Shown here piece by piece: positions 1 to 64,000 of a DNA stretch of 64,000 nt. The notes beneath the pieces are model-generated. The model was given only the letters and a program-made list of their open reading frames with translations. It was not told where the DNA came from and ran no database searches. The position numbers and the translations under genes were made by a program. Origin of the DNA: Methylobacter tundripaludum SV96 (GTDB taxonomy: Bacteria; Pseudomonadota; Gammaproteobacteria; Methylococcales; Methylomonadaceae); the NCBI RefSeq assembly GCF_000190755.2, contig NZ_JH109152.1:496001-560000 (forward strand). The letters run 5' to 3'. Within the stretch, counting starts at the first letter, position 1. Every line of letters starts with the position of its first letter.

Positions 1-1070
1 CCGGCATGTATTGAATCGGACACCCCGATGCTGATGGTACTGCGCAGGACGTCGCCACCGAATTCCATTATCAGTGCCGCATAGTTTTGACGCAGGCGAT
101 CAGCCAATGTCCAGGCATCTTTTTCGATGGTGGAGGGCAGTAGAATACAGAATTCTTCACCTCCGTAGCGGGCGAAGTAGTCGTCGCTACGAATGGTTTT
201 TTGCGCCACCGCAGCCAGACGCCTCAATACCTCATCCCCCACCGGATGACCGTAACGGTCATTGATGGACTTGAAATGGTCGACATCGATCATCATGATT
301 GCCAGCGCATCTCCGGTACGGGTACATCGTGCCGACAGGCGGGCAGCCTCCTGTTCCAGGCTACGTCGGTTCAGCGCTCCGGTCAGCGCATCGCTTAATG
401 CCAGTTTTTGAAGATCCGCAGAAAGTCGGTAATTCAGCATCAGCACGAACCCGAAGGCCAGGCACATTTGCGCCATGCTGCCAATAAAAAAAGTCGCCGG
501 ATTAATGGGAGCTTGCGAAAAAAGGCCATAAGTATTGGCCGGAGAAAGAAAAACGATGGCCGCTCTAAGCAGTAACATCATCGCAACTACCGCGAATGAT
601 CCACCGGTAAACCAATACGCAGTCCGCAACGGTTGTTCTATACGGATGAACAAGGCACGGGCGCAGGCCGCATTACATAAGGCAAACACCAACGAATTGG
701 CGACAACGCGGGAATGAATATCAGGATGGAGGATAACGAACCAGATGCTTTGAATAAACACCAGTCCGGCCAGCAACCACGGAATGTACTTGTTGCAGAG
801 CCCGGTCTTGAAAGCCTGGATGCCGTTGAATTGCAAGCCTATCCCTGTTGCCGCCAAGGTAGCGCCGAGTACCAGAACCCAAGAGCTGCCCGGTAATTCC
901 TGCTGGGGATAGGAAAAGCCCAGACCCAGCCCTATGCATAGACCGCCCAATGCCCAGTGCTGCACGCCGCGGGTGTTACCGGCATGCAATCCCGCCAATG
1001 TCAGCAGGCCGGAAAACAGCAAGATCAACGCGGACATCATCACCATCATCGTGCGAGAGTCGAGATTCAT
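1..1070 (-). CDS. Membrane-bound diguanylate cyclase (GGDEF), C-terminus cut by window edge
   Basis: Translating the minus strand from the ATG at 1070 gives an uninterrupted frame to the left edge (356 codons). About 220 N-terminal residues form roughly seven hydrophobic segments. A GGDEF domain follows, with the typical DALTGALNRR start and the active-site motif GGEEF at about residues 303-307 (complement of 150-164). Proteins of this type make cyclic di-GMP from two GTP at the membrane; the N-terminal helices are presumably the sensor, and no ligand can be named. The end of the GGDEF domain lies outside the window. Confidence 0.9.
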   Translation of the reverse strand, partial: MNLDSRTMMVMMSALILLFSGLLTLAGLHAGNTRGVQHWALGGLCIGLGLGFSYPQQELPGSSWVLVLGATLAATGIGLQFNGIQAFKTGLCNKYIPWLLAGLVFIQSIWFVILHPDIHSRVVANSLVFALCNAACARALFIRIEQPLRTAYWFTGGSFAVVAMMLLLRAAIVFLSPANTYGLFSQAPINPATFFIGSMAQMCLAFGFVLMLNYRLSADLQKLALSDALTGALNRRSLEQEAARLSARCTRTGDALAIMMIDVDHFKSINDRYGHPVGDEVLRRLAAVAQKTIRSDDYFARYGGEEFCILLPSTIEKDAWTLADRLRQNYAALIMEFGGDVLRSTISIGVSDSIHA

Positions 1071-1403
1071 TGCGTCATCCGATAGTGGGCGAAAATCTTA
1101 AGTTGAATATGCACAATATTCCTAATTACAGCTTATGTTACAAGGTGTTGCGTATTTCCGGTAAATGTTACCGATTGCTATCGGGCGTGGCGATGCGGTT
1201 TAGCATATCCTGCCGGCAGTCGGCTTGTCGTCTATGCGTCGATTTCATTATATAGCAGACGAACCATAATGATAGAGCAGAATACTTACAATACGTCAGG
1301 ATAAAGCGCATCCTGCACATTGCTGATAATTAAACGGCTATAGCTTACAATGTTGATTGAACAGCGGGTTGATATATTACTTTTACTTTTTTGAGTCGCG
1401 GAC
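1071..1403. other. Intergenic region between divergent genes
   Basis: This AT-rich stretch separates the divergent diguanylate cyclase and the permease-ATPase gene. It must hold both promoters. I see no hairpin, repeat or convincing coding frame; the frame read through it on the plus strand mostly lies opposite the GGDEF gene. Confidence 0.5.
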
Positions 1404-4400
1404 ATGAATGATTATCTAGGTAATACACCGATACGGCAGCTCATTCCCGGCATTCTACTTGCCTGTCTTTTATTGTTGGGCTTTATGGTGCTGCGTGAGT
1501 TTTTGCTCACCCTGGCCTGGGCGCTGATTATCGCCTATGTCGTATGGCCGCCTTACCGTTATTTAAGGCAGCAACTCAAAGGCGATGCCACGCTCAGTGC
1601 GGCGGTTATGACGACGATTATTGCGGCGGTGCTCTTTCTGACAGTCTACTGGCTGGTTGCCATGTTGCAAGATGAGTTGAAAACCGCTTATCAAACCCTG
1701 GTGAGCGACTTTGGTCAGAATACTTACCGCCTGCCGGATTTTATCAGCCGCATTCCCTGGTTGGGCAGCACCGCGCAGGAATGGCTGGAGCGGTTGACCG
1801 ATGACCGAGCGGCGGTGATAGCGCAATTTGCGGACTGGGCGCAACAGTGGTCGGGCGAATTCGCCAAATTCCTCGGCGGTATCGGCCGCTACATTATGAA
1901 ATTGGGCGTTATCCTGGTGACGGTGTTTTTTTGTTTCCGCGACGGTGACGAGGCGGTTAGGCAGTTGCATCAAGGCCTGGTACGGTTTCTGGGAAAATAT
2001 CAGGACGTGTATCTGGAAGCCGCCGGGCACACGACCCGAGCCGTGGTTTACGGCTTGGTGTTGGCCGCGCTGGGGCAGGGCATGCTGGCCGGATTGGGCT
2101 ATGCGGTTGCCGGTGTTCAAGCGCCGGTACTGTTGGGTGCGGTGACCGCGCTGTTAGCGCTGGTTCCGATGGGAGCCACACTGGTGTGGATGCCGGTAGG
2201 CATCGTGCTGGTGCTGACGGAGCAAACCTGGCAAGGCATAGGGCTGTTGCTCTGGGGTTTTCTGGTGGTGAGTACGGTGGATAATGTGATCCGGCCATTG
2301 GTCATCAGCGGCGCGGGTCGGATACCATTTCTGGTGGTGTTGTTCGGTGTACTTGGCGGACTCTCGGCTTTCGGCGCTATCGGCCTGTTTTTAGGTCCGG
2401 TGATTCTGGCCGTCCTGCTCTCTGTGTGGCAAGCCTGGCTGAAGCTGCAACAGCATGAAGAACAGACACACGAATCGGCGCCTTCGGCAGACCGAAAACT
2501 GCAGACCGACTGGCACACCCTGTCGATCGAGGAAACGCTTTCGGCGCAGGCTTCGGATTCAGCTACCGGCTTGAGCCAAAAAGCCGCTGAAGATCGGTTG
2601 AACCGCTACGGCCCCAACCGGCTGACCGAAAAACCGCCGCGTCCCGCCTGGCATTTACTGTTAGCCCAGTTTAAAAGCTTTCTTATCCTGGTGCTGCTTG
2701 TCGCGGCGGTCTTGGCCGCCATTATCGGCGATTTAGCAGACGGCATAGTGATTCTGGCGGTTGTGAGCATTAACGCGCTGTTGGGATTCTATCAGGAGTT
2801 TCAGGCCGAAAAATCGCTGGCGGCGCTTAAGAATATGCTCGCATTGCAGGCCGAGGTGCGCCGTGACGGTCACATCGTTCAACTGCCTGCCGACCAGCTG
2901 GTGCCGGGGGATATCGTCATTCTGGAGCCGGGCGACAAGATTCCCGCAGACGGCCGCATTATTTCCTGCCAGACGCTGGAAGTCGACGAGTCCGCGCTGA
3001 CCGGCGAGTCGGTGCCCGTTGCCAAACAGCATCAGGCATTCGAGCCGGCAACAATGCCGCTCGCCGAGCGTAGCAACATGCTTTACATGAATAATGCCGT
3101 CACCCGCGGGCGCGCGGAAATGGTGGTGACCGCGACCGGCATGGACACCGAGATCGGCAAACTGGCGGGGCTGTTGGCGGGAGCAGAAGACGGCGAGACA
3201 CCGTTGCAAATACAGCTCGACAGTCTCGGTAAACGTCTGGCCTTGATTGCCGTTGTGATTATCGGGGTATTGTTTATAACCGCCTTGTACCGCGGAGAGT
3301 CGCTGATCCAGACCGCGTTTACCGCGATTGCTTTGGCTGTGGCAGCCATTCCCGAAGGCCTACCCGCCGTAGTCACCGTCACCCTGGCTTTGGGGATGCA
3401 TCGCATGGCCCGTCAACGCGCCATCGTCAAACGTCTGGCCGCCGTCGAAACCTTGGGTTGCACCACGGTTATTTGCACCGACAAGACCGGCACCTTGACC
3501 GTTAACCAGATGACTGCACGGTCGATTTTCTACAAAGGCCGGAGCTATAAGGTCAGCGGTGAGGGTTATGCACTCGCCGGTGAGATTTTGCCTGCTACCG
3601 GCGACAGTGCAGTCGATGATTTAGCGGATTTGTTGCTGCCCTTAGCGTTATGCAACAACAGTCATTTTCAGGGCAAGCAGGCGGTCGGCGATCCGATGGA
3701 AAGCGCATTATTGGTGCTTGCCGCCAAAGGCGGTGTCGACAAGGAGCAGGCCGTCTTGCAACTGCCGCGCGTCGCCGAAATCCCTTTTGATGCCGAGCAT
3801 AAATTCATGGCGACCTTCCATCGGCAGGGCGACCAAGTCAAAATATTTATCAAGGGCGCGCCGGAAGTCTTGCTCAAGCTGTGTAACTCGGTAGTCGATA
3901 ACAATGGCAACTCGCTACCGGCTCAACAGGACAAACTGCTGGCCCAGAACCAGATCATGGCGGGCACCGGTCTGCGGGTGTTGGGGGTAGCGGTTCGTAC
4001 GCTGCCCGCAGACGACTATAAAGCGGATAGCGACCTGTTTCAGTACATTCAGGAGCTTACCTTTGTCGCGTTGGTCGGTTTAATGGACCCGCCAAGAGCC
4101 GAAGCACGCGAGGCCATCAAGCTCTGTCAGCAAGCCGGTATCGCGGTCAAGATGATTACCGGCGACCAGAAAGTCACGGCTTTTGCGATTGCCCAGGAAC
4201 TGGGCTTGTCGGGTGAAGTGATCGAAGGCGAAGAATTGGCAGGACTGGATGATGAGGCCCTGGCCGCGCGTATTAACGCGATCACTGTGTTTGCCCGCAC
4301 CGCGCCGGAACAGAAAGTACGGATCATCAAAGCCTTGAAAGCCGACGGCCATGTGGTTGCGATGACCGGCGACGGCGTCAACGATGCGCCCGCCTTAAAG

Positions 4401-5174
4401 AGCGCCGACATAGGCATCGCGATGGGCATCACCGGCACCGATGTCGCCAGGGAAGCGGCATCGATGATATTGACCGATGACAATTTCGCCACCATCGTTA
4501 AAGCGGTCAAAGAGGGGCGGGGTATTTACGACAACATGGTCAAATTCGTACGCTTCCAGCTGTCCACCAACATCGGCGCGATCCTGACCGTAGCGGGAGC
4601 CCCGCTGCTGGGCATGCCGGTGCCGTTTACCGCCGTGCAATTGCTGTGGATCAACATCATCATGGACGGCCCTCCGGCCATGTCGCTGGGCGTCGATCCC
4701 GTCCGCACCGGCAGCATGGACGAAGCGCCGCGACATCCTGATGCGCGGATACTGTCGTTACGGCGTTTTGGTAATCTTTTCAGCTATGGCTTGACCATGG
4801 CTGTCGGCACCTTGGGGATGTTGTATTACGGCTTGAAAACCGGTGAAAGTCAGCATGCCGCGACTCTGGCGTTTACCACCTTTGTACTGTTCCAGGTGTT
4901 CAACGTATTCAATGCCCGAGCGGAAAAAGGCACGACCTTCAACCGGCATTTTTGCGCCAACCGCTGGCTTTGGCTGGCTATTTTCGGGGTAATTCTGCTG
5001 CAGATACTGGTCATACATTGGCCGCCCGCGCAGCGGATATTCCATACCACGGCATTGATGCCGACGGATTGGCTGATGGCGGCTGGGGTTGCCGTGTCTA
5101 TCCTTGTTCTTGAGGAGTTGCGTAAATTTCTGTGGCTGCTGTGGGGGCGCACTCAAGCTGAACGGGGCTTGTGA
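1404..5174 (+). CDS. Fusion of AI-2E family permease and P2A-type cation-transporting ATPase
   Basis: A single 1256-residue frame with two complete modules. Residues about 1-350 look like an AI-2E/PerM (DUF20) permease: paired N-terminal helices, a soluble insert, and the C-terminal block with LVPMGATLVW and a DNVIRPLVISG segment. After a short charged linker (about 350-367), residues about 368-1250 are a P-type ATPase with N-terminal cation-ATPase domain, TGES (about 533), PEGLP in M4 (about 649), the phosphorylation site DKTGT (D693) and TGDGVNDAP (about 988-996). PEGLP and the M6 pattern suit the P2A/SERCA-like calcium or manganese class. All catalytic motifs are intact, so the pump should be active. 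The usual sizes of the two families (about 350 and 880 residues) add up to this length, so it is a true fusion. The substrate of the permease half is unknown. Confidence 0.9.
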   Translation: MNDYLGNTPIRQLIPGILLACLLLLGFMVLREFLLTLAWALIIAYVVWPPYRYLRQQLKGDATLSAAVMTTIIAAVLFLTVYWLVAMLQDELKTAYQTLVSDFGQNTYRLPDFISRIPWLGSTAQEWLERLTDDRAAVIAQFADWAQQWSGEFAKFLGGIGRYIMKLGVILVTVFFCFRDGDEAVRQLHQGLVRFLGKYQDVYLEAAGHTTRAVVYGLVLAALGQGMLAGLGYAVAGVQAPVLLGAVTALLALVPMGATLVWMPVGIVLVLTEQTWQGIGLLLWGFLVVSTVDNVIRPLVISGAGRIPFLVVLFGVLGGLSAFGAIGLFLGPVILAVLLSVWQAWLKLQQHEEQTHESAPSADRKLQTDWHTLSIEETLSAQASDSATGLSQKAAEDRLNRYGPNRLTEKPPRPAWHLLLAQFKSFLILVLLVAAVLAAIIGDLADGIVILAVVSINALLGFYQEFQAEKSLAALKNMLALQAEVRRDGHIVQLPADQLVPGDIVILEPGDKIPADGRIISCQTLEVDESALTGESVPVAKQHQAFEPATMPLAERSNMLYMNNAVTRGRAEMVVTATGMDTEIGKLAGLLAGAEDGETPLQIQLDSLGKRLALIAVVIIGVLFITALYRGESLIQTAFTAIALAVAAIPEGLPAVVTVTLALGMHRMARQRAIVKRLAAVETLGCTTVICTDKTGTLTVNQMTARSIFYKGRSYKVSGEGYALAGEILPATGDSAVDDLADLLLPLALCNNSHFQGKQAVGDPMESALLVLAAKGGVDKEQAVLQLPRVAEIPFDAEHKFMATFHRQGDQVKIFIKGAPEVLLKLCNSVVDNNGNSLPAQQDKLLAQNQIMAGTGLRVLGVAVRTLPADDYKADSDLFQYIQELTFVALVGLMDPPRAEAREAIKLCQQAGIAVKMITGDQKVTAFAIAQELGLSGEVIEGEELAGLDDEALAARINAITVFARTAPEQKVRIIKALKADGHVVAMTGDGVNDAPALKSADIGIAMGITGTDVAREAASMILTDDNFATIVKAVKEGRGIYDNMVKFVRFQLSTNIGAILTVAGAPLLGMPVPFTAVQLLWINIIMDGPPAMSLGVDPVRTGSMDEAPRHPDARILSLRRFGNLFSYGLTMAVGTLGMLYYGLKTGESQHAATLAFTTFVLFQVFNVFNARAEKGTTFNRHFCANRWLWLAIFGVILLQILVIHWPPAQRIFHTTALMPTDWLMAAGVAVSILVLEELRKFLWLLWGRTQAERGL

Positions 5175-5339
5175 TAATTTCAGTTACATTTGAAGCGTCG
5201 CCGTATCTAAGAGATGATGGGGCGACAATCCCGTCTCGATCCGAGAATGCAGCCAAGGGGCGCTACGCCGCGAGTCGCGGTTAATGCATCGAACAGGCCT
5301 TGTAAATACAAGACGTAGCGCGACACTGCCCTTAAACGC

Positions 5340-5391
5340 TAGTTCCCAAGCTCCAGCCTGGGAATTCGGTGTGGGAAGCTCCAGCTTCCCG
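5340..5391. repeat. Imperfect inverted repeat (CCCAAGCTCCAGC type)
   Basis: Two copies of a CCAAGCTCCAGC/GAAGCTCCAGC unit flank TGGGAATTC, giving an imperfect stem. A shorter relative lies at 25575-25600. This looks like one of several small dispersed palindromic repeats between genes here. Confidence 0.5.
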
Positions 5392-5412
5392 TCTCGCGAA
5401 GTTACGATTGCA

Positions 5413-5474
5413 TGGACAGATATTTGCTCCGGCAATATCTACATTTGCCACATCCCTGTGGGGCGTGCAGGAGG
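5413..5474. repeat. Dispersed repeat family B, copy 1
   Basis: Contains a CAGATATTTGCTCC block, CCACATCCCTGTGGGG and GCAGGAGGTAG. The same ordered blocks occur at 20432-20520, and the GCAGGAGGTAG part recurs inside the IS3 element at 44164-44213. The CCCACAGGGATGTGG hairpin suggests a mobile palindromic unit. Confidence 0.65.
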
Positions 5475-5486
5475 TAGAATCACGCT

Positions 5487-5605
5487 CCAAGCGGGACGGG
5501 GTTTGCAACCCCGTCCCTAACGTTTTACGATGTCTGAGCTAAGTGGCTGGCTACACTTAAAAAATGCAAAATATTTCGAACTGGGCAGTATACGCCGTCC
5601 GGCCT
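5487..5605. repeat. Dispersed repeat family A, copy 1
   Basis: Begins with CCAAGCGGGACGGGGTTTG and its inverted partner CAACCCCGTCCC, then the conserved blocks TAACGTTTTACGATGT and GAGCTAAGTGGC, ending near GCCGTCCGG. At least six other full or partial copies occur at 7586, 25610, 26453, 26677, 27042 and 28532. Several border REP-associated transposase remnants, so this is probably a REP-type element. Confidence 0.75.
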
Positions 5606-5690
5606 GAGACCTTATGGAATGGGTTGCTATTCTGATTCGGAACAGCCATAGCGTAAGTAGTAATGCGAAAGTTATTAGGAAGTAAATTTA

Positions 5691-6164
5691 TTGTGTCAAA
5701 CTGGAAACGATTGCAATAACAGACAAAAATTAGGAGTCCACCTGAAATTCATCGCCAAACTGACCCCGGAAGAGGAAGTAACGTTAACCGAAGCCTATCG
5801 TAACCACCCATTATTCCGGGTTAGACAACGGGCACATGCTATCTTATTGAATAATAGAAGGTATGTAATTGCACGGCTGAGCGAATTGTTTGAGTCCCAG
5901 CATGAGACTGTCAGCTCATGGTTAGACAAATGGGAAACAGAGGGATTAATAGGGCTTTACGATTGTCCACGAAGCGGTAGGCCTGTGCGCTTCACGGTTG
6001 AGGAACAAGCCGTTTTTCTGGGCTATATTGACAAAAACCCACACCAGCCCAAGGCCGCCGCAGCACGATTGCTGGAGGAGACGGGCAAGGAAGCCAGCCT
6101 TGACACCTTTAAACGAATTTTAAAAAAAGTGCCTATGCCTGGAAACGTTGTCGGCAATCAGTGA
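5691..6164 (+). CDS. IS630 transposase, N-terminal frame (helix-turn-helix part)
   Basis: The first transposase frame, with DNA-binding helix-turn-helix domains (the ARLSELFESQHETVSSWL region and a winged-helix-like PRSGRPVRF segment). The start is uncertain: the given position is a TTG and there is no ATG before the conserved KFIAKLTPEEE region. At 6122-6128 the frame passes through seven A residues placed exactly as an A AAA AAA slippery heptamer. Slipping back one base there continues into KSAYAWKRCRQS and the catalytic frame. Without the slip the frame runs on to an unrelated short tail. Confidence 0.8.
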   Translation: MCQTGNDCNNRQKLGVHLKFIAKLTPEEEVTLTEAYRNHPLFRVRQRAHAILLNNRRYVIARLSELFESQHETVSSWLDKWETEGLIGLYDCPRSGRPVRFTVEEQAVFLGYIDKNPHQPKAAAARLLEETGKEASLDTFKRILKKVPMPGNVVGNQ

Positions 6165-6760
6165 AGGGAAAGCGTAATGAAGCAGATTTCCAACGTGATA
6201 AGGCATATCTGAAGGCCTTGAAACAGCAAGAGGATGATGGGGAATTGAAGCTTTACTACTTTGACGAATCCGGATTTAGCACGACACCCTGTGTACCCTA
6301 TGGATGGCAACGGATTGGCGAGACCCGACAAATACCCTGCTATCGTAGCAAGCGCATGAATGTGTTAGGTTTTTTGAGTCGCAGCAATGATCTGTTTTTC
6401 CACAGCTCCGAACAATCGGTGACAACGGATACGGTTGTCAATGCCTTTGATGCGTTTGTCGAAACGTATGCAGGCAAGTACGAAGAAACTAAAGTGCCGT
6501 GCTGTGTGGTGTTGGATAATGCTTCCATTCATCGTAGCGGCGTATTCAAAGAAAAGCTGGCGGGCTGGCAACAACGTGGTGTGTGCTTACATTTTCTTCC
6601 GCCTTACAGCCCGGAGCTGAACCTGATCGAAATACTCTGGCGTAAAGTTAAGTACGAATGGTTGCCGCTCGATGCCTATCAAAGTTACGGACACTTGAAA
6701 AAGTGGGTGTTGGAAATCCTGAGTGACATCGGTAAAAAATTCCAAATAACTTTTGCGTAA
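6161..6760 (+). CDS. IS630 transposase, catalytic DDE frame
   Basis: Carries the DDE domain: YYFDESGFS (first D), CCVVLDNASIHRSG (second D) and LPPYSPELNLIEILW (E in NLIE). The listed GTG start is formal; the canonical IS630 region just upstream (AWKRCRQSVKGKRNEA) is in this frame, so the natural product is probably a fusion made by -1 frameshifting at 6122-6128. The three catalytic residues are present and the element may still be active. Confidence 0.85.
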   Translation: MKGKRNEADFQRDKAYLKALKQQEDDGELKLYYFDESGFSTTPCVPYGWQRIGETRQIPCYRSKRMNVLGFLSRSNDLFFHSSEQSVTTDTVVNAFDAFVETYAGKYEETKVPCCVVLDNASIHRSGVFKEKLAGWQQRGVCLHFLPPYSPELNLIEILWRKVKYEWLPLDAYQSYGHLKKWVLEILSDIGKKFQITFA

Positions 6761-6777
6761 CTACTTAACAGCGGTAA

Positions 6778-7155
6778 TCAATGCTTCAGGTCCTGTTGCA
6801 GGGCTTGCTTCAATTCGTCCTTGGCATTTGTGTAAACATCAAACTGTTCGGGTGTCAGCACGCTGCGCAAGGTATCATCTTTCTGTTCCAAGAGGGCCTT
6901 GATGTCACGCATTTTAAAGAAACCGATGCTTGATCCTTTCAACACGGGTTCTATTTTTTCCGCGTATTCCTGATTGATTTCCCGTATCTTGGCAATCTCA
7001 TCCTGAGATATATTCAGCTTTTTTTGCATGAAGCGTGTTTGTGAGGCCGCTCTTTCTGTCGGCGTGGAGTTGAGCAGATATGCCATATCTTCGGCATTTG
7101 CAATGGGAATGCATAGCGATAAAAATAACGCAATTGTCAGTTTTGATGTGCGCAT
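6778..7155 (-). CDS. Small secreted protein, unrecognised
   Basis: From the ATG at 7155, which has an AGGG about 8 bases upstream, the product is 125 residues. A clear signal peptide (MRTSKLTIALFLSLCIPIANA) precedes a helical, charged mature part containing LNISQDEIAKIREI and LRSVLTPEQFDVY. The LTPEQ segment resembles LTXXQ/Spy-like periplasmic proteins, but this is only a resemblance. A 16-residue upstream extension is possible but would bury the signal peptide. The gene ends just beyond the IS630 right end. Confidence 0.6.
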   Translation of the reverse strand: MRTSKLTIALFLSLCIPIANAEDMAYLLNSTPTERAASQTRFMQKKLNISQDEIAKIREINQEYAEKIEPVLKGSSIGFFKMRDIKALLEQKDDTLRSVLTPEQFDVYTNAKDELKQALQQDLKH

Positions 7156-7307
7156 CGTGGCCCTGAATAGTCGATGTTTATGGAAAAGTATGAGTTTGCT
7201 CAAATCTGTAACTGATGTTACGCAGTTAGTCGAATTTCGACCGCTTTAAGATTAAGGAGTCGCTAGCGCGACACTTGATTGAATCGGGTTGTCGCACCCG
7301 AAGGCGA

Positions 7308-7341
7308 GTTACTTTCTTTTGCTTCGCCAAAAGAAAGTAAC
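7308..7341. repeat. Perfect 14-bp hairpin within the MITE
   Basis: GTTACTTTCTTTTG is followed by a CTTCGC loop and CAAAAGAAAGTAAC. The stem is perfect. Confidence 0.85.
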
Positions 7342-7385
7342 CAAAGAAAAGGCGACCCGGTTACCGCTTACTTCCTGCGCTCCTC

Positions 7386-7478
7386 GCTTTTATCGAGGGT
7401 CAGCAGAAGGGGCTCCTGCCCCTCTGCTGACGCGCGGCATCCCTGCCGCGCCCCTAACGGGCTGTTCTCGATAAAAGC
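7386..7478. repeat. Nested three-stem palindrome within the MITE
   Basis: The outer arms GCTTTTATCGAG (7386-7397) and CTCGATAAAAGC (7467-7478) are perfect. Inside are a 14-pair hairpin with one bulge at 7399-7431 and a 7-bp hairpin CGCGGCA/TGCCGCG at 7433-7450. Together they would form a cruciform or a branched RNA. Confidence 0.8.
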
Positions 7479-7585
7479 TCCGGTGCTCGGCGCGGCAAAC
7501 GGGAGAAATACCACCCGTGCGTAACATCAGTCTGTAATTTGGTATGAATGCCCTGTCATTTCCCCCGATCCCTGTCTGGAATTTT

Positions 7586-7625
7586 CCAAGCGGGACGGGG
7601 TTTGTAACCACCGTCCGGCCCGAGT
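7586..7625. repeat. Dispersed repeat family A, short copy
   Basis: CCAAGCGGGACGGGGTTTGT is followed directly by ACCGTCCGGCCCGAG, so the middle of the family A unit is missing. This internally deleted copy lies just downstream of the MITE. Confidence 0.6.
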
Positions 7626-7720
7626 TATCATTCCAAGGCATATTGTACGATAACGACCTACGACGGATTCATTGTAGGTGGATTCGCCACCAGGCAATCG
7701 GTCGCAACGCTTATACAACT

Positions 7721-9076
7721 CTATGGGTTGAATTCGAACGCCCCCTGCAAACCATTGGCCTTGGCGTCCCTCTCGGTGAGTGGTGCCAAGCCGAAGCGGG
7801 TTTCGATCAGTTTTAGAATCGAGGTTGTGTCGTAGACCGTGTGGTCAACATAGCCCTTCTTCGCGAACGGCGAAACGATGATGGCTGGAATGCGGGTGCC
7901 GGGTCCCCAGCGATCGATTTTGGGCGGAGCAATGTGGTCCCAAAAACCGCCGTATTCGTCGTAAGCGATGATGATAGCGGTGCTGGGCCAAGCCGCGCTG
8001 TCGCGGATAGCGTCAACGACCTCTTTGACCTCGCGGTCGGCTTCAAGGATGCTGGAATGGCCGGGATGTTGGTCTTTATTGCCCGTCGGCTTGAAGAACG
8101 CCACCTGCGGGAAATTGCCCTTGAGGTCGGCGAACAGCTTGCTCCTATCCTTCAAATGTTCCGCTCGTGCCCGGCTGTCCGGTGCATAATTGGCGTAATA
8201 TATGAAAGGTTGATGATGGTAATCGAATTTGTCCCCGGTTTTGCGCCCGGCCGCAGCATCGTCCCAGCCTCCGGCATACCACGCCCAGGAAATACTTTTT
8301 TCGGACAATCGGTCGCCGATGGTGGTTTGATACTGCGCCGGTAGCCGATCCTTTTGATGGGCGGGATCGAAAGGCGGAAAATGCGGCTGGATGGTATTGA
8401 CTGCGTAACCGTCTTCGGTGAGCGCAGGATCGCCGATCGGCTTGCCGGTGGCCGGATCATTTTTCCATTGATGAAGGTTGGCGGGGGCGTCTTTGAAGGT
8501 CGGTGTGCAGGCGCAGATCAGCCATTGATGATTCAGGAACGAACCGCCAAATGCCGCCTGAAAAAAGTTATCGGCCAGCGTGAATTCCTTGGCATAGTTC
8601 CACAGCGCCGTACCGGACAGGTCGTAGTGGCCCATCGTCAACCCTCCGGCGGAGGACAGTTGGGCAAAGCGATCATTGCGGCCGCCGTCGATCTGCATCT
8701 GGTGGATGAAGAATCGATGAGTAAGATCCGGGTGTTTCTCGTCGGGCTTCGCATAGCGGGCGATATCGAAGGGGCTGTTCGCTAGATCGATGGGGAAACG
8801 CTTGTCGAGGACGACCGGTTTGTGTTTGACGTCCATTACGGTAGGTAATGCTTGATAAGGGCGTCCGGATTCGTCTACCTGGGGCGGCGCATTCTGGGCG
8901 TCGGCGAGGCCGTTGGCGCCGGGAAACAAGCCGAACAGACTGTCAAAGCTACGGTTTTCAAGGTAGATGACGACGATGTGCTCGATGCGGTTCAGGCCGA
9001 CCGGCTCAGTCCGGGCTGTGGCAGGCAGTAATGTGGCCAGCGCCGCCAGGAGGGCCGCGATGTGGTTGATTTTCAT
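7721..9076 (-). CDS. Exported acid phosphatase / phospholipase C-like phosphoesterase
   Basis: The start chosen is the ATG at 9076, with AAGGGAAACC upstream; it gives MKINHIAALLAALATLLPATA, a signal peptide. The mature part follows the AcpA/phospholipase C family (alkaline phosphatase superfamily): HIVVIYLENRSFDSLFG at the N-terminus with the metal-binding E and N, GHYDLSG, GSFLNHQW, the HPGHSS segment, YDEYGGFWDH and a C-terminal RIPAIIVSPFAKKGYV. About 451 residues, a normal length, periplasmic or secreted. It probably releases phosphate from organic esters; substrate unknown. A C-terminal fragment of a relative lies at 61798-62074. Divergent from the metallophosphoesterase at 9195. Confidence 0.85.
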   Translation of the reverse strand: MKINHIAALLAALATLLPATARTEPVGLNRIEHIVVIYLENRSFDSLFGLFPGANGLADAQNAPPQVDESGRPYQALPTVMDVKHKPVVLDKRFPIDLANSPFDIARYAKPDEKHPDLTHRFFIHQMQIDGGRNDRFAQLSSAGGLTMGHYDLSGTALWNYAKEFTLADNFFQAAFGGSFLNHQWLICACTPTFKDAPANLHQWKNDPATGKPIGDPALTEDGYAVNTIQPHFPPFDPAHQKDRLPAQYQTTIGDRLSEKSISWAWYAGGWDDAAAGRKTGDKFDYHHQPFIYYANYAPDSRARAEHLKDRSKLFADLKGNFPQVAFFKPTGNKDQHPGHSSILEADREVKEVVDAIRDSAAWPSTAIIIAYDEYGGFWDHIAPPKIDRWGPGTRIPAIIVSPFAKKGYVDHTVYDTTSILKLIETRFGLAPLTERDAKANGLQGAFEFNP

Positions 9077-9194
9077 GATGGTTTCCCTTTGTTGCTTTGT
9101 TATGGTGTAGGCGAATAAATCGAATGATCGGCGAAAATCAAACAGTTTGGCATGATTATAACAATGCTTTATTAATTTAAGTCGAGACGTTGCC

Positions 9195-10031
9195 ATGAAC
9201 AGAAGAACCTTTCTTAAATCAGCGCTTTCCGGCGGCGCTCTGGTCTTTGCAGGGAGTTACCCGATATTCATAGAGAGAAATATCGTGCAGGTGAATCGGT
9301 ATAAGATTCCAATCGATAATCTGCCGCTGTCGTTTCACGGGTTTACGCTGGCGCACCTGACGGACATACATTTGGGCTTTCTGGTCTCACCGTCGTTTGT
9401 CGAACAGATAGTTCATCGGACCAACAGTTTAAACACGGATGCCATCGTATGTACCGGCGATTATGTCCATAATAGGAATACGATTGAAGAAATCGACAAA
9501 GTATGGCCTATTTTATCCAAACTCAGTGCAAGGTGCGGCGTGTATTCGGTACTGGGCAATCATGACCATTGGGGTGACTCCAGCCGATCCCTGTGCTGGC
9601 TGGAACGGTCAGGACAGAACATTCGCCATCAGTGCAAAGCGATCTACAAGGGTAGAGACAGGATTTTGATTGGTGGAGCAGGGGACTTATGGGGAGACAA
9701 GCTGAATATCGACAAGGCTTTTTCCAGCTCGGATCGAGACGACTGCCGGATACTGCTGTCGCATAACCCGGATTCGGTCGATACGGAGTTTGAAACGCCG
9801 TTATCTTTGGTGTTGAGCGGTCATACTCACGGCGGGCAGGTGATAATACCTTTCTTGGGCGCGCTCAGGTTACCGGTAGAAAACAAAGCTTATTCCAGCA
9901 GCCTTATCGCCACACCCAGAACCCCGCTTTTTATAAGTCGAGGGATCGGCTGGGCAATTTTGCCGGTGAGGTTCAATTGCTACCCCGAAATCGCAGTGTT
10001 GGAACTGGTAAGTCCAAAGTTAACGGCATAA
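9195..10031 (+). CDS. Tat-exported metallophosphoesterase (YkuE-like)
   Basis: The N-terminus MNRRTFLKSALSGGALVFAG is a twin-arginine signal (RRTFLK). The calcineurin-like motifs follow in order: LTDIHLG (DxH), CTGDYVHN (GDxxxx), LGNHDHWG (GNHD), an ILLSHNPDS histidine and SGHTHGGQ (GHxH). This is the arrangement of YkuE-type membrane-associated phosphoesterases. At 278 residues it is complete. It is divergent from the acid phosphatase-like gene with a 118-bp gap, so the two may share a promoter region and a phosphate-scavenging role (inference). Confidence 0.85.
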   Translation: MNRRTFLKSALSGGALVFAGSYPIFIERNIVQVNRYKIPIDNLPLSFHGFTLAHLTDIHLGFLVSPSFVEQIVHRTNSLNTDAIVCTGDYVHNRNTIEEIDKVWPILSKLSARCGVYSVLGNHDHWGDSSRSLCWLERSGQNIRHQCKAIYKGRDRILIGGAGDLWGDKLNIDKAFSSSDRDDCRILLSHNPDSVDTEFETPLSLVLSGHTHGGQVIIPFLGALRLPVENKAYSSSLIATPRTPLFISRGIGWAILPVRFNCYPEIAVLELVSPKLTA

Positions 10032-10308
10032 CAATGTTCTGTGCTTGATGCCAACGGCGGCAATCGGTAGGCGATTTGAGGTTAGTCCCCAAATCTTAAA
10101 AGCACAAAGAAATCTAAGCTAAAAACGCCATGTTTTTCGTATCTTTGCGGTTTAGTAATCAATCGGCTGACATTAATTAGGTTACAAAATTGTGAAAACC
10201 GGAAAAATTCCACTAGAATTGTCGGTTGGTAAAGACGGGGCATACTAGAAAAAATAAAAAGCCGCGTCTTGATGTGTTATTTATTTCACCCTAACGCGGA
10301 GTTTTCCT

Positions 10309-11997
10309 TTGCAACTTTCAAACGGGTTTTTCATCCAATTCATTCGGTTAGCGGGGCCTTTTTGGCATTCTGAAAATAAGTCGACTATTCGTAGCCTGAC
10401 ACTGGCTTTATTCATGCTCACCGTGATGCAAATCGGTATTGCCGTGGTTATCACAGTGTGGAGCGCCGATCTTTTCAATGCGCTTGAACAGCGCTCAATG
10501 AGCGGATTATTTACGCAGATCGGCCTTATCGTACTGATTTTTGCAGCCAATATAGCGGTTACCACTGCCCATTTTAAAGTTAAGCGACGTTTGCAGCTCG
10601 ACTGGCGAAGCTGGTTAACACATCACTTAATCAGTAAATGGATGACCGATGGCCGCCATTATCTGGTCACGCACATTCAGGGAACGCATGATAATCCTGA
10701 TGGACGAATCGCTGAAGATATCCGTATTGCGACCGAAGCGGCTATCGATCTTTGTCATTCCTTAGTTTATTGCTCGTTAGTGTTGATTAGTTTTACCAAA
10801 ATCCTCTGGACACTCTCCGGCACCGTTACGCTTGATTTGTTGTTCATTGAAATTCCCATTTACGGGCATTTGGTCTGGCTGGCTATCATCTATGCGGCAT
10901 GCGCTTCCTCGTTGGGTTGGTGGCTAGGCCGGCCCTATACCATGGCGACTGATGCCAGACAAACCGTGGAAGCCAATTTCAGGTTTGGCCTGGTAACCGC
11001 GCGAGAAAACTCCCTGGCGGTTGCTTTGGTTCATGGTGAAGCCAATGAACGGCGTCGTTTCATTGGGCTTTTTAAGGATATTGTTCATGCATGGCAACGC
11101 CAAACCTTGGCCTGGTCGCATCTATTTATGCTTACGTCCGGCTATTCGGTGTTATCGATGGCATTTCCCATTCTGGTGTCTGCGCCCCGCTATATTCTGG
11201 GGAGTATCTCGCTCGGCGCTTTGATGCAATCAGCCCAGGCATTCCAGCAAACGGCTGGAGCGTTGTCCTGGCCGGTCGATAATATGGCCCGCGTCGCAGA
11301 GTGGCGGGCTTCTGTTGAACGAGTACTGGGATTGGTTAACGGACTCGACCGGCTAGAGCAGGAAATCGTCCTCCATGATCCGCATCGTATTCACCTGAAA
11401 AAAACCGAACAGGATGTTTTGCGTTTTTGCGATCTGTGTATTATCAGGCTTGACGGCGTGGTGTGCGTATCGGCTATCAATGCCGAAATCAGGCCGGGAG
11501 AACGCATGCTGATTACCGGTAATGCCTTTACCGGCTCCAAGTTGTTTAAGGCGATAGTCGGTCTTTGGCCGTGGGGAGAAGGGGCTATTGAGTTACCGCG
11601 TGACCCGGTGTTTTTTATGCCGCCACGACCTTATCTGCCCACCGGAACTTTACGGGCAGCGATTTGTTATCCGTCAGCCAATATAGAATATACCGAGTCT
11701 GCGCTTACGGAAGCGCTTGATCTGGTAGGGTTGGAAGAATTGCATGAGCAGCTCGACCACGTCGATAATTGGGCCAGCGCGCTTTCCCGGGAACACCAAC
11801 AGCGTCTGGGTGTGGTTCGATTGCTGTTGCAGCAACCCAAGTGGATATTGTTGCAAGAGGCGATGGACTCGCTTGATTCCTCCTGCGAAATGAAAATGCT
11901 GCGTTTGATAGCCCAAAAACTGCCTGATGCCGCGATACTGACGATTACCAATGAACCGCTGGCCGAGGGATTCCATCAGCGACGGATTATATTGTAA
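10309..11997 (+). CDS. ABC-type membrane protein (YddA/SbmA-like) with degenerate ATPase domain
   Basis: 562 residues in the layout of ABC_membrane_2 exporters (YddA, SbmA/BacA relatives): about 330 residues with several membrane segments including GRPYTMATDARQTVEANFRF, then a nucleotide-binding fold. The ATPase motifs are altered. The Walker A region reads GNAFTGSK (404-411) where GxxGxGKS/T is expected, with lysine and serine positions changed. The signature is LSREHQQR. Walker B reads WILLQEA (Q516 in place of D), and the switch histidine is N548 in TITNEP. The frame is intact and codon use looks normal, so it is not simply decaying. It may work as a secondary transporter like SbmA, which has no ATPase domain. 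The start is a TTG with GCGGAG upstream. Confidence 0.8.
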   Translation: MQLSNGFFIQFIRLAGPFWHSENKSTIRSLTLALFMLTVMQIGIAVVITVWSADLFNALEQRSMSGLFTQIGLIVLIFAANIAVTTAHFKVKRRLQLDWRSWLTHHLISKWMTDGRHYLVTHIQGTHDNPDGRIAEDIRIATEAAIDLCHSLVYCSLVLISFTKILWTLSGTVTLDLLFIEIPIYGHLVWLAIIYAACASSLGWWLGRPYTMATDARQTVEANFRFGLVTARENSLAVALVHGEANERRRFIGLFKDIVHAWQRQTLAWSHLFMLTSGYSVLSMAFPILVSAPRYILGSISLGALMQSAQAFQQTAGALSWPVDNMARVAEWRASVERVLGLVNGLDRLEQEIVLHDPHRIHLKKTEQDVLRFCDLCIIRLDGVVCVSAINAEIRPGERMLITGNAFTGSKLFKAIVGLWPWGEGAIELPRDPVFFMPPRPYLPTGTLRAAICYPSANIEYTESALTEALDLVGLEELHEQLDHVDNWASALSREHQQRLGVVRLLLQQPKWILLQEAMDSLDSSCEMKMLRLIAQKLPDAAILTITNEPLAEGFHQRRIIL

Positions 11998-12020
11998 CGG
12001 CTCTTGTCTTTGAATCACGA

Positions 12021-12046
12021 AGTCATGTAGGGCTCCCTACATGACT
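12021..12046. repeat. Perfect 12-bp hairpin between convergent genes
   Basis: AGTCATGTAGGG, two bases, then CCCTACATGACT. It lies between the converging ABC-like and DinB-like genes. There is no T-run, so it is either a bidirectional structure limiting read-through or a REP-like unit. Confidence 0.75.
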
Positions 12047-12121
12047 AACTTTACCGCCTATACGCCGACATTTACCCAAAGGTCTATCCATCCTGCAGCA
12101 CTTTGGGTTAGTTGTTACAAG

Positions 12122-12637
12122 TCACTCCGACGCTACTAACGCCAGTAAATCGGTGACGCCAACGTCCAAGCCCTGTTGCGACAGCAAGGTGGTTGCTTGG
12201 CCTCTGTGGTGAGTCTGGTGGTTAAAAAAGTGCAGCATCAGGCTGGCGAAGTTTTTGATCGCCGGTTCGCCTTTCATGTTGTGGTACGCGAGCTTATGGT
12301 TCAGGTCGGATGCGTCGAGTTGTTCACACCAGCTTATGATCGTGGCGTCCACGTTCCGGCGTTCCGCGCTTAACGCGGTAAAGTCATCAGGTAAGGTTTT
12401 CGGTTTGGGCATTGCGCGAATCTGATCCAGCGCCGGATGTTGCGCGGGATGTTCGGAAAAGCGTTGCAGCCAGATAATATCGGCCACCATGATATGGTTC
12501 AAGGTACCCAGAAGCGAGCCGAAAAACGCGCCGCGATCCCTGGCAATCTCGTCGGCAGGCAGTTGGGCTGCGGTATTGTAGAGTTTGTCGTTCATCCATT
12601 GGTTGTAGCGGCTTAATAAGCACAAGTGTTCAAGCAT
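12122..12637 (-). CDS. DinB-fold protein
   Basis: 171 residues with the DinB/YfiT four-helix layout and its metal-binding histidines: LGTLNHIMVADIIWL (first His) and LMLHFFNHQTHHRGQATTLL (the paired histidines). Family members bind a divalent metal and are often thiol-dependent transferases or of unknown function. An AGGAACC ribosome site precedes the ATG. No neighbour clarifies its role. Confidence 0.85.
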   Translation of the reverse strand: MLEHLCLLSRYNQWMNDKLYNTAAQLPADEIARDRGAFFGSLLGTLNHIMVADIIWLQRFSEHPAQHPALDQIRAMPKPKTLPDDFTALSAERRNVDATIISWCEQLDASDLNHKLAYHNMKGEPAIKNFASLMLHFFNHQTHHRGQATTLLSQQGLDVGVTDLLALVASE

Positions 12638-12711
12638 GGTAAGGTTCCTGTTTGGTGAAGCTGAAGCTTTTTTAGCTTTGAAAGTAGCAACGCGTCCTAC
12701 GAGGCAATTTT

Positions 12712-13563
12712 ATGGTATCACCAAATTACAAAATCAGAACACTGTCTCGTGATGAAATCAATATTGCCACTGACTGGGCTGCATCCGAGGGGTGGAATCC
12801 GGGGCTGTATGATGCCGACTGTTTTTATACGGCAGACCCGGAAGGATTTCTTGTGGGGGAGCTCAATAATGAACCGGTTGCAACGATTTCAGCTGTGAAA
12901 TACGGTGAGACATTCGGTTTTATCGGGTGTTATATCGTTAAGCCGGAGTATCGCGGACAAGGCTATGGGATTCAAATATGGAAGGCCGGTCTTGGACGTT
13001 TATCGGGACGAAATGTTGGGCTTGATGGCGTTGTTGCCCAGCAAGACAATTATAAAAAATCAGGTTTTGAACTCGCTTACCGGAACATCCGCTATGAAGG
13101 GGTGAGCGGCGGCGAACCGGCTAAAACCCCGGAAATTATTAAATTGTCAGAATTGCCTTTTGACGTTGTTGAAGCTTATGATCAGCCATTCTTTCCTGAT
13201 AACAGGACCCGGTTTCTAAAATCATGGCTCAATCAACCCGAGAGTGTTGCACTGGGTATCATGCAAAAAGGAAAGCTTTCAGGCTATGGCATGGTTAGAT
13301 CCTGTCGCTCGGGATATAAAATCGGACCGCTTTTTGCCGATAGCCCTGAGTTAGCGGAATCGCTTTTTGTTTCGTTGAAAGCCGGGGTTATGCCTGGAAA
13401 ACCAATCTATTTGGATGTTCCTGAAATGAATCAGGATGCGGTTGCCTTAGCTGAAAATCATAAGATGAAACTGGTTTTTGAAACAGCAAGAATGTATACC
13501 GGCGTCTTTCCTGATTTGCCGCTCAACAGGCTTTTTGGCGTTACAACCTTTGAACTGGGTTGA
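12712..13563 (+). CDS. GNAT family N-acetyltransferase, two-domain
   Basis: 283 residues. The first half is a GNAT domain with the acetyl-CoA loop in IVKPEYRGQGYGIQIW. The second half resembles the Acetyltransf_18-type C-terminal domain (YGMVRSCRSGYKIGPLFADS). GAGG lies upstream of the ATG. The acceptor substrate cannot be read from the sequence. Convergent with dapE across a long inverted repeat. Confidence 0.85.
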   Translation: MVSPNYKIRTLSRDEINIATDWAASEGWNPGLYDADCFYTADPEGFLVGELNNEPVATISAVKYGETFGFIGCYIVKPEYRGQGYGIQIWKAGLGRLSGRNVGLDGVVAQQDNYKKSGFELAYRNIRYEGVSGGEPAKTPEIIKLSELPFDVVEAYDQPFFPDNRTRFLKSWLNQPESVALGIMQKGKLSGYGMVRSCRSGYKIGPLFADSPELAESLFVSLKAGVMPGKPIYLDVPEMNQDAVALAENHKMKLVFETARMYTGVFPDLPLNRLFGVTTFELG

Positions 13564-13575
13564 GTTATATACCGA

Positions 13576-14928
<1,353 letters not shown>

Positions 14929-14996
14929 GACCCCCGCATTTTTTTGGGTTAGCGATTCACGGCTGCTAAGGTCTTTAAGAAGATTCCGTGTGTCGC

Positions 14997-15884
14997 TCAT
15001 AATAATTCGGTTTGGTAGTTCTCAGCTTTAAATCCAAGCATTAGTTTATCGCCGGATTCTAAAACCGGGCGTTTAATCAGGGTTGGGGTGGTCAGCATCA
15101 GTTGTAGGGCCTTTTCCTGGGTCAGGTCGCTTTGCTGCTCGGCGCTGAGTTGCCGCCAGCTGGTGCTGCTGCGGTTAAGCAGTTTGTTCCAGTCCAAATG
15201 ATCGGCAAAATGTTGTAGCAGCTCGGGGGTTAAGCCGTCGCTTCGAAAATCGTGGAACCGATAGGCTATGCCGTTTTGATCCAGCCAGTTACGCGCTTTT
15301 TTGACGGTGTCGCAGTTTTTTATACCGTACAACGTGTGAGTTTTTGAATTTTGCAAATTGACAATCTCCGTATGGAAGGCACGCAACGCCTCGCGGATTG
15401 ATGTTGAAATGGAAGGATGTGCAGCAATCCCCAGCTCATCAAGGTTGGAGCCGATAATCGGCAAGGTGATTGAGGCGGCTTCAACGACTTGGGCAGACAT
15501 GACGGTGAGCGACTCTTTCAGCGATGCCTGGGCGATAGTGGCTCGCGGCGACGCATTAAGTAACGCAACCGGCTTGTTGAAAAAAGCCTCGCTACCAACC
15601 ATCCAGTCCAAGGCATTCTTCATTACTCCCGTTACGCCATGAGCGTATTCCGGGCTGGCGATAATAACGCCGTCGGCTTCAAGAAGACGGGCATGAAAAT
15701 CGGCAACCGGAGGCAAATCGGTTATTTCAAGATCGGGGTTGAACAGCGGCAGATTGCCCAGCTCGGTAAACAGTTCGATGTAAATATCGGAAGGCGCCAA
15801 ACCGGCAACCGCTCTTAGCAGTGCAGAGTTCAACGATGCGGCGCGAAGGCTACCGGAAATAGCCAGGATTCTGACAATCGACAT
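14997..15884 (-). CDS. Fusion of NADPH-dependent FMN reductase and YffB/ArsC-like protein
   Basis: 295 residues. Residues 1-about 175 form an NADPH-dependent FMN reductase (flavodoxin fold): LAISGSLRAASLN phosphate loop, SPEYAHGVTGVMKNALDW. Residues about 180-295 match the ArsC/Spx-like YffB family: TLYGIKNCDTVKKARNWL with its single conserved cysteine, FHDFRSDGL, and PTLIKRPVLE near the end. In E. coli the separate yffB gene lies directly before dapE, so the C-terminal half keeps an ancestral neighbourhood and a flavin reductase has been joined to its front. Possible redox role; substrate unknown. Its stop overlaps the vestigial dapE ATG. Confidence 0.85.
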   Translation of the reverse strand: MSIVRILAISGSLRAASLNSALLRAVAGLAPSDIYIELFTELGNLPLFNPDLEITDLPPVADFHARLLEADGVIIASPEYAHGVTGVMKNALDWMVGSEAFFNKPVALLNASPRATIAQASLKESLTVMSAQVVEAASITLPIIGSNLDELGIAAHPSISTSIREALRAFHTEIVNLQNSKTHTLYGIKNCDTVKKARNWLDQNGIAYRFHDFRSDGLTPELLQHFADHLDWNKLLNRSSTSWRQLSAEQQSDLTQEKALQLMLTTPTLIKRPVLESGDKLMLGFKAENYQTELL

Positions 15885-15903
15885 CGTTGACTCTATAGTG
15901 ATT

Positions 15904-16146
15904 TTACAGTTGGCTGTTCAGCAATTCGTCAATGCTGGGCAATTGTTTGTCAGATTTGCAGCGGCTTTTATAAAGATCGACGAACTCCATAAAGGCTTGT
16001 TCCAGATCGGCCAGAATTTCTTCTTCGTTTTCGCGCTCATCATCGGGAACGTCGGGCGAATCCAGATATTCGTGTTGCAGGGCGACTTCGCTGTTTAAAG
16101 CGAGCGTGGCGTAAATGATGGCATTGTTTGATATGTTGTCGCTCAT
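15904..16146 (-). CDS. Small acidic protein, unrecognised
   Basis: 80 residues, strongly acidic in the middle (SPDVPDDERENEEEILADLE), soluble and mostly helical by composition. It ends 19 bases before the flavin-reductase/YffB fusion on the same strand, so it is probably cotranscribed with the dap genes. I do not recognise the family. Confidence 0.6.
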   Translation of the reverse strand: MSDNISNNAIIYATLALNSEVALQHEYLDSPDVPDDERENEEEILADLEQAFMEFVDLYKSRCKSDKQLPSIDELLNSQL

Positions 16147-16240
16147 GGTATTGGCCTTGATTAAGTTAATGGTGAGTTATGGTAGGGCACCTTGTAAGCT
16201 AGGCGCGCACAGTACGCCCTACGGGTCGGAACAGTATTTA

Positions 16241-16711
16241 TCAGTCCTGTTCTCTAAAACGAATGGTTAAACCTTGTAAAAAGTTTCTTAAAATCTGATC
16301 GCCACATTCCCGGTGATGTTTATGGCCTTTTTGCCTGAAAAAAGAGCTGAGTTCGCCTTTGGACAGTTCAAAATCGGCCAGTTTTAGGGTGCTGAGCATG
16401 TCCTCTTCTTTAAATTCCAGGGCGATACGCAGTTTTTTGAGTATGGTGTTATTGGTTAACTGTTCCGGTTTTTTTTCCTGCGCGGGCGGATTTTCCTGTC
16501 GGCCTCTTCTATAGATAATCAGCCCGTCTAAAAATTGTCCCAGCAGCTTGTTGTCAAGCGGAACGTAATCGGCTTCATTATCTTTTTTGAGTAGTTTGAG
16601 CAGCTCATCCCTGTTGATTTCTACATCGCTTAAGGCAAAGATATCGATCATGTCAGGGTCTTTAAGCTCTAATGCGTAGCGTACCCGGCGTAAAACGTCG
16701 TTGTTAATCAT
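16241..16711 (-). CDS. DUF1456 family protein (YehS-like)
   Basis: 156 residues made of two related helical repeats: NNDVLRRVRYALELKDPDMI with the following DVEINRDEL, and NNTILKKLRIALEFKEEDML with FELSKGELSSFF. This repeat is the DUF1456/YehS signature; function unknown. Its start overlaps the stop of the Uma2 gene by four bases (ATGA), so the two are translationally coupled. Confidence 0.85.
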   Translation of the reverse strand: MINNDVLRRVRYALELKDPDMIDIFALSDVEINRDELLKLLKKDNEADYVPLDNKLLGQFLDGLIIYRRGRQENPPAQEKKPEQLTNNTILKKLRIALEFKEEDMLSTLKLADFELSKGELSSFFRQKGHKHHRECGDQILRNFLQGLTIRFREQD

Positions 16712-17355
16712 GGTTTCTGTGTGGTGGGGTAGGGGGACTGCATAGGGTTAGTATTCGTGTCTTGAACCGCGGTTTGATTTTTCTCCTGCAAGAAAGCAAG
16801 TACATCGTCATTGTTGACTTGATAGTAAATGTCTTCAACAAGAACGGTAACGCCTAATGACTCAAAAGTAATCGCATCGCCAAGATAGTAATAAAAGGAT
16901 TGCCAATGCTCTTTCTTTTTAAAGACCTCAATTTCCGCAATGGATTGATCAATTAAAACATACTCTTCCAATGTCGAAATATTTTGGTATTTCAAACGTT
17001 TGGCATTTTTATCAAACTTTCGGGTCGATTTGGATAATATCTCGACGATAATGACCGGAGATTGTTTGTAATAGTCAAAATCATTATCTTGCTGGCAAAC
17101 CACCATGACATCGGGATAGAAAAAATCATTAGCCACCTTAACTTTCATGTCTGCTATGAAAGTTCTGCAAGGCGTGCCTTTTAATTGATTCTTCAATTCA
17201 GCAAATAGATTGCCTGCCAGCAAATTATGAGTTTCACTCGCCCCAGCCATTGCATAAGCTTCACCATCAATGAATTCATGCTTAAATTCTGCAACAAGTT
17301 CGCCTTGTAGATACTGTTCTTCAGTGATCTTGTTATTTGCGTAGTTTAAGCTCAT
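16708..17355 (-). CDS. Uma2 family (DUF820) PD-(D/E)XK nuclease-fold protein
   Basis: 215 residues. Features of Uma2 proteins are clear: KHEFIDGEAYAMAGAS, HNLLAGNLFAEL, and the nuclease-like core FFYPDVMVVC plus VIIVEILSKSTRKFDKNAKR plus YVLIDQ. The D, E and K of the fold are present. Uma2 proteins are common in cyanobacteria and methanotrophs, often in IS-rich genomes, and their substrate is unknown. It is an accessory gene inserted between dapD and the end of the run. Confidence 0.85.
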   Translation of the reverse strand: MSLNYANNKITEEQYLQGELVAEFKHEFIDGEAYAMAGASETHNLLAGNLFAELKNQLKGTPCRTFIADMKVKVANDFFYPDVMVVCQQDNDFDYYKQSPVIIVEILSKSTRKFDKNAKRLKYQNISTLEEYVLIDQSIAEIEVFKKKEHWQSFYYYLGDAITFESLGVTVLVEDIYYQVNNDDVLAFLQEKNQTAVQDTNTNPMQSPYPTTQKP

Positions 17356-17396
17356 TGGCTTTCTCCTGTTTTGGCATGGTGCGAGTCAGATTCCGC

Positions 17397-18215
17397 TTAA
17401 TCCCTCAGTAGCTCATTGATACCGGTTTTACTGCGGGTTTTTTCATCAACCTGTTTGATGATAATCGCACAATACAAACTGTACGTGCCGTCCGCCGAAG
17501 GCAGGTTGCCCGGAACGACGACTGAACCTGCCGGTACACGGCCATAGCTGACTTCGCCGGTCATACGGTTGAAGATTTTGGTGCTTTGTCCAATGTAAAC
17601 GCCCATTGAAATGACCGAGCCTTCTTCAACGACAACGCCTTCGACGATTTCCGAGCGTGCGCCGATAAAGCAGTTGTCTTCAATGATGGTGGGGCCTGCT
17701 TGCAAGGGCTCCAGAACACCGCCGATGCCGACGCCGCCGGAAAGATGCACGTTCTTGCCGATTTGCGCGCAAGAGCCGACGCTGGCCCAGGTGTCAACCA
17801 TGGTGCCGCTGTCTACATAGCCGCCGATGTTAACGAACGAAGGCATTAACACTGCGCCCGGTGCAATGTAAGCGCCGTGACGGACAATGGCATTAGGTAC
17901 GACGCGCACACCGGATTTTGCAAAGTCGTCTGGTGAATAAGTGCTGAATTTGGCTTCAACCTTGTCGTAATAACGGCTGTTGCCGCCTTCGATAACGCGG
18001 TTCTCGTTGATTCTGAACGACAGCAATACGGCTTTTTTCAGCCACTGGTTAACGACCCACTCGCCGCTGGTTTTTTCGGCGACACGGGCTTTGCCGCTGT
18101 CCAATAAGTTGATCGCGTCTTCGACGGCTGCGCGCACTTCGGCTGAAACGCCGGCGGGTGAGATGTCTGCACGATTTTCAAAGGCGTCGTTAATGATTTG
18201 TTCTAGTTGTGACAT
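17397..18215 (-). CDS. dapD: Tetrahydrodipicolinate N-succinyltransferase
   Basis: 272 residues, the normal DapD length. It transfers succinyl from succinyl-CoA to tetrahydrodipicolinate in the lysine/DAP pathway. The left-handed beta-helix hexapeptide repeats are visible ([20 protein letters not shown], then [20 protein letters not shown]), as is the conserved FRINENRVI segment and a C-terminal [10 protein letters not shown]. Located 8 bases after dapC on the same strand, hence cotranscribed. Confidence 0.95.
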
Positions 18216-18223
18216 GGTTTCTT

Positions 18224-19531
18224 TTATAAAGAGTTAAGGAAATTTTTTATACGCTGCGCGGCTTCTATGCATTCATCCAGGGGCGCAACCAAGGCAATTC
18301 TGACGTGGTTAAAGCCGGGATTGATGCCGTCAAACTCACGGGATAAGTAACTGCCGGGCAGCACGGTGATGTTTTGTTGGGCAAATAATTGCTGTGCGAA
18401 TTCGGTATCGGAAATCCCCCTCGATCCCCCTTTTTCAAAGGAGGAGGCAGGTGCGTGTGTATTTTCGTTCGCAGCATGGTTTGCCATTGATCCCCCTTTG
18501 GAAAAGGGGGAAGCCGCAGGCAGGGGGATTTTCAACCAGACATAAAAACTGGCAGGCGGTTTTATGACAGTGCAAACGTCGCCGAGAACATCGATAAATG
18601 CCGCGAATTTTTCACGGTACAAGCGACGGTTTTCGATGACGTGATGCTCATCCTGCCAGGCCTGAATACTGGCGTGTTGGGTAGGCAAGGGCATCGCGCA
18701 GCCGTGGTAAGTCCGGTATTGAAAATAGTGTTTCAATATCTCCGCATCGCCTGCGGCAAAACCCGAGCGCAAGCCCGGCGCGTTGGAACGTTTGGACAAG
18801 CTGTGGAAAATAACGCAGCGTTTGAATGCCGTGTTGCCCATGTTATAGGCCGTTTGCAGCAAGCCCGGCGGCGGGTTGGTTTCGTCGTCATAGATTTCGG
18901 TGTAGCACTCGTCGGAGGCGATTACAAAATCGTATTTTTCCGCCAGCTTGAGCAGCTTTTCGTGGCTGGCCTGATCGATCACCGAGCCGGTCGGGTTGCC
19001 GGGCGAACAAATGTAGATTAACTGGCAGCGTTGCCATATCTCATCCGGCACCGCATCAAAATCCGGCAAGTAACCGGAGTCTTCCAGCGTGTTCAGATAA
19101 TACGGTTCGGCTCCTGCCAGCAAGGCCGCGCCTTCATAAATCTGGTAAAACGGGTTCGGCATGATTACGACGGGAGCAGGGCGAGTCGGATCGACAAGAC
19201 ACTGGGCGAACGAAAACAACGCTTCGCGCGTGCCGTTGACCGGTAGAATCTGGGTTTCAGCATTAAGCGCATCAGCCGGTATCTGAAAGCGACGGCTGAT
19301 CCATCCGGCTATCGCCTGCCTGAGTTCGGGTATACCTTTAGTGGTCGGATAGTTAGCCAAACCATGGAGGTGGGTTAACAGCGCTTCCTGGATTAAATGC
19401 GGCGTGGCATGAGTCGGTTCGCCCATAGACAGGGCGATATGCGGTTTGTTCGCAGGCGGAACGATGCCTTGTTTAAGTTGCGCCAGTTTTTCAAACGGGT
19501 AGGGATGTAGGTGTTTTAAATTAGGGGTCAT
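18224..19531 (-). CDS. dapC: N-succinyldiaminopimelate aminotransferase with repeat-derived insertion
   Basis: A fold-type I PLP aminotransferase of 435 residues that converts N-succinyl-2-amino-6-ketopimelate to succinyl-DAP. Markers: [36 protein letters not shown], and the PLP lysine in [17 protein letters not shown]. Family members are about 395-400 residues. The excess lies at about residues 334-373, a Ser/Gly/Pro/Ala-rich segment ([20 protein letters not shown]) coded by a palindromic DNA repeat at 18413-18530. Reading continues correctly into DTEFAQQLF, so the protein may still fold with an added surface loop. Starts 3 bases after the M48 gene. Confidence 0.92.
18413..18530. repeat. Palindromic element inserted in-frame inside dapC
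   Basis: Outer inverted ends AATCCCCCT and AGGGGGATT, with inner blocks GATCCCCCTTTTTCAAAGG and TGATCCCCCTTTGG that pair with each other and with the ends. About 118 bp. It lies wholly within dapC, adds about 40 codons and leaves the frame open. This is a type of repeat normally seen between genes. Confidence 0.8.
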
Positions 19532-19534
19532 CGA

Positions 19535-20317
19535 TTAGTTGCAATGCGGTTGTTTACCGGCAGATTGGGCTTGCTGAAATAGTCCCATGGCTTGCGGCAT
19601 GTGCTTTTCCAAGTCCTGAATGCGGGTGGCATGCGAAGGGTGGGTCGACATGAATTCTAAAGGTTGCGGACCTTGCGAGGCCTGTTCCATTTTTTGCCAT
19701 AAGCCGATGCTTTGTTGCGGATCAAAGCCCGCTTTGGCCATTAAATCCACGCCGATCATATCGGCTTCGCTTTCATGGACGCGGCTGTAAGGCATCAGTA
19801 TGCCGTATTGCGCACCCACACCCAGCAGACCGAGCGCTGTTTGGCCTAAAGCGGTTTGCGGTGCGCTGACCGCCTGAATGATGCCCATGCCCGAACTAAC
19901 CGCCATTTCCTGGGAGGCTCGCTCATTGCTGTGCTTGGCGAGGACGTGGCCGATTTCATGGCCGATGACCGCAGCCAATTGGTCCTGATTGTCGACCAGT
20001 GTGATCATGCCGGTATGCACGCCGATTTTATTGCCGGGCAAGGCAAAGGCGTTAGGCGAGGCATCTTCAAAGACCACAACTTCCCAGTTGCCGCCGGTTT
20101 CCCGGGTGATTGCCCCGGCAATACAACTTGCCAGTTGATTGTATTTGCTGTTATTGCTGATAGCTTTTTGTTTTTTCAGGTTATCAAAAGCCTGTAAGCC
20201 CATTTGATCGATTTGCGCATCAGGCATGAAAACAAATTGGCTTCTACCTGTAGGGCTGGTGACACAGGCGTTTAATAGGCAGGCAGTTGCCAGAACTGGG
20301 AATATTTTTTTGAACAT
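19535..20317 (-). CDS. M48 family metallopeptidase, lipoprotein
   Basis: 260 residues. The N-terminus MFKKIFPVLATACLLNAC is a lipoprotein signal with the acylated cysteine at position 18. The zinc motif HEIGH is at residues 120-124, with the third ligand in HESEADMIGVDLM. The C-terminus carries FMSTHPSHATRI as in LoiP/BepA-like peptidases. It is probably an envelope quality-control protease anchored in a membrane. First gene of the dapC-dapD run with only 3 bases to dapC. Confidence 0.9.
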   Translation of the reverse strand: MFKKIFPVLATACLLNACVTSPTGRSQFVFMPDAQIDQMGLQAFDNLKKQKAISNNSKYNQLASCIAGAITRETGGNWEVVVFEDASPNAFALPGNKIGVHTGMITLVDNQDQLAAVIGHEIGHVLAKHSNERASQEMAVSSGMGIIQAVSAPQTALGQTALGLLGVGAQYGILMPYSRVHESEADMIGVDLMAKAGFDPQQSIGLWQKMEQASQGPQPLEFMSTHPSHATRIQDLEKHMPQAMGLFQQAQSAGKQPHCN

Positions 20318-20431
20318 AAAAAATGACCGGTAGTTTCTGATATACCGGCCATTTTAACGTAAGTTTTTATCCGGGGTTTAAAAATGTAACTTCTCATTAG
20401 GAAAAAGCTTATCACCACGAACGACTACATG

Positions 20432-20520
20432 GGCAGATATTTTGCTCCATGCAAAATCTGCATTCCCCACATCCCTGTGGGTTATGCAGGAGGTAGGGCA
20501 ATGCAGGAGCAATTGCCGGG
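20432..20520. repeat. Dispersed repeat family B, copy 2
   Basis: CAGATATTTTGCTCCATGC, a CCCCACATCCCTGTGGG hairpin, ATGCAGGAGGTAGGGCAATG and CAGGAGCAATTGCCGGGA in order. The first half matches 5413-5474; the second half matches 44164-44200 (complement) inside the IS3 element. Confidence 0.7.
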
Positions 20521-20580
20521 ACACGAGGGACACGAAGAAATAAAACTTCGTGTCTTCGTGGTGAATAATACAGCAAAGAT

Positions 20581-21066
20581 TTATTTCAAAATTTTGGCGA
20601 ACATCGCATCATAATCTTCTTTCGACAATACACCGCTGACCCCGGAGCGCTGATGCGCCTTGTCGAAGAAATAGGTTCTGGGCAGCTCGCCATACCACTT
20701 GGGGTCGATTTCAAATTGCAGTTTCTGGGTGTTGTCATCGGCATAAGCCCAGTTTTCAATCTCGGCCAGTTGATTTTTCTCCAGGATTTGCTGAATCTGC
20801 TCGGTTGCGGACGGCTCATCGGCCGCCAGCATGATCATTTTAAGTTCAGGCCTGTTTTTATGAATGCTGCTTAACAGCTCCATGTCTTTCAAACAGGAAG
20901 AGCAGTTGATAGACCAGATCACCAGCATGAACGGCCGATTGGCGTTGCTGGACAATATTTGTTGATAGCTGCCCGAGACAAATGGCGCAGGGGCTGCCTG
21001 GGCTGGAATAGTAAAGAGGGTTAAAAAAATAAATGCCAAGCCAGGGAAAATTTTTTTTAAGGTCAT
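20581..21066 (-). CDS. Exported thioredoxin-like (TlpA-type) protein
   Basis: 161 residues with a signal peptide ending in TIPAQA. The thioredoxin fold is marked by FMLVIWSINCSSCLKDMELL, where CSSC is the redox motif, and by the cis-proline loop ELPRTYFFD. Probably a periplasmic thiol-disulfide protein. It is a separate unit from the M48-dap run, which lies downstream on the same strand across repeat B. Confidence 0.8.
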   Translation of the reverse strand: MTLKKIFPGLAFIFLTLFTIPAQAAPAPFVSGSYQQILSSNANRPFMLVIWSINCSSCLKDMELLSSIHKNRPELKMIMLAADEPSATEQIQQILEKNQLAEIENWAYADDNTQKLQFEIDPKWYGELPRTYFFDKAHQRSGVSGVLSKEDYDAMFAKILK

Positions 21067-21127
21067 GATTTGATTCCATGTGTACAGATGTAAAAGGCTT
21101 TTTCGTAACGGATCATGTTGTTACTCC

Positions 21128-21466
21128 TTAAGCGTGTGATTCGGTATCTTTCTTAACAATGTCTTTGATGTAATCGTTCAGGGATTTTCCTATTTCACCG
21201 GCCCGTTTTGCCGCTTTTTCGTGTAGCTCTTCGCCTATTCTCACGTTGAAAGAACCTTTGAAAGGTTTTTTGGGTTCCATACCGGTCTCTTTGCAGGTTT
21301 CCAGATAGCTGTCTACGGCAAGCCTGAATTCTTTTTCCAATTGTTCCACTGTTTCGGCTTCGTAGTTTACCAAGTCGCTGACGAATTCAATTTTCCCATG
21401 TAAACAGTTGTCCTCTACGTTTACTTTGACGCTGCCTTGATAGCCTTTGTAATTGAAGTATTTCAT
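21128..21466 (-). CDS. hicB: HicB family antitoxin
   Basis: 112 residues: a degenerate RNase H-like HicB domain (MKYFNYKGYQGSVKVNVEDN ... DLVNYEAETVEQLEKEF) then a ribbon-helix-helix C-terminus (GSFNVRIGEELHEKAAKRAG). It would bind the HicA toxin and autoregulate the operon. Its ATG overlaps the end of hicA as ATGA. Confidence 0.85.
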   Translation of the reverse strand: MKYFNYKGYQGSVKVNVEDNCLHGKIEFVSDLVNYEAETVEQLEKEFRLAVDSYLETCKETGMEPKKPFKGSFNVRIGEELHEKAAKRAGEIGKSLNDYIKDIVKKDTESHA

Positions 21467-21710
21467 TTGATAACTCCTTGTTCTTTTAACTTTTTGATGA
21501 TGTCTTTTTGGGTGTAGGTTTTTATGGCGTTCTGTGGGTGCGGCCGGTGCAATTCGATGATACTTTTTTTTCCGGGTTTACGAATTTTATGCGGGAGCCA
21601 TCGCCTTCAAGTTTTTTGTAACCCAGCTTCTTTAACAGGGTTAAAACATCGTTCCACTTTGGAAAGGGTATATTGATGAATTGTTCTAATAGTTTTTCAA
21701 GTTGGCTCAT
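21463..21710 (-). pseudogene. hicA: HicA family toxin, frameshifted at an A8 tract
   Basis: Starting at 21710 the frame reads MSQLEKLLEQFINIPFPKWN and then DVLTLLKKLGYKKLEGDGSR, a HicA double-stranded RNA-binding fold. At 21567-21574 the coding strand has eight A residues; zero frame then runs into KVSSNCTGRTHRTP and stops at 21522. One base back, the frame continues SIIELHRPHPQNAIKTYTQK with the expected HicA histidine region to a stop overlapping hicB. The gene is broken, switched by slippage in the A-tract, or read by -1 frameshifting at A AAA AAA. Confidence 0.75.
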
Positions 21711-21993
21711 GCTCTAAATGGGCGACTGAAATTTAGTTGCAAATATATCATCTATCTTGATTGTCATCAAAATTCGTTCCCGACTCTGATATAAGCATTG
21801 GTGCTATTTGCCCGCACGGCCAGTCTTTCATATTGAAGTCGTCTTCCGGCTTTTACCTCAGCGGGTATCGGCAATATGTGGTACAACATAATTCGACTGA
21901 TTCTACCTACTATGGCGGTTGGGAACAGAACGCCTATTGCATCGAATTTTGATTTGGAAGATCATTGGGTAAACACAATAACCGGATAATATT

Positions 21994-22383
21994 ATGGCGA
22001 TAAATACTAACAGACCCACGTCCCCGCATTTGCAAGTCTACAAGCTGCCTTTAACAGGTATTATTTCCATCACCCACCGCATGACCGGCATCATGCTCAC
22101 CGCCGGTTTGATCTTATTCGTTTATGTTATTTCGGCGTTGGCAGGCGGTGCGGATTCGTACACGGCCATGCAGGCCTTGATGAGTCTATGGCTGTTCAAA
22201 TTAGTAATCTGGGCTTTTATTTACGCGCTGTTTTTCCATCTGTGTCACGGTGTTCGCCACTTGATTTGGGATTCCGGCAGCAGCTTTGAACTGGATACGC
22301 TAAACCGGTATGCCATGATTGAACTGGCGGCTTCATTGGCGCTGACTTTAATGACTTTTGCGTGGGGATATTATGGACTATAG
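21994..22383 (+). CDS. sdhC: Succinate dehydrogenase cytochrome b556 subunit
   Basis: 129 residues with three membrane helices. The SdhC signature is present: RPTSPHLQVYKLPLTGIISI with the SITHRMTG block, and the heme-ligand histidine region FHLCHGVRHLIWD. It anchors complex II in the inner membrane and helps bind ubiquinone and heme b. First gene of sdhCDABE; it overlaps sdhD by 11 bases. Confidence 0.93.
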   Translation: MAINTNRPTSPHLQVYKLPLTGIISITHRMTGIMLTAGLILFVYVISALAGGADSYTAMQALMSLWLFKLVIWAFIYALFFHLCHGVRHLIWDSGSSFELDTLNRYAMIELAASLALTLMTFAWGYYGL

Positions 22384-22753
22384 AACGCCTTTATCCAGGG
22401 TTAAGGGCTTGGGTTCAGCTAAGGACGGAACGACTCATTGGTGGATGCAGCGCGTCACCGCCGTGGCGCTGATCCCGTTGTCTTTCTGGCTGATCTACTT
22501 TCTGGGTTTGAGCTTGACCGCCCCCTATCAACAAACCGTAGTTTGGCTAACATCGCCTGTTAATACCGTCTGCATAGTGGCGTGGATCATCGCCGCCTTC
22601 TACCACGCCGCGTTGGGTTTACAGGTGGTGATTGAAGATTATGTCGCAGCCGAAGGCCCCAAGATCATCTCGATCTGGGCCGTCAATCTGGCTTTCTTGT
22701 TTTTGGCGATTGCGGCCCTGCTGGCTGTGTTTCGCATCGTATCGATAGGGTGA
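22373..22753 (+). CDS. sdhD: Succinate dehydrogenase membrane anchor subunit
   Basis: 126 residues from the ATG at 22373 (MDYRTPLSRVKGLGSAKDG). An earlier in-frame start would extend it into sdhC and is less likely. Three helices; HWWMQRVTAVALIPLSFWL and the heme-ligand region AFYHAALGLQVVIEDYV. Partner of SdhC in complex II. Confidence 0.92.
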   Translation: MDYRTPLSRVKGLGSAKDGTTHWWMQRVTAVALIPLSFWLIYFLGLSLTAPYQQTVVWLTSPVNTVCIVAWIIAAFYHAALGLQVVIEDYVAAEGPKIISIWAVNLAFLFLAIAALLAVFRIVSIG

Positions 22754-22756
22754 TTC

Positions 22757-24541
22757 ATGGCCGCAGATTATAAAATTATTGAGCATACTTACGATGTAGT
22801 CGTGGTTGGCGCGGGCGGCGCAGGGCTTCGCGCTACCTTGGGCATGGCGGAAAAAGGCCTTAAAACCGCCTGCATCACCAAAGTATTCCCCACTCGCAGT
22901 CATACCGTCGCCGCGCAAGGCGGCATCAGTGCGGCGCTGGGCAATATGGGCGAAGACGACTGGCGTTTTCACATGTACGACACCGTCAAAGGCTCCGATT
23001 GGCTGGGCGATCAGGATGCGATCGAATACATGTGTCGCGAAGCCATTCCCGCCGTGATCGAGCTGGAACATTACGGCGTGCCGTTTTCGCGCACCGCCGA
23101 CGGCAAAATCTATCAACGTGCGTTCGGCGGCATGACCACGCATTACGGCAAAGGACTGGCGCAACGCACTTGCGCGGCGGCCGACAAGACCGGTCATGCG
23201 ATTTTGCATACCCTGTACCAACAGTCGTTAAAGCATAAGGCTGAATTCTTCGTTGAATACATTGCGCTGGATTTGATTATGGAAGACGGCGAATGTCGCG
23301 GCATTTTGGCCTGGTGTCTGGATGACGGTTCCCTGCATTTGTTCAAATCCCAGATGACCGTCTTGGCGACCGGCGGTTACGGGCGCACCTTTTTTTCCTG
23401 CACCTCGGCGCATACCGTGACCGGCGACGGCAACGCGATGGTGTTGCGCGCCGGTTTGCCGTTGCAGGATATGGAATTCATCCAGTTTCACCCGACCGGC
23501 ATTTACGGCGCAGGCTGCTTGATTACCGAAGGCGTAAGAGGTGAGGGCGGTTACCTCACCAACTCGGAAGGCGAACGGTTCATGGAACGCTACGCGCCGT
23601 CGGCCAAAGACCTCGCTTCACGCGATGTGGTCAGCCGCGCGATGACCATCGAAATTGAAGAAGGCCGAGGCGTAGGGCCGCTGAAAGATCATCTCTATCT
23701 GCATATCGAGCATCTTGATCCGGCCATCATTCACGAACGCTTGCCGGGCATATCCGAAACCTCCAGGATATTTGCGAATGTCGATATCACCAAAGAGCCG
23801 ATTCCGGTGCTGCCGACTGTGCATTACAACATGGGCGGTATTCCGACCAATTACAAAGCCGAAGTCGTGACCTTGAGAGGCGACGATCCTGATGCGGTCG
23901 TGCCGGGCTTGATGGCAATCGGCGAAGCGGCCTGCGTTTCCGTGCATGGCGCAAACCGCTTGGGTTCAAACTCGCTGCTCGATCTGGTGGTGTTCGGCCG
24001 CTCTGCCGCGATACGCTGCGCCGAACTGATCAAACCGGGCTCAAGGCAAAAACCGTTGGCGAGCAATGCTTGCGACAAAGCCATCGCCCGTTTCGATAAA
24101 ATCCGCAATGCCAACGGCAGCCGCTCGACCTCCGATATTCGCCTGGACATGCAAAAAGTCATGCAAGCCAAAGCGGCGGTGTTCAGGACCGGCACCACGT
24201 TGACCGAAGGCGTCAACGCGATGGCGGAAGTCAGAAAAACCTTTGCCGATGTCAAAGTAGTAGATAAATCGTTGATCTGGAATACCGATCTGGTTGAAAC
24301 GCTGGAGCTGGATAACCTACTGAGCCAAGCCACTGTCGCGATCAACGCGGCGGGCAACCGCACCGAAAGCCGGGGTGGCCATGCACGGGAAGATTTCCCG
24401 AAACGCGACGACGAAAACTGGCTGAAGCATACCCTGACCTGGCTGGACGGCGACCAAGTTAAAATCGATTACCGGCCGGTGCACATGTACACATTGACCG
24501 ACGAAGTCGACGTTATTCCACCAAAAGAGAGGGTGTACTGA
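22757..24541 (+). CDS. sdhA: Succinate dehydrogenase flavoprotein subunit
   Basis: 594 residues, standard length. FAD-binding [15 protein letters not shown], the flavin-attachment region [16 protein letters not shown] (as SHTVAAQGG), [20 protein letters not shown] and the catalytic-site segment [15 protein letters not shown] are all seen. It oxidises succinate to fumarate in the TCA cycle. The stop and the sdhB ATG overlap (24541). Confidence 0.96.
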
Positions 24542-25326
24542 TGGCTGAATTTACCTTGCCTAAAAACTCGGTTTTAATCGAAGGCAAAACTTTTAAAGCG
24601 CCAGCCGGTGCAACCAACATCCGCCGGTTTGAAGTGTACCGCTGGGACCCCGAGTCCGGCGAAAACCCGCGCATCGATGCGTTCGAACTGGACATGGACA
24701 GCTGCGGCCCGATGGTGCTGGATGCGATCCTGAAAATCAAGAACGAAATCGACAGCAGCCTGACCTTCCGGCGCTCCTGCCGCGAAGGCGTGTGCGGCTC
24801 CTGCGCGATGATGATTAACGGTAAAAACTCCCTGGCCTGCACCAAAGCCATCGATTCCTATTCCGGCACCATCAAAATTTATCCGTTGCCGCATTTGCAA
24901 GTCGTTAAAGACCTGGTGGCGGATCTGACTCATTTTTATGCGCAGTACGCCTCGATCAAACCGTGGATAGAAACCCAAACCCCAGCGCCTGCGGATTCCG
25001 AGCGTCTGCAAAGCAAGGAAGACCGGGAAAAACTGGATGGCTTGTACGACTGCGTGCTGTGCGCCTGCTGCTCGACCAGTTGCCCCAGTTACTGGTGGAA
25101 CAGTGAGCGTTACCTGGGCCCTGCGATCCTGCTGCAAGCCTACCGCTGGCTGGTCGACAGCCGCGACGAAAGCACCGGCGAACGGTTGGACGAACTGGAA
25201 GACCCGTTTAAATTGTACCGTTGCCATACCATTATGAACTGTACCGATACCTGTCCCAAGGGTTTGAATCCGGCCAAGGCGATTGCCGAGACCAAGAAAC
25301 TGTTGGTGCAGAGAAAGCTGGGGTGA
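24541..25326 (+). CDS. sdhB: Succinate dehydrogenase iron-sulfur subunit
   Basis: 261 residues. Three cluster motifs: [20 protein letters not shown] with a following AC (2Fe-2S), [16 protein letters not shown] (4Fe-4S) and [17 protein letters not shown] (3Fe-4S). Passes electrons from SdhA to quinone. Slightly longer than the E. coli protein (238), with an N-terminal extension. Its stop overlaps the sdhE ATG. Confidence 0.96.
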
Positions 25327-25565
25327 TGGATGAGCAGGCCCGGTTAAAGTGGCAATGTCGGCGGGGGACTAAGGAGTTGGATTTTCTGCTAAATCGCTAT
25401 TTGGAAACGGGGTATTTGGTCGCGGATCAGGGGGAGAGGGATTTGTTTGTGGAGTTGCTGGGGATGGAGGATGATGAGCTGTCCGCAGTTTTAATGGCTG
25501 AGGCGGAAGTGCCGGAAGAAATGCAGGTTTTGGTTGGGAAGATACATAATTTTTATGTAGACTGA
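25326..25565 (+). CDS. sdhE: SdhE/CptB FAD assembly factor
   Basis: 79 residues starting [19 protein letters not shown]; the RRGTKELD block is the SdhE surface motif (normally RRGMxELD, here Thr for Met). The protein helps attach FAD covalently to SdhA. TGATG overlap with sdhB makes it the last gene of a tightly packed operon. Confidence 0.88.
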   Translation: MDEQARLKWQCRRGTKELDFLLNRYLETGYLVADQGERDLFVELLGMEDDELSAVLMAEAEVPEEMQVLVGKIHNFYVD

Positions 25566-25609
25566 GATTATTGCTCGCTCCCAAGCTCCAGCTTCCCGAA
25601 ACACAGAAA

Positions 25610-25700
25610 GCCTAACGTTTTTACGATGTCCGAGCTAAGCGGCTATATTTAGCCAACGCAAAACGTTTCGAACGGCGCAGCATGCCCCGTTCGGCGCTGA
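25610..25700. repeat. Dispersed repeat family A, copy lacking the 5' stem
   Basis: Starts at CCTAACGTTTTTACGATGTC, then CGAGCTAAGCGGCTATATTT, CAAAACGTTTCGAACGG and CATGCCCCGTTCGGC. The GGGACGGGG arm is absent. It follows sdhE directly. Confidence 0.7.
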
Positions 25701-25731
25701 TAATAACTTGTTAACCGGCGATGCATCGACC

Positions 25732-26421
25732 ATGAAACCTGTACCATCTACCTTTATAAGACGACTAAAAATGTTATTTACTGATCCTGCTGCGATAATA
25801 ATCTTAATCGGTACCATAACTGCGGCATTGGGTGCGCTATGGGCAGCAGACAGTCAAAACGAGTCCACAAATGAACTCAAAGCAATGCAAGAAAAAATTA
25901 ATACAAGAAATGAAGAAATCATCAAACTCAATCGGGAAATAGGAAATCTTTCCCATCACACCATGAATATGGTTACTGGGGGCAATAGCTATGCATATAT
26001 CCTATTTAGCAACAATGAAAGCGAAAGCGTCGAAAACATGCAATTGGGGAATATATTTCTCATTCACGAGGGGCAATACCCACTTTATGATTTAACGATA
26101 CAAATTACCGACATAGACACGTTCAAAAATGAAAAGATCATTAATGTTGGCAATATTGGGAGCATCCAACATATAAAGCACTGGCCGCTTAACTATGCTA
26201 TTAATTTCAATCTACATGGAAAGTCATCGCAACGGTTTAATATTTTTTTCTATGCTCGAAATGGGACGTGGTATCAACAACTAATTTATAAGAAATTGAA
26301 GAGCAAATGGTATGTTGCAACTCGGGTCGTACGCTCCAACGAACAAGGAAGTGTTGATGTGCTATTCAAAGATATTAGCCCGAATTTCCCAATTCACGAA
26401 CAAGATATTATCTGGCAATAG
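25732..26421 (+). CDS. Membrane-anchored protein with coiled coil, unrecognised
   Basis: 229 residues from the ATG at 25732 (MKPVPSTFIRRLKMLFTDPA); an upstream TTG at 25708 is in frame but less likely. One membrane helix (AAIIILIGTITAALGALWAA) is followed by a short predicted coiled coil (NELKAMQEKINTRNEEIIKL) and a beta-rich soluble part (YAYILFSNNE, IFLIHEGQYPLYDLTIQITD). AT-rich compared with sdh, and framed by family A repeats, which suggests recent acquisition. No known family. Confidence 0.6.
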   Translation: MKPVPSTFIRRLKMLFTDPAAIIILIGTITAALGALWAADSQNESTNELKAMQEKINTRNEEIIKLNREIGNLSHHTMNMVTGGNSYAYILFSNNESESVENMQLGNIFLIHEGQYPLYDLTIQITDIDTFKNEKIINVGNIGSIQHIKHWPLNYAINFNLHGKSSQRFNIFFYARNGTWYQQLIYKKLKSKWYVATRVVRSNEQGSVDVLFKDISPNFPIHEQDIIWQ

Positions 26422-26452
26422 CCGGGTAGGGGGCGCAATCATACTGGGGACT

Positions 26453-26567
26453 CCAAGCGGGACGGGGTTTGTAACCCCGTCTCTAACGTTTCTGCGATGT
26501 CCGAGCTAAGCGGCAATGCTAACCAATGCAAAACGTTTCGAACGGGGCAAAATGCCCCGTCCGGCTG
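26453..26567. repeat. Dispersed repeat family A, copy
   Basis: A full unit: GGGACGGGG/CCCCGTC stem, TAACGTTTCTGCGATGTCCG, AGCTAAGCGGC, AAAACGTTTCGAACGGGGC and GCCCCGTCCGG. It is followed at 26580-26625 by a segment matching the 3' end of RAYT genes (GCAAGCAATTTGGTAAGGAG). Confidence 0.75.
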
Positions 26568-26676
26568 TCGTATGCATGGCGTATCATGTTGCAAGCAATT
26601 TGGTAAGGAGTGGCGAAGCCGGGTAGGGGGCGCATCGCGCCCCATTTCGGAGCTCAATCGTACGGAAAACTTTGAT

Positions 26677-26790
26677 CCAAGCGGGATGGGGTTTGCAACT
26701 CCGTTCCTAACGTTTTTACGATGTCCGAGTTAAGCGGCTATACATAACCAACGCAAAACGTTTCGAACGGGGCAGCATGCCTCCGGCTGT
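26677..26790. repeat. Dispersed repeat family A, copy
   Basis: A full unit, slightly diverged (GGGATGGGGTTTGCAACTCC). It directly precedes the 3' end of the RAYT remnant at 26817. Confidence 0.75.
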
Positions 26791-26816
26791 CGATAATCGT
26801 CGTCCAGCATGGTGCA

Positions 26817-27029
26817 TCATGTCGCAAACAATTTGGTAAGGAGTGGCGAAGCCGAGTTGGCCGATGACCAAAGCCAATGTTCAGGACGGGCAACATAACC
26901 TTTTCGCACCGGATTTTCATGAATATAGTTAAGCTTTTGAAGATAGAAAGCAGGGTTTTCTATCTTCTTCGGTGCATTAGTTTCCATCCAAAACCGATAA
27001 CCTCCCTGTGCATCAGCAAACAGCTTCAA
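26817..27029 (-). pseudogene. REP-associated tyrosine transposase (RAYT), C-terminal remnant
   Basis: The translation includes KLNYIHENPVRKGYVARPEH and WLWSSANSAS, the C-terminal catalytic-tyrosine region of RAYT/TnpREP proteins. The N-terminal HUH half is missing. The family A repeat lies at each side (26677-26790 and 27042-27113), as expected if these repeats were its REP substrates. Confidence 0.75.
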
Positions 27030-27041
27030 AACATTCGGCTT

Positions 27042-27113
27042 CCAAGCGGGACGGGGTTTGCAACCCCGTCCCTAACATTTCTGAGGTATTAGAGCTGAGT
27101 GGCTATATTAATA
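27042..27113. repeat. Dispersed repeat family A, partial copy
   Basis: CCAAGCGGGACGGGGTTTGC, AACCCCGTCCCTAACATTTC, then GAGCTGAGTGGCTATATTA, after which similarity ends at the start of the REP palindrome. Confidence 0.7.
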
Positions 27114-27118
27114 GCCAT

Positions 27119-27193
27119 GTAGGTCGGGTTAGCGTAGCGTAACCCGACACATTCGCGCAAAATGTCGGGTTACGCTACGCTAACCCGACCTAC
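27119..27193. repeat. REP palindrome, 31-bp perfect arms
   Basis: GTAGGTCGGGTTAGCGTAGC with GTAACCCGACA, a 13-base loop, then the exact inverse ending GCTACGCTAACCCGACCTAC. It precedes the intact RAYT; one further arm follows the gene at 27774. This is the expected REP-RAYT arrangement. Confidence 0.92.
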
Positions 27194-27217
27194 CCATAAT
27201 TATTTTTTTCATAAACT

Positions 27218-27754
27218 ATGCATTATCGTCGCGTTTATATCGAAGGTGGCTGTTATTTTTTCACCGTTGTTACTGAAAAACGACGAAAAATATTTTCTGA
27301 GGATGATAACGTCAAGCGCCTACGGGCTGCATTTAAAACTGTCATGCAAAAACGTCCTTTTGTAATTGATGCCGCCGTTGTCTTACCTGATCATCTACAT
27401 TTTATCTGGACGCTTCCTGAATATGACAGCGACTACTCAACTCGCTGGCGACTTATCAAATCCGCATTTACCAAACAATACCCTGATAAATTCATCGTTC
27501 AAAACGCTAACCGTAAAAAGAAGAAACAACAGGAACTGTGGCAACATCGTGGGTGGGAACATTGTTTGCGTGATAAACGGGATTTTCAACAGCATATTGA
27601 TTATATCCACTACAATCCCGTAAAACACGGGCTTGTAAAACGCGCCAGTGATTGGCAATATTCAAGTATTCACCGATATATAAAATCAGGTATGCTGGAT
27701 AAAAATTGGGGTGAAGGTGCGATGAATTTTGCTGATGATATTGGCTGTGAATAA
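27218..27754 (+). CDS. REP-associated tyrosine transposase (RAYT)
   Basis: 178 residues. The HUH-like motif is in LPDHLHFIWTLPEYDSDYST and the C-terminal tyrosine motif is HIDYIHYNPVKHGLVKRASD followed by WQYSSIHRY. Length and motifs are complete, so it is probably functional. RAYTs cut and join single-stranded REP DNA; the flanking REP arms share GGTTACGCTACGCTAACCCG. Confidence 0.92.
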   Translation: MHYRRVYIEGGCYFFTVVTEKRRKIFSEDDNVKRLRAAFKTVMQKRPFVIDAAVVLPDHLHFIWTLPEYDSDYSTRWRLIKSAFTKQYPDKFIVQNANRKKKKQQELWQHRGWEHCLRDKRDFQQHIDYIHYNPVKHGLVKRASDWQYSSIHRYIKSGMLDKNWGEGAMNFADDIGCE

Positions 27755-27773
27755 TTGCAATGAGAAAAAAATA

Positions 27774-27802
27774 TCGGGTTACGCTACGCTAACCCGACCT
27801 AC
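27774..27802. repeat. Single REP arm downstream of RAYT
   Basis: TCGGGTTACGCTACGCTAAC then CCGACCTAC, identical to the right arm of the palindrome at 27119-27193. Confidence 0.9.
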
Positions 27803-27895
27803 ACCTTGCAGAATCCGGGGCTTCGTAGCGTTCGTGGCCGTTCAGGTTGTTCGGCAAGTATTGAGCGTGAATTACACATTAAATTAGGTACTTAT

Positions 27896-28432
27896 ATGCA
27901 AACATTAAAAAAACAATTAAAACAAAATCTGACTTTGATTTTTTTCAGTACTCTGCTTTTAGCTTTACACCCTGCAATGGCAGCAACAGACCAAGCAGAT
28001 CAAGAAAAACTCCTCAGAGCGCGTGTAAAGAGCCATCAGCAAGATACAGATCACGCAGCCCATCTAACCCCTATAGATAAGAGTCTGGAGTTTCATGGCG
28101 TTTTTTACGGATATCTTCCTTGCAACGATTGCGATGGCATTAAAGCGACACTGTCGTTAAAACAAAATAACAATTATCTGTTGGTGACACAGCCTGCAAG
28201 AGATTCCTCAAGGGAGTTTTATGAAAAAGGAAAATATAGTTGGAATGATGAAACCCATACCGTTGTTTTAACACCGCGTAACGAACCAACCCCACGGCAA
28301 TATCATATTGAAGATGAAGGGACGCTCATTCAGCTTAACAGTGATGGAGCGAGGATGGCAGCCGGCCTGGCAGATCGCTACACTTTACGCAGAAGCGATA
28401 CGGTAAAGTCACGTGAGGTACATATTCACTAG
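27896..28432 (+). CDS. NlpE-like periplasmic protein
   Basis: 178 residues from the ATG at 27896, which gives a signal peptide (TLIFFSTLLLALHPAMAA). The mature part has FHGVFYGYLPCNDCDGIKAT, the NlpE N-terminal CxxC pattern, and later beta strands (GKYSWNDETHTVVLTPRNE). Unlike E. coli NlpE there is no lipobox cysteine, so it is probably soluble. NlpE links copper or surface stress to Cpx; a similar role here is only inference. It lies among mobile repeats. Confidence 0.8.
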   Translation: MQTLKKQLKQNLTLIFFSTLLLALHPAMAATDQADQEKLLRARVKSHQQDTDHAAHLTPIDKSLEFHGVFYGYLPCNDCDGIKATLSLKQNNNYLLVTQPARDSSREFYEKGKYSWNDETHTVVLTPRNEPTPRQYHIEDEGTLIQLNSDGARMAAGLADRYTLRRSDTVKSREVHIH

Positions 28433-28531
28433 GATGAATATTGGGTAGTACGGAAGAAAAAACCGCTCCGCCATCCCCATCGCTCATCGCCGGCGAGGTG
28501 TCAGGCAACGCCATTACGCAGAACATGTTTA

Positions 28532-28630
28532 GGATTGCAATTCCGTCCCTAACGTTTCTGCGCTGTCTGAGTTAAGCGGCTACATTTAACAGACGCAAAC
28601 CGCTTCGAACAGGGCATAGCTCCGTCCATC
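28532..28630. repeat. Dispersed repeat family A, diverged copy
   Basis: CCGTCCCTAACGTTTCTGCG, CTGTCTGAGTTAAGCGGC, GCAAACCGCTTCGAACAGGG and GCTCCGTCCATCTG. It adjoins the second RAYT remnant. Confidence 0.65.
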
Positions 28631-28636
28631 TGCCGA

Positions 28637-28747
28637 TGTTGCAGCAAGCAATTTGGTAAGGAGCTGCGAAGCCGGATTGGCCGATGACCAAGGCCCATGT
28701 TTAGGACGGGCAACATAATCTTTTCGTACTGGATTTTTCTGGATATA
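28637..28747 (-). pseudogene. Second RAYT C-terminal remnant
   Basis: Reads YIQKNPVRKDYVARPKHGPW then SSANPASQLLTKLLAA, clearly related to the remnant at 26817 (YIHENPVRKGYVARPEHWLW, SSANSASPLLTKLFA). Only about 37 residues survive. Confidence 0.7.
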
Positions 28748-28840
28748 GCCGGGCAGATGGACAGGTCTTGCACGGTTACACATAACAGTTTTTTAAAGTC
28801 TAATCTGCAAGCCCCGGTTTTTTTCAAATAAACATTATTA

Positions 28841-28976
28841 ACTGATGTTACGCACTGTCGATTACAGTCGCGAAAAAGATAGACCGCAGATTGCCAAATC
28901 ATTGTCCGACAAGATCTTGTTCCCGCCGCCGTAGGGCCTGCCACTTCACCTGTTACGGACTATGCGTAACATCCGT
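28841..28976. mobile_element. Short MITE-like element related to that at 7211
   Basis: Ends ACTGATGTTACGCA (28841-28854) and TGCGTAACATCCGT (28963-28976), the same terminal inverted repeats as the 321-bp element with one mismatch. The 136-bp unit has a different interior (GTCGATTACAGTCGCG). No clear target duplication. Confidence 0.65.
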
Positions 28977-29455
28977 TTTTTAATAAAAATTGATAATGTC
29001 AGTTCGACAAAGACCCCACTAAAGAAACTCCATCATGCTTTCGAATTCATAACAAAAAAAGTTTCGTCGGTGCAGGTTAATCGGTATGCGCACAAAAATG
29101 ATGCGCTTATCTAAAATAATCAAACAAGCCAGGTTTAATGTTATTGCTTATAACTAATTGAATTTTATTGGTAAAAAGTTAATGTAATTTGTGTGTTAAT
29201 TTTGGCGCAGCATTTGCTTTTGTATTTTAGGGAGCCCCTGAAAATTGAATTACGCCAATATGAAATTCAGAAGTTCATCGATGTAAGTCAGCCCGAACAG
29301 GGTGTTTTTTAGAAGCTTCCTGTAATGTCATGAAATCTTAAACAAACCGTCATCTCTTTGACAGAGATAAGTTTTATTCTGTATCTGAAAAGAAAAAACA
29401 CCATTTACGCGGAAAATTTGCGTTTTTTTACATGATTTCTCCAGGAGAATAAAAA
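28977..29455. other. AT-rich non-coding stretch upstream of 29456
   Basis: No coding frame, strong hairpin or known RNA seen. AT-rich; it probably holds the promoter and a long leader of the next gene, whose ribosome site CCAGGAGAA is strong. Confidence 0.4.
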
Positions 29456-29725
29456 ATGAATCCACTCTATTTTATCCAAAAAGAACTCAGCGCAGCATGG
29501 GGTGAGGTTAACCGCCCACTATTTCCGGAGGGCTCTGAGAATGAATATTTTTATACGGAACTGTTTAACTACTATCATTCACTCCAAGGCAAGACCATCG
29601 ACACGGGGAGCGGTGAGTCGTTATTTCCAATAATGATTGATAACGCCCATTCCATTAATGGGGAGCCGGCTAAGAAGGGCATTGCGCCTCTTTTCGAAGC
29701 CCAACAACCGTGCTGGGGATTTTGA
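29456..29725 (+). CDS. Small soluble protein, unrecognised
   Basis: 89 residues (MNPLYFIQKELSAAWGEVNR), acidic and rich in aromatic residues, no signal peptide or membrane helix. The ATG follows AGGAGA at a good distance and a terminator-like stem follows the gene, so it is likely real. No family recognised. Confidence 0.6.
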   Translation: MNPLYFIQKELSAAWGEVNRPLFPEGSENEYFYTELFNYYHSLQGKTIDTGSGESLFPIMIDNAHSINGEPAKKGIAPLFEAQQPCWGF

Positions 29726-29789
29726 TTCCTAAGATGGATTATCTGTTGGAGTGCTTTAAAATAGCCTTGTCATTCAGGTGTTTGTAAAT

Positions 29790-29840
29790 GGGGCGCGATG
29801 TATTCGCTACGTAGCTGAGCTAATTAAGCGCCCCGTTTTT
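29790..29840 (+). terminator. Terminator-like stem with T-run
   Basis: GGGGCGC (29790-29796) pairs with GCGCCCC (29828-29834), followed by GTTTTT. The loop is long (31 bases), so efficiency is uncertain. It would serve the 29456 gene. Confidence 0.45.
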
Positions 29841-29846
29841 CCTCAA

Positions 29847-30239
29847 TCAATTCTCTTCCTGTTCCGGACTTTCGGCTTTGAACAGCTCGGAGATGAGCTC
29901 AAGATGGGCCGTTAATTGTGGTATCTCAGGAATTCCCCAAGCTTTTCCTGTGATGCGGGATAGTAAGTTATTCAACCAGATCCGGTTCGATTGCGCTTGT
30001 TGAATGATTAATTGGTAGGATCCCTCATCATTAACAATGGCAAAATCTTCGATCCAAACTTCAATCGTTTCAGATTCACCGACGAGCTGAATTTGAACGT
30101 ATGCTTTTCGCGCTTCGAGGTCAAAATTAAAATCTGTTAATTCTGCAATGCCCTTCAGTATTATATTTGCCACCCATATAACCATCATGTTAGGTGTCCA
30201 TTTTATTGCCATTTTTATTAAACTGGTTTTAAAGCTCAT
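29847..30239 (-). CDS. Conserved-looking protein with N-terminal hydrophobic helix, unrecognised
   Basis: 130 residues. Residues about 10-35 are hydrophobic (MMVIWVANIILKGIAELTDF) and could lie in or on the membrane; the rest is a beta then alpha soluble part (RKAYVQIQLVGESETIEVWI). Convergent with the 29456 gene. No family recognised. Confidence 0.6.
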   Translation of the reverse strand: MSFKTSLIKMAIKWTPNMMVIWVANIILKGIAELTDFNFDLEARKAYVQIQLVGESETIEVWIEDFAIVNDEGSYQLIIQQAQSNRIWLNNLLSRITGKAWGIPEIPQLTAHLELISELFKAESPEQEEN

Positions 30240-30599
30240 TTTTATCCTTTATCAGTTACGTGGTAAGTTTTCTAATCTAATTGTTGTTTGCTTTGGTCGT
30301 TAAGTACAACCAAAAAATGTCATCAAACTACCTGCTTAATTCTATTTTGTCAGCAAAAATTCGCCAGTTTGTCATTATCTACGTACGGTTTTTTCGGGTA
30401 ATGCCCAAAAACATTTGCTGTGGGGCAGGTTGACTTTGCCTGTCTATATTTTCAAGTCACTGATTTTTAGCGCGTTTGTGAGGATTGTATTTAAATCAAT
30501 AGCTGTAATCCGTGCAATATGATTGACTCATTATCATTGGATTGCAGCATTTAGCCGGTAACCCATATTACAAATAATGCCGATATTTTTCGGCCTGTC

Positions 30600-30636
30600 A
30601 CATTACTGTAATGAATCTGTCTCATTACTGTAATGA
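30600..30636. promoter_or_regulatory. Two palindromic operator candidates upstream of the EAL-GGDEF gene
   Basis: CATTACTGTAATGA occurs at 30601-30614 and again within TCATTACTGTAATGA at 30622-30636. Each is TCATTAC-N-GTAATGA or nearly so, and the two are spaced 22 bp apart, two helical turns. They lie 49-85 bp upstream of the start codon. Binding protein unknown. Confidence 0.6.
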
Positions 30637-30684
30637 ACTTGTCATATTCTGATCAAATACATTTGCGATTAGCCGGAATATTAC

Positions 30685-32481
30685 ATGTCAATCTTATACG
30701 ATGAACTAACCAAAATTCTCCATGGCAAGCAATTGACGCCTCATTTTCAGCCTATTGTTTCTTTATATAAAAAGAAAATCATGGGCTACGAAGCCTTAAT
30801 TCGCGGCCCTTCCGATAGTCCACTGCACAGTCCGTTTAATTTGTTCGATACGGCTGAACGTTTCGATTTAAGCACAAAACTCGAATACATCTGCCGGGAA
30901 GTCACCATAAAACGCTACGCGAGCTTGGATGTCAAAGAAAAGCTGTTTATTAACGTAAGTCCTTCCGTGCTGCTGCAACCGGATTTTAAAAAAGGGGAGA
31001 CGCTTAAACTTCTGGATCAGTTCGGTGTCGATCCCCGTTCTGTCGTTATCGAGTTAACAGAACACCAACCCACGGATGACTTTCAATTAATGCGTGAAGC
31101 GATCATCCACTATAGAAAGATGGGTTTTGAGATAGCCATTGATGACCTGGGCGCGGGCTACTCGGGATTAAGGCTCTGGTCGGAATTACAGCCTGAATAC
31201 GTAAAAATAGACATGCACTTTATTCAGGGCATCCATAACGATCCTATCAAACTTAATTTTGTTCGATCCATTCAAAATATTGCCAGCTCTCTTAATTGCA
31301 ATGTTATCGCTGAAGGTATCGAAACAGAAGATGAATTTAAAGTCGTAGAACAACTTGGCATTACTCATGCGCAGGGCTATTACTTTGCCCGGCCCACGGC
31401 TATTCCTTTAGAGAAAGTCAATAAGTCATTATTTGTTGTCAGCACCCAACCCAGCCAATTTAACGCTACGAAAGCGGCTCATATCGCTAAATTTATAACG
31501 CCTGTTTCATCGGAAACCGCTATCAGCGAAGTCATGAATTTGTTCCATCATGACAGTGACTTAACCATTCTGCCGTTGGTTGATGACAATGTGGCTTCAG
31601 GGGTTATTTTTCGCGACCACTTCCTATTTAAATTGTTTTCAAGTCGCTATGGCATTGAATTGTATGGAAAGAAGCCCATAAAAACGTTTGTAGACAAAAC
31701 GCCGTTAAGTTTCGATCAAAACACCGCCATAGAATTAGTCAGTAAACAGCTGACATCAACAATGCGAAACGATCAGGCTTTTATCATTACCAATGACGGC
31801 GAATATACGGGCATAGGAACGATACTGAAATTGCTTGAAGAAATTACCCGTCAACAAATTCACAATGCCAAACACGCTAATCCTCTTACCTTGTTGCCGG
31901 GTAGCGTCCCGATCAATGATCAGATCGATCAATTATTGGCAACCAAAGTACCTTTCAGTTTCGGTTATTTCGATCTGGATCACTTCAAACCTTTTAATGA
32001 CGTTTATGGCTACAGTGCGGGCGACGATATTATTAAAGCAGTCGCCAATACACTGGCTCAACACATTCCCGCCGAGAGCGGTCTGGTTGGTCACATCGGC
32101 GGAGATGATTTTATAGTCATTTTTACCGGTAATGACTGGTTAAAGTGCTGTGAAAATATTTTGAACGACTTTAAAAAAGCCGTTCCACATTACTACAAAG
32201 ATGAAGATATAAAAACAGGCGGTATTCATGCTGAAAACAGGACGGGAGAAAAATGTTTTTTTCCGTTGATAAGCCTGTCGGTGGGCCTGGTAGACTCGGT
32301 TTCAACCAGTCAGTGTCAATCGCATGTCGATATAGCCGATTTGGCATCCGAAGCAAAAAAACAGGCCAAAAAGATTGAAGGGAACAGTTTTTTTATTAAC
32401 CACAGAATGGCGACAAAAAGTCAGGAAAACCTTCAATCCTTTGCGCATAAATCAGTCGTAAAGCTGCATGCGGTTAATTAA
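30685..32481 (+). CDS. EAL-CBS-GGDEF cyclic di-GMP enzyme
   Basis: 598 residues, no membrane segment. The EAL domain comes first (about 5-250) with YEALIRG (about 35), DDLGAGYSGL (about 152) and EGIETEDEF, all catalytic positions present, so phosphodiesterase activity is likely. A CBS-pair-like region follows (about 268-400: KFITPVSSETAISEVMNLF). The GGDEF domain has GYFDLDHFKPFND and the motif GGDDF (472-476), a permitted variant. Both activities are possible. It lies just before a chemoreceptor gene and may connect c-di-GMP with motility or attachment. Confidence 0.9.
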   Translation: MSILYDELTKILHGKQLTPHFQPIVSLYKKKIMGYEALIRGPSDSPLHSPFNLFDTAERFDLSTKLEYICREVTIKRYASLDVKEKLFINVSPSVLLQPDFKKGETLKLLDQFGVDPRSVVIELTEHQPTDDFQLMREAIIHYRKMGFEIAIDDLGAGYSGLRLWSELQPEYVKIDMHFIQGIHNDPIKLNFVRSIQNIASSLNCNVIAEGIETEDEFKVVEQLGITHAQGYYFARPTAIPLEKVNKSLFVVSTQPSQFNATKAAHIAKFITPVSSETAISEVMNLFHHDSDLTILPLVDDNVASGVIFRDHFLFKLFSSRYGIELYGKKPIKTFVDKTPLSFDQNTAIELVSKQLTSTMRNDQAFIITNDGEYTGIGTILKLLEEITRQQIHNAKHANPLTLLPGSVPINDQIDQLLATKVPFSFGYFDLDHFKPFNDVYGYSAGDDIIKAVANTLAQHIPAESGLVGHIGGDDFIVIFTGNDWLKCCENILNDFKKAVPHYYKDEDIKTGGIHAENRTGEKCFFPLISLSVGLVDSVSTSQCQSHVDIADLASEAKKQAKKIEGNSFFINHRMATKSQENLQSFAHKSVVKLHAVN

Positions 32482-32564
32482 CCCTTAAAAGAGAGGCATC
32501 TAATTTCTTCTTATTTCCAGGACAGCGTGGAAACTAATAAGTAACATCTAAAAAGGCTCTTAAA

Positions 32565-34952
32565 ATGTTTGGTTATATAAGCTTCAAAGTCCGCATAGTG
32601 CTTGGTTTTCTTGCCATCATCAGTTTGATGATAGGCATTGTTGCTGTGGTTTTGTTTAATTTTTCCCAGACTCAGCGCGACGTGGCGAAAGTGGATGATA
32701 CTTTTTTGCCCAATGCGCTGCTGGCAGAGCGAATGGCGATTTATACCTTACAGGTACAGCAACTTTTTACCCAGGTTTCACTCAACCAGGACCCGGATGG
32801 TTATCAGGATGCGCAAAGAGCGGCCGAAGACTTTAAACAGGGCATCGCACAGTTTCGGGAGCGCTTGGCTGGAGAAAGCCCGGTAAAAATAACGACCGAA
32901 CCGTCCGCCATTAAGAGCGGCAGTGATGCTGTGGGGAATAAGGCGGCTTCGTCCGCAGCAAAACTGAAAGAATTGGCGGCTCTTGAGGCCGGTTTCGACT
33001 GGTATTACAGCGAAGGCAAGCGCATGACCACGGTCTATAAGGCCGAGGGCGCCGATGCGGGCAATCCGGTCATGAAGGATTTCAATAAATTAGCGAAAAA
33101 CCTACGAACACAACTGAATAGAATTAAAAATCAGGAAGTGAACGACGCAAAAAACAATACCCATGCCATTACTGAGTCAACCCGGCATGCATCCAAGATC
33201 ATGCTCGTCATTTCTTTGACCGGCATCGGTTTAGGGCTAGGCATTGCCATCTACTTGACACGTTATCTAAGCAAGCAATTGGGCATTGATCCTTACTTTG
33301 CAAAAGGGATTGCCATGGAAATTGCCGAGGGCAATTTGACTCAGGATATTCGGGTTAATGAGAAAGACAGCAGCAGTTTGTTATATGCGATGAAACACAT
33401 GCAGCAACAACTGTTGGAGCGCATAACGGCAGAACGCAAAGCGGCTGACGAAACCCTGCGCGTCAAGATTGCGCTGGACAACGTCAGCACCGGTGTCATG
33501 ATTGCCGATAACGACCGCAACATCATTTACGTTAATCAAGAAGTGATCAATATACTCGGCAAGGCCGAAATGGAAATCAGTCGGCAGTTGTCAAAGTTCT
33601 CGATTGAGAATCTGGTCGGCACCAACATGGATGATTTTCACGAAAAACCTTCGCATCAGGCAAAAATGCTCACCTCTTTAACCGGCAACTATGAGGCCGC
33701 CATGATAGTGGGCGGCCGTTCGATGGTCGTGATCGCCAACCCGGTAATCAACGCGCAGGGCCAACGACTGGGCACGGTGGCCGAATGGCACGACCGCACC
33801 GAAGAGGTAATCGCGGAGAATGAAGTCGCCATTATTGTGGAAGCCGCTGCCAGTGGCGATTTCAGTATGCGTTTCGATCTGGACGGCAAGGACGGTTTTT
33901 TGCGTCATCTGGGTGGCGATATTAACCAGCTTATGCAAACCAGCGAAACCAGCCTTAATGAAGTCGTGCGCGTACTCAATGCGCTGTCCCGTGGCGACCT
34001 GACCGAAACCATCAGCAACGATTATTCAGGTATCTTTGGTCAGCTTAAAAATGACTCCAATACCACGGTAGAAAAACTTAAAGACATTATCAGTCAAATC
34101 AAGGAGGCCACTGACGGCATTAACACCGGAACCAAAGAAATCGCTTCGGGCAATAATGACTTGTCACACCGCACCGAACAGCAAGCCGCCAGTTTGGAAC
34201 AAACCGCCGCCAGCATGGAAGAACTGACTTCCGCCGTGCAGCACAATGCCAAAAACGCCCAGCATGCCAACCAGCTCGCCGTTGATGCATCCAACATCGC
34301 GGGCAAAGGTGTTGAAGTGGTCGGTCAAGTCGTCATGACCATGGATGACATTAATGAATCGTCACGCAAAATCGGGGACATTATCTCGGTGATCGACGAC
34401 ATCGCTTTCCAGACCAACATACTTGCCCTCAATGCTGCGGTAGAAGCCGCCCGCGCCGGCGAACAAGGCCGGGGCTTTGCCGTTGTAGCCGTAGAGGTGC
34501 GCAACCTTGCGCAACGCGCCGCGACGGCTGCCGGAGAAATTAAAGACCTGATTAGCGATTCGGTAGATAAAGTCTCGGACGGCAGTAAGCTGGTTACCCA
34601 GGCCGGGCTGACTATGGAAGAAATTGTCGCCTCCATCCGTGGCGTTACCGATATGATGGCCGAAATCACCGCCGCCTCATCTGAACAAAGTTCCGGCATC
34701 GAACAAGTTAATCAAGCTATCGCCCAAATGGACGATGTAACTCAACAAAATGCCGCCTTGGTAGAACAAGCCGCGGCAGCGGCGGAATCGTTGGAAGAAC
34801 AGGCGCAAAACCTGGTGATCACGGTGAGCGGTTTTAAGGTGGATGACAGTGCGGCCGGTTCTTGCCGTTTTATCCCGCATTCGACAATACCCGCAGCCCA
34901 GCATAAAACGCCACGGGTGACAGTCGGTTCCGGCGACTGGGAAGCGTTTTAG
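32565..34952 (+). CDS. Methyl-accepting chemotaxis protein with PAS domain
   Basis: 795 residues. Membrane helices at about 10-32 and 208-232 enclose a roughly 175-residue periplasmic sensor. HAMP-like and PAS segments follow ([20 protein letters not shown] from about 300), then the signalling domain with its conserved tip [20 protein letters not shown] and [20 protein letters not shown] (about 610-645). The C-terminus ends DWEAF, like the CheR/CheB tether pentapeptide NWETF. It carries chemotaxis signals to CheA/CheW; ligand unknown. Confidence 0.95.
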
Positions 34953-35044
34953 GAAATACACGTCAAGTTTTTACCGAGGATAGCTTGAGCGCCATAATCC
35001 AGTATACTTTGTAGCGACAACACTATGAATTAGTAGGAGGATTT

Positions 35045-35566
35045 ATGAATCGCACAATTGTATTTACGGTACTGCTAGCCTTCAGCGGTTTTGCACTTAC
35101 CGGTTGCGAGCAAGAGAAAAAAACGGCAAAAGTGAGTCAAGCCGTGGTAAAAAAATATGCCCAAGCGACTGTTTTAGAGGGTGTGGTCAGCAATGACAAG
35201 GGCGTGATTAGAACCGGCACGGTGGAAGTGGCCGATGAAAACGGCCATTCAATTGCCCATGCGGCTGTGGATAACGGTCGTTACAGCGTAGAAGTTCCTG
35301 CCAATACGGTTTTACCGATTCTGTTGACGTTTTCTTCCGAGCCGGGCACGGAGAAATTAGTCGCCGCCGTCATTCATGACACGATTACCAAATATGAGAT
35401 TAATCCATCAACCACGGCGATAGCTAAAGCTGCAAAAGCGATGGGCGGTTATACGCATGCCAATATGACCCGCGCGGCGGCAGACACTATACACACTCCC
35501 GATGCCAACAAAACCACAACCGGTTGGCGCGGCGATCCGACTACGCAATACGGCGGTTGGCATTAA
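35045..35566 (+). CDS. Putative lipoprotein, unrecognised
   Basis: 173 residues. The signal MNRTIVFTVLLAFSGFALTG ends in the lipobox LTGC. The body has a beta-sandwich-like segment (GTVEVADENGHSIAHAAVDN then GRYSVEVPA), resembling carboxypeptidase regulatory-like folds. The Gly/Thr-rich C-terminus ends TTQYGGWH. TAGGAGGA precedes the ATG. Outer-membrane or periplasmic anchoring is likely; role unknown. Confidence 0.65.
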   Translation: MNRTIVFTVLLAFSGFALTGCEQEKKTAKVSQAVVKKYAQATVLEGVVSNDKGVIRTGTVEVADENGHSIAHAAVDNGRYSVEVPANTVLPILLTFSSEPGTEKLVAAVIHDTITKYEINPSTTAIAKAAKAMGGYTHANMTRAAADTIHTPDANKTTTGWRGDPTTQYGGWH

Positions 35567-35672
35567 GTCCTTTGACCATTTGACACGTTCGTAGTTCAGC
35601 GCGAGTGGGTCTTTTGCATCATTCCTGGAATCATCGTAATACGCGCCGGTTAAGGTCTTTTCTCTGAATTTA

Positions 35673-35698
35673 ATCGTGCATGATGGATCATGCACGAT
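35673..35698. repeat. Perfect 12-bp hairpin
   Basis: ATCGTGCATGAT, GG, ATCATGCACGAT. Located between the converging lipoprotein and cytochrome genes; no T-run follows. Confidence 0.75.
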
Positions 35699-35744
35699 CC
35701 TCAAGGCTAAGGTACTATCTCTTTAAACCTAAGCGAAATTATCT

Positions 35745-37268
35745 TCACAACGTCTTCAGGTACTCGATAATCGCCATTGCTCCTGCCTTGTCATCCGACC
35801 AATCCAGTTTGAAGGTCTTATCGCCATCCTGGATATTCTTGTCATGGCCGGTATTGCTGAGGGCGGGGGACAAGGCGGTGTTCAACAGGTAGCCCTCTTT
35901 TCGGACGGGGTTGGGCGGGATGTTGGGATCCCAGGAAAATCCGACTTTTTCCTTGTCGAAATCCAGGCGGCTCTTGACGAAATGAGCTGGGCGTTCACTG
36001 GGTACCAGCATATGGTATAGGGTTGGCACTGATCCATTGTGCAGATAAGGTCCCTGCGCCCATATGCCGATTAACGGCAGGGCGTTGTAGCCGTCGTGCC
36101 GCCCGGGTGAGGTCATGGATAATTCCTTTTTGCCTGCCAGGGAAACTCCCTTATAGTCGGCGCAAGGCTGTCCGGGCGTGCCATTCATGTCCACTGTCAG
36201 GGTAGGGGAGCAAACCTTGGTAAAGCTGCTCCGGGCGCCCAGGGTGATCAGGGTGCCTGCTATTTTGGCGCGGCCTAAATGGGTGCCGATATTTCTATAC
36301 ACCTTGCCGTTGTTAGGCTGGTGACAGGCGGCGCAGTTATCGGCAAACAGCGCCTTGCCTTTGTTGGCCAATTCCACGTCAACGGCAAACGGGTACGCGG
36401 GGGAAGGGAGTTTGTCCAGTAACTGGTCGGCAAAGGCGGAAACGCGAACATCGATATTCTCGAAACCGATGGTCAGTTGCGCCGCAATGTTTTTGTATAT
36501 GGGCAAAGGGATATGCCCGTTCCACTGTCCGCCGCCGTTGATCAAGTCGGTCTTGTCCTGATTCCAGCGAGGATTGCGGGTATCCTGATTCCATACCGCC
36601 ATAATGTCGGTTACACCCGCATGGGAGGGTAATGCGAGGGGAGCAAACAGGCCGGTTAGCGGATTATTCTTCAGGGAAAAATAGGCGTTCGCTGCGTTGA
36701 AGGCAATGGCATCTTCGGTGCCGGGGTAGCCTTGCATGATTTCCTGTTTAATTTCCGGATAGATTTTGTTAACGACTATGCCCCAGCCGCGGTAGACCTG
36801 CTCGGCGGTGTGGATGAATTTGGGGATGACGGTACCGGCTTGCTTTTTGAACAGGTCGATCTGGGCTTGTTCGTAGGCGGTATCAAATTTCCGGTTTTCG
36901 TAGCTGTAGTTATGATAAAAAAAGTTTGCGTCTTTTTGGTGGGCGGCATCCAAGGCGGCAAGAAAGGCATCAATGACCAATTTTTGTTGCTTGGCCGGGT
37001 CTGTTTCGTCGCGGTAGATTTTTGCCAAGGTTTGGGTGACTCTCAGGCGGAAGCCGATGACATTAAATTCCGCGTTGATGCCGCCATCCAGGTACTTCAT
37101 GCTGCCGTCATCCAGCCGTACCCGGCCTATGTGGCAACCGCCGCAGGTAAAAGAGGCAAAGTCGATATTGCCTTGCGCCTCTTTCCTTGATAAACCGCTA
37201 AATCCTATCCCTCGTGGCGCGGGATAGCCTACTAGGCGCTCATCATTGAATAAGCCGATCACCTCTAG
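35745..37268 (-). pseudogene. Di-heme cytochrome c, 3' part, split by IS1182-type element
   Basis: About 500 codons with two CxxCH heme sites, CGGCH near the start of this part and CAACHQ further on, and a C-terminal half typical of di-heme peroxidase/MauG-related cytochromes (PLIGIWAQGPYLHNGSVPTL). The 5' part is at 38826-39114. Removing the IS and one CTAG copy joins them as KENF-LEV-IGLFND in frame. The pattern DGIPFIILKLFP then EFWG in the 5' part suggests a RoxA-like subgroup (weak inference). The gene is inactivated as it stands. Confidence 0.8.
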
Positions 37269-38825
37269 GAGACTGTCGGATTTAGCAGTGCAAAAAGTGT
37301 TAAAATAACCCTATCGAAACACCAAATCAAAAAACAAAAATGGCTACCCAATTCATCCTGATTGATCGCGATACCCCCTACATTCTGCCCCCGTGTGTTC
37401 AGGATTATTTGCCTGAAGATCATATGGCCCGTTTTGTTGTCGAGATTGTCGATCAACTGGATTTACGGACGCTATCAGCCGTCTATGCGGGCAAAGGAAA
37501 GCGCCCCTATCATCCGGCGATGCTGTTGGCGTTGCTGTTCTACGGTTACGCGACCGGCGTATTTTCCAGTCGCAAACTGGAGAAAGCCACTCATGACTCG
37601 ATGGCCTTTAAATACATCTGCGCCAACGAAAACCCAGATCACGACACCATCAACAGCTTTCGCAAGCGCTTTGGCAAAGAGATCGAAAGCCTATTTGTCG
37701 AGATATTGGTACTTGCACAAACCTTGGGGCTGCTTAAGCTGGGTACGGTGAGCCTGGACGGCACCAAGATTAAAGCCAATGCCAGCAAGCATAAAGCCTT
37801 GAGCTGGGATTACGCCAATCAACTGGAAGCCCAGTTCAAACAGGAAGTTGAAACCTTGATGAAACTGGCTGAAGCCGCCGACAATTCCCCGCTTCCAGAA
37901 GACATGGATGTACCCAAGGAACTCAAACGCCGCCAAGACCGTTTAGCAGTGATTGCCAAAGCCAAACAGGAAATCCAGGCCCGTGCCAAGGCGCGTTACG
38001 CGCAAGAAAAGGCCGAGTATGACGAAAAGCAGGCTAAGCGTGAACAACACCTGAGTGAAACCGGCAAGAAAATGGGCGGCAAAGCCCCCCAAGCGCCTAC
38101 CGATGCGCCTCAAGGTAAAGATCAAGTCAGCCTGACCGATGAAGAGTCCCGCATCATGCCGACCCCTAATGGTTTTGAACAAGCCTATAACGCCCAAGCC
38201 AGTGTTGATATTGCCACCCACCTGATCGTTGCTCATCACATCACCCAACACACCAACGACAAACAAGAAATCGAACCGGCCTTAGCCAAACTGGAACAGC
38301 TCCCGGAGTGCTTGGGGAGTGTTGACAACCTGTTGGCCGACACCGGCTACTTCAGCCAAGCCAATGTAAAGGCGTGTGCTGATGCAAAGATAAAACCGTA
38401 CATCGCCCAAAAGCGGCAAAGCCATAACCAAGCCCTTGACGCCCGGTTTCAGCATCAGCCGGAAATAGGCGAAAGCACCTTACCGCCGGTTGAGGCCATG
38501 ACCCATCGCTTAACAACCAAAGCGGGCAAAGCACTCTACGGCAAGCGAAAATCTACTGTCGAAACCGTGTTTGGCATCATTAAACACGTCCAGGGATTCA
38601 GGCAATTCCAGCTTCGAGGCCTGGAATCCGTCCAAAGTGAATGGAATTTAGTCTGTATAGGCTGGAATTTAAAAAGAATGCATGTATTAAGAGGGTGAGA
38701 GAGGAAAAAGAGCATTGAGCTGCCCATAAAACAGAACTATGGGCATTAAAAATCCCAATAAACCACTTTTTTAAATTTTAATCGTGATTAAGTGGGGAGG
38801 CTCGCTCTATTAATCCGACAGCCTC
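37269..38825 (+). mobile_element. IS1182-type insertion sequence in the cytochrome gene
   Basis: 1557 bp. Inverted ends GAGACTGTCGGATTTA (left) and GAGGCTGTCGGATTAA (right, read inward). Target duplication CTAG at 37265-37268 and 38826-38829. One full transposase gene. The host frame is exactly restored by removal, so the insertion is recent. Confidence 0.92.
37340..38698 (+). CDS. IS1182 family transposase
   Basis: 452 residues. N-terminal DUF772-type region (PYHPAMLLALLFYGYATGVF), then LGTVSLDGTKIKANASKHKA (first Asp), a long charged helical insert, LLADTGYFSQANV (second Asp) and the C-terminal KSTVETVFGIIKHVQGFRQF (Glu). Complete and probably active. Confidence 0.92.
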   Translation: MATQFILIDRDTPYILPPCVQDYLPEDHMARFVVEIVDQLDLRTLSAVYAGKGKRPYHPAMLLALLFYGYATGVFSSRKLEKATHDSMAFKYICANENPDHDTINSFRKRFGKEIESLFVEILVLAQTLGLLKLGTVSLDGTKIKANASKHKALSWDYANQLEAQFKQEVETLMKLAEAADNSPLPEDMDVPKELKRRQDRLAVIAKAKQEIQARAKARYAQEKAEYDEKQAKREQHLSETGKKMGGKAPQAPTDAPQGKDQVSLTDEESRIMPTPNGFEQAYNAQASVDIATHLIVAHHITQHTNDKQEIEPALAKLEQLPECLGSVDNLLADTGYFSQANVKACADAKIKPYIAQKRQSHNQALDARFQHQPEIGESTLPPVEAMTHRLTTKAGKALYGKRKSTVETVFGIIKHVQGFRQFQLRGLESVQSEWNLVCIGWNLKRMHVLRG

Positions 38826-39114
38826 CTAGGAAGTTTTCTTTGCCGCCCCAAAATTCCGGAGCTACCGTTGGGAACAGCTTGAGAATAATAAAGGGAATGC
38901 CGTCGGTTTCACTGACGGGGAAATTGGCAAACCGATCATAGGCTACCCGGTGCTGTTGAATGTGTGTGTCAATGGCTTTGGTTCTTTCCTGTTGCGCCGC
39001 CGGCCAATTGGTCGGCACGTCATGAACGAGGGCAGGGGGCTTGGGCGCTTCCAGTTCGGTACCGTCGCAAGCTGCGAGCAAACCGGCCAGAGTAAGAATA
39101 TAGAGGTATTTCAT
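38826..39114 (-). pseudogene. Di-heme cytochrome c, 5' part, split by IS1182-type element
   Basis: Starts at the ATG at 39114 (AAGAGAG upstream): MKYLYILTLAGLLAACDGTE, a lipoprotein-type signal with LAAC. It continues through FANFPVSETDGIPFIILKLF to KENFL, where the IS begins. The rest of the gene is 35745-37268. Confidence 0.8.
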
Positions 39115-39608
39115 AGGCACTCTCTTTTGTAATCTATGAAGGATTGTGGTGTCTTGGGTTTAGGGCGTCTACTCGGATTTATGGATTTGTCTCGCCTATG
39201 TGTCAGTGATTAAACTCTATTGATAATTCTTCTGTCTGGAAGGTATTGTTTTAGCAACGTAGGTCGGTGTAGCTAACCGTGCAAAGCCGGTATTCATTAA
39301 AGTCTGCAAGCCTTGCTTTTATTCGTGGATTTTATGGTTCAGGGTCCGCGATGCGGTAGGCTATCCATGCATTCGGGATATTTGATTCAGCACAAACCAT
39401 GATGCGGATTGGGTGATCTTTGTTTAAGTTTACCCTTCCTTTTTACTCGAAAGCAAATGAGGGTCGTTAAATTTGGTGTTTATAACCTACAAGCCAAACT
39501 CAGTGCATAAGCTAAATGTGATTCGTACCGCGCACCTTTACTAAGTTTGGGGTGTGTTTTAGAAATGCGCGTTACATGATTTGTCGTTAAAACATCCTTC
39601 CATTATTT
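39115..39608. other. Intergenic stretch
   Basis: About 490 bp between the cytochrome start and the response regulator end. Apart from the cytochrome's promoter I see only a short GTAGGTCGG fragment recalling the REP sequence. No coding frame or RNA recognised. Confidence 0.4.
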
Positions 39609-40253
39609 TCAATTTTTCATCATCCCCAGAACCATTGCAATATGCGCCAACTCGGCGACAGTTGAAACTTTAAGTTTGCTTCTTATTTGCGTGCCGTAAT
39701 TGGCTACGGTTTTATAGCCCAGACAAAGTTCGTCGGCAATTTTATGAGCGGTTAAGCCTTTTGCCAGCAGCAGGAATACGTCGAATTCTCTGGGGGATAG
39801 GGTATCGACAATGGTTTGGTAGTCGGTCTCGCTATTTTGCAGGGGCATGTTTTTCGTCAAGCCGTGCTCTATATAAATCTCGCCCCCGGCTATTTTCTGT
39901 ATCGCTGTTACCAGAATGTCGGGGGCGCTGTTTTTAGTGATGTAGCCTTTTGCTCCGGCATTCATGGCTCTATCGACATAAACCATTTCATTGTGAACGC
40001 TAAATACCAGTATCTTGGCGTTACTGTCTCGGTTGCAAATGCGGCGTATGCTTTCCAGTCCGCCAATGCCGGGCATGGATAAGTCCAGCACCATGACATC
40101 CGGTTGCTGTTCCAGATACAGCTGGCAGGCCGCCTCACCCCGCTCGGCTTCGGCGATCACGTCAATATCGGCTTCGGTCGATAGCAGCATCCTGAAACCT
40201 GCGCGTACTACGGCGTGGTCATCGACCAGAATGACTTTTATCCTGTCTTTCAT
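39609..40253 (-). CDS. NarL/FixJ-type response regulator
   Basis: 214 residues: receiver domain with VDDHAVVRAG, the phospho-acceptor in DVMVLDLSMPG and KGYITKN (Lys), then a LuxR-type helix-turn-helix LSPREFDVFLLLAKGLTAHK with ELCLGYKTVANY. Overlaps the upstream kinase gene by four bases (ATGA), so the two form a two-component pair. Its DNA target is not evident here. Confidence 0.93.
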   Translation of the reverse strand: MKDRIKVILVDDHAVVRAGFRMLLSTEADIDVIAEAERGEAACQLYLEQQPDVMVLDLSMPGIGGLESIRRICNRDSNAKILVFSVHNEMVYVDRAMNAGAKGYITKNSAPDILVTAIQKIAGGEIYIEHGLTKNMPLQNSETDYQTIVDTLSPREFDVFLLLAKGLTAHKIADELCLGYKTVANYGTQIRSKLKVSTVAELAHIAMVLGMMKN

Positions 40254-41584
40254 GGCAGCGGAATAGTCGCAATGATGCTCATGCCTTGGTGCGGCTGGGT
40301 CTGTATGGTGAGTTCGCCGCCCAAACTGTTGATTCTTTCTCTCATGCCCAATAAGCCGAATCCGGTCTTAATCTTGTCAATAGCGCAACCTTGTCCGTTG
40401 TCGGTTACCTGTAGCCGTAGCGCCGCTCCTGTTTTGCCTTGATGCTCGATTTCCAGGTTGATGGCGGCTTGCTTCGCCTGCGCATGACGGACAATATTGG
40501 TTAAGCATTCCTGAACGACTCTGAATATTTGGATGGTGATTTTTTGCTCCAGAAAATCGACTTCGTCAGGGCAGGTGATGGTGAGCTTTAACTCAGGATT
40601 TCTAATCGACCAGTGGTTTAACAGGTCTTCCATAGTCGCTTTCAGCCCCAGTTCGGTTAATACCAAGGGGTGCAGTTGATGCATCATGGAGCGCACCACA
40701 GTCATTAAATGGTCGCAGATAGTGACAATGGAATCGGTGGTTTGCTTGATGTCGGCAGCTCCAGTTTGGGAACGCCCGGCAGTCACGGCCATGACTTTAA
40801 TGGCGGTCAGTGATTGCCCCAGTTCGTCGTGCAACTCCTGCGACAGTCGTTGCCGTTCGTCTTCCTGTATTTCCAGCGTGTGTTGGGTTAACGCCCGGTT
40901 TTCCTGCTGTCCGGCATCCAGTTCACCGGTCATGTGATTGATGGCTTTGGCGATACTGTCATATTCCTGAATGGAAAAATTGGGTAGTTTTTGCTGATAG
41001 TGTCCGGTTTCAATGACTTTTAGCGCGTTAACAATGACGGCAATGGATTTAAGCGCTTTGTTAAAAGCCAGGTTGACGGCCAAAAAGGTAAAGAGCGTCA
41101 GCAGGAAAAGCGAGCTAAAAAAGGCAATGCTTTCTTGCCAGACTTCGGTGATTTCATCTAACGGGTTGGCCTGAATAATCAGGGTGATTTGTTCGCCTTT
41201 GAAGCTGGTGATTTGATGCTCAACCTTGGGGTAATGAGCTGCAACCAGATTGATAAACCATTGCGGCGGCTTTTCGTCATTATTGATTTGCTGGTTTTTG
41301 TGGGCAAAGCTGATGATTTGGCCTGAAGGTTCTTTGAGCTGAATACTTAAATGGCGGGTTTGATTTAGCGAATTAAGCTTCGGTAACCAATCGGTTTCAT
41401 GAAACGGAGTTTGCGAAGCTTGTGAAAAGCCGAATGTTATCAACTGTACAGCCAGATTGATGGATGAATCGACTTCTTTATTCACGGCATCGCGTGCCTG
41501 CCAGATGGCTATCGATCCGCCCAGCATCAAGATGCACAGGGAAGAGATCAAAATTCGTATGTTGATTTGGTAGCGCAGACTCAT
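40250..41584 (-). CDS. NarX/UhpB-type sensor histidine kinase
   Basis: 444 residues. Two membrane helices (about 10-30 and 165-190) enclose a periplasmic sensor; a HAMP-like segment and coiled coil follow. The HisKA_3 phospho-acceptor is in RQRLSQELHDELGQSLTAIK, and the ATPase part has EQKITIQIFRVVQECLTNIV with DNGQGC and GFGLLGMRERINSLGG. It phosphorylates the adjacent regulator. Signal unknown. Confidence 0.93.
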   Translation of the reverse strand: MSLRYQINIRILISSLCILMLGGSIAIWQARDAVNKEVDSSINLAVQLITFGFSQASQTPFHETDWLPKLNSLNQTRHLSIQLKEPSGQIISFAHKNQQINNDEKPPQWFINLVAAHYPKVEHQITSFKGEQITLIIQANPLDEITEVWQESIAFFSSLFLLTLFTFLAVNLAFNKALKSIAVIVNALKVIETGHYQQKLPNFSIQEYDSIAKAINHMTGELDAGQQENRALTQHTLEIQEDERQRLSQELHDELGQSLTAIKVMAVTAGRSQTGAADIKQTTDSIVTICDHLMTVVRSMMHQLHPLVLTELGLKATMEDLLNHWSIRNPELKLTITCPDEVDFLEQKITIQIFRVVQECLTNIVRHAQAKQAAINLEIEHQGKTGAALRLQVTDNGQGCAIDKIKTGFGLLGMRERINSLGGELTIQTQPHQGMSIIATIPLP

Positions 41585-41912
41585 TGGTTTTGAAAACTCG
41601 ACACTTGCAACATCGGATTGATGGTATGCAAAAACCCACCATTATTCATCTATGGCGATTGAATCGCTATAGGAAAAATTCTTTTTTTCGGTTAAGCCGT
41701 GAACCCTGTGTAAAAAATGCTGTTTCGCCCCTTTTATAATATAGGGTAGGCGAAAGCTCATTTACACGATCACAATAGAGTGCTCATCAAAAACAAATTT
41801 CTTTGCTTTGTCAGTTAATAAAAAACTACCGCAATAAGCGTGATTGAATAGCCTGACAACCTTGGAATAATTCTTTTCATCCTAATATTTTAAAGATTGT
41901 GTAAATTTATAG
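41585..41912. other. Intergenic stretch between kinase gene and tRNA promoter
   Basis: No coding frame or repeat recognised; AT-rich. It includes the kinase promoter on the minus strand. Confidence 0.4.
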
Positions 41913-41941
41913 TTGACAGAGGAGGGCTTAAAAAGCATAAT
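41913..41941 (+). promoter_or_regulatory. Sigma70-type promoter of the tRNA unit
   Basis: TTGACA at 41913-41918, 17-base spacer, CATAAT at 41936-41941. The consensus -35 box and ideal spacing place transcription start just before tRNA-Arg. Confidence 0.85.
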
Positions 41942-41956
41942 AAGCGTCTCAGTACG

Positions 41957-42033
41957 GCGCCTGTAGCTCAGCTGGATAGAGTACTCGGCTACGAACCGAG
42001 CGGTCGGGAGTTCGAATCTCTCCAGGCGCACCA
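41957..42033 (+). tRNA. tRNA-Arg (ACG)
   Basis: 77 nt with encoded CCA. The acceptor stem GCGCCTG/CAGGCGC pairs fully; D-loop AGCTCAGCTGGATAGAG; anticodon loop CTACGAA with ACG; T-arm with GTTCGAATC. Confidence 0.97.
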
Positions 42034-42049
42034 CACTGAAAAAGTTTAA

Positions 42050-42125
42050 TCCCCTGTAGCTCAGTCGGTAGAGCGGATGACTGTTAATCATTAGGTCGGC
42101 GGTTCGAGCCCGTCCGGGGGAGCCA
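42050..42125 (+). tRNA. tRNA-Asn (GTT)
   Basis: 76 nt with encoded CCA. The acceptor TCCCCTG/CGGGGGA includes one T-G pair; anticodon loop CTGTTAA with GTT; T-loop GTTCGAGCC. Cotranscribed with tRNA-Arg (16-base gap). Confidence 0.97.
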
Positions 42126-42136
42126 GATAAATTAAA

Positions 42137-42166
42137 GCCTTACATGAAAATGTAAGGCTTTTTTTT
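42137..42166 (+). terminator. Rho-independent terminator of the tRNA unit
   Basis: Perfect stem GCCTTACAT-GAAA-ATGTAAGGC followed by eight T. Confidence 0.95.
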
Positions 42167-42524
42167 GCTTAATATTTTTCTGGGCAACCTCAGGGCAACT
42201 TTAAAACAGTCTGCTGCAATGGTTTTCGCTTCAAAATAATTCAATAATTATTTTCTATTTACCTGCAGGGTATGCGCCTAAGTACCGTTTTGTTTAGCAG
42301 TTCTTTCTTGAACCTGCTGAAGACATGGCTGCATTCGAACGCTAATGATCGTTGTTAAAACTGTTACCCTGATTTGAACTAGGCCAAACTTTTACGTAGT
42401 TTGTTTAAACCCGCCCAACTAGTGTGACTTCACGTCGCACGCATACGATTTTTTTCGTTTCGTGAGGCTACGCCATATAATGATGTAACCACTTTTACTG
42501 ATTCGTTTTCAATTCAAGGACGCT
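42167..42524. other. Intergenic stretch upstream of kup
   Basis: No gene seen. CTGGGCAACCTCAGGGCAAC near the tRNA end is a direct repeat of GGGCAAC of unknown meaning. The kup promoter presumably lies near 42420-42500. Confidence 0.4.
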
Positions 42525-43263
42525 ATGCAGACACCAGCAAATGCCCACGAATCTTCCGCCAGTTTGCTCGCCCTGATGCTCGGTACTATTGGCGTTGTAT
42601 ACGGCGATGTGGGTACCAGCCCGCTTTACACAATGAAGACCATTTTCAATGGCCCTCATGCTGTGCAAGCGACACCAGAAAATGTTTTAGGTATTTTGTC
42701 GCTGATTTTCTGGTCGCTAATCCTGGTTATCTCCATTAAATATGTATTGTTTGTGATGCGAGCCAATAACCATGGCGAAGGCGGAATCATGGCCTTGATG
42801 GCATTGGCCTTGCGTCACCGAAACCAACAACGGCAACGTAACATTATCATCACGCTAGGTTTGTTCGGCACGGCGTTGTTTTATGGTGATGGTATTATTA
42901 CCCCCGCTATTTCGGTATTGAGCGCTGTCGAAGGACTAGAGGTTGCCGCTCCGGCACTTCAGGCTTATGTCTTGCCGGTGACGATTTTGGTATTGATCGC
43001 CTTGTTTATGTTTCAAAGCTACGGCACCGATAAAGTCGGCATGTTGTTCGGGCCTATCATGTTAATCTGGTTTGGCACGCTGGGTCTGCTGGGGGGGGTG
43101 AGTGTGTGTCAGAATCCTCATGTGTTACAAGCGCTCAATCCGGCTTATGGTGTACATTTTTTTCTGGAGCATGGCTGGCATGCTTTCATCGCACTAGGTG
43201 CGGTGGTGTTGGCGCTCACAGGTGCCGAAGCGCTTTATGCCGACATGGGGCATTTCGGCAAAC
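42525..43263 (+). pseudogene. kup: Kup potassium transporter, 5' part, split by IS3-type element
   Basis: Starts MQTPANAHESSASLLALMLG and carries the Kup signature GVVYGDVGTSPLYTMKTIF, then several membrane helices to EALYADMGHFGK. Kup is a proton-coupled potassium uptake protein. The IS3-type element starts at 43264. Removing it with one AAC copy gives GHFGK-RPIQMTW, the normal Kup sequence. Confidence 0.9.
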
Positions 43264-43293
43264 TGATGTGTCAACACTTTTCCGGACACAAAG

Positions 43294-44106
43294 TTAAGCA
43301 GATTTTAGCTGCATTTCGTAGTCCACTGGCGACACATAGTGATTTGCGGAATGAAGTCGCTCACGGTTGTAAAACACCTCGATATATTCAAATATATCCT
43401 GCTTAGCCTCAGCTCTGGTTTGATAACGCTGATGATGAACCAGTTCTGTTTTCAAGGTATGAAAGAAGCTTTCTGAGACGGCATTATCCCAGCAGTTGCC
43501 TTTGCGACTCATGCTTTGGATAATGCCATGCTCCTGCAATAGCGTTCGATGACTGTCAGAGGCGTACTGACTGCCTCTATCGGTATGCCATATCAAGCCT
43601 TTACCGGGTTTACGCTGCCAAACGGCCATCAATAACGCATCGTTCACCAGTTTGGCCCGCATGTGCTCAGCCATTGACCAGCCGACCACTTGCCGCGAGT
43701 ACAGGTCAATCACGACAGCCAAATACAGCCAACCTTCCAGTGTATGAATATAGGTGATGTCGCCGACATAGGTTTGATTCGGTTGCGCCACCGTGAATTG
43801 CCGATCCAAGTGATTGGGGGCAATGGGCAAATTATGCTTGGAATTCGTGGTCGCTTTGAATTTGCGCTTGGTTTTACAGGCTAAACCCGCAGCAGCCATT
43901 AACCGGCCGATACGACGTCGACTGACCTGCCGATCCCGGTTGATTAAGGCCTCCTTGAGGCGACGCGTACCGTAGTTTTTCCGACTCTTCTGGAACAGGG
44001 TCTTTATGACCTCAACCAGCTCGGCATCGTCTTTTTCAATGGCTGTCTGAGGGCGCTCCTGCCAAGCATAGTAAGCGCTACGAGAAACGCTCATGAACCG
44101 GCACAT
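43294..44106 (-). CDS. IS3 transposase OrfB (DDE integrase domain)
   Basis: 270 residues from the in-frame [26 protein letters not shown]_21-type region, then the rve integrase core: [20 protein letters not shown] (D), [12 protein letters not shown] (D), [16 protein letters not shown] (E). The frame is open upstream through [15 protein letters not shown]. Normally made as an OrfAB fusion by -1 frameshift. Confidence 0.9.
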
Positions 44107-44128
44107 CGATTTAACCGAAAATTCGCTC

Positions 44129-44512
44129 TCATGTTGTTTGACCCAGGCGTACTTCTCGGCAACTGCTCCTGCGTTGCTCTACCTCCTGCATCCATGCAGT
44201 CGACCGTTGCTCCTTGGCAAAGTACGCCGCTGCTTTTTTTAACAGGTCACGTTCCTCTATTAATCGGGCGTTTTCCTTCTTCAGCCGCTTCAATTCTTCG
44301 TATAGATGCTCATCGGTTCGCACGGTTTTGCTGTACTCCTTCGGCTGGCTATATTTGTTGATCCAGGTATGGAGCGTATTGGCATTGACTCCTAAATCCC
44401 TGGCTGTTTGGGTAATCGGCTTATCAGAACCGATCGCCAGCTTCACCGAGGATTCTCTAAATTCGGCGCTATATATTTTTACTTTTTGTTTTTCTTGATC
44501 CATTTTCGACAC
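44129..44512 (-). CDS. IS3 transposase OrfA (helix-turn-helix), altered C-terminus
   Basis: 127 residues: HTH_Tnp_1 region with [20 protein letters not shown] and [12 protein letters not shown], then a leucine-zipper-like helix ([20 protein letters not shown]) and [26 protein letters not shown] slippery site is encoded at LKK. The last about 25 residues come from a 44-bp insertion and shifted frame, unlike typical OrfA. Confidence 0.85.
44164..44213. repeat. 44-bp repeat-derived insertion at the IS3 orfA/orfB junction
   Basis: On the minus strand it reads ATGCAGGAGGTAGAGCAACG then CAGGAGCAGTTGCCGAGA, matching 20484-20521 (ATGCAGGAGGTAGGGCAATG, CAGGAGCAATTGCCGGGA). Short direct repeats GGAGCA (44208-44213 and 44164-44169) bound it. 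Deleting 44 bp would let a -1 slip at the A7 site run straight into OrfB. Confidence 0.7.
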
Positions 44513-44571
44513 ACTCTCTATTTTCAGATTATTTTAGATTGTGTGTCCGGTTTAGTGTAGCCACTTCAAAC

Positions 44572-45722
44572 GTCCCATTCAAATGACATGGTTTAGCATG
44601 ATTTTACCGGCGCTGGCACTGAATTATTTTGGTCAGGGTGCGCTGATTCTACGAGAGCCCGTCGCTGTCCTGAATCCCTTCTATTTGTTAGCACCCGAGT
44701 GGGCAATGTACCCAATGATAGGACTAGCGACCGCTGCTACCGTCATTGCTTCACAAGCCGTTATTTCCGGTGCGTTTTCTATCACCAGCCAAGCCATGCA
44801 GATGGACTATATTCCACCTATGCAACGGGTGCATACCTCCACCCAGGCGATGGGACAAATCTATGTGCCAGCTATGAACCGCATGTTATTATTGCTGGTG
44901 ATCTGTACGGTACTGGGCTTCGGCTCTTCCGGCAATCTGGCGGCGGCTTATGGTCTGGCAGTGACCGGCACCATGATGATTACAACGTTATTGGCTCTGG
45001 TAGTCGCTCTGGATAGCTGGCAGTGGTCACCGCTTTGGACCGGTGTACTCGTTGCTTCATTCCTGATAGTTGATGGTGCTTTCTTAGGCGCGAATCTTCT
45101 TAAAATTCCTCAAGGTGGATGGTTTCCACTGGTAGTGGGTGCGACTCTGTTTTTCATGATGTCCACCTGGCGACGCGGACGGCAGGTACTGGCCTATCAT
45201 CTGCAAAATGCAGCCATATCGCTGACCACGTTTATTACCAATCTGACTTTGTTTCCGCCGATGGCAAGAGTCCACGGAACGGCTGTTTACATGAGCGCAC
45301 GCAATCTCAGAATGCCCCATGCCTTGCAGGTCAATTTCGAGCATAATCAGGTATTGCATGAACGGATTGTATTGCTAACCATATCTACTGCAGATATTCC
45401 CACTATCCCCGACTATGAACGAATCGATATTGATCAAATGGATCAGGGTTTTTACTGCGTCACCGCGCGTTATGGTTTTATGGAAACGCCCAATGTGCCG
45501 CAGATACTTAGTTTGTGTAAATTAAAAGGTTTAGACATTGACCAGCACAGTGCGTCTTTTTTCATTGGTAGAGAAACGCTAATACCCTCTAATAAACCGG
45601 ATCTGAACCCCTTGCAGGAAAAAATTTTCCTGATTATGTTCAGAAATGCCTCATCACCCATCCAGTTTTTTAAAGTTCCGCCGGAACGAGTGGTTGAATT
45701 GGGCGTACAGTTTGAAATCTAG
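44572..45722 (+). pseudogene. kup: Kup potassium transporter, 3' part, split by IS3-type element
   Basis: From the IS junction it reads RPIQMTWFSMILPALALNYF, then the remaining helices and a C-terminal cytoplasmic domain (HERIVLLTISTADIPTIPDY, SFFIGRETLIPSNKPDLNPL). Intact to the normal stop. An internal ATG at 44583 could start a fragment, but a working transporter is unlikely. Confidence 0.9.
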
Positions 45723-46080
45723 CGGACATCATACAATCATTAAAAAACCCACAGGCGTTATTCAGATATATCGGACGACCTTTAAGGTGTTGGGAAGTTA
45801 GCAATAATAGTGTCCGCTCTCATTGGAACAGTTTGTTTACAAGTATGCCCTAAAGGGGATTAGGTATTCGGTAGCCAAGTTGGCAAAAAGCGTAGGAATT
45901 TTGCCAGTTTCATCAGAAAAGACCATCAATACTTTCTATTAATTTTTGCTATCTTATTGTTTAAATGACATCTACCCTTCCAATGAATCGGTAAAGATGG
46001 ATGTTGAATGTGGAGAAAATTCAACGTCGTTTAACACCATTCGGCGTTTTGCATAACGCTATAAGCTTGGCTTGTTGAGT
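45723..46080. other. Intergenic stretch downstream of kup
   Basis: No coding frame, repeat or terminator with a clear stem recognised. GC content is lower than in kup. Confidence 0.4.
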
Positions 46081-46581
46081 CTAAATACACTCACTGCGGC
46101 GGCTGCGGGATCCTTGAAAATCCAGTAGTGAAACGCCGAGATGCCGGGCCATGCCTTTTCCGCCTTCCTGCATGACTTGATCGTGGTTCCAAGTAAAGAC
46201 GGGTGCTAAAATTGGCGCCAGGAGATTCATCCAGGCTTTTTCCGTAGACACAAGCCATACATAAGTCACCCGAGTTGAATCCCCCAAATCATCCAACTTC
46301 CAACTTCCAGTACCGTTTAAGTCGCCTGACGCAATGCCTTCAATCCAATGGGGCTTTTCCAGCACCTTAACTCGGACTTCAAAGTATAGCCGATAGGGAA
46401 GTCTGCTCGTCCAGATAAACCGTCGAACCGAACCCAGACCTTGTGCGTCACCTTTTTTGATTTCAACGACTTTTTTAACGAAGTGCCACCACTTCGGCCA
46501 TTCTTCAGACGCGACGAGGGCATCCCAGACCCGTTCTATGGGAGCATCTAGGTGCCACTGAGTCACTAACGAATATTGCAT
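46081..46581 (-). CDS. SRPBCC (START-like) domain protein
   Basis: 166 residues: MQYSLVTQWHLDAPIERVWD then ALVASEEWPKWWHFV is the typical polyketide cyclase/SRPBCC start; beta strands follow and a C-terminal helix (VFTWNHDQVMQEGGKGMARH). Binds a hydrophobic ligand in family members; substrate unknown. Stands alone at the edge of the stress-gene region. Confidence 0.85.
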   Translation of the reverse strand: MQYSLVTQWHLDAPIERVWDALVASEEWPKWWHFVKKVVEIKKGDAQGLGSVRRFIWTSRLPYRLYFEVRVKVLEKPHWIEGIASGDLNGTGSWKLDDLGDSTRVTYVWLVSTEKAWMNLLAPILAPVFTWNHDQVMQEGGKGMARHLGVSLLDFQGSRSRRSECI

Positions 46582-46909
46582 GGTAGTCCGTTATTCCGTT
46601 GGGTTGATTATGGGGAGATGAAAATAGACAATATTTTTATCGCTATAAATAACGTTAGTTACGTATTGTGCCAAGTTGATTTAACTTATGCCCATCCGAT
46701 TTTTCCATACCAGACATTCGGCAATAGGGGATCTTACTCTTTTTGGATGTGGCAATTTCGATCCTAAGCCGACAGTCGAATATTTATTTTTGAACGTGGA
46801 TAACTACAATCATCATCCGGCCGCACCCAAGCGACCGTGATTTCAATTAACGCCCAACCGGCGGTTCGGGTGGATGGCCGCGGTTAACTACGAAACGGCA
46901 AGAATCCAT
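46582..46909. other. Intergenic stretch
   Basis: No gene, repeat or copy of the 20-bp stress motif seen. Confidence 0.4.
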
Positions 46910-47269
46910 TTAGTTTGTTTGTTTCGCACAACGCGTATGGGCGACATTAAAGTCGACTTTCCCATTGGCTTCTTTATCCATGCAAAGCCAATACGCTACC
47001 GGTTTCAATTCCGTTTTGCACGAAGCAGATAGCGGCGCTACCTCAGTTTTCCCAGTCCCATTGGTCCTTTCCTGTTGTTCGAAGCGCTGAGTAGCGCGTA
47101 AGCAGATATTGAAGGCTTCGCTTTGCTTGTCGACAGAGTCCGCACTATGGGCTTCATCAGCTCGGCCTTTTATTTCCTCTTTGGTTTCTTCTGCATAAGC
47201 GCCAAATGAGCAAACGAGCAAAGCCAGGATTGCTGATAAACCGATGGATTTCATGTGGGTGATTTTCAT
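46910..47269 (-). CDS. Secreted protein with CsbD-paralogue signal peptide and a Cys-containing C-domain
   Basis: 119 residues. The signal (MKITHMKSIGLSAILALLVC then SFGAYAEE) is nearly the same as that of the exported CsbD-like protein at 56367. The next residues EEIKGRADEAHS look like a leftover of CsbD KDQIKGRVDET. The remaining about 80 residues hold four cysteines (NICLRATQ, SASCKTEL, YWLCMDKE, TRCAKQ) and are not CsbD-like. This appears to be a shuffled gene: old export signal, new domain. AGAGGA lies 8 bases before the ATG. Confidence 0.65.
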   Translation of the reverse strand: MKITHMKSIGLSAILALLVCSFGAYAEETKEEIKGRADEAHSADSVDKQSEAFNICLRATQRFEQQERTNGTGKTEVAPLSASCKTELKPVAYWLCMDKEANGKVDFNVAHTRCAKQTN

Positions 47270-47366
47270 ATTTATATCCTCTGATAAGGTTATTTAAGAG
47301 AGTCTTGAGGGGCTGCTAGTCTGGAAACGGCTGCGCAGCTCAGCAAGGCACGTTTTACTTGCTTTT

Positions 47367-47531
47367 TTAAATATCGTCCTTAAGGTCACCAAAGCCCGCT
47401 TTGACTTTAGCAACTTTTTTTTCGACATTGCCTTTCAGCTCCATCTCATCGTCATTCAGTATCTTGCCGGTGACTTCCTTAACTTTACCTTTGGCTTCTT
47501 CGGCTCTGCCTTTTACTTGATCTTTGTTCAT
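47367..47531 (-). CDS. CsbD family stress protein
   Basis: 54 residues: MNKDQVKGRAEEAKGKVKEV then TGKILNDDEMELKGNVEKKV and a KAGFGDLKDDI end. This is the complete CsbD/YjbJ-type helical protein, cytosolic, induced by general stress in other bacteria; biochemical role unknown. Its upstream region is homologous to that of the CsbD gene at 56752 over about 125 bp, including the 20-bp palindromic motif. Confidence 0.88.
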   Translation of the reverse strand: MNKDQVKGRAEEAKGKVKEVTGKILNDDEMELKGNVEKKVAKVKAGFGDLKDDI

Positions 47532-47639
47532 GAGTTTCTCCTGATAATTATTTAGTCATGACACACATAGCTATGAGCAAAGCGTGGGATAAAGTTCCCT
47601 AACGCCCACTTGAAATATTACAGATAAAACCGAAGGTCG

Positions 47640-47659
47640 TCGGTACGGTAGCGAACAAA
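47640..47659 (-). promoter_or_regulatory. Stress-motif site, upstream of csbD-like 47367
   Basis: Read on the minus strand: TTTGTTCGCTACCGTACCGA, matching TCTGTNCGNTANCGNACAGA at all but two fixed positions. It is about 110 bp before the start codon; GTTTTATCTGT follows 10 bases later and is shared with the 57035 site. Confidence 0.65.
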
Positions 47660-47857
47660 AAGGTATTGGGACTGCAAGATAATCTTGAAATATCTGAGCT
47701 AACCGAAGTGTAATCCTGCATTCTATTCAGGTGAACGGCCGCTTTCGAGGGGACAGGCTACTGTTGAAGTAGTCATGGTGCATCAGCATTAAGTAATGGC
47801 ACTTATATTCTAATTGTAAATTCACAGCATAAAATACACTCTAATTTCTAAGGAGGA

Positions 47858-47932
47858 ATGGCCGCTAAGTTCAATTGCAAGAAGAACAACTTAGTGGTTA
47901 AAGCTTAGATTCAGCAACGAATCTGAGCTTTT
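47858..47932 (+). promoter_or_regulatory. Possible leader peptide and terminator-type hairpin
   Basis: A 16-codon frame (47858-47908, MAAKFNCKKNNLVVKA) follows AAGGAGGA. Its end overlaps a 10-bp stem GCTTAGATTC-AGCAAC-GAATCTGAGC (47903-47928, one G-T pair) with TTTT after it. This resembles a small attenuator, but the ribosome site is too close to the ATG for efficient initiation and the next gene starts 440 bp away. Confidence 0.35.
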
Positions 47933-48374
47933 GCTCTGGAAGAAGACCAAATTTTCAGATAACTTTACATCAAACAAAGAATAATTTATGTTGGATATTA
48001 TTAGAATATCGCTAGCGTCATACTGCAAAGCTTCCCGTCAAGCAAAGTCTCCTTCAGTAACACCTAGGTCGGCAACGTCAGCCGCAAAGCCATTGCTAGG
48101 ATATTATTACCAATCTCCCGGAATTATCAAGATCAGTCAAAATACTCTACGTTAAGAGACAGGAGTCGAGTAGTCCGCAGAAGCGATAGTGTAAGCTTGA
48201 TTGCATTTTGTCGGCGTGAGTCAATTTTATATGCAGAATTTGCCAGTTACTTGGATGCATTTAGGGCGTCGGATTGTTAATGCGTTGTTCTGAAAACCAC
48301 AGATAAACCTCATCAGACATGATGCAACTATCGAATAGACCTTACTTAAATAGCAAGATGGGGAGTTCAATAAT
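47933..48374. other. Intergenic stretch upstream of the ThDP decarboxylase
   Basis: Contains a 56-codon frame (47988-48158, MLDIIRISLASYCKASRQAK) that matches nothing known to me and has no good ribosome site. Otherwise no feature. Confidence 0.35.
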
Positions 48375-50042
48375 ATGAAAAGTTCAGAAATCACGGTTGC
48401 TGATTACCTGATAACACGGCTCAAAGAGATTGGGGTGGATCACCTCTTTGGCGTGCCGGGAGATTTTGTCCTGGGCTTCTTCAACCAAGTACTGAAGAGC
48501 GACCTAAAGTATGTCGGCACCTGCAATGAACTCAACGCGGCCTATGCTGCCGACGGCTACGCTCGTATTCGGGGTGTTGGTGCATTTTCTTCAACCTATG
48601 GCGTCGGAGAATTAAGTGCTATCAACGGCGTGGCGGGCGCATTCGCCGAGAGAGTGCCGATGGTGGTGATCACCGGCTCGCCGTCGACGATTAATTTCCG
48701 CACCCGACCGCTATTGCATCACACCTTGGGCGATTATCAGATTCCCTTGAGGATATACGAAAAAATTACTGCCGCCTCAACCGAGCTGGTTTCGGCTGAA
48801 ACGGCGCCGGCCGAGATCGACCGAGTGTTATCGGTGTGCCTATCTCATCAGCAACCGGTTTACATTAGCATCCCATCGGACGTGGTAATGATGTCGTGTC
48901 AGCGCCCTCAGGCTTTTCTGTTCCCACCAGCCCTAGGTAGTGATCCGGATGCGCTTGGAGAGGCGATCACCGAAGCGCTGGAAATGCTGGATAAGGCACA
49001 GAAACCGATTGTGATCGGCGATGTGGAATTGATACGCTTCAAGCTGCAACAGGATTTCGCCGGCTTTCTCGACAAAACCGGTTTCCCGTATGTGACCATG
49101 ATGTTGGGCAAGAGCGTCCTGTCAGAGCAGCATCCGCAATTCATTGGTCTGTTTGAGGGAGAACGAAGTCGCGAGTATGTTCGAAATCGAGTCGAGTCGG
49201 CTGATTGCATTCTACAACTTGGGGCCGTGCTAACCGATTTTAACACCGGAGGCTTCACAACCAACCTCGACGACGCGAAGACGATCAGCGCCAACATCCG
49301 TTCCGTGAGGATCAAACATCATTATTACGAGAACGTGTCTCTACATGACTTTATCCTTGGGCTGACCGAAAAGCTTACCCGACGCGATCCCGCAACTCTG
49401 GATATCCAATGCGCTGCTGATGGTTGCGTGCACCGACGTGCGGAGCTGTACCAGCCTGATGTGCCGAAACTGCTGACCATCAAGCGTTTCTTCGACCGCA
49501 TGAGTCATTTTATAGAAGACGATGCAATAGTTATTGCTGAAACAGGCGTATCCCTGTTCAGTGCCGCCGAAATGCTCATGCCGGAAGGAGTGACCTTCAT
49601 AGGCCAGACCTTTTACGGATCAATCGGCTATACGATCGGAGCAACCCTGGGTGCGGGCATGGCAGCGCAGGATAGGCAGGTCGTGCTGTTTGTGGGAGAC
49701 GGGTCTTTTCAAGTAACTGGCCAGGACCTGTCGACGATGATCCGCAACCATCTCAAGCCTGTCATCTTTCTGATCAACAATGACGGATATACCATAGAGC
49801 GGGTAATCAGCGATCACCCGTACAATGATCTCCAACCCTGGAAATATCACAAACTGGTGGAGGTGTTCGGAGGTGGGTTAGGTCTTGATGTTCGTACGGA
49901 AGGCGAGCTTGAAGAGGCGCTGACTAAAGCTGCCACAGCGGACGACCTCGTATTTATCGAAATTCACACCGGACGACTGGATTGTCCCGAGTCGCTACGC
50001 AGTGCAGGTCAGTCTATGGCAAAAACAAATCAGCTTGAGTAG
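48375..50042 (+). CDS. ThDP-dependent 2-oxo acid decarboxylase (pyruvate/indolepyruvate decarboxylase family)
   Basis: 555 residues. N-terminal Pyr domain with the catalytic glutamate in CNELNAAYAADGYARIRG (E52) and the paired histidines of the decarboxylase group in RPLLHHTLGD. The C-terminal ThDP motif is GDGSFQVTGQDLS ... FLINNDGYTIE. The HH pair marks PDC/IPDC rather than acetolactate synthase. It likely turns pyruvate or an aryl-pyruvate into the aldehyde and CO2. GGGAG precedes the ATG. Single gene. Confidence 0.9.
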   Translation: MKSSEITVADYLITRLKEIGVDHLFGVPGDFVLGFFNQVLKSDLKYVGTCNELNAAYAADGYARIRGVGAFSSTYGVGELSAINGVAGAFAERVPMVVITGSPSTINFRTRPLLHHTLGDYQIPLRIYEKITAASTELVSAETAPAEIDRVLSVCLSHQQPVYISIPSDVVMMSCQRPQAFLFPPALGSDPDALGEAITEALEMLDKAQKPIVIGDVELIRFKLQQDFAGFLDKTGFPYVTMMLGKSVLSEQHPQFIGLFEGERSREYVRNRVESADCILQLGAVLTDFNTGGFTTNLDDAKTISANIRSVRIKHHYYENVSLHDFILGLTEKLTRRDPATLDIQCAADGCVHRRAELYQPDVPKLLTIKRFFDRMSHFIEDDAIVIAETGVSLFSAAEMLMPEGVTFIGQTFYGSIGYTIGATLGAGMAAQDRQVVLFVGDGSFQVTGQDLSTMIRNHLKPVIFLINNDGYTIERVISDHPYNDLQPWKYHKLVEVFGGGLGLDVRTEGELEEALTKAATADDLVFIEIHTGRLDCPESLRSAGQSMAKTNQLE

Positions 50043-50399
50043 TGCGAAAACTGACTCATTAACTTTAAGGGAATCTCTAATACTTGATTTTTTCATGATA
50101 TTTTCGAATATAAGTCTTTGAAACTAATAAATACTAGTTTTTTCAGAATTGAATTAAATTAATAGAGGTTCCCTTTATATCACTCGAGCTCGATATGATC
50201 CTCCGCCATCAAATATCAGAACTTACGCGTTAGTTACGCACTTTTATGATCAATCGGCGAACCTCGGACGCGGTTGTGTTCATACCGGAAGAGGGACTAT
50301 ATACGGATACAGAGGGATATAAGCTCAGTGGTGTCGACTGGATACCCTCCGCACCCGTTTGACCGTATAGAAGATTCGATCCTCTATTACTGCTTCTTT
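50043..50399. other. Intergenic stretch
   Basis: AT-rich region between the converging decarboxylase and cytochrome genes; no clear terminator stem or repeat recognised. Confidence 0.4.
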
Positions 50400-51806
50400 C
50401 TAAAGCTGTCGCATGAATGCGACGAGATCTTTCTTCTCAGGCTCAGTCAACTTGATGTCGAGAATCAGGTTGAAGAACTCTACCGTATCTTCCAACGTTA
50501 GCAACCTGTCGTCGTGGAGGTAAGGTGGCGAGTCTTTGATTCCGCGCAGGGGGAAGGTCTTGATTGGACCATCGGCGCTAGCCATACGCCCATTGATCAT
50601 CTGTGGCTTGTAGAAGCGTTCCACCTTCATATTATGCATAAGATTATCAGTATAGTAGGGCGCCGCGTGGCAGCTCGCGCAATTGGCTTTGCCGAAGAAA
50701 AGTGCTTGCCCGCTCATCTCCGACTCAGTAGCCATTTTCGGATTCAACTTACCGTCAATGCCGAGTTTGGGAGCCGGTGGAAAATCCAGCAGTTCCTGAA
50801 ACTCTGCCATGAAGTGCACCTGACTGCCGCGATCAAGGATATTGACGCCCTTCTTCGTCGCGATGACCGGATCACCGTCGAAATACGCGGCGCGTTGCTC
50901 GAACTCGGTAAAGTCCTCCACACTCTTCAAAGCACGCTGAGAGCCGAACAAGCGCTGGATGTTCACGCCGCGCAACGACGGCGTGTCAATGCGATGCCGA
51001 AACTCCTGAGGACGGGTATCTCCCGCGAGGTGGGTCGCAGCGTTTGTATGTCCATTGGCGTGGCAGTCGAAACAGGCAACCCCTCGACTCGGACGTTCCG
51101 AGCGGCGATCCTCGGTTTGGTTGAACTGCTGTTGTGAGAAGGGGGTCAACAACATCCTCAGACCCTCTATCTGCTTGGGATTTAGTATCCCATTGAACAG
51201 CTCGTAATAGTTGTCGATAGTGACGAGCTTACCTTGTGAGACATCTCCGAGATCAGGCCGTGTGGTCAGGTAGATGGGAGCTGGGAACTCGGGCAAAAAA
51301 TGGTTCGGAAGATCGAAATCCAAATCAAAACGAACGAGATCCCGCCCTTCTTGCTTCTTGATTTCTTCAATGAGAAACTTGGGAAAGGTCATGCCGCCTT
51401 CCGGGTGGTTCGGATGGGGTAGTGGGAAGAAACCTGCCGGGAACAGGCCTTTCTCGCGAATCTCTTCGGGGCTGGCCGCCGCAAGTTTGTCCCAGCTTGT
51501 ATCTTTGGACAGCTTCACACGGACGCCTTCCTGAACGGGCTTTCCGCTAGACATTGTCACGCCATTAGCAGGGCGGTCACTCAGGTCGTATCGCGCATTG
51601 AGCAGATCGATCTGACGTTTCATGATCTCTGGCTTAGCAGCCTTCATGCGTGCCATCGTCTTTGCGAAGTCCTCATTGATAACAGTGGGGGCGTAGCTCG
51701 ATTTTTTTGTTGCTGATTCCTGGGCTTTACCTATGCCGCTGACTGTGAGCGCTGTCGCGAATATCCCGAACAGCACCCAACGGTTTCTTGGAGTTGTGTG
51801 TCTCAT
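50400..51806 (-). CDS. Di-heme cytochrome c (peroxidase/MauG-related)
   Basis: 468 residues with a signal peptide (about 1-28, ending GIGKAQ). Two heme sites, ACFDCHANGH (about 246-250) and NCASCHAAP (about 373), and a C-terminal peroxidase-like block TFPLRGIKDSPPYLHDDRLL. It is a periplasmic electron carrier or peroxidase. It is distinct from the IS-interrupted di-heme gene at 35745; the shared layout is only general. Confidence 0.85.
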   Translation of the reverse strand: MRHTTPRNRWVLFGIFATALTVSGIGKAQESATKKSSYAPTVINEDFAKTMARMKAAKPEIMKRQIDLLNARYDLSDRPANGVTMSSGKPVQEGVRVKLSKDTSWDKLAAASPEEIREKGLFPAGFFPLPHPNHPEGGMTFPKFLIEEIKKQEGRDLVRFDLDFDLPNHFLPEFPAPIYLTTRPDLGDVSQGKLVTIDNYYELFNGILNPKQIEGLRMLLTPFSQQQFNQTEDRRSERPSRGVACFDCHANGHTNAATHLAGDTRPQEFRHRIDTPSLRGVNIQRLFGSQRALKSVEDFTEFEQRAAYFDGDPVIATKKGVNILDRGSQVHFMAEFQELLDFPPAPKLGIDGKLNPKMATESEMSGQALFFGKANCASCHAAPYYTDNLMHNMKVERFYKPQMINGRMASADGPIKTFPLRGIKDSPPYLHDDRLLTLEDTVEFFNLILDIKLTEPEKKDLVAFMRQL

Positions 51807-51992
51807 ATCTTGTCCTCCGAACCTTTAAGTTTGGTGGAATGGCTCAAGACCCAGAGCCCAGCCGTCGCACATTCAAATTCGCAACGGCTAAGTTGAAGCA
51901 AACTGCTGGCGCTCAGCACTTTCACCTAAGCGTCTCGACAGAAACAAAAAGCCACTCTAACGATTGTCTAATTATCGCCTGAAGTTATTCGC

Positions 51993-52232
51993 TTAAGATT
52001 TCGGCGAAACTGTCGACCACTCCTGCATCGCTTGATCGCCTGGACGATCTACTTTAACCTTGCCGCTCTCGATTGAGCTTACCCAGGTTAGCGGAATGTA
52101 ATGGTGTTGACCTGCCTTATCTTTCTTCAGCTTGATGGTATCCGTCCCCTCCATATGATCGACAGTAGCAAATTGTCCGTCTTGGGAGCAAACAACGGGC
52201 ATATCAGGTTTGATTTGGTCGGGATTAATCAT
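51993..52232 (-). CDS. DUF2171 domain protein
   Basis: 79 residues: MINPDQIKPDMPVVCSQDGQ, FATVDHMEGTDTIKLKKDKA, HHYIPLTWVSSIE. This is the DUF2171 small beta-barrel pattern, often next to stress genes; function unknown. A TGGTTTTTCTCC region gives GGAGAAAAACC before the ATG. Confidence 0.8.
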   Translation of the reverse strand: MINPDQIKPDMPVVCSQDGQFATVDHMEGTDTIKLKKDKAGQHHYIPLTWVSSIESGKVKVDRPGDQAMQEWSTVSPKS

Positions 52233-52390
52233 GGTTTTTCTCCTGTTGGCTCAGTTTGAGCCGGTTTTATGAAAATTCTTAATCGGTACTCAGACGAGGA
52301 TTGAAAACACTACCCTTTTCGGATTTTAACGGGATTACTCGATTTTTTCTTAACGAGTGAGTTCCCTGCATACCTCATTAAATCTCCTTG

Positions 52391-52413
52391 TCTGTGTTTT
52401 AAGGTTACACAGA
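52391..52413. promoter_or_regulatory. Inverted repeat TCTGTGT-N9-ACACAGA
   Basis: Perfect 7-bp arms, 23 bp in all. The half-site TCTGTGT recalls TCTGTNC of the stress motif found 14 bp further on, but the spacing is different. Confidence 0.45.
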
Positions 52414-52426
52414 TAATTAAAATCGG

Positions 52427-52446
52427 TCTGTGCGACATCGCACATA
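52427..52446. promoter_or_regulatory. Stress-motif site between DUF2171 and EF-hand genes
   Basis: TCTGTGCGACATCGCACATA: the arms TGTGCGA/TCGCACA are perfect. Match to TCTGTNCGNTANCGNACAGA at all fixed positions but two. About 195 bp before the DUF2171 start. Confidence 0.6.
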
Positions 52447-52563
52447 GACAATGTCCTTGTGGCTGTCAAAAAACAAAAACTTTAATAATCGCGTAATTTT
52501 TGCATAACACTGCTTAATTTTGCGTCCGGAAAAGTGTTGACACACTACATTATCCAGTCGCTT

Positions 52564-52583
52564 TATGTGTGCCACCGTACCGA
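52564..52583. promoter_or_regulatory. Second stress-motif site between DUF2171 and EF-hand genes
   Basis: TATGTGTGCCACCGTACCGA, a weaker match (four fixed positions differ). Distance to both flanking genes is over 300 bp. Confidence 0.45.
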
Positions 52584-52904
52584 CTTAACTCAATTGTCCA
52601 ATTTATAATTATTCTGGCTCAATGAATTATTTTTTGTGTCAGTGCTTGAATTGATATGAACATGGCGACAAAGTCATTTTCCACATTCTCGAAGATTGAA
52701 GTAATTAAGCAGACATGAAAGAAGCATCAAATGGAAGACGCCGGCTATATCGCAGAGTGATATTATTAATTCATCATTAGCCGCCCAGACGCTTTGGGCC
52801 AGTAATAACGCGCATCCAAAGCAGGCAAGTAACACGATATTCTTGTTGAAACCATTTTCAAGATAAAACCGGATCTACTTAAACTCTAACCCTGTGAGAC
52901 CATT
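52584..52904. other. Non-coding stretch upstream of the EF-hand gene
   Basis: Most of this is AT-rich and featureless. On the minus strand at about 52735-52850 an open frame reads KNIVLLACFGCALLLAQSVW then AANDELIISLCDIAG, which looks like a signal peptide plus the start of a small periplasmic protein, but it has no start codon and soon stops; perhaps a decayed gene. Confidence 0.35.
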
Positions 52905-53279
52905 ATGAAAACTAGAAAAACTATTCGCGAAATATCCCATAACCCCAACCAGTTTTTTAAAATTATTAAGGTAGCTGTTGTTATGAGTATCGGCCTTGGC
53001 TCTGTTACCCAGTCTGTATGGGCTGAAAATCAAACTCCAGACGTTCAAAATGCACAAGCTGATCCAGCCAAAAAACCTGGAGATGGCCAGGGAAAATTAC
53101 CCACATTTGCCCAGGCTGATGTCAATGGCGATCACTACGTTACTAAAAGTGAATTGCAAAATTTCCCGTATTTACTGCAAGTATTCGACAAGGTGGATGC
53201 AGGTCATGACGGTAAGTTGGAACAACATGAATACCAAAATCTGGAAATGGAAACCAAACGGGAAGGGGAAGTCAAGTAA
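52905..53279 (+). CDS. Exported EF-hand calcium-binding protein
   Basis: 124 residues. Signal-type N-terminus, long (KVAVVMSIGLGSVTQSVWA to about residue 40). Two EF-hand loops: DVNGDHYVTKSE (72-83) and DAGHDGKLEQHE (98-109), each with acidic residues at positions 1 and 12. Probably a periplasmic calcium-binding protein. Codons are AT-rich for this window. Confidence 0.8.
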   Translation: MKTRKTIREISHNPNQFFKIIKVAVVMSIGLGSVTQSVWAENQTPDVQNAQADPAKKPGDGQGKLPTFAQADVNGDHYVTKSELQNFPYLLQVFDKVDAGHDGKLEQHEYQNLEMETKREGEVK

Positions 53280-53483
53280 ATGGGGTATAGGCCCAAACCG
53301 TTGAGGCATTTGAGGTTCGGCGCCGACATCACCGTGTGGAGGCGCTAATGCGAGAACTGCCTGTCTTAATATGTAATGTGTCGATATCCAAAATAAAAAA
53401 ATGCAGCATAAAGCCGAAACAGTCCATCAGATAACGGAGAGTCTCGATCTCAAGAGTCCAGTTGACTAGGTTCTGTTGACGTT
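53280..53483. other. Non-coding stretch before the IS5 remnant
   Basis: No intact gene; may include unrecognisable parts of the decayed IS element that follows. Confidence 0.35.
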
Positions 53484-53621
53484 TCATCTGAGCCATAAAA
53501 GTACCGAGGAAAATGACAGCATCACCATGCAATTAATAGCCTTTTTCTCGTATCGAGTGGCAATTCTACGGTAGTGCTTGAGCTTGCCGAATGTAAAACG
53601 GCGTTGAATTTTTTCCACAAA
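53484..53621 (-). pseudogene. IS5-family transposase, C-terminal remnant
   Basis: Reads VEKIQRRFTFGKLKHYRRIA then TRYEKKAINCMVMLSFSSVL, the conserved end of IS5-type DDE transposases (YRRIATRYEKKA). Nothing of the catalytic part or ends is left. Confidence 0.75.
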
Positions 53622-53885
53622 AAGCGCCTTTTCCCAGCCATATAAGACTGTAGATATCATTAAAAACAATAATATAGTAATTGTTTCTGGTAATATTTAG
53701 GCGCTATTTACTGGAAAAGCTGGCACATTTTCCACGTTTTTTACCATCCAGGCGTAATGGTTTTATTACGTCTGGGTTTCTAAAGGTGGCGCCATTGAAA
53801 TTTATTCATTTGTTCTAGTCCAGTTGGCAAACTCTACTGTAGCTTCGAAAAATTGAGGCTGTGCAGTCACTTAAATAATACCAAC

Positions 53886-54302
53886 TCAGTTTTTCTCCAG
53901 TCGGATTTTAAGCGCGTATTTTTCACGGTCGATTTCTCCCCGGGTACGGATACCAAGCCGGCGTAATAGAGGTAAGGGAGGGCACCATCCTTGTAATCCA
54001 TGCTGCAACAAAAACGGCAAAACAATGCCGGGAAGGAATAACCATTTTCGATTTTTGGTTAAACCAAGAATCAGGCCGGTTAGGGCTAACGTGGAGGCAT
54101 TGACCTCAAGCACTCGCTCTATATCCCATTCCTTATCCAGCATTTGAATACGCTCAAGAATTTCTGCCCTGCTTTTACCCTTATAACGGTGAATATTTAT
54201 ATCCGTTTGATGATCTATTTCTTCATTCACAAGGGAAGCGGTGGAGCTACGAACGCGATCCAGGCTTGATCTTGTTGAATCTTCAGCATTAAATATAGAC
54301 AT
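53886..54302 (-). CDS. DUF2892 (YgaP transmembrane-like) membrane protein
   Basis: 138 residues from the ATG at 54302: the sequence GGAGGT lies four bases before it, which favours this start over the in-frame ATG 12 bases upstream. N-terminal soluble part with IHRYKGKSRAEILERIQMLD, then KEWDIERVLEVNASTLALTG and a helix pair around NRKWLFLPGIVLPFLLQHGL, and the signature GWCPPLPLLRRLGIRTRGEI. Inner membrane; role unknown but usually in stress clusters. Confidence 0.85.
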   Translation of the reverse strand: MSIFNAEDSTRSSLDRVRSSTASLVNEEIDHQTDINIHRYKGKSRAEILERIQMLDKEWDIERVLEVNASTLALTGLILGLTKNRKWLFLPGIVLPFLLQHGLQGWCPPLPLLRRLGIRTRGEIDREKYALKIRLEKN

Positions 54303-54314
54303 AGGTACCTCCAA

Positions 54315-54644
54315 ATTAAAAAAAATTTCGCCGCATAATCACAGCAATATCTATTCTTTACTTGTGTTTCACCATTTCTTTCTACCCAGCTGCTGCGTTA
54401 AGACAATTAACGTCTTATCAATTCCGGATTACGTACAATTTTGGCCGAACAACTGGCGAACTCCTCAAGTAGCCATCATGCCGGCATGAATTCGTATAAC
54501 TGACGATCCTTGCTAATCAGGTTTAATAGTTAATAAAGTGAGTTGGATTTTTATTTAAAACCCGGTAACGCAATAAATAAAGTCAGCGCGAATCACTTTA
54601 GGTCCACGCTGACATCACTTAAACAGTAGGCTAGGCTGGAAAGC
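54315..54644. other. Intergenic stretch
   Basis: No gene or full copy of the 20-bp motif; only the half-site-like GGCCGAACA near 54450. Confidence 0.4.
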
Positions 54645-55088
54645 CTATTCAGATGCCGTGTCCAAAAGCTGATCCAAAGTGCGTATATGCGCTTGTTGAG
54701 CAGACAGCAACTTTGTTTCAATCAAAGAGCGAACATCTGAGGAAAGCTCAGTATCCTCCAGCGCTTCCTCATATTCCTCTGCACCACTTTTTTCTCCTGC
54801 CTGTAAAGCCTTTAGTACCGCTTTTTTACCCAACATATTAGCGCCTCCCTGGACTATTTTCGCCCAAGTGCCCCAAGCTCCTGAGTCCTCACAGGGAGTT
54901 CCTCCCAATCGATTGATTAGTGCTTGTAAACTGGAAACGGCATCTTTATGAGCCTCATAAATTGGCTTTAAATCCTCCGATTCGCCCACGCCGGCATCTT
55001 CCTTAAGTTTATCCAACGCCTGCTGATATGTTTCCGTTGCTGATAATTCATCTTTCAACAATTTGTTGAGTATTTCAATGTTATGCAT
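54645..55088 (-). CDS. DUF2383 (PA2169-type) four-helix protein
   Basis: 147 residues: MHNIEILNKLLKDELSATET, a LINRLGGTPCEDSGAWGTWA loop and KALQAGEKSGAEEYEEALED. The pattern is of ferritin-like four-helix proteins of the DUF2383 family. Soluble; role unknown; seen with stress and membrane-stress genes. Confidence 0.85.
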   Translation of the reverse strand: MHNIEILNKLLKDELSATETYQQALDKLKEDAGVGESEDLKPIYEAHKDAVSSLQALINRLGGTPCEDSGAWGTWAKIVQGGANMLGKKAVLKALQAGEKSGAEEYEEALEDTELSSDVRSLIETKLLSAQQAHIRTLDQLLDTASE

Positions 55089-55149
55089 AATAAAACTCCT
55101 CTGTGATTATTTCTTGATTACGTGTAATAGCATCATCAAGCTTAAGTAT

Positions 55150-55665
55150 TTATACTGACTCTTCCCCAGTCGATGAGATATCCTCTGCGTGAGCCTGCTC
55201 AAAGATTTTTTTCGCCTTATCACACTCTTCGCTGCTTTCCGTATGTACTGAAATCAAGGCACTTCCTCCCTTGATTTTTCCTTCGTAGCGTTTGGCTTCA
55301 TACTCAGGAATACCCAGCCCAATTAAGCCTCCAGTCAAACCTCCAGTGGCAGCGCCTACTGCCGCACCACTCAATGCCCCCATAATGGGCCCAGCAGCAA
55401 TTAACGGACCGACGCCTGGAATAGCCAGAGCGCCGATCCCGGCTAACAACCCGAGCGCAGCGCCAGTGCCTAAACCCACGGTCCCACCGATAGCGGCGCC
55501 TTCCGGCGCTTTGGTGTGCTTCTCATGAGCAAAATCCTTGGTCGTGGATTTGTCGGGAAACAGCACAGATATATCATTAATTGAAAAACCTGCTGTCTTC
55601 AGGTTATTAACAATGATCTCTGTTTGTTCGAGATTTTGAGCGATACAAAAAACTGCTTTAGTCAT
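55150..55665 (-). CDS. DUF1269-like protein with glycine-zipper region
   Basis: 171 residues: an N-terminal alpha/beta domain (KAVFCIAQNLEQTEIIVNNL, KTAGFSINDISVLFPD) as in general-stress 17M-like proteins, a long Gly/Ala-rich hydrophobic zipper (GTGAALGLLAGIGALAIPGV, GAAVGAATGGLTGGLIGLGI) and a C-terminal GGSALISVHTESSEECDKAK. Likely membrane-associated. In the stress run with DUF2383 and BON genes. Confidence 0.8.
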   Translation of the reverse strand: MTKAVFCIAQNLEQTEIIVNNLKTAGFSINDISVLFPDKSTTKDFAHEKHTKAPEGAAIGGTVGLGTGAALGLLAGIGALAIPGVGPLIAAGPIMGALSGAAVGAATGGLTGGLIGLGIPEYEAKRYEGKIKGGSALISVHTESSEECDKAKKIFEQAHAEDISSTGEESV

Positions 55666-55682
55666 GTCATTCTCCTGGGCCT

Positions 55683-56090
55683 TTAAGGCGCTTTATTTTC
55701 AAGTTGATTATCTACCTGCACTACACCACGCATTTTCTTGGCGATTTCTTGCAGCTTCTTACTTTCAGCTTCACTTGCAACAGGCCCACGCAAAGTCACC
55801 ACGCCATTACGGGTGATGATTTTTGCATTCTGCGCATCGACTGATAGCGATTTATCTCTAACCACGGCTTGACGTATCTTAGCCGTGATTTTGATATCCT
55901 TTTTGGTTTCCTTTTGGTCTTCCGGGGTTAAAGTAGCGTTGTTCTTGTCGCGAACATTACGCTCGGCATTTTCCAATTCCGAGTTAGCTGCCAAATGGAA
56001 TGCGGTATTTTGTTCGGCTCGAACAGGACCGGTCATCATTATTAGGCTGCCCGTTAAAGTGAAAATAACTAGCAATAATCGTGTAGGCAT
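55683..56090 (-). CDS. BON-domain periplasmic protein (OsmY-like)
   Basis: 135 residues from the ATG at 56090 (GGAG six bases upstream; two earlier in-frame ATG are less likely). Signal MPTRLLLVIFTLTGSLIMMT to about PVRA. One BON domain: ITAKIRQAVVRDKSLSVDAQ, NAKIITRNGVVTLRGPV, VVQVDNQLENKAP. BON proteins bind phospholipid and protect the envelope in osmotic stress. A TCTGTTCG half-site lies at about 56143-56150. Confidence 0.88.
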   Translation of the reverse strand: MPTRLLLVIFTLTGSLIMMTGPVRAEQNTAFHLAANSELENAERNVRDKNNATLTPEDQKETKKDIKITAKIRQAVVRDKSLSVDAQNAKIITRNGVVTLRGPVASEAESKKLQEIAKKMRGVVQVDNQLENKAP

Positions 56091-56168
56091 AGTGTTCTCC
56101 TTCATAGTAAGTGTTTCTTTATTAACATAATTGAACGGCATCCATGCCGAACAGAAGTTGATGGTCGT

Positions 56169-56366
56169 TTATTGCGTGGCTTTCAAATGTATGTCGGCTC
56201 CTTCGGCAGATTGCTTCGCAACGTCGACATGCTTTTGCTTGCCGTGATCAATAGCATCATTTATGCACCGCGATGCAGGCATTCAGGTGTTCGATGGCGG
56301 GTTTAGCATGAGCTATCGCGTGTTTGAGCACTTCTGACCTGTGTTTTCCTCCGTCATAAACTCGTT
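56169..56366 (-). pseudogene. SmbP-like small metal-binding protein, frameshifted remnant
   Basis: One frame reads RVYDGGKHRSEVLKHAIAHA then KPAIEHLNACIAVHK and stops; one base on, the next frame reads DAIDHGKQKHVDVAKQSAEG then ADIHLKATQ and stops at 56169. Together they have the HxxxAxxH-type helical repeats of SmbP-like periplasmic metal-binding proteins. The signal peptide and N-terminus are lost: the sequence begins at the end of the CsbD-like gene. A decayed gene. Confidence 0.6.
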
Positions 56367-56651
56367 TTATTTGCCTTGCTGAATATCCTTTTTGGTGTCA
56401 CCGAAGCCCTTTTGCGCTTTGCCGACATTCTTTTGGACATTTCCTTCCACCTCCATCCCTTTGTCGTCCAGTATCTTGCCGGTTTCTTCCTTGGCTTTAC
56501 CTTGGGTTTCATCGACTCGACCTTTTATTTGATCTTTGTTCATGTTCTTGTAGGTCTCCTCTTTGCTTTCCTCGGCATAAGCGCCAAACGAGCAGACGGT
56601 GAAAGCGATAACTGCCGATAAACCAATGAGTTTCATGTGAGTGAGTTTCAT
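56367..56651 (-). CDS. Exported CsbD-like protein
   Basis: 94 residues starting at the second ATG, six bases after AGGAA. The signal peptide (MKLTHMKLIGLSAVIAFTVC then SFGAYAEE) leads to a CsbD domain (MNKDQIKGRVDETQGKAKEE, TGKILDDKGMEVEGNVQKNV, GFGDTKKDIQQGK). CsbD proteins are normally cytosolic, so an exported form is notable. Near-identical signal in the 46910 gene shows a duplication. Confidence 0.88.
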   Translation of the reverse strand: MKLTHMKLIGLSAVIAFTVCSFGAYAEESKEETYKNMNKDQIKGRVDETQGKAKEETGKILDDKGMEVEGNVQKNVGKAQKGFGDTKKDIQQGK

Positions 56652-56751
56652 GTGCATTTCCTGAAAAAAAAGTTATGTGAGAGCATCAAATTGCCGCTGT
56701 GCTTCTGGCCAGTCTTTCTGGGCCCAGCTGCACAGTTCAGCAGTGCTCGTC

Positions 56752-56928
56752 TTATTTGTCTTTCTTAATATCGTCCTTGAGATCACCAAAGCCAGCCCTG
56801 ACTTTACCAACGTTTTTTTGAACATTTCCTTCCAGCTCCATCTCATCGTCGTCCAGTATCTTGCCGGTGACTTCCTTAACTTTACCTTTGGCTTCTTCGA
56901 CTCGGCCTTTTATTTGATCTTTGTTCAT
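56752..56928 (-). CDS. CsbD family stress protein
   Basis: 58 residues: MNKDQIKGRVEEAKGKVKEV, TGKILDDDEMELEGNVQKNV, GKVRAGFGDLKDDIKKDK. Paralogue of the 47367 gene, with its upstream region also duplicated, including the palindromic motif and GTTTTATCTGT. Cytosolic, stress-associated. Confidence 0.9.
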   Translation of the reverse strand: MNKDQIKGRVEEAKGKVKEVTGKILDDDEMELEGNVQKNVGKVRAGFGDLKDDIKKDK

Positions 56929-57034
56929 GAGTGTCTCCTGTAATTATTTAGCCATGCCCAGATAGCCATGACTAAAGCGTGGAATGAAGTTCCCCATCGC
57001 TCATTTTAAAGGGTACAGATAAAACTAAACGCAG
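56929..57034 (-). promoter_or_regulatory. Duplicated csbD leader region
   Basis: This leader (with TTTAGTCATGGCTATCTGGG and AAATAATTACAGGAGA) aligns with 47532-47639 (TTTGCTCATAGCTATGTGTG, AAATAATTATCAGGAGA). The two csbD genes and promoters arose by duplication. Confidence 0.7.
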
Positions 57035-57054
57035 TCGGTACGGTAGCGAACAGA
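57035..57054 (-). promoter_or_regulatory. Stress-motif site, upstream of csbD-like 56752
   Basis: On the minus strand TCTGTTCGCTACCGTACCGA, differing from TCTGTNCGNTANCGNACAGA at one fixed position. About 107 bp before the start codon. Confidence 0.7.
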
Positions 57055-57256
57055 GACGGACTAGGTCTGCTCGACTTTGCTCTCTGACAGGTGGCTAAGA
57101 CCAGGACTCGCTGGACTTGGAGTGGGTTGCTCGTCGGAAGGATTTGCTGTCCCGAAGAGGCGTCTCGCTTGAGTGCGATGAAATTTCGAAGCCGTGGATA
57201 GCTGAAGAGATCGGGTATTCAGCCAGAACAATACGGCAGAGCTAGTAAACTATTTT

Positions 57257-58549
57257 TTACTTCCCCAGCGACCAAAACATCGCGGCTACCGCAATTGCCA
57301 TAACGGCTGTACATAACCAGCCTAACACCTTCAGTCTGAGTGCAATGACGAATTGCCCCATGATATCTGGGCGGACTGCCATCAGCATCATCACCGTCAT
57401 AATAGGCACGGAAATAACTCCGTTGATAACCGCACTCCAGTAGAGCGCTTTGATTGGATTGATGGGCGTAAAACAGAGTCCGACGCCGATAATCGTCGAT
57501 AGGGCGATAATGCCATAGAAGCTTTTTGCCATAAGGGGCTTTAATTCTAAGCTATTGCGCCAATGAAATGCACCGGCCATCGCATAGGCGGCAGAGCCGG
57601 CTAATACTGGAATTGCGAGCAAGCCGGTACCAATGATGCCTGCACTAAACAACCAGAAAGCAAATTCGCCGGCAATCGGACGTAGTGCAGACGCGGCCTG
57701 TGCCGATGTTTGAATCTCAGTCACGCCGTGCAGATTTAGAGTGACGGCTGTCGTCAATATAATAAAAAATGCGACCAGGTTGGAAAATGCCATACCGATA
57801 AAAGTGTCGACCTTAATTCGGCTAAAATTGGCTCTTGCCTGGTCGGGCGCATCCTTCAACGTTTTTGCCTGCGGATTAACTCGCTGCTCCTCAACCTCTT
57901 GTGAAGCCTGCCAGAAGAACAGGTAAGGACTGATGGTGGTTCCGAAGACCGCGACGACAGTGGTGATGTATTTCGGTTTCCATGATAACTGCGGTAACAA
58001 AGTATTGGTCAGTACTTGCGTCCACGGTATGTGCACGACAAATACCGTGGCAACGTAGGCGAGCAATGATAGGGTAAGCCATTTCAGGATGCGCACGTAA
58101 CGGCTATACGGAATAAATAGTTGTAATAACAGCGATAGCCCACCAAAGCCAACGACATACCAGTGGGTGGAGCCGCCAACCATCAATTTCAAGGCATCCG
58201 CCATGGCGGCGACATCCGCAGCGATATTGATCGTATTGGCAACTAACAGCAGTCCGACGATAGCATATAGCAGTCCGGCCGGATAATGTTGGCGTATATT
58301 GGTCGCTAAACCATGTCCACTGACCCGCCCGATTTTGGCGCTGATTACCTGGATGCCAACCATTAGGGGATAAGTCAACAATACGGTCCACAGCATACTG
58401 AAGCCAAACTGAGCGCCAGCCTGCGAATAGGTAGCGATGCCACTGGGATCATCATCGGCGGCGCCGGTAATCAAACCGGGGCCAAGTTTCTTTAACCAGG
58501 ACTCCGGGCGCGTGTCTTTATCCTTTGCTGTTTCCCCTGCATGTGACAT
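57257..58549 (-). CDS. Nramp-related metal transporter (DPSG variant)
   Basis: 430 residues, about eleven membrane helices. The first helix has ITGAADDDPSGIATYSQAGA; classical Nramp proteins have DPGN here, so S36-G37 replace the usual G and metal-binding N. In helix 6 the classical MPH is not present (TTISPYLFFWQASQEVEEQR). This is the pattern of divergent Nramp-related proteins, some of which transport magnesium, so Mn/Fe specificity cannot be assumed. Isolated gene within the stress region. Confidence 0.85.
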   Translation of the reverse strand: MSHAGETAKDKDTRPESWLKKLGPGLITGAADDDPSGIATYSQAGAQFGFSMLWTVLLTYPLMVGIQVISAKIGRVSGHGLATNIRQHYPAGLLYAIVGLLLVANTINIAADVAAMADALKLMVGGSTHWYVVGFGGLSLLLQLFIPYSRYVRILKWLTLSLLAYVATVFVVHIPWTQVLTNTLLPQLSWKPKYITTVVAVFGTTISPYLFFWQASQEVEEQRVNPQAKTLKDAPDQARANFSRIKVDTFIGMAFSNLVAFFIILTTAVTLNLHGVTEIQTSAQAASALRPIAGEFAFWLFSAGIIGTGLLAIPVLAGSAAYAMAGAFHWRNSLELKPLMAKSFYGIIALSTIIGVGLCFTPINPIKALYWSAVINGVISVPIMTVMMLMAVRPDIMGQFVIALRLKVLGWLCTAVMAIAVAAMFWSLGK

Positions 58550-58872
58550 ATGGTTCCTGATTAAGACTGAAAAAACGTTATATTTATTGGCTCCTTTAAG
58601 CCTGTAATGTAATCAATGATTTTAGGTAAGGCTACTGGGAGTATCATAGCCAGACCAATAGCTAGCTCTTCCTGGCTGGTTTCGTAACCGACAATTTCTC
58701 CGCGCTCAAGTTGGGCGATTTGGTCTGCGTCGATACCAAATGCCAGAAAATTTTCTCAATCTTAAGAGCCTCGATGTTCTGTCGCGATGCCTTGTGTGTT
58801 GCCTATGCCCACCGCTTGCGCAGCGACCCTCTCCCACACACAAGGTACAAACAGAACGGTAGTACTTCAGGG
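58550..58872. other. Intergenic stretch with a start-less open frame
   Basis: On the minus strand at about 58563-58742 an open frame reads NFLAFGIDADQIAQLERGEI then VGYETSQEELAIGLAMILPV. It looks protein-like but has stops directly upstream and no start codon; perhaps a gene remnant. Unrecognised. Confidence 0.35.
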
Positions 58873-59031
58873 TTAGATTATTCCCGAAAAGATCAGGAGC
58901 AGTAAGATAATCAGCAACAGCCCGAGTCCGCCGCTGGGTCCATAACCCCATGATCGGCTATGTGGCCAGGCTGGAAAGACACCAATAACCATCAGGATAA
59001 TAATTATGAGTAAGATTGTACCAAGTGGCAT
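58873..59031 (-). CDS. DUF3309 small membrane protein
   Basis: 52 residues: MPLGTILLIIIILMVIGVFP, AWPHSRSWGYGPSGGLG, LLLIILLLLIFSGII. Two hydrophobic segments around the WPHSRSWGYGPSGGLG signature of DUF3309. Inner membrane; function unknown; in other genomes it lies with CsbD and DUF3096 genes. Confidence 0.88.
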   Translation of the reverse strand: MPLGTILLIIIILMVIGVFPAWPHSRSWGYGPSGGLGLLLIILLLLIFSGII

Positions 59032-59112
59032 GACAGTACCCCTCTTAGAGAAAAAACGTTAAATTGAAAACCATTCCAAATCGTCGGGGTCTTGGCCCCG
59101 TCACTGCTTTAC

Positions 59113-59262
59113 TTAAAGGCTATGATGCATTAACCCCAAGATACCCACGACGATCAAATACACGGCCACGAAATAATTTAAAAACCTCGGTACCAGCAAA
59201 ATTAATATACCTATTACAAGTGCCAGTATGGGTTCGATCGCGAAATGCAGATTCATATTCAT
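59113..59262 (-). CDS. DUF3096 small membrane protein
   Basis: 49 residues: MNMNLHFAIEPILALVIGIL, ILLVPRFLNYFVAVYLIVVG, ILGLMHHSL. The LVPRFLNYFVAVYLIVVGILGL block is the DUF3096 pattern. GGAGGATC lies before the ATG. The best copy of the palindromic motif is 51 bp upstream. Confidence 0.85.
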   Translation of the reverse strand: MNMNLHFAIEPILALVIGILILLVPRFLNYFVAVYLIVVGILGLMHHSL

Positions 59263-59312
59263 GGTGATCCTCCTTGAGTGAGCATTTAGTTTAGTGGCAA
59301 GATTGGACTTAG

Positions 59313-59332
59313 TCTGTTCGCTATCGTACAGA
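59313..59332. promoter_or_regulatory. Stress-motif site, upstream of DUF3096 gene
   Basis: TCTGTTCGCTATCGTACAGA, a match to every fixed position of TCTGTNCGNTANCGNACAGA. Each arm TCTGTNCG pairs with CGNACAGA. It is 51 bp before the DUF3096 start codon. Confidence 0.75.
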
Positions 59333-59652
59333 AGGTGGCTGCCGGTAATAGGGATTCCAAGTATTCGTTGTACCGGACGAGTTCATTCGCCTTAGGCATC
59401 ACCGACTGTCATTGAGAGCGGTTAGTTCCAACGTAATCACGGTTTAAAAATAAATATTTGACCGTCGGCTTGGGGGTTAGGCATGATGACATGGACTCCT
59501 CATCACTCCCCCACGGCGTCATAACGCAGGCAACGATTTAAAAGACGGAGAAAAGAGTAGTCCGAAATTCCTTTAGGAATGGTAACTAAATGACCCGTTT
59601 TCCTAGCCCAGTTTCTTCCAAAGGGAGATTGGACGTGCTCGCTTCGTAATTT
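59333..59652. other. Intergenic stretch between the DUF3096 site and the Crp/Fnr gene
   Basis: No coding frame, repeat or further copy of the motif recognised. Confidence 0.4.
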
Positions 59653-60429
59653 TCACGGTAACATACCACTCGCATGCATGATGTTAGTGGGCCACGCCGT
59701 GGAGAGAGTGGAGGGGAGCAGGCGATCGGATTCCGTTTTGACCACGTGGTAGCACTCGCAGACCCGCGCCTCCAGTCCAGGTCGGTCCAGCACCGTGATG
59801 TGGCCTCGTCTGTAAACAATCAATCCAGCTCCCTGCAATTTCCCGGCTGCTTCCGTGACGCCTTCGCGGCGGACTCCGAGCATATTGGCGATCAATTCCT
59901 GAGTTATGGTTAACTCGTTAGAAGGCAGCCGGTCTAGGCTTACCAGCAGCCAACGACAGAGCTGCTGATCCACGGAATGATGTCGATTACAAACAGCTAG
60001 CTGTGCCATCTGGGTAATCAGCGCCTGGGTATAGCGCAGCAATAAACAGTGCAACCCCCCGGAGCGACTTCCCCTAGAACGATCGAATTCCTGCATAAGT
60101 AGATGCGTTCGCAGCCTATAGGCGTAGCCCGCGCTCCGCACGACGGCCCGATCAGGCATGGTTCCTCCGCCCATGAAGATTGAGATACCGATGATGCCAT
60201 CGTTGCCGACTACGGCGATTTCGGCCGATGCGCCATTCTTTGTGACGTAAAGCTTGGACACAATGCAAGTCGTGGGAAAATAGACATAATGTAACTCGTC
60301 ACCGGATTCGTAAAGGATTTTACCGAGTGGCATCTGGACCAATTCCAGATGCGGAGAAATGCGCTCGAATTCCTCTGCGGGCAGGGCGGCGAGAAGATGG
60401 TTTTGCCAAGAGTTAAATGGGTCAGACAT
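59653..60429 (-). CDS. Crp/Fnr family transcriptional regulator
   Basis: 258 residues from the ATG at 60429. A cyclic-nucleotide-binding-type beta-roll (ILYESGDELHYVYFPTTCIV, VGNDGIIGISIFMGGGTMPD) is followed by a winged helix-turn-helix (TITQELIANMLGVRREGVTE then AAGKLQGAGLIVYRRGHITV). The recognition helix reads RREGVTE rather than Crp-like SRETV, so its site may differ from TGTGA. No FNR cysteine cluster. Being the only regulator in the stress island, it is the first candidate for binding TCTGTNCGNTANCGNACAGA (inference). Confidence 0.9.
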   Translation of the reverse strand: MSDPFNSWQNHLLAALPAEEFERISPHLELVQMPLGKILYESGDELHYVYFPTTCIVSKLYVTKNGASAEIAVVGNDGIIGISIFMGGGTMPDRAVVRSAGYAYRLRTHLLMQEFDRSRGSRSGGLHCLLLRYTQALITQMAQLAVCNRHHSVDQQLCRWLLVSLDRLPSNELTITQELIANMLGVRREGVTEAAGKLQGAGLIVYRRGHITVLDRPGLEARVCECYHVVKTESDRLLPSTLSTAWPTNIMHASGMLP

Positions 60430-61022
60430 AAGTAACATCCCTCTGTTAATGCAAGATCGAACAGCTCTAAAAAATCAGTTTGTGTTGTGCAAGTGTCTGT
60501 AAGATATAGGGTTCAACTTCTCCAATCAATAAGTGCTGCTACCTATCAGGTGACTACGCTATTGAGCTGCATGTCTTGTCATACCTGGATGGTAACAATT
60601 AGAAGCAAACCAATGCCATCCTATGTGCATCATGGTAGTAATTTGCCATTGCGTTACATATACTCCACGCGCTCAAGTTTTCGGCTTTCTCTCAAAATAA
60701 CTGGAAGTTCATAGTCATCAAACTTTGCATCTCATTTTTTGAAGCGTGTACCACGTTCATTAATTCGCATCGAATTAACCAAGGCCAACTATTCCATCCG
60801 GATAACTTTCAGGAACTGAGTGATTTTTATGGTATCTACGCTGTACCGGCGTCACCCGTGGAAAACAGTTGGTGGTGGTCATTGCGCAATCAAAAGCCTT
60901 GGCAATGGCAGTTAAGAATCAACGCTCTCAGCGTAGGATTACTGCTCTTTAAGCGTAACGACCTGCATTTGAAACCGGACACTGACCAGTATTCAACTAA
61001 ATTCATACAGAAAAGTCGTATC
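60430..61022. other. Intergenic stretch with a Trp-rich open frame
   Basis: On the plus strand a frame open from about 60645 to 61046 includes FHPDNFQELSDFYGIYAVPA then ENSWWWSLRNQKPWQWQLRI. It has no ATG in its first 70 codons, only a GTG at 60858. I cannot name it; it could be a decayed gene. Confidence 0.35.
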
Positions 61023-61042
61023 TATGTACGCCAGCGCACGGA
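61023..61042. promoter_or_regulatory. Stress-motif site, upstream of the His-rich gene
   Basis: TATGTACGCCAGCGCACGGA, matching the consensus at all but three fixed positions. It is 118 bp before the His-rich gene start, about the same distance as in the two csbD genes. Confidence 0.55.
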
Positions 61043-61160
61043 ATAATTCTTGATAATTTCCTATCATTAACTCGTGAGTCATTCATTGGCTCACCGGCAT
61101 AGGAATTCCATTAGCTCAAGGGCAGAGGGATTCGTTAAATTTTTTTTTCGGGAGAAAAAA

Positions 61161-61412
61161 ATGACACAAGCACAAGCGAAAGACCAAGAAACAACACAAG
61201 AGAAAACTCCACAGCAACATCATCAGAAAGCGGCAGAGCACCACGAACAGGCAGCCAAGCATCACAAGGAAGCCGCCAAGCATTACGAATCCGGTGACGA
61301 CAAAACTGCAGCACAGCACGCCCATATAGCCCATGGATATTCAACCCAAGCCATGGAACAAGAAATGGAAGCCAGCAAGAAATACGCGAAAATGCAAGGT
61401 CTTAGAAAGTAA
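61161..61412 (+). CDS. Small histidine- and alanine-rich helical protein
   Basis: 83 residues from the ATG at 61161 (GGGAG upstream): repeats of the type HHQKAAEHHEQAAKHHKEAA then KHYESGDDKTAAQHAHIAHG. The regularly spaced His pairs could bind metals. Such proteins occur in stress clusters of other proteobacteria, function unknown. Cytosolic as predicted. Confidence 0.8.
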   Translation: MTQAQAKDQETTQEKTPQQHHQKAAEHHEQAAKHHKEAAKHYESGDDKTAAQHAHIAHGYSTQAMEQEMEASKKYAKMQGLRK

Positions 61413-61797
61413 TCGTAACGAGGTTCGCAGACAAACTCGTAGCGGGTCAATAAAAAACGCCGGACATGCCTCGGTTTTAGGCCAAGGCTGTAACAGCATC
61501 TAATATTTATCAGTTTTAGCGTCCATTTTGCCAGTCTACTCATGAAGTAAACATTAAAAAAACAATGCAATAATGATCTTACATGGTCAATTTTGACGCT
61601 GTTCTCTCCGATTTCCTGGTCATTTTCTCAGGCTGTTTTTACATGCCAAATATATATAAATTTTCTATTATCAAGGGAGTAACTCTGTTGTGCACTGCGT
61701 GTACACCTATTCCTAAGACTTACATCGAGTCGTGTCCATACCAGGCGGGGCAAAGCGTGGTGGAAACATACCCGGATATGCTTCGTAGCACCGACAT

Positions 61798-62074
61798 CCC
61801 CATCGATCATATTATTGTGCCGATGATTGTCATCTCACCTTATGCCAAAAAGCACTATGTATCACACCATGTATACGATCACACATCCATCTTGCGTTTT
61901 GTGCAGGCGCGGTTTAATTTGTCTGCACTTACAGCCCGAGATGCCCATGCCAGGTCACCTATTGGCATGTTTGATTTCGAGCATCCATCGTTCACAAAGC
62001 CTCCTGAGCTGCCTAGAGCGGATGAGGATCCACGCTTTCTTAACGAGTGTGAGGATAGCGCGCGAACTCATTAA
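61798..62074 (+). pseudogene. Phospholipase C/acid phosphatase-like, C-terminal fragment
   Basis: Reads IIVPMIVISPYAKKHYVSHH then VYDHTSILRFVQARFNLSAL and TARDAHARSPIGMFDFEHPS, corresponding to the C-terminus of the 7721 gene (IPAIIVSPFAKKGYVDHTVY). The catalytic N-terminal three-quarters are missing; the frame runs upstream into unrelated sequence. Confidence 0.75.
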
Positions 62075-62111
62075 AGCGATAAGCCGGCAACGGGAAAATA
62101 GGCATTCAGCC

Positions 62112-62138
62112 AAGTAGGGGCGCGATGTATCCCTACTT
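62112..62138. repeat. 8-bp hairpin, REP-like
   Basis: AAGTAGGG, GGCGCGATGTAT-type loop, CCCTACTT. The loop GGGCGCGATGTAT also occurs near 29791, so this is probably one more dispersed unit. Confidence 0.55.
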
Positions 62139-62354
62139 AGCTAAAATGTCGAAATGTCCGGTTTACCCTGACAATTAATCTTCTATGAGGGTGAAACATG
62201 CTGGCTTGATTGGGTTTTCTGCTACCGATGAATAAAACATCGGCTTATAGTAGACTAGGTAAAGCAATATTTTAGTAAATTTTACCGATTAATTTTGACG
62301 TTGTTAGTTGGCAAAAATTCGACGTTGACTAACAAAATCAGGATTTGATCGACA

Positions 62355-63140
62355 ATGAGTTTTTTTAGACGCGCACGTACTCTATACATTCTGCATCGCC
62401 ATGCTATTGCACATGTCCTGTGGGTAGAAGTTGCCGAAAAGCTAGCTTTTTTGCAGGGAATGACGGCGGTTGAGAAAGCGCACTTGCGAGAACTGAGTAC
62501 GCTGTTTTTGCATGAAAAAAAGTTCTTCGGCGCTCAGGAACTTCAGCTCACCGACGCAATGTGTGTGACCATCGCCATTCAGGCCTGTCTTCCGGTACTA
62601 GGGCTTGGTATTAGCTGTTTGTCAGGCTGGACCGAGATCATTGTTTATCCAGGTGCGTTTCGGATTTGTAGAGACGACAAGGATGCGGCGGGTGTTGTAC
62701 ATCATCAGGAACAGGCGCTCATAGGTGAATCATGGTCGCGAGGGCCACTTATATTGTCATGGGACGATGTTGAGCGGGATGTGCAGGGGAAACAATCCGG
62801 CCGCAATGTCGTGATTCATGAAATTGCCCATAAACTGGATATGTTAAATGGTAGTGCCAACGGTTTTCCTCCTCTGCATTATGGTATGGAGATCATACAT
62901 TGGACTGCTTCGCTGAGTACCGCCTATCAGTCATTGGTTCGGCGAGTTGAACATCACCATCGTGCATGCATTAATCCTTATGCTGCGACGGACCCTGCGG
63001 AGTTTTTTGCAGTAATCAGTGAATATTTTTTTTGTTCGCCTGAAACTCTTCATACGCACTTTGCTGATGTTTACCAACAACTTCAACTTTATTATCGTCA
63101 GGATCCATTGCGGCGTATTCATTACGAGAAAACAACTTAA
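62355..63140 (+). CDS. MtfA-like zinc peptidase (M90 family)
   Basis: 261 residues. The zinc motif HEIAHKLD (155-159) in NVVIHEIAHKLDMLNGSANG and the downstream ligand region DPAEFFAVISEYFF agree with MtfA. The N-terminal LHEKKFFGAQELQLTDAMCV is also typical. In E. coli, MtfA binds the repressor Mlc and has aminopeptidase activity; no Mlc gene is seen here. Cytosolic. Confidence 0.9.
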   Translation: MSFFRRARTLYILHRHAIAHVLWVEVAEKLAFLQGMTAVEKAHLRELSTLFLHEKKFFGAQELQLTDAMCVTIAIQACLPVLGLGISCLSGWTEIIVYPGAFRICRDDKDAAGVVHHQEQALIGESWSRGPLILSWDDVERDVQGKQSGRNVVIHEIAHKLDMLNGSANGFPPLHYGMEIIHWTASLSTAYQSLVRRVEHHHRACINPYAATDPAEFFAVISEYFFCSPETLHTHFADVYQQLQLYYRQDPLRRIHYEKTT

Positions 63141-63247
63141 TGGTTTTTCTGTGCTATCCGCTTAAGCAATCCAAATAGGTCGCTGTTGGTTTACTACTGG
63201 ATCACCTATATTCTAAAAAAATAACATACTCGGCTTATGATCGCACC

Positions 63248-64000
63248 ATGACAAACAAATCAAACTTCTGGCAACTATGGGCGCCGCATCTTGCTCTTTT
63301 TGAGGATAACCACCTCGATCTGCGAACGATCAATATTATTGCTGACAAAATTTCCCAGCCTGTTTTAATAGTCGGCGGAGGACAAGGCTTAATAATCGAT
63401 GCCTTGCGTAAAAAAGGGCTTCACGTCGACGGCGTCGATTCAAGCTCTGAAATGGTCAGGCTGGCCGAACAGCGCAGAGGCATCAAGCTGGTGCATACCG
63501 ACGGATCAAGTTTGCCCTTTGCCGACGAAAGCTACGCGACCACCATCATTTCGACCGGCGTGGTCGATTTTCTGGACGATGAAAAGCAAATCCTGCAGAT
63601 CATTAACGAAGCCAGACGCGTGACAAAAAAGGGGGGGAGGCTGCTTGTCTCCTATTGCAAGGTTCATCCTGCTGCAGAAAAGTTTCTTAATCGTATCGGG
63701 ATCATCACCGAAAATCACATCATGCGGCTTAGAAGGCTTTTTGAACTGAGCAGACTTCCTCCATCAAAGTTCATCGCCGATATTAGACAGGACGGAAACC
63801 TGAGTCTGTGCGACGCAATCGCTGAATTGCTGCGAATACAATGGTTTTTACCGAAAAAGGAACGCCTGTTGTCCAATACCATGAGCAAGATATTAAAAAC
63901 GGCGGACAATGCGGATGAACTGATTGGCTCGGTATCCGAAGCGATTCCCCATCATACGCGGGAAAGCATCAGCACCTTATGCAAAAAACTCAAGCTGTCT
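63248..64000 (+). CDS. SAM-dependent methyltransferase, class I, cut by window edge
   Basis: Starts MTNKSNFWQLWAPHLALFED and stays open to the edge (251 codons). SAM site VLIVGGGQGLIIDALRKKGL, then VDGVDSSSEMVRLAEQR, TDGSSLPFADESYATTIIST and a motif-III-like RVTKKGGRLLVSYCK. A Methyltransf_11-type fold; target not known. Confidence 0.88.
   Translation, partial: MTNKSNFWQLWAPHLALFEDNHLDLRTINIIADKISQPVLIVGGGQGLIIDALRKKGLHVDGVDSSSEMVRLAEQRRGIKLVHTDGSSLPFADESYATTIISTGVVDFLDDEKQILQIINEARRVTKKGGRLLVSYCKVHPAAEKFLNRIGIITENHIMRLRRLFELSRLPPSKFIADIRQDGNLSLCDAIAELLRIQWFLPKKERLLSNTMSKILKTADNADELIGSVSEAIPHHTRESISTLCKKLKLS

Follow-up and report, generated by a model that had tools for sequence, protein, structure and literature searches.

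We propose that a palindrome recurring in the window, by which we mean the whole 64,000-nucleotide stretch of Methylobacter tundripaludum SV96 DNA analysed here, is the operator of a stress regulon of the Crp/Fnr class II type, so far undescribed and in many cases autoregulated, and that it is bound and used for activation by a homodimer carrying the recognition helix RREG[VI]TE, and we place the probability of this reading at about 0.86. In kind it is a Crp/Fnr class II regulon, a known type, with an operator of its own. Computation established where the sites lie, how far they stand from a -10 box, which genes are their targets and how they co-occur with the regulator subfamily.

The palindrome and its genes

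A sequence-only reading of the window had reported six copies of a 20-bp palindrome, and all six are present where it placed them. On the reverse strand, the site at 47640-47659 (one mismatch to the refined palindrome given below) is the predicted operator of a csbD gene at 47367-47531 (CsbD-like protein, PF05532), with 108 bp to the start and a predicted -10 box TAATAT at 47615-47620; the site at 52427-52446 (exact) that of a DUF2171 gene at 51993-52232 (PF09939; 194 bp; predicted box TAACCT at 52402-52407); the site at 57035-57054 (exact) that of the second csbD at 56752-56928 (CsbD-like protein, PF05532; 106 bp; predicted box TACCCT at 57010-57015); and the site at 59313-59332 (exact) that of a DUF3096 gene at 59113-59262 (PF11295; 50 bp; predicted box TAAACT at 59288-59293). 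On the forward strand, a predicted operator at 52564-52583 (one mismatch) faces an EF-hand gene at 52905-53279 (PF13405, PF13202; 321 bp; predicted box TATAAT at 52604-52609), and one at 61023-61042 (one mismatch) belongs to a gene for a small His-rich protein at 61161-61412, known from its gene call (118 bp; predicted box TATCAT at 61062-61067). The box begins 19 bp past the site in five of the six cases and at 20 bp, one above the usual, for site 52564. A further CsbD-domain protein at 56367-56651 on the reverse strand (PF05532 match C1:552379-552534), the second gene behind site 57035, is probably co-transcribed with csbD 56752-56928, and a Pfam scan of the longer His-rich frame at 61074-61412 returned no family.

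The sequence-only reading had thus assigned the genes correctly (both csbD genes, DUF2171, EF-hand, DUF3096 and His-rich), its site-to-start distance of 107-118 bp agrees with the 106, 108 and 118 bp measured, and the copy at 59313 that it called complete is complete by the refined palindrome as well. Its figure of 14 fixed positions was wrong, as the first pattern has 16, and the motif shape that it described stands as a palindrome but not in its TA centre, which is YR instead, with A/C and T/G at positions 2 and 3. Five of the six copies match the first pattern at three or fewer mismatches, against a mean of 0.17 and a largest value of 2 in 100 dinucleotide shuffles, none of which reached five; the sixth, 52564-52583, has four mismatches to that pattern.

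Genome-wide, the motif lies far above chance rather than at the random frequency that had been named beforehand as the outcome that would refute it. Within the 4.85 Mb of the three contigs, the first pattern at up to three mismatches occurs in 58 places compared with 14 for the reversed control, and the refined palindrome, TMKGTNCGNYRNCGNACMKA, occurs exactly 22 times compared with 0, and at up to one mismatch at 43 sites compared with 6. A chance origin of the motif is rejected on the shuffles together with these genome-wide reversed controls. A matrix built from the genome's own sites gave 49 matches of at least 15 bits in 395 kb of own-genome DNA around the sites, where 100 palindrome-keeping column permutations averaged 1.0 and never exceeded 7. 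Of these matches 45 are intergenic and four lie inside called genes, though 71% of the 395 kb is called coding (by a simple custom scorer in place of a standard gene finder); the own sites served to train the matrix, and position relative to genes played no part in that training. The own-genome counts are not independent events, because some sites are copies of each other, such as the groups C1:568730, 637179 and 647674, and C1:553035 and C2:1524238. Twenty of the 43 sites fall within the 106-kb stretch C1:543-650 kb, six of them in the window; the proposed regulon thus reaches far beyond the window. On contig C2 there seems to be a decayed counterpart to part of the window cluster. No tRNA was found in the 98 kb after the window, and hence no island border was found there.

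The first genes behind the own sites include those for CsbD, DUF3096, BON, PRC-barrel, DUF2171, catalase and hemerythrin proteins, and further those for a branching-type amylase, a cation ATPase, a CtaG-like protein, a squalene-hopene cyclase, a Crp/Fnr paralogue and two proteins of the glycogen phosphorylase kind (one of the two scanned). When the search started from domain matches, independently of the site list, all nine PF05532 (CsbD) matches of the genome were found behind a site, seven directly (one of the seven being a sub-cut-off remnant on contig C2) and two as the next gene behind such a csbD. The ten BON domain matches divide into three whose gene has a site immediately in front of it, four with a site farther away upstream on their own strand, as candidate operon members, and three without a listed site (one at C1:1937884 and two in one gene at C1:1613935). 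Across 134 stretches, centred on the regulator or on sites, which makes this a local test, 367 of the 2133 called genes have a site upstream. The upstream enrichment that had been suggested as a check in several families was borne out there for CsbD (24 of 39), BON (17 of 40) and Crp/Fnr genes (78 of 172, paralogues included), and not for DUF3309 (5 of 18); PRC-barrel genes are enriched too (8 of 11) and DUF883 genes are not (7 of 27), the CsbD and PRC groups having been named by eye. The stress role of the regulon is a putative one, read from the annotations of these targets.

Spacing to the -10 box

At 19 of 25 own sites that face a single gene, and at 65 of 165 such sites from other genomes, TAnnnT begins exactly 19 bp beyond the 20-bp site, the 65 being spread over 47 of 86 loci; sites that faced two genes or no gene, or scored below 16 bits, were excluded from these counts. 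The other offsets from 10 to 33 gave 0-4 own cases and 0-12 elsewhere, the 12 belonging to offset 20, and on the far side of the same sites the TAnnnT spacing is flat, with no preferred offset. Among the 45 intergenic own sites, 34 have a box at exactly 19 bp on either side and 30 have it on the gene-facing side; we count the 15 without it on the gene-facing side against our best explanation. As the -10 box lies 19 bp past the site, with its hexamer at -12 to -7, the centre of the site falls at -41.5, which is the class II position and the usual activator place of the Crp/Fnr family. By this measure the sites are class II, on start sites predicted from their -10 boxes.

The Crp/Fnr subfamily and its operators

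The proposed binder in the window is a Crp/Fnr-family regulator with helix RREGVTE, encoded at 59653-60429 on the reverse strand (PF13545, 54.6 bits, cut-off 27). A putative cNMP-binding domain, PF00027, scores 24.7 bits (E 2.4e-05, cut-off 27.5), and the protein has a Crp/Fnr fold, modelled by AlphaFold2 at pLDDT 83.9, with GlxR and CRP as the best Foldseek matches (E about 1e-13). The genome holds four intact genes of this subfamily, the window copy and those at C1:588689, C1:607176 and about C1:827223, with helices RREGVTE or RREGITE, alongside two remnants of subfamily genes; two other HTH_Crp_2 proteins exceed the cut-off, one FNR-like and one CRP-like by sequence. The proposed regulon is supported by co-occurrence, clustering, spacing and specificity, and so in its general form is the suggestion of a Crp/Fnr protein as binder, whereas the window copy to which it was attached is one candidate of four, because four intact paralogues are present. 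No site lies closer than 593 bp upstream of the window copy's own start, which counts against our best explanation. Our best reading is that one or more of the four paralogues bind, not necessarily the window copy. RREGVTE, which had been called unusual, turns out to be the commonest helix of a widespread subfamily.

Motif and protein occur together. In a sample of 61 relatives, the own genome included, all 29 genomes with the protein (E <= 1e-20) have exact sites, compared with four of the 32 without it (Fisher 3e-13, kinship uncorrected). Those four speak against the association: one (G006), 100% complete, keeps a C-terminal fragment of the protein only, and the other three are 80-90% complete genomes. 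Among 299 genomes of the phylum, an exact site is found in 16 of the 25 with a close protein (E <= 1e-78, a cut chosen after the list was seen) and in 8 of the 274 others, the nine of 25 without an exact site and the 8 of 274 both being counted against our best explanation; at the preset E <= 1e-20 the figures, counted by hand, are 18 of 66 and 6 of 233. The signal in this sample is one of distribution and not of total, because the reversed control occurs in 29 genomes. The co-occurrence counts covered the RREG subfamily as the sole regulator family.

Loci picked by the protein alone also carry the motif. The best 80 of 593 confirmed candidates, which include Methylobacter, Methylomonas, Nitrosomonas, Thiobacillus, Sulfuriferula, Aromatoleum, Cupriavidus and Paraburkholderia as well as one locus labelled Rhodospirillaceae and three MAGs labelled Spirochaetales or Spirochaetaceae, hold 211 matches of at least 15 bits in 71 of the 80 loci, where 60 permuted matrices gave a mean of 2.3 and a maximum of 11, and 196 of these matches are intergenic at 79% coding. 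A de novo palindrome search in the RREG set ranked TcTGTgCGcTAgCGcACAgA first, with 62 matches in 15 of 15 loci and 0 in permuted controls, which confirms the shape of the motif and not its frequency, as the 15 loci were hand-picked among loci already with matches; a stricter first run gave no seeds in this set. In the Burkholderiaceae set both runs returned only coding-like motifs, the shifted motif there being visible only by a scan with a loosened matrix. One locus, L255 (probably the same contig as L142, judging by length), was left out of the enrichment and the by-locus and tree tests and kept in the spacing and base-frequency counts. At 29 of 46 RREGVTE loci a site of at least 13 bits lies within 450 bp upstream of the matched regulator start, which suggests autoregulation in many bacteria. 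The regulator is also carried on 57 plasmid records; pKLC102 has weaker sites, of 12-20 bits, close to the regulator and in front of adjacent genes, an Acidovorax plasmid has a 27.7-bit site just upstream of the regulator, and the Methylomagnum stretch scanned has no sites.

The recognition helix offers a further connection between protein and palindrome. Aligned with the genome's CRP-like protein, RREGVTE lies over SREMAGR. According to PMC11253593, Arg180 of E. coli CRP makes contact with G2 of T1G2T3G4A5, whose fourth base pair is read by Arg185 and Glu181. The own motif keeps G2 and leaves base 4, which is motif position 6, open but for an avoidance of C. One Burkholderiaceae group has Ser, Pro or Ala in place of the helix Glu, and there the motif differs at the very base pair that CRP Glu181 reads. 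When the matrix ignored positions 1-3 and 6 and sites inside called genes were dropped, the frequencies of A, C, G and T at position 6 are.23,.06,.52 and.19 for the E-type (107 loci, 338 sites),.54,.27,.11 and.09 for the S-type (8 loci, 28 sites) and.65,.27,.00 and.08 for the P-type (3 loci, 13 sites), a difference with a chi-square p below 1e-17 in the first 80 loci. Taken locus by locus, G is commoner than C in 76 of 82 E-type loci, the six without this preference telling against the pattern, and in one of nine S/P/A-type loci. The 12 S/P/A rows stand together in the best tree (support 90.8, a grouping marked by the program as neither shown nor rejected), and because they form one group the specificity difference is at best one event, unreplicated; independent helix-residue changes amount to two pairs, too few to reach significance. 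At the one G-type locus the only site carries G on both sides, and where A, Q, V, D, T, H or L takes the place of E at the last helix position (1-5 loci each) the motif shows no judgeable difference.

A model for activation and its alternatives

In the model that best fits these observations, a homodimer with helix RREG[VI]TE would bind TGTNCG-N4-CGNACA centred at -41.5, replacing the -35 element, and would as a class II activator promote transcription from the TAnnnT -10 box. The genes switched on in this way would be those for small proteins tied to stress or the envelope, namely CsbD, BON, PRC-barrel, DUF2171 and DUF3096, and those for catalase, hemerythrin and glycogen enzymes, among others; in many bacteria the regulator would activate its own gene as well. 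Both binding and activation by the RREG[VI]TE protein are what we infer. A wider reading, to which we give an even chance, is that in many beta- and gammaproteobacteria, and in a few genomes with other labels, a general stress regulon, often with autoregulation, is under the control of this Crp/Fnr subfamily; that the regulator is plasmid-borne too, as on pKLC102; and that one helix residue has re-tuned its operators in a Burkholderiaceae group. If true, a Crp/Fnr subfamily would do a task given elsewhere to sigma factors (RpoS, EcfG). The regulon itself would provide a regulator, an operator and start-site predictions for the very widespread yet poorly understood small stress genes csbD, BON, DUF2171 and DUF3096 in methanotrophs, nitrifiers and many other bacteria; and nature would offer a one-residue test of DNA choice by Crp/Fnr proteins.

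Other explanations fit less well. A protein that is mainly a repressor, or dual-acting, would account for the 11 of 45 intergenic own sites with no -10 box at 19 bp on either side, but the fixed centre at -41.5 is the usual place of an activator in this family and makes such a role unlikely. Frequent sites upstream of a Crp/Fnr gene would also be expected if the Crp/Fnr proteins were among the targets of a palindrome-binding regulator from some other family, inherited together with the RREG genes; the 16-bp frame, a centre at -41.5 and the difference at the Glu181 base pair that goes with the helix favour the Crp/Fnr protein itself, and we regard the other-family binder as quite improbable. 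We consider the genome's ordinary CRP-like or FNR-like protein a highly improbable binder of the sites. The genome has one of each, and a CRP site shares the 16-bp dimer frame and the TGT start, yet the fifth base is C and not the A of TGTGA, the TTGAT of the FNR consensus is missing, and HTH_Crp_2 proteins occur in 14 of 14 control genomes while 28 of the 32 relatives without an RREG protein lack the motif. An origin of the sites by chance or as a dispersed repeat element is scarcely credible: several own sites are duplicated, 20 of 43 share one 106-kb stretch and the window cluster seems to have its decayed copy on C2, as a repeat would, but the flanks differ while the distance to the -10 box stays fixed, and in other genera the motif is found again beside the orthologous gene.

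Activation by the RREG[VI]TE subfamily would resemble known systems in part. With E. coli CRP it shares the fold, the 16-bp dimer frame, TGT with the helix Arg-Glu and a class II-like spacing, and it departs from CRP and its TGTGA-N6-TCACA site in having C and not A at base 5, G at base 6, a YR centre and Glu at the helix R185 position. NtcA of cyanobacteria is the best NCBIfam match and among the closest solved sequences, though at 20.6 bits for the window protein and 20.6 to 31.7 across three of the paralogues against a cut-off of 244.95. RpoS and PhyR-EcfG, the general stress responses, control broad sets of small stress and envelope genes through sigma factors; the likeness is to these responses as generally described, and the regulator here would be a DNA-bound activator, not a sigma factor. 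The lxa (low-oxygen-activated) locus of Burkholderia cenocepacia is a stress-gene cluster, and the palindrome was not found in the passages seen of papers that cite it. No description of the motif or regulon came up in searches of the open-licence literature; one in a subscription journal may have escaped them. FNR/Anr proteins, whose site is TTGAT-N4-ATCAA, share the family and activation from -41.5, but here the site is another one, the genome encodes a separate FNR-like protein, and the N-terminal Fe-S cysteine cluster of FNR, present in that FNR-like protein, is absent in the aligned rows. DdrI of Deinococcus and TTHB099 of Thermus are CRP-family proteins that bind DNA without cAMP, according to PMC11253593 and PMC7662524. 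The TTHB099 site likewise starts with TGT and ends with ACA, differing in its inner bases, and DdrI differs in its helix, RETVTK; neither protein is an orthologue by anything tested here. The cAMP-pocket Glu of CRP (Gly71-Glu72) is absent here, Gly-Ile/Val standing in its place in three rows of one alignment. The Cys/His residues C147, H150, H151, C158, C224 and C226, six in all, are invariant in 27 orthologues.

Distribution of sites and regulator genes

Twenty of the 43 genome sites, 20-bp palindromes predicted to be Crp/Fnr operators, fall within 106 kb (approximately 2.2% of the genome) of the SV96 contig that holds the window (G000 C1:543640-649376), as do three of the four intact copies of the regulator, the Crp/Fnr-family protein encoded in the window at 59653-60429 (- strand). 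Another contig (C2:1523280-1526289, stretch L042) carries what seems to be a degraded duplicate of a portion of the window cluster. It comprises a BON gene, a csbD remnant, a broken copy of the Crp/Fnr gene (96% identity over residues 1-139) and two sites that resemble the 57035 and 59313 sites.

Plasmid carriage and flanking elements

The regulator and matching sites are also carried by plasmids, as seen in stretches from pKLC102 (L281) and an Acidovorax plasmid (L283), on both of which large glucan-synthesis-type genes adjoin them. Within the window, tRNA-Arg and tRNA-Asn genes (41957-42125) lie directly ahead of a kup-like potassium transporter gene in two pieces (42525-43406 and 44583-45722, + strand), which appears to be interrupted by an IS3-type transposase pair (43294-44512, - strand), both named by eye. 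A search of the 98 kb following the window detected no tRNA gene.

Possible signal input and a second Crp/Fnr gene

Six residues of the regulator (C147, H150, H151, C158, C224 and C226) are invariant across 27 orthologues (alignment A2) and may have a function involving redox chemistry or a metal. PAS-containing sensor proteins, named by eye and apparently histidine kinases, occur near the regulator or behind sites in L263 and L289. Nine of the 30 members of the PAS-protein cluster are so placed (p 0.06, one cluster), and such proteins are possible signalling partners of the regulator. Many regulator loci, e.g. L106, L114, L158 and L161, hold a second Crp/Fnr gene, with the helix RRVG[VI]TK, whose product shares <55% identity with the window protein.
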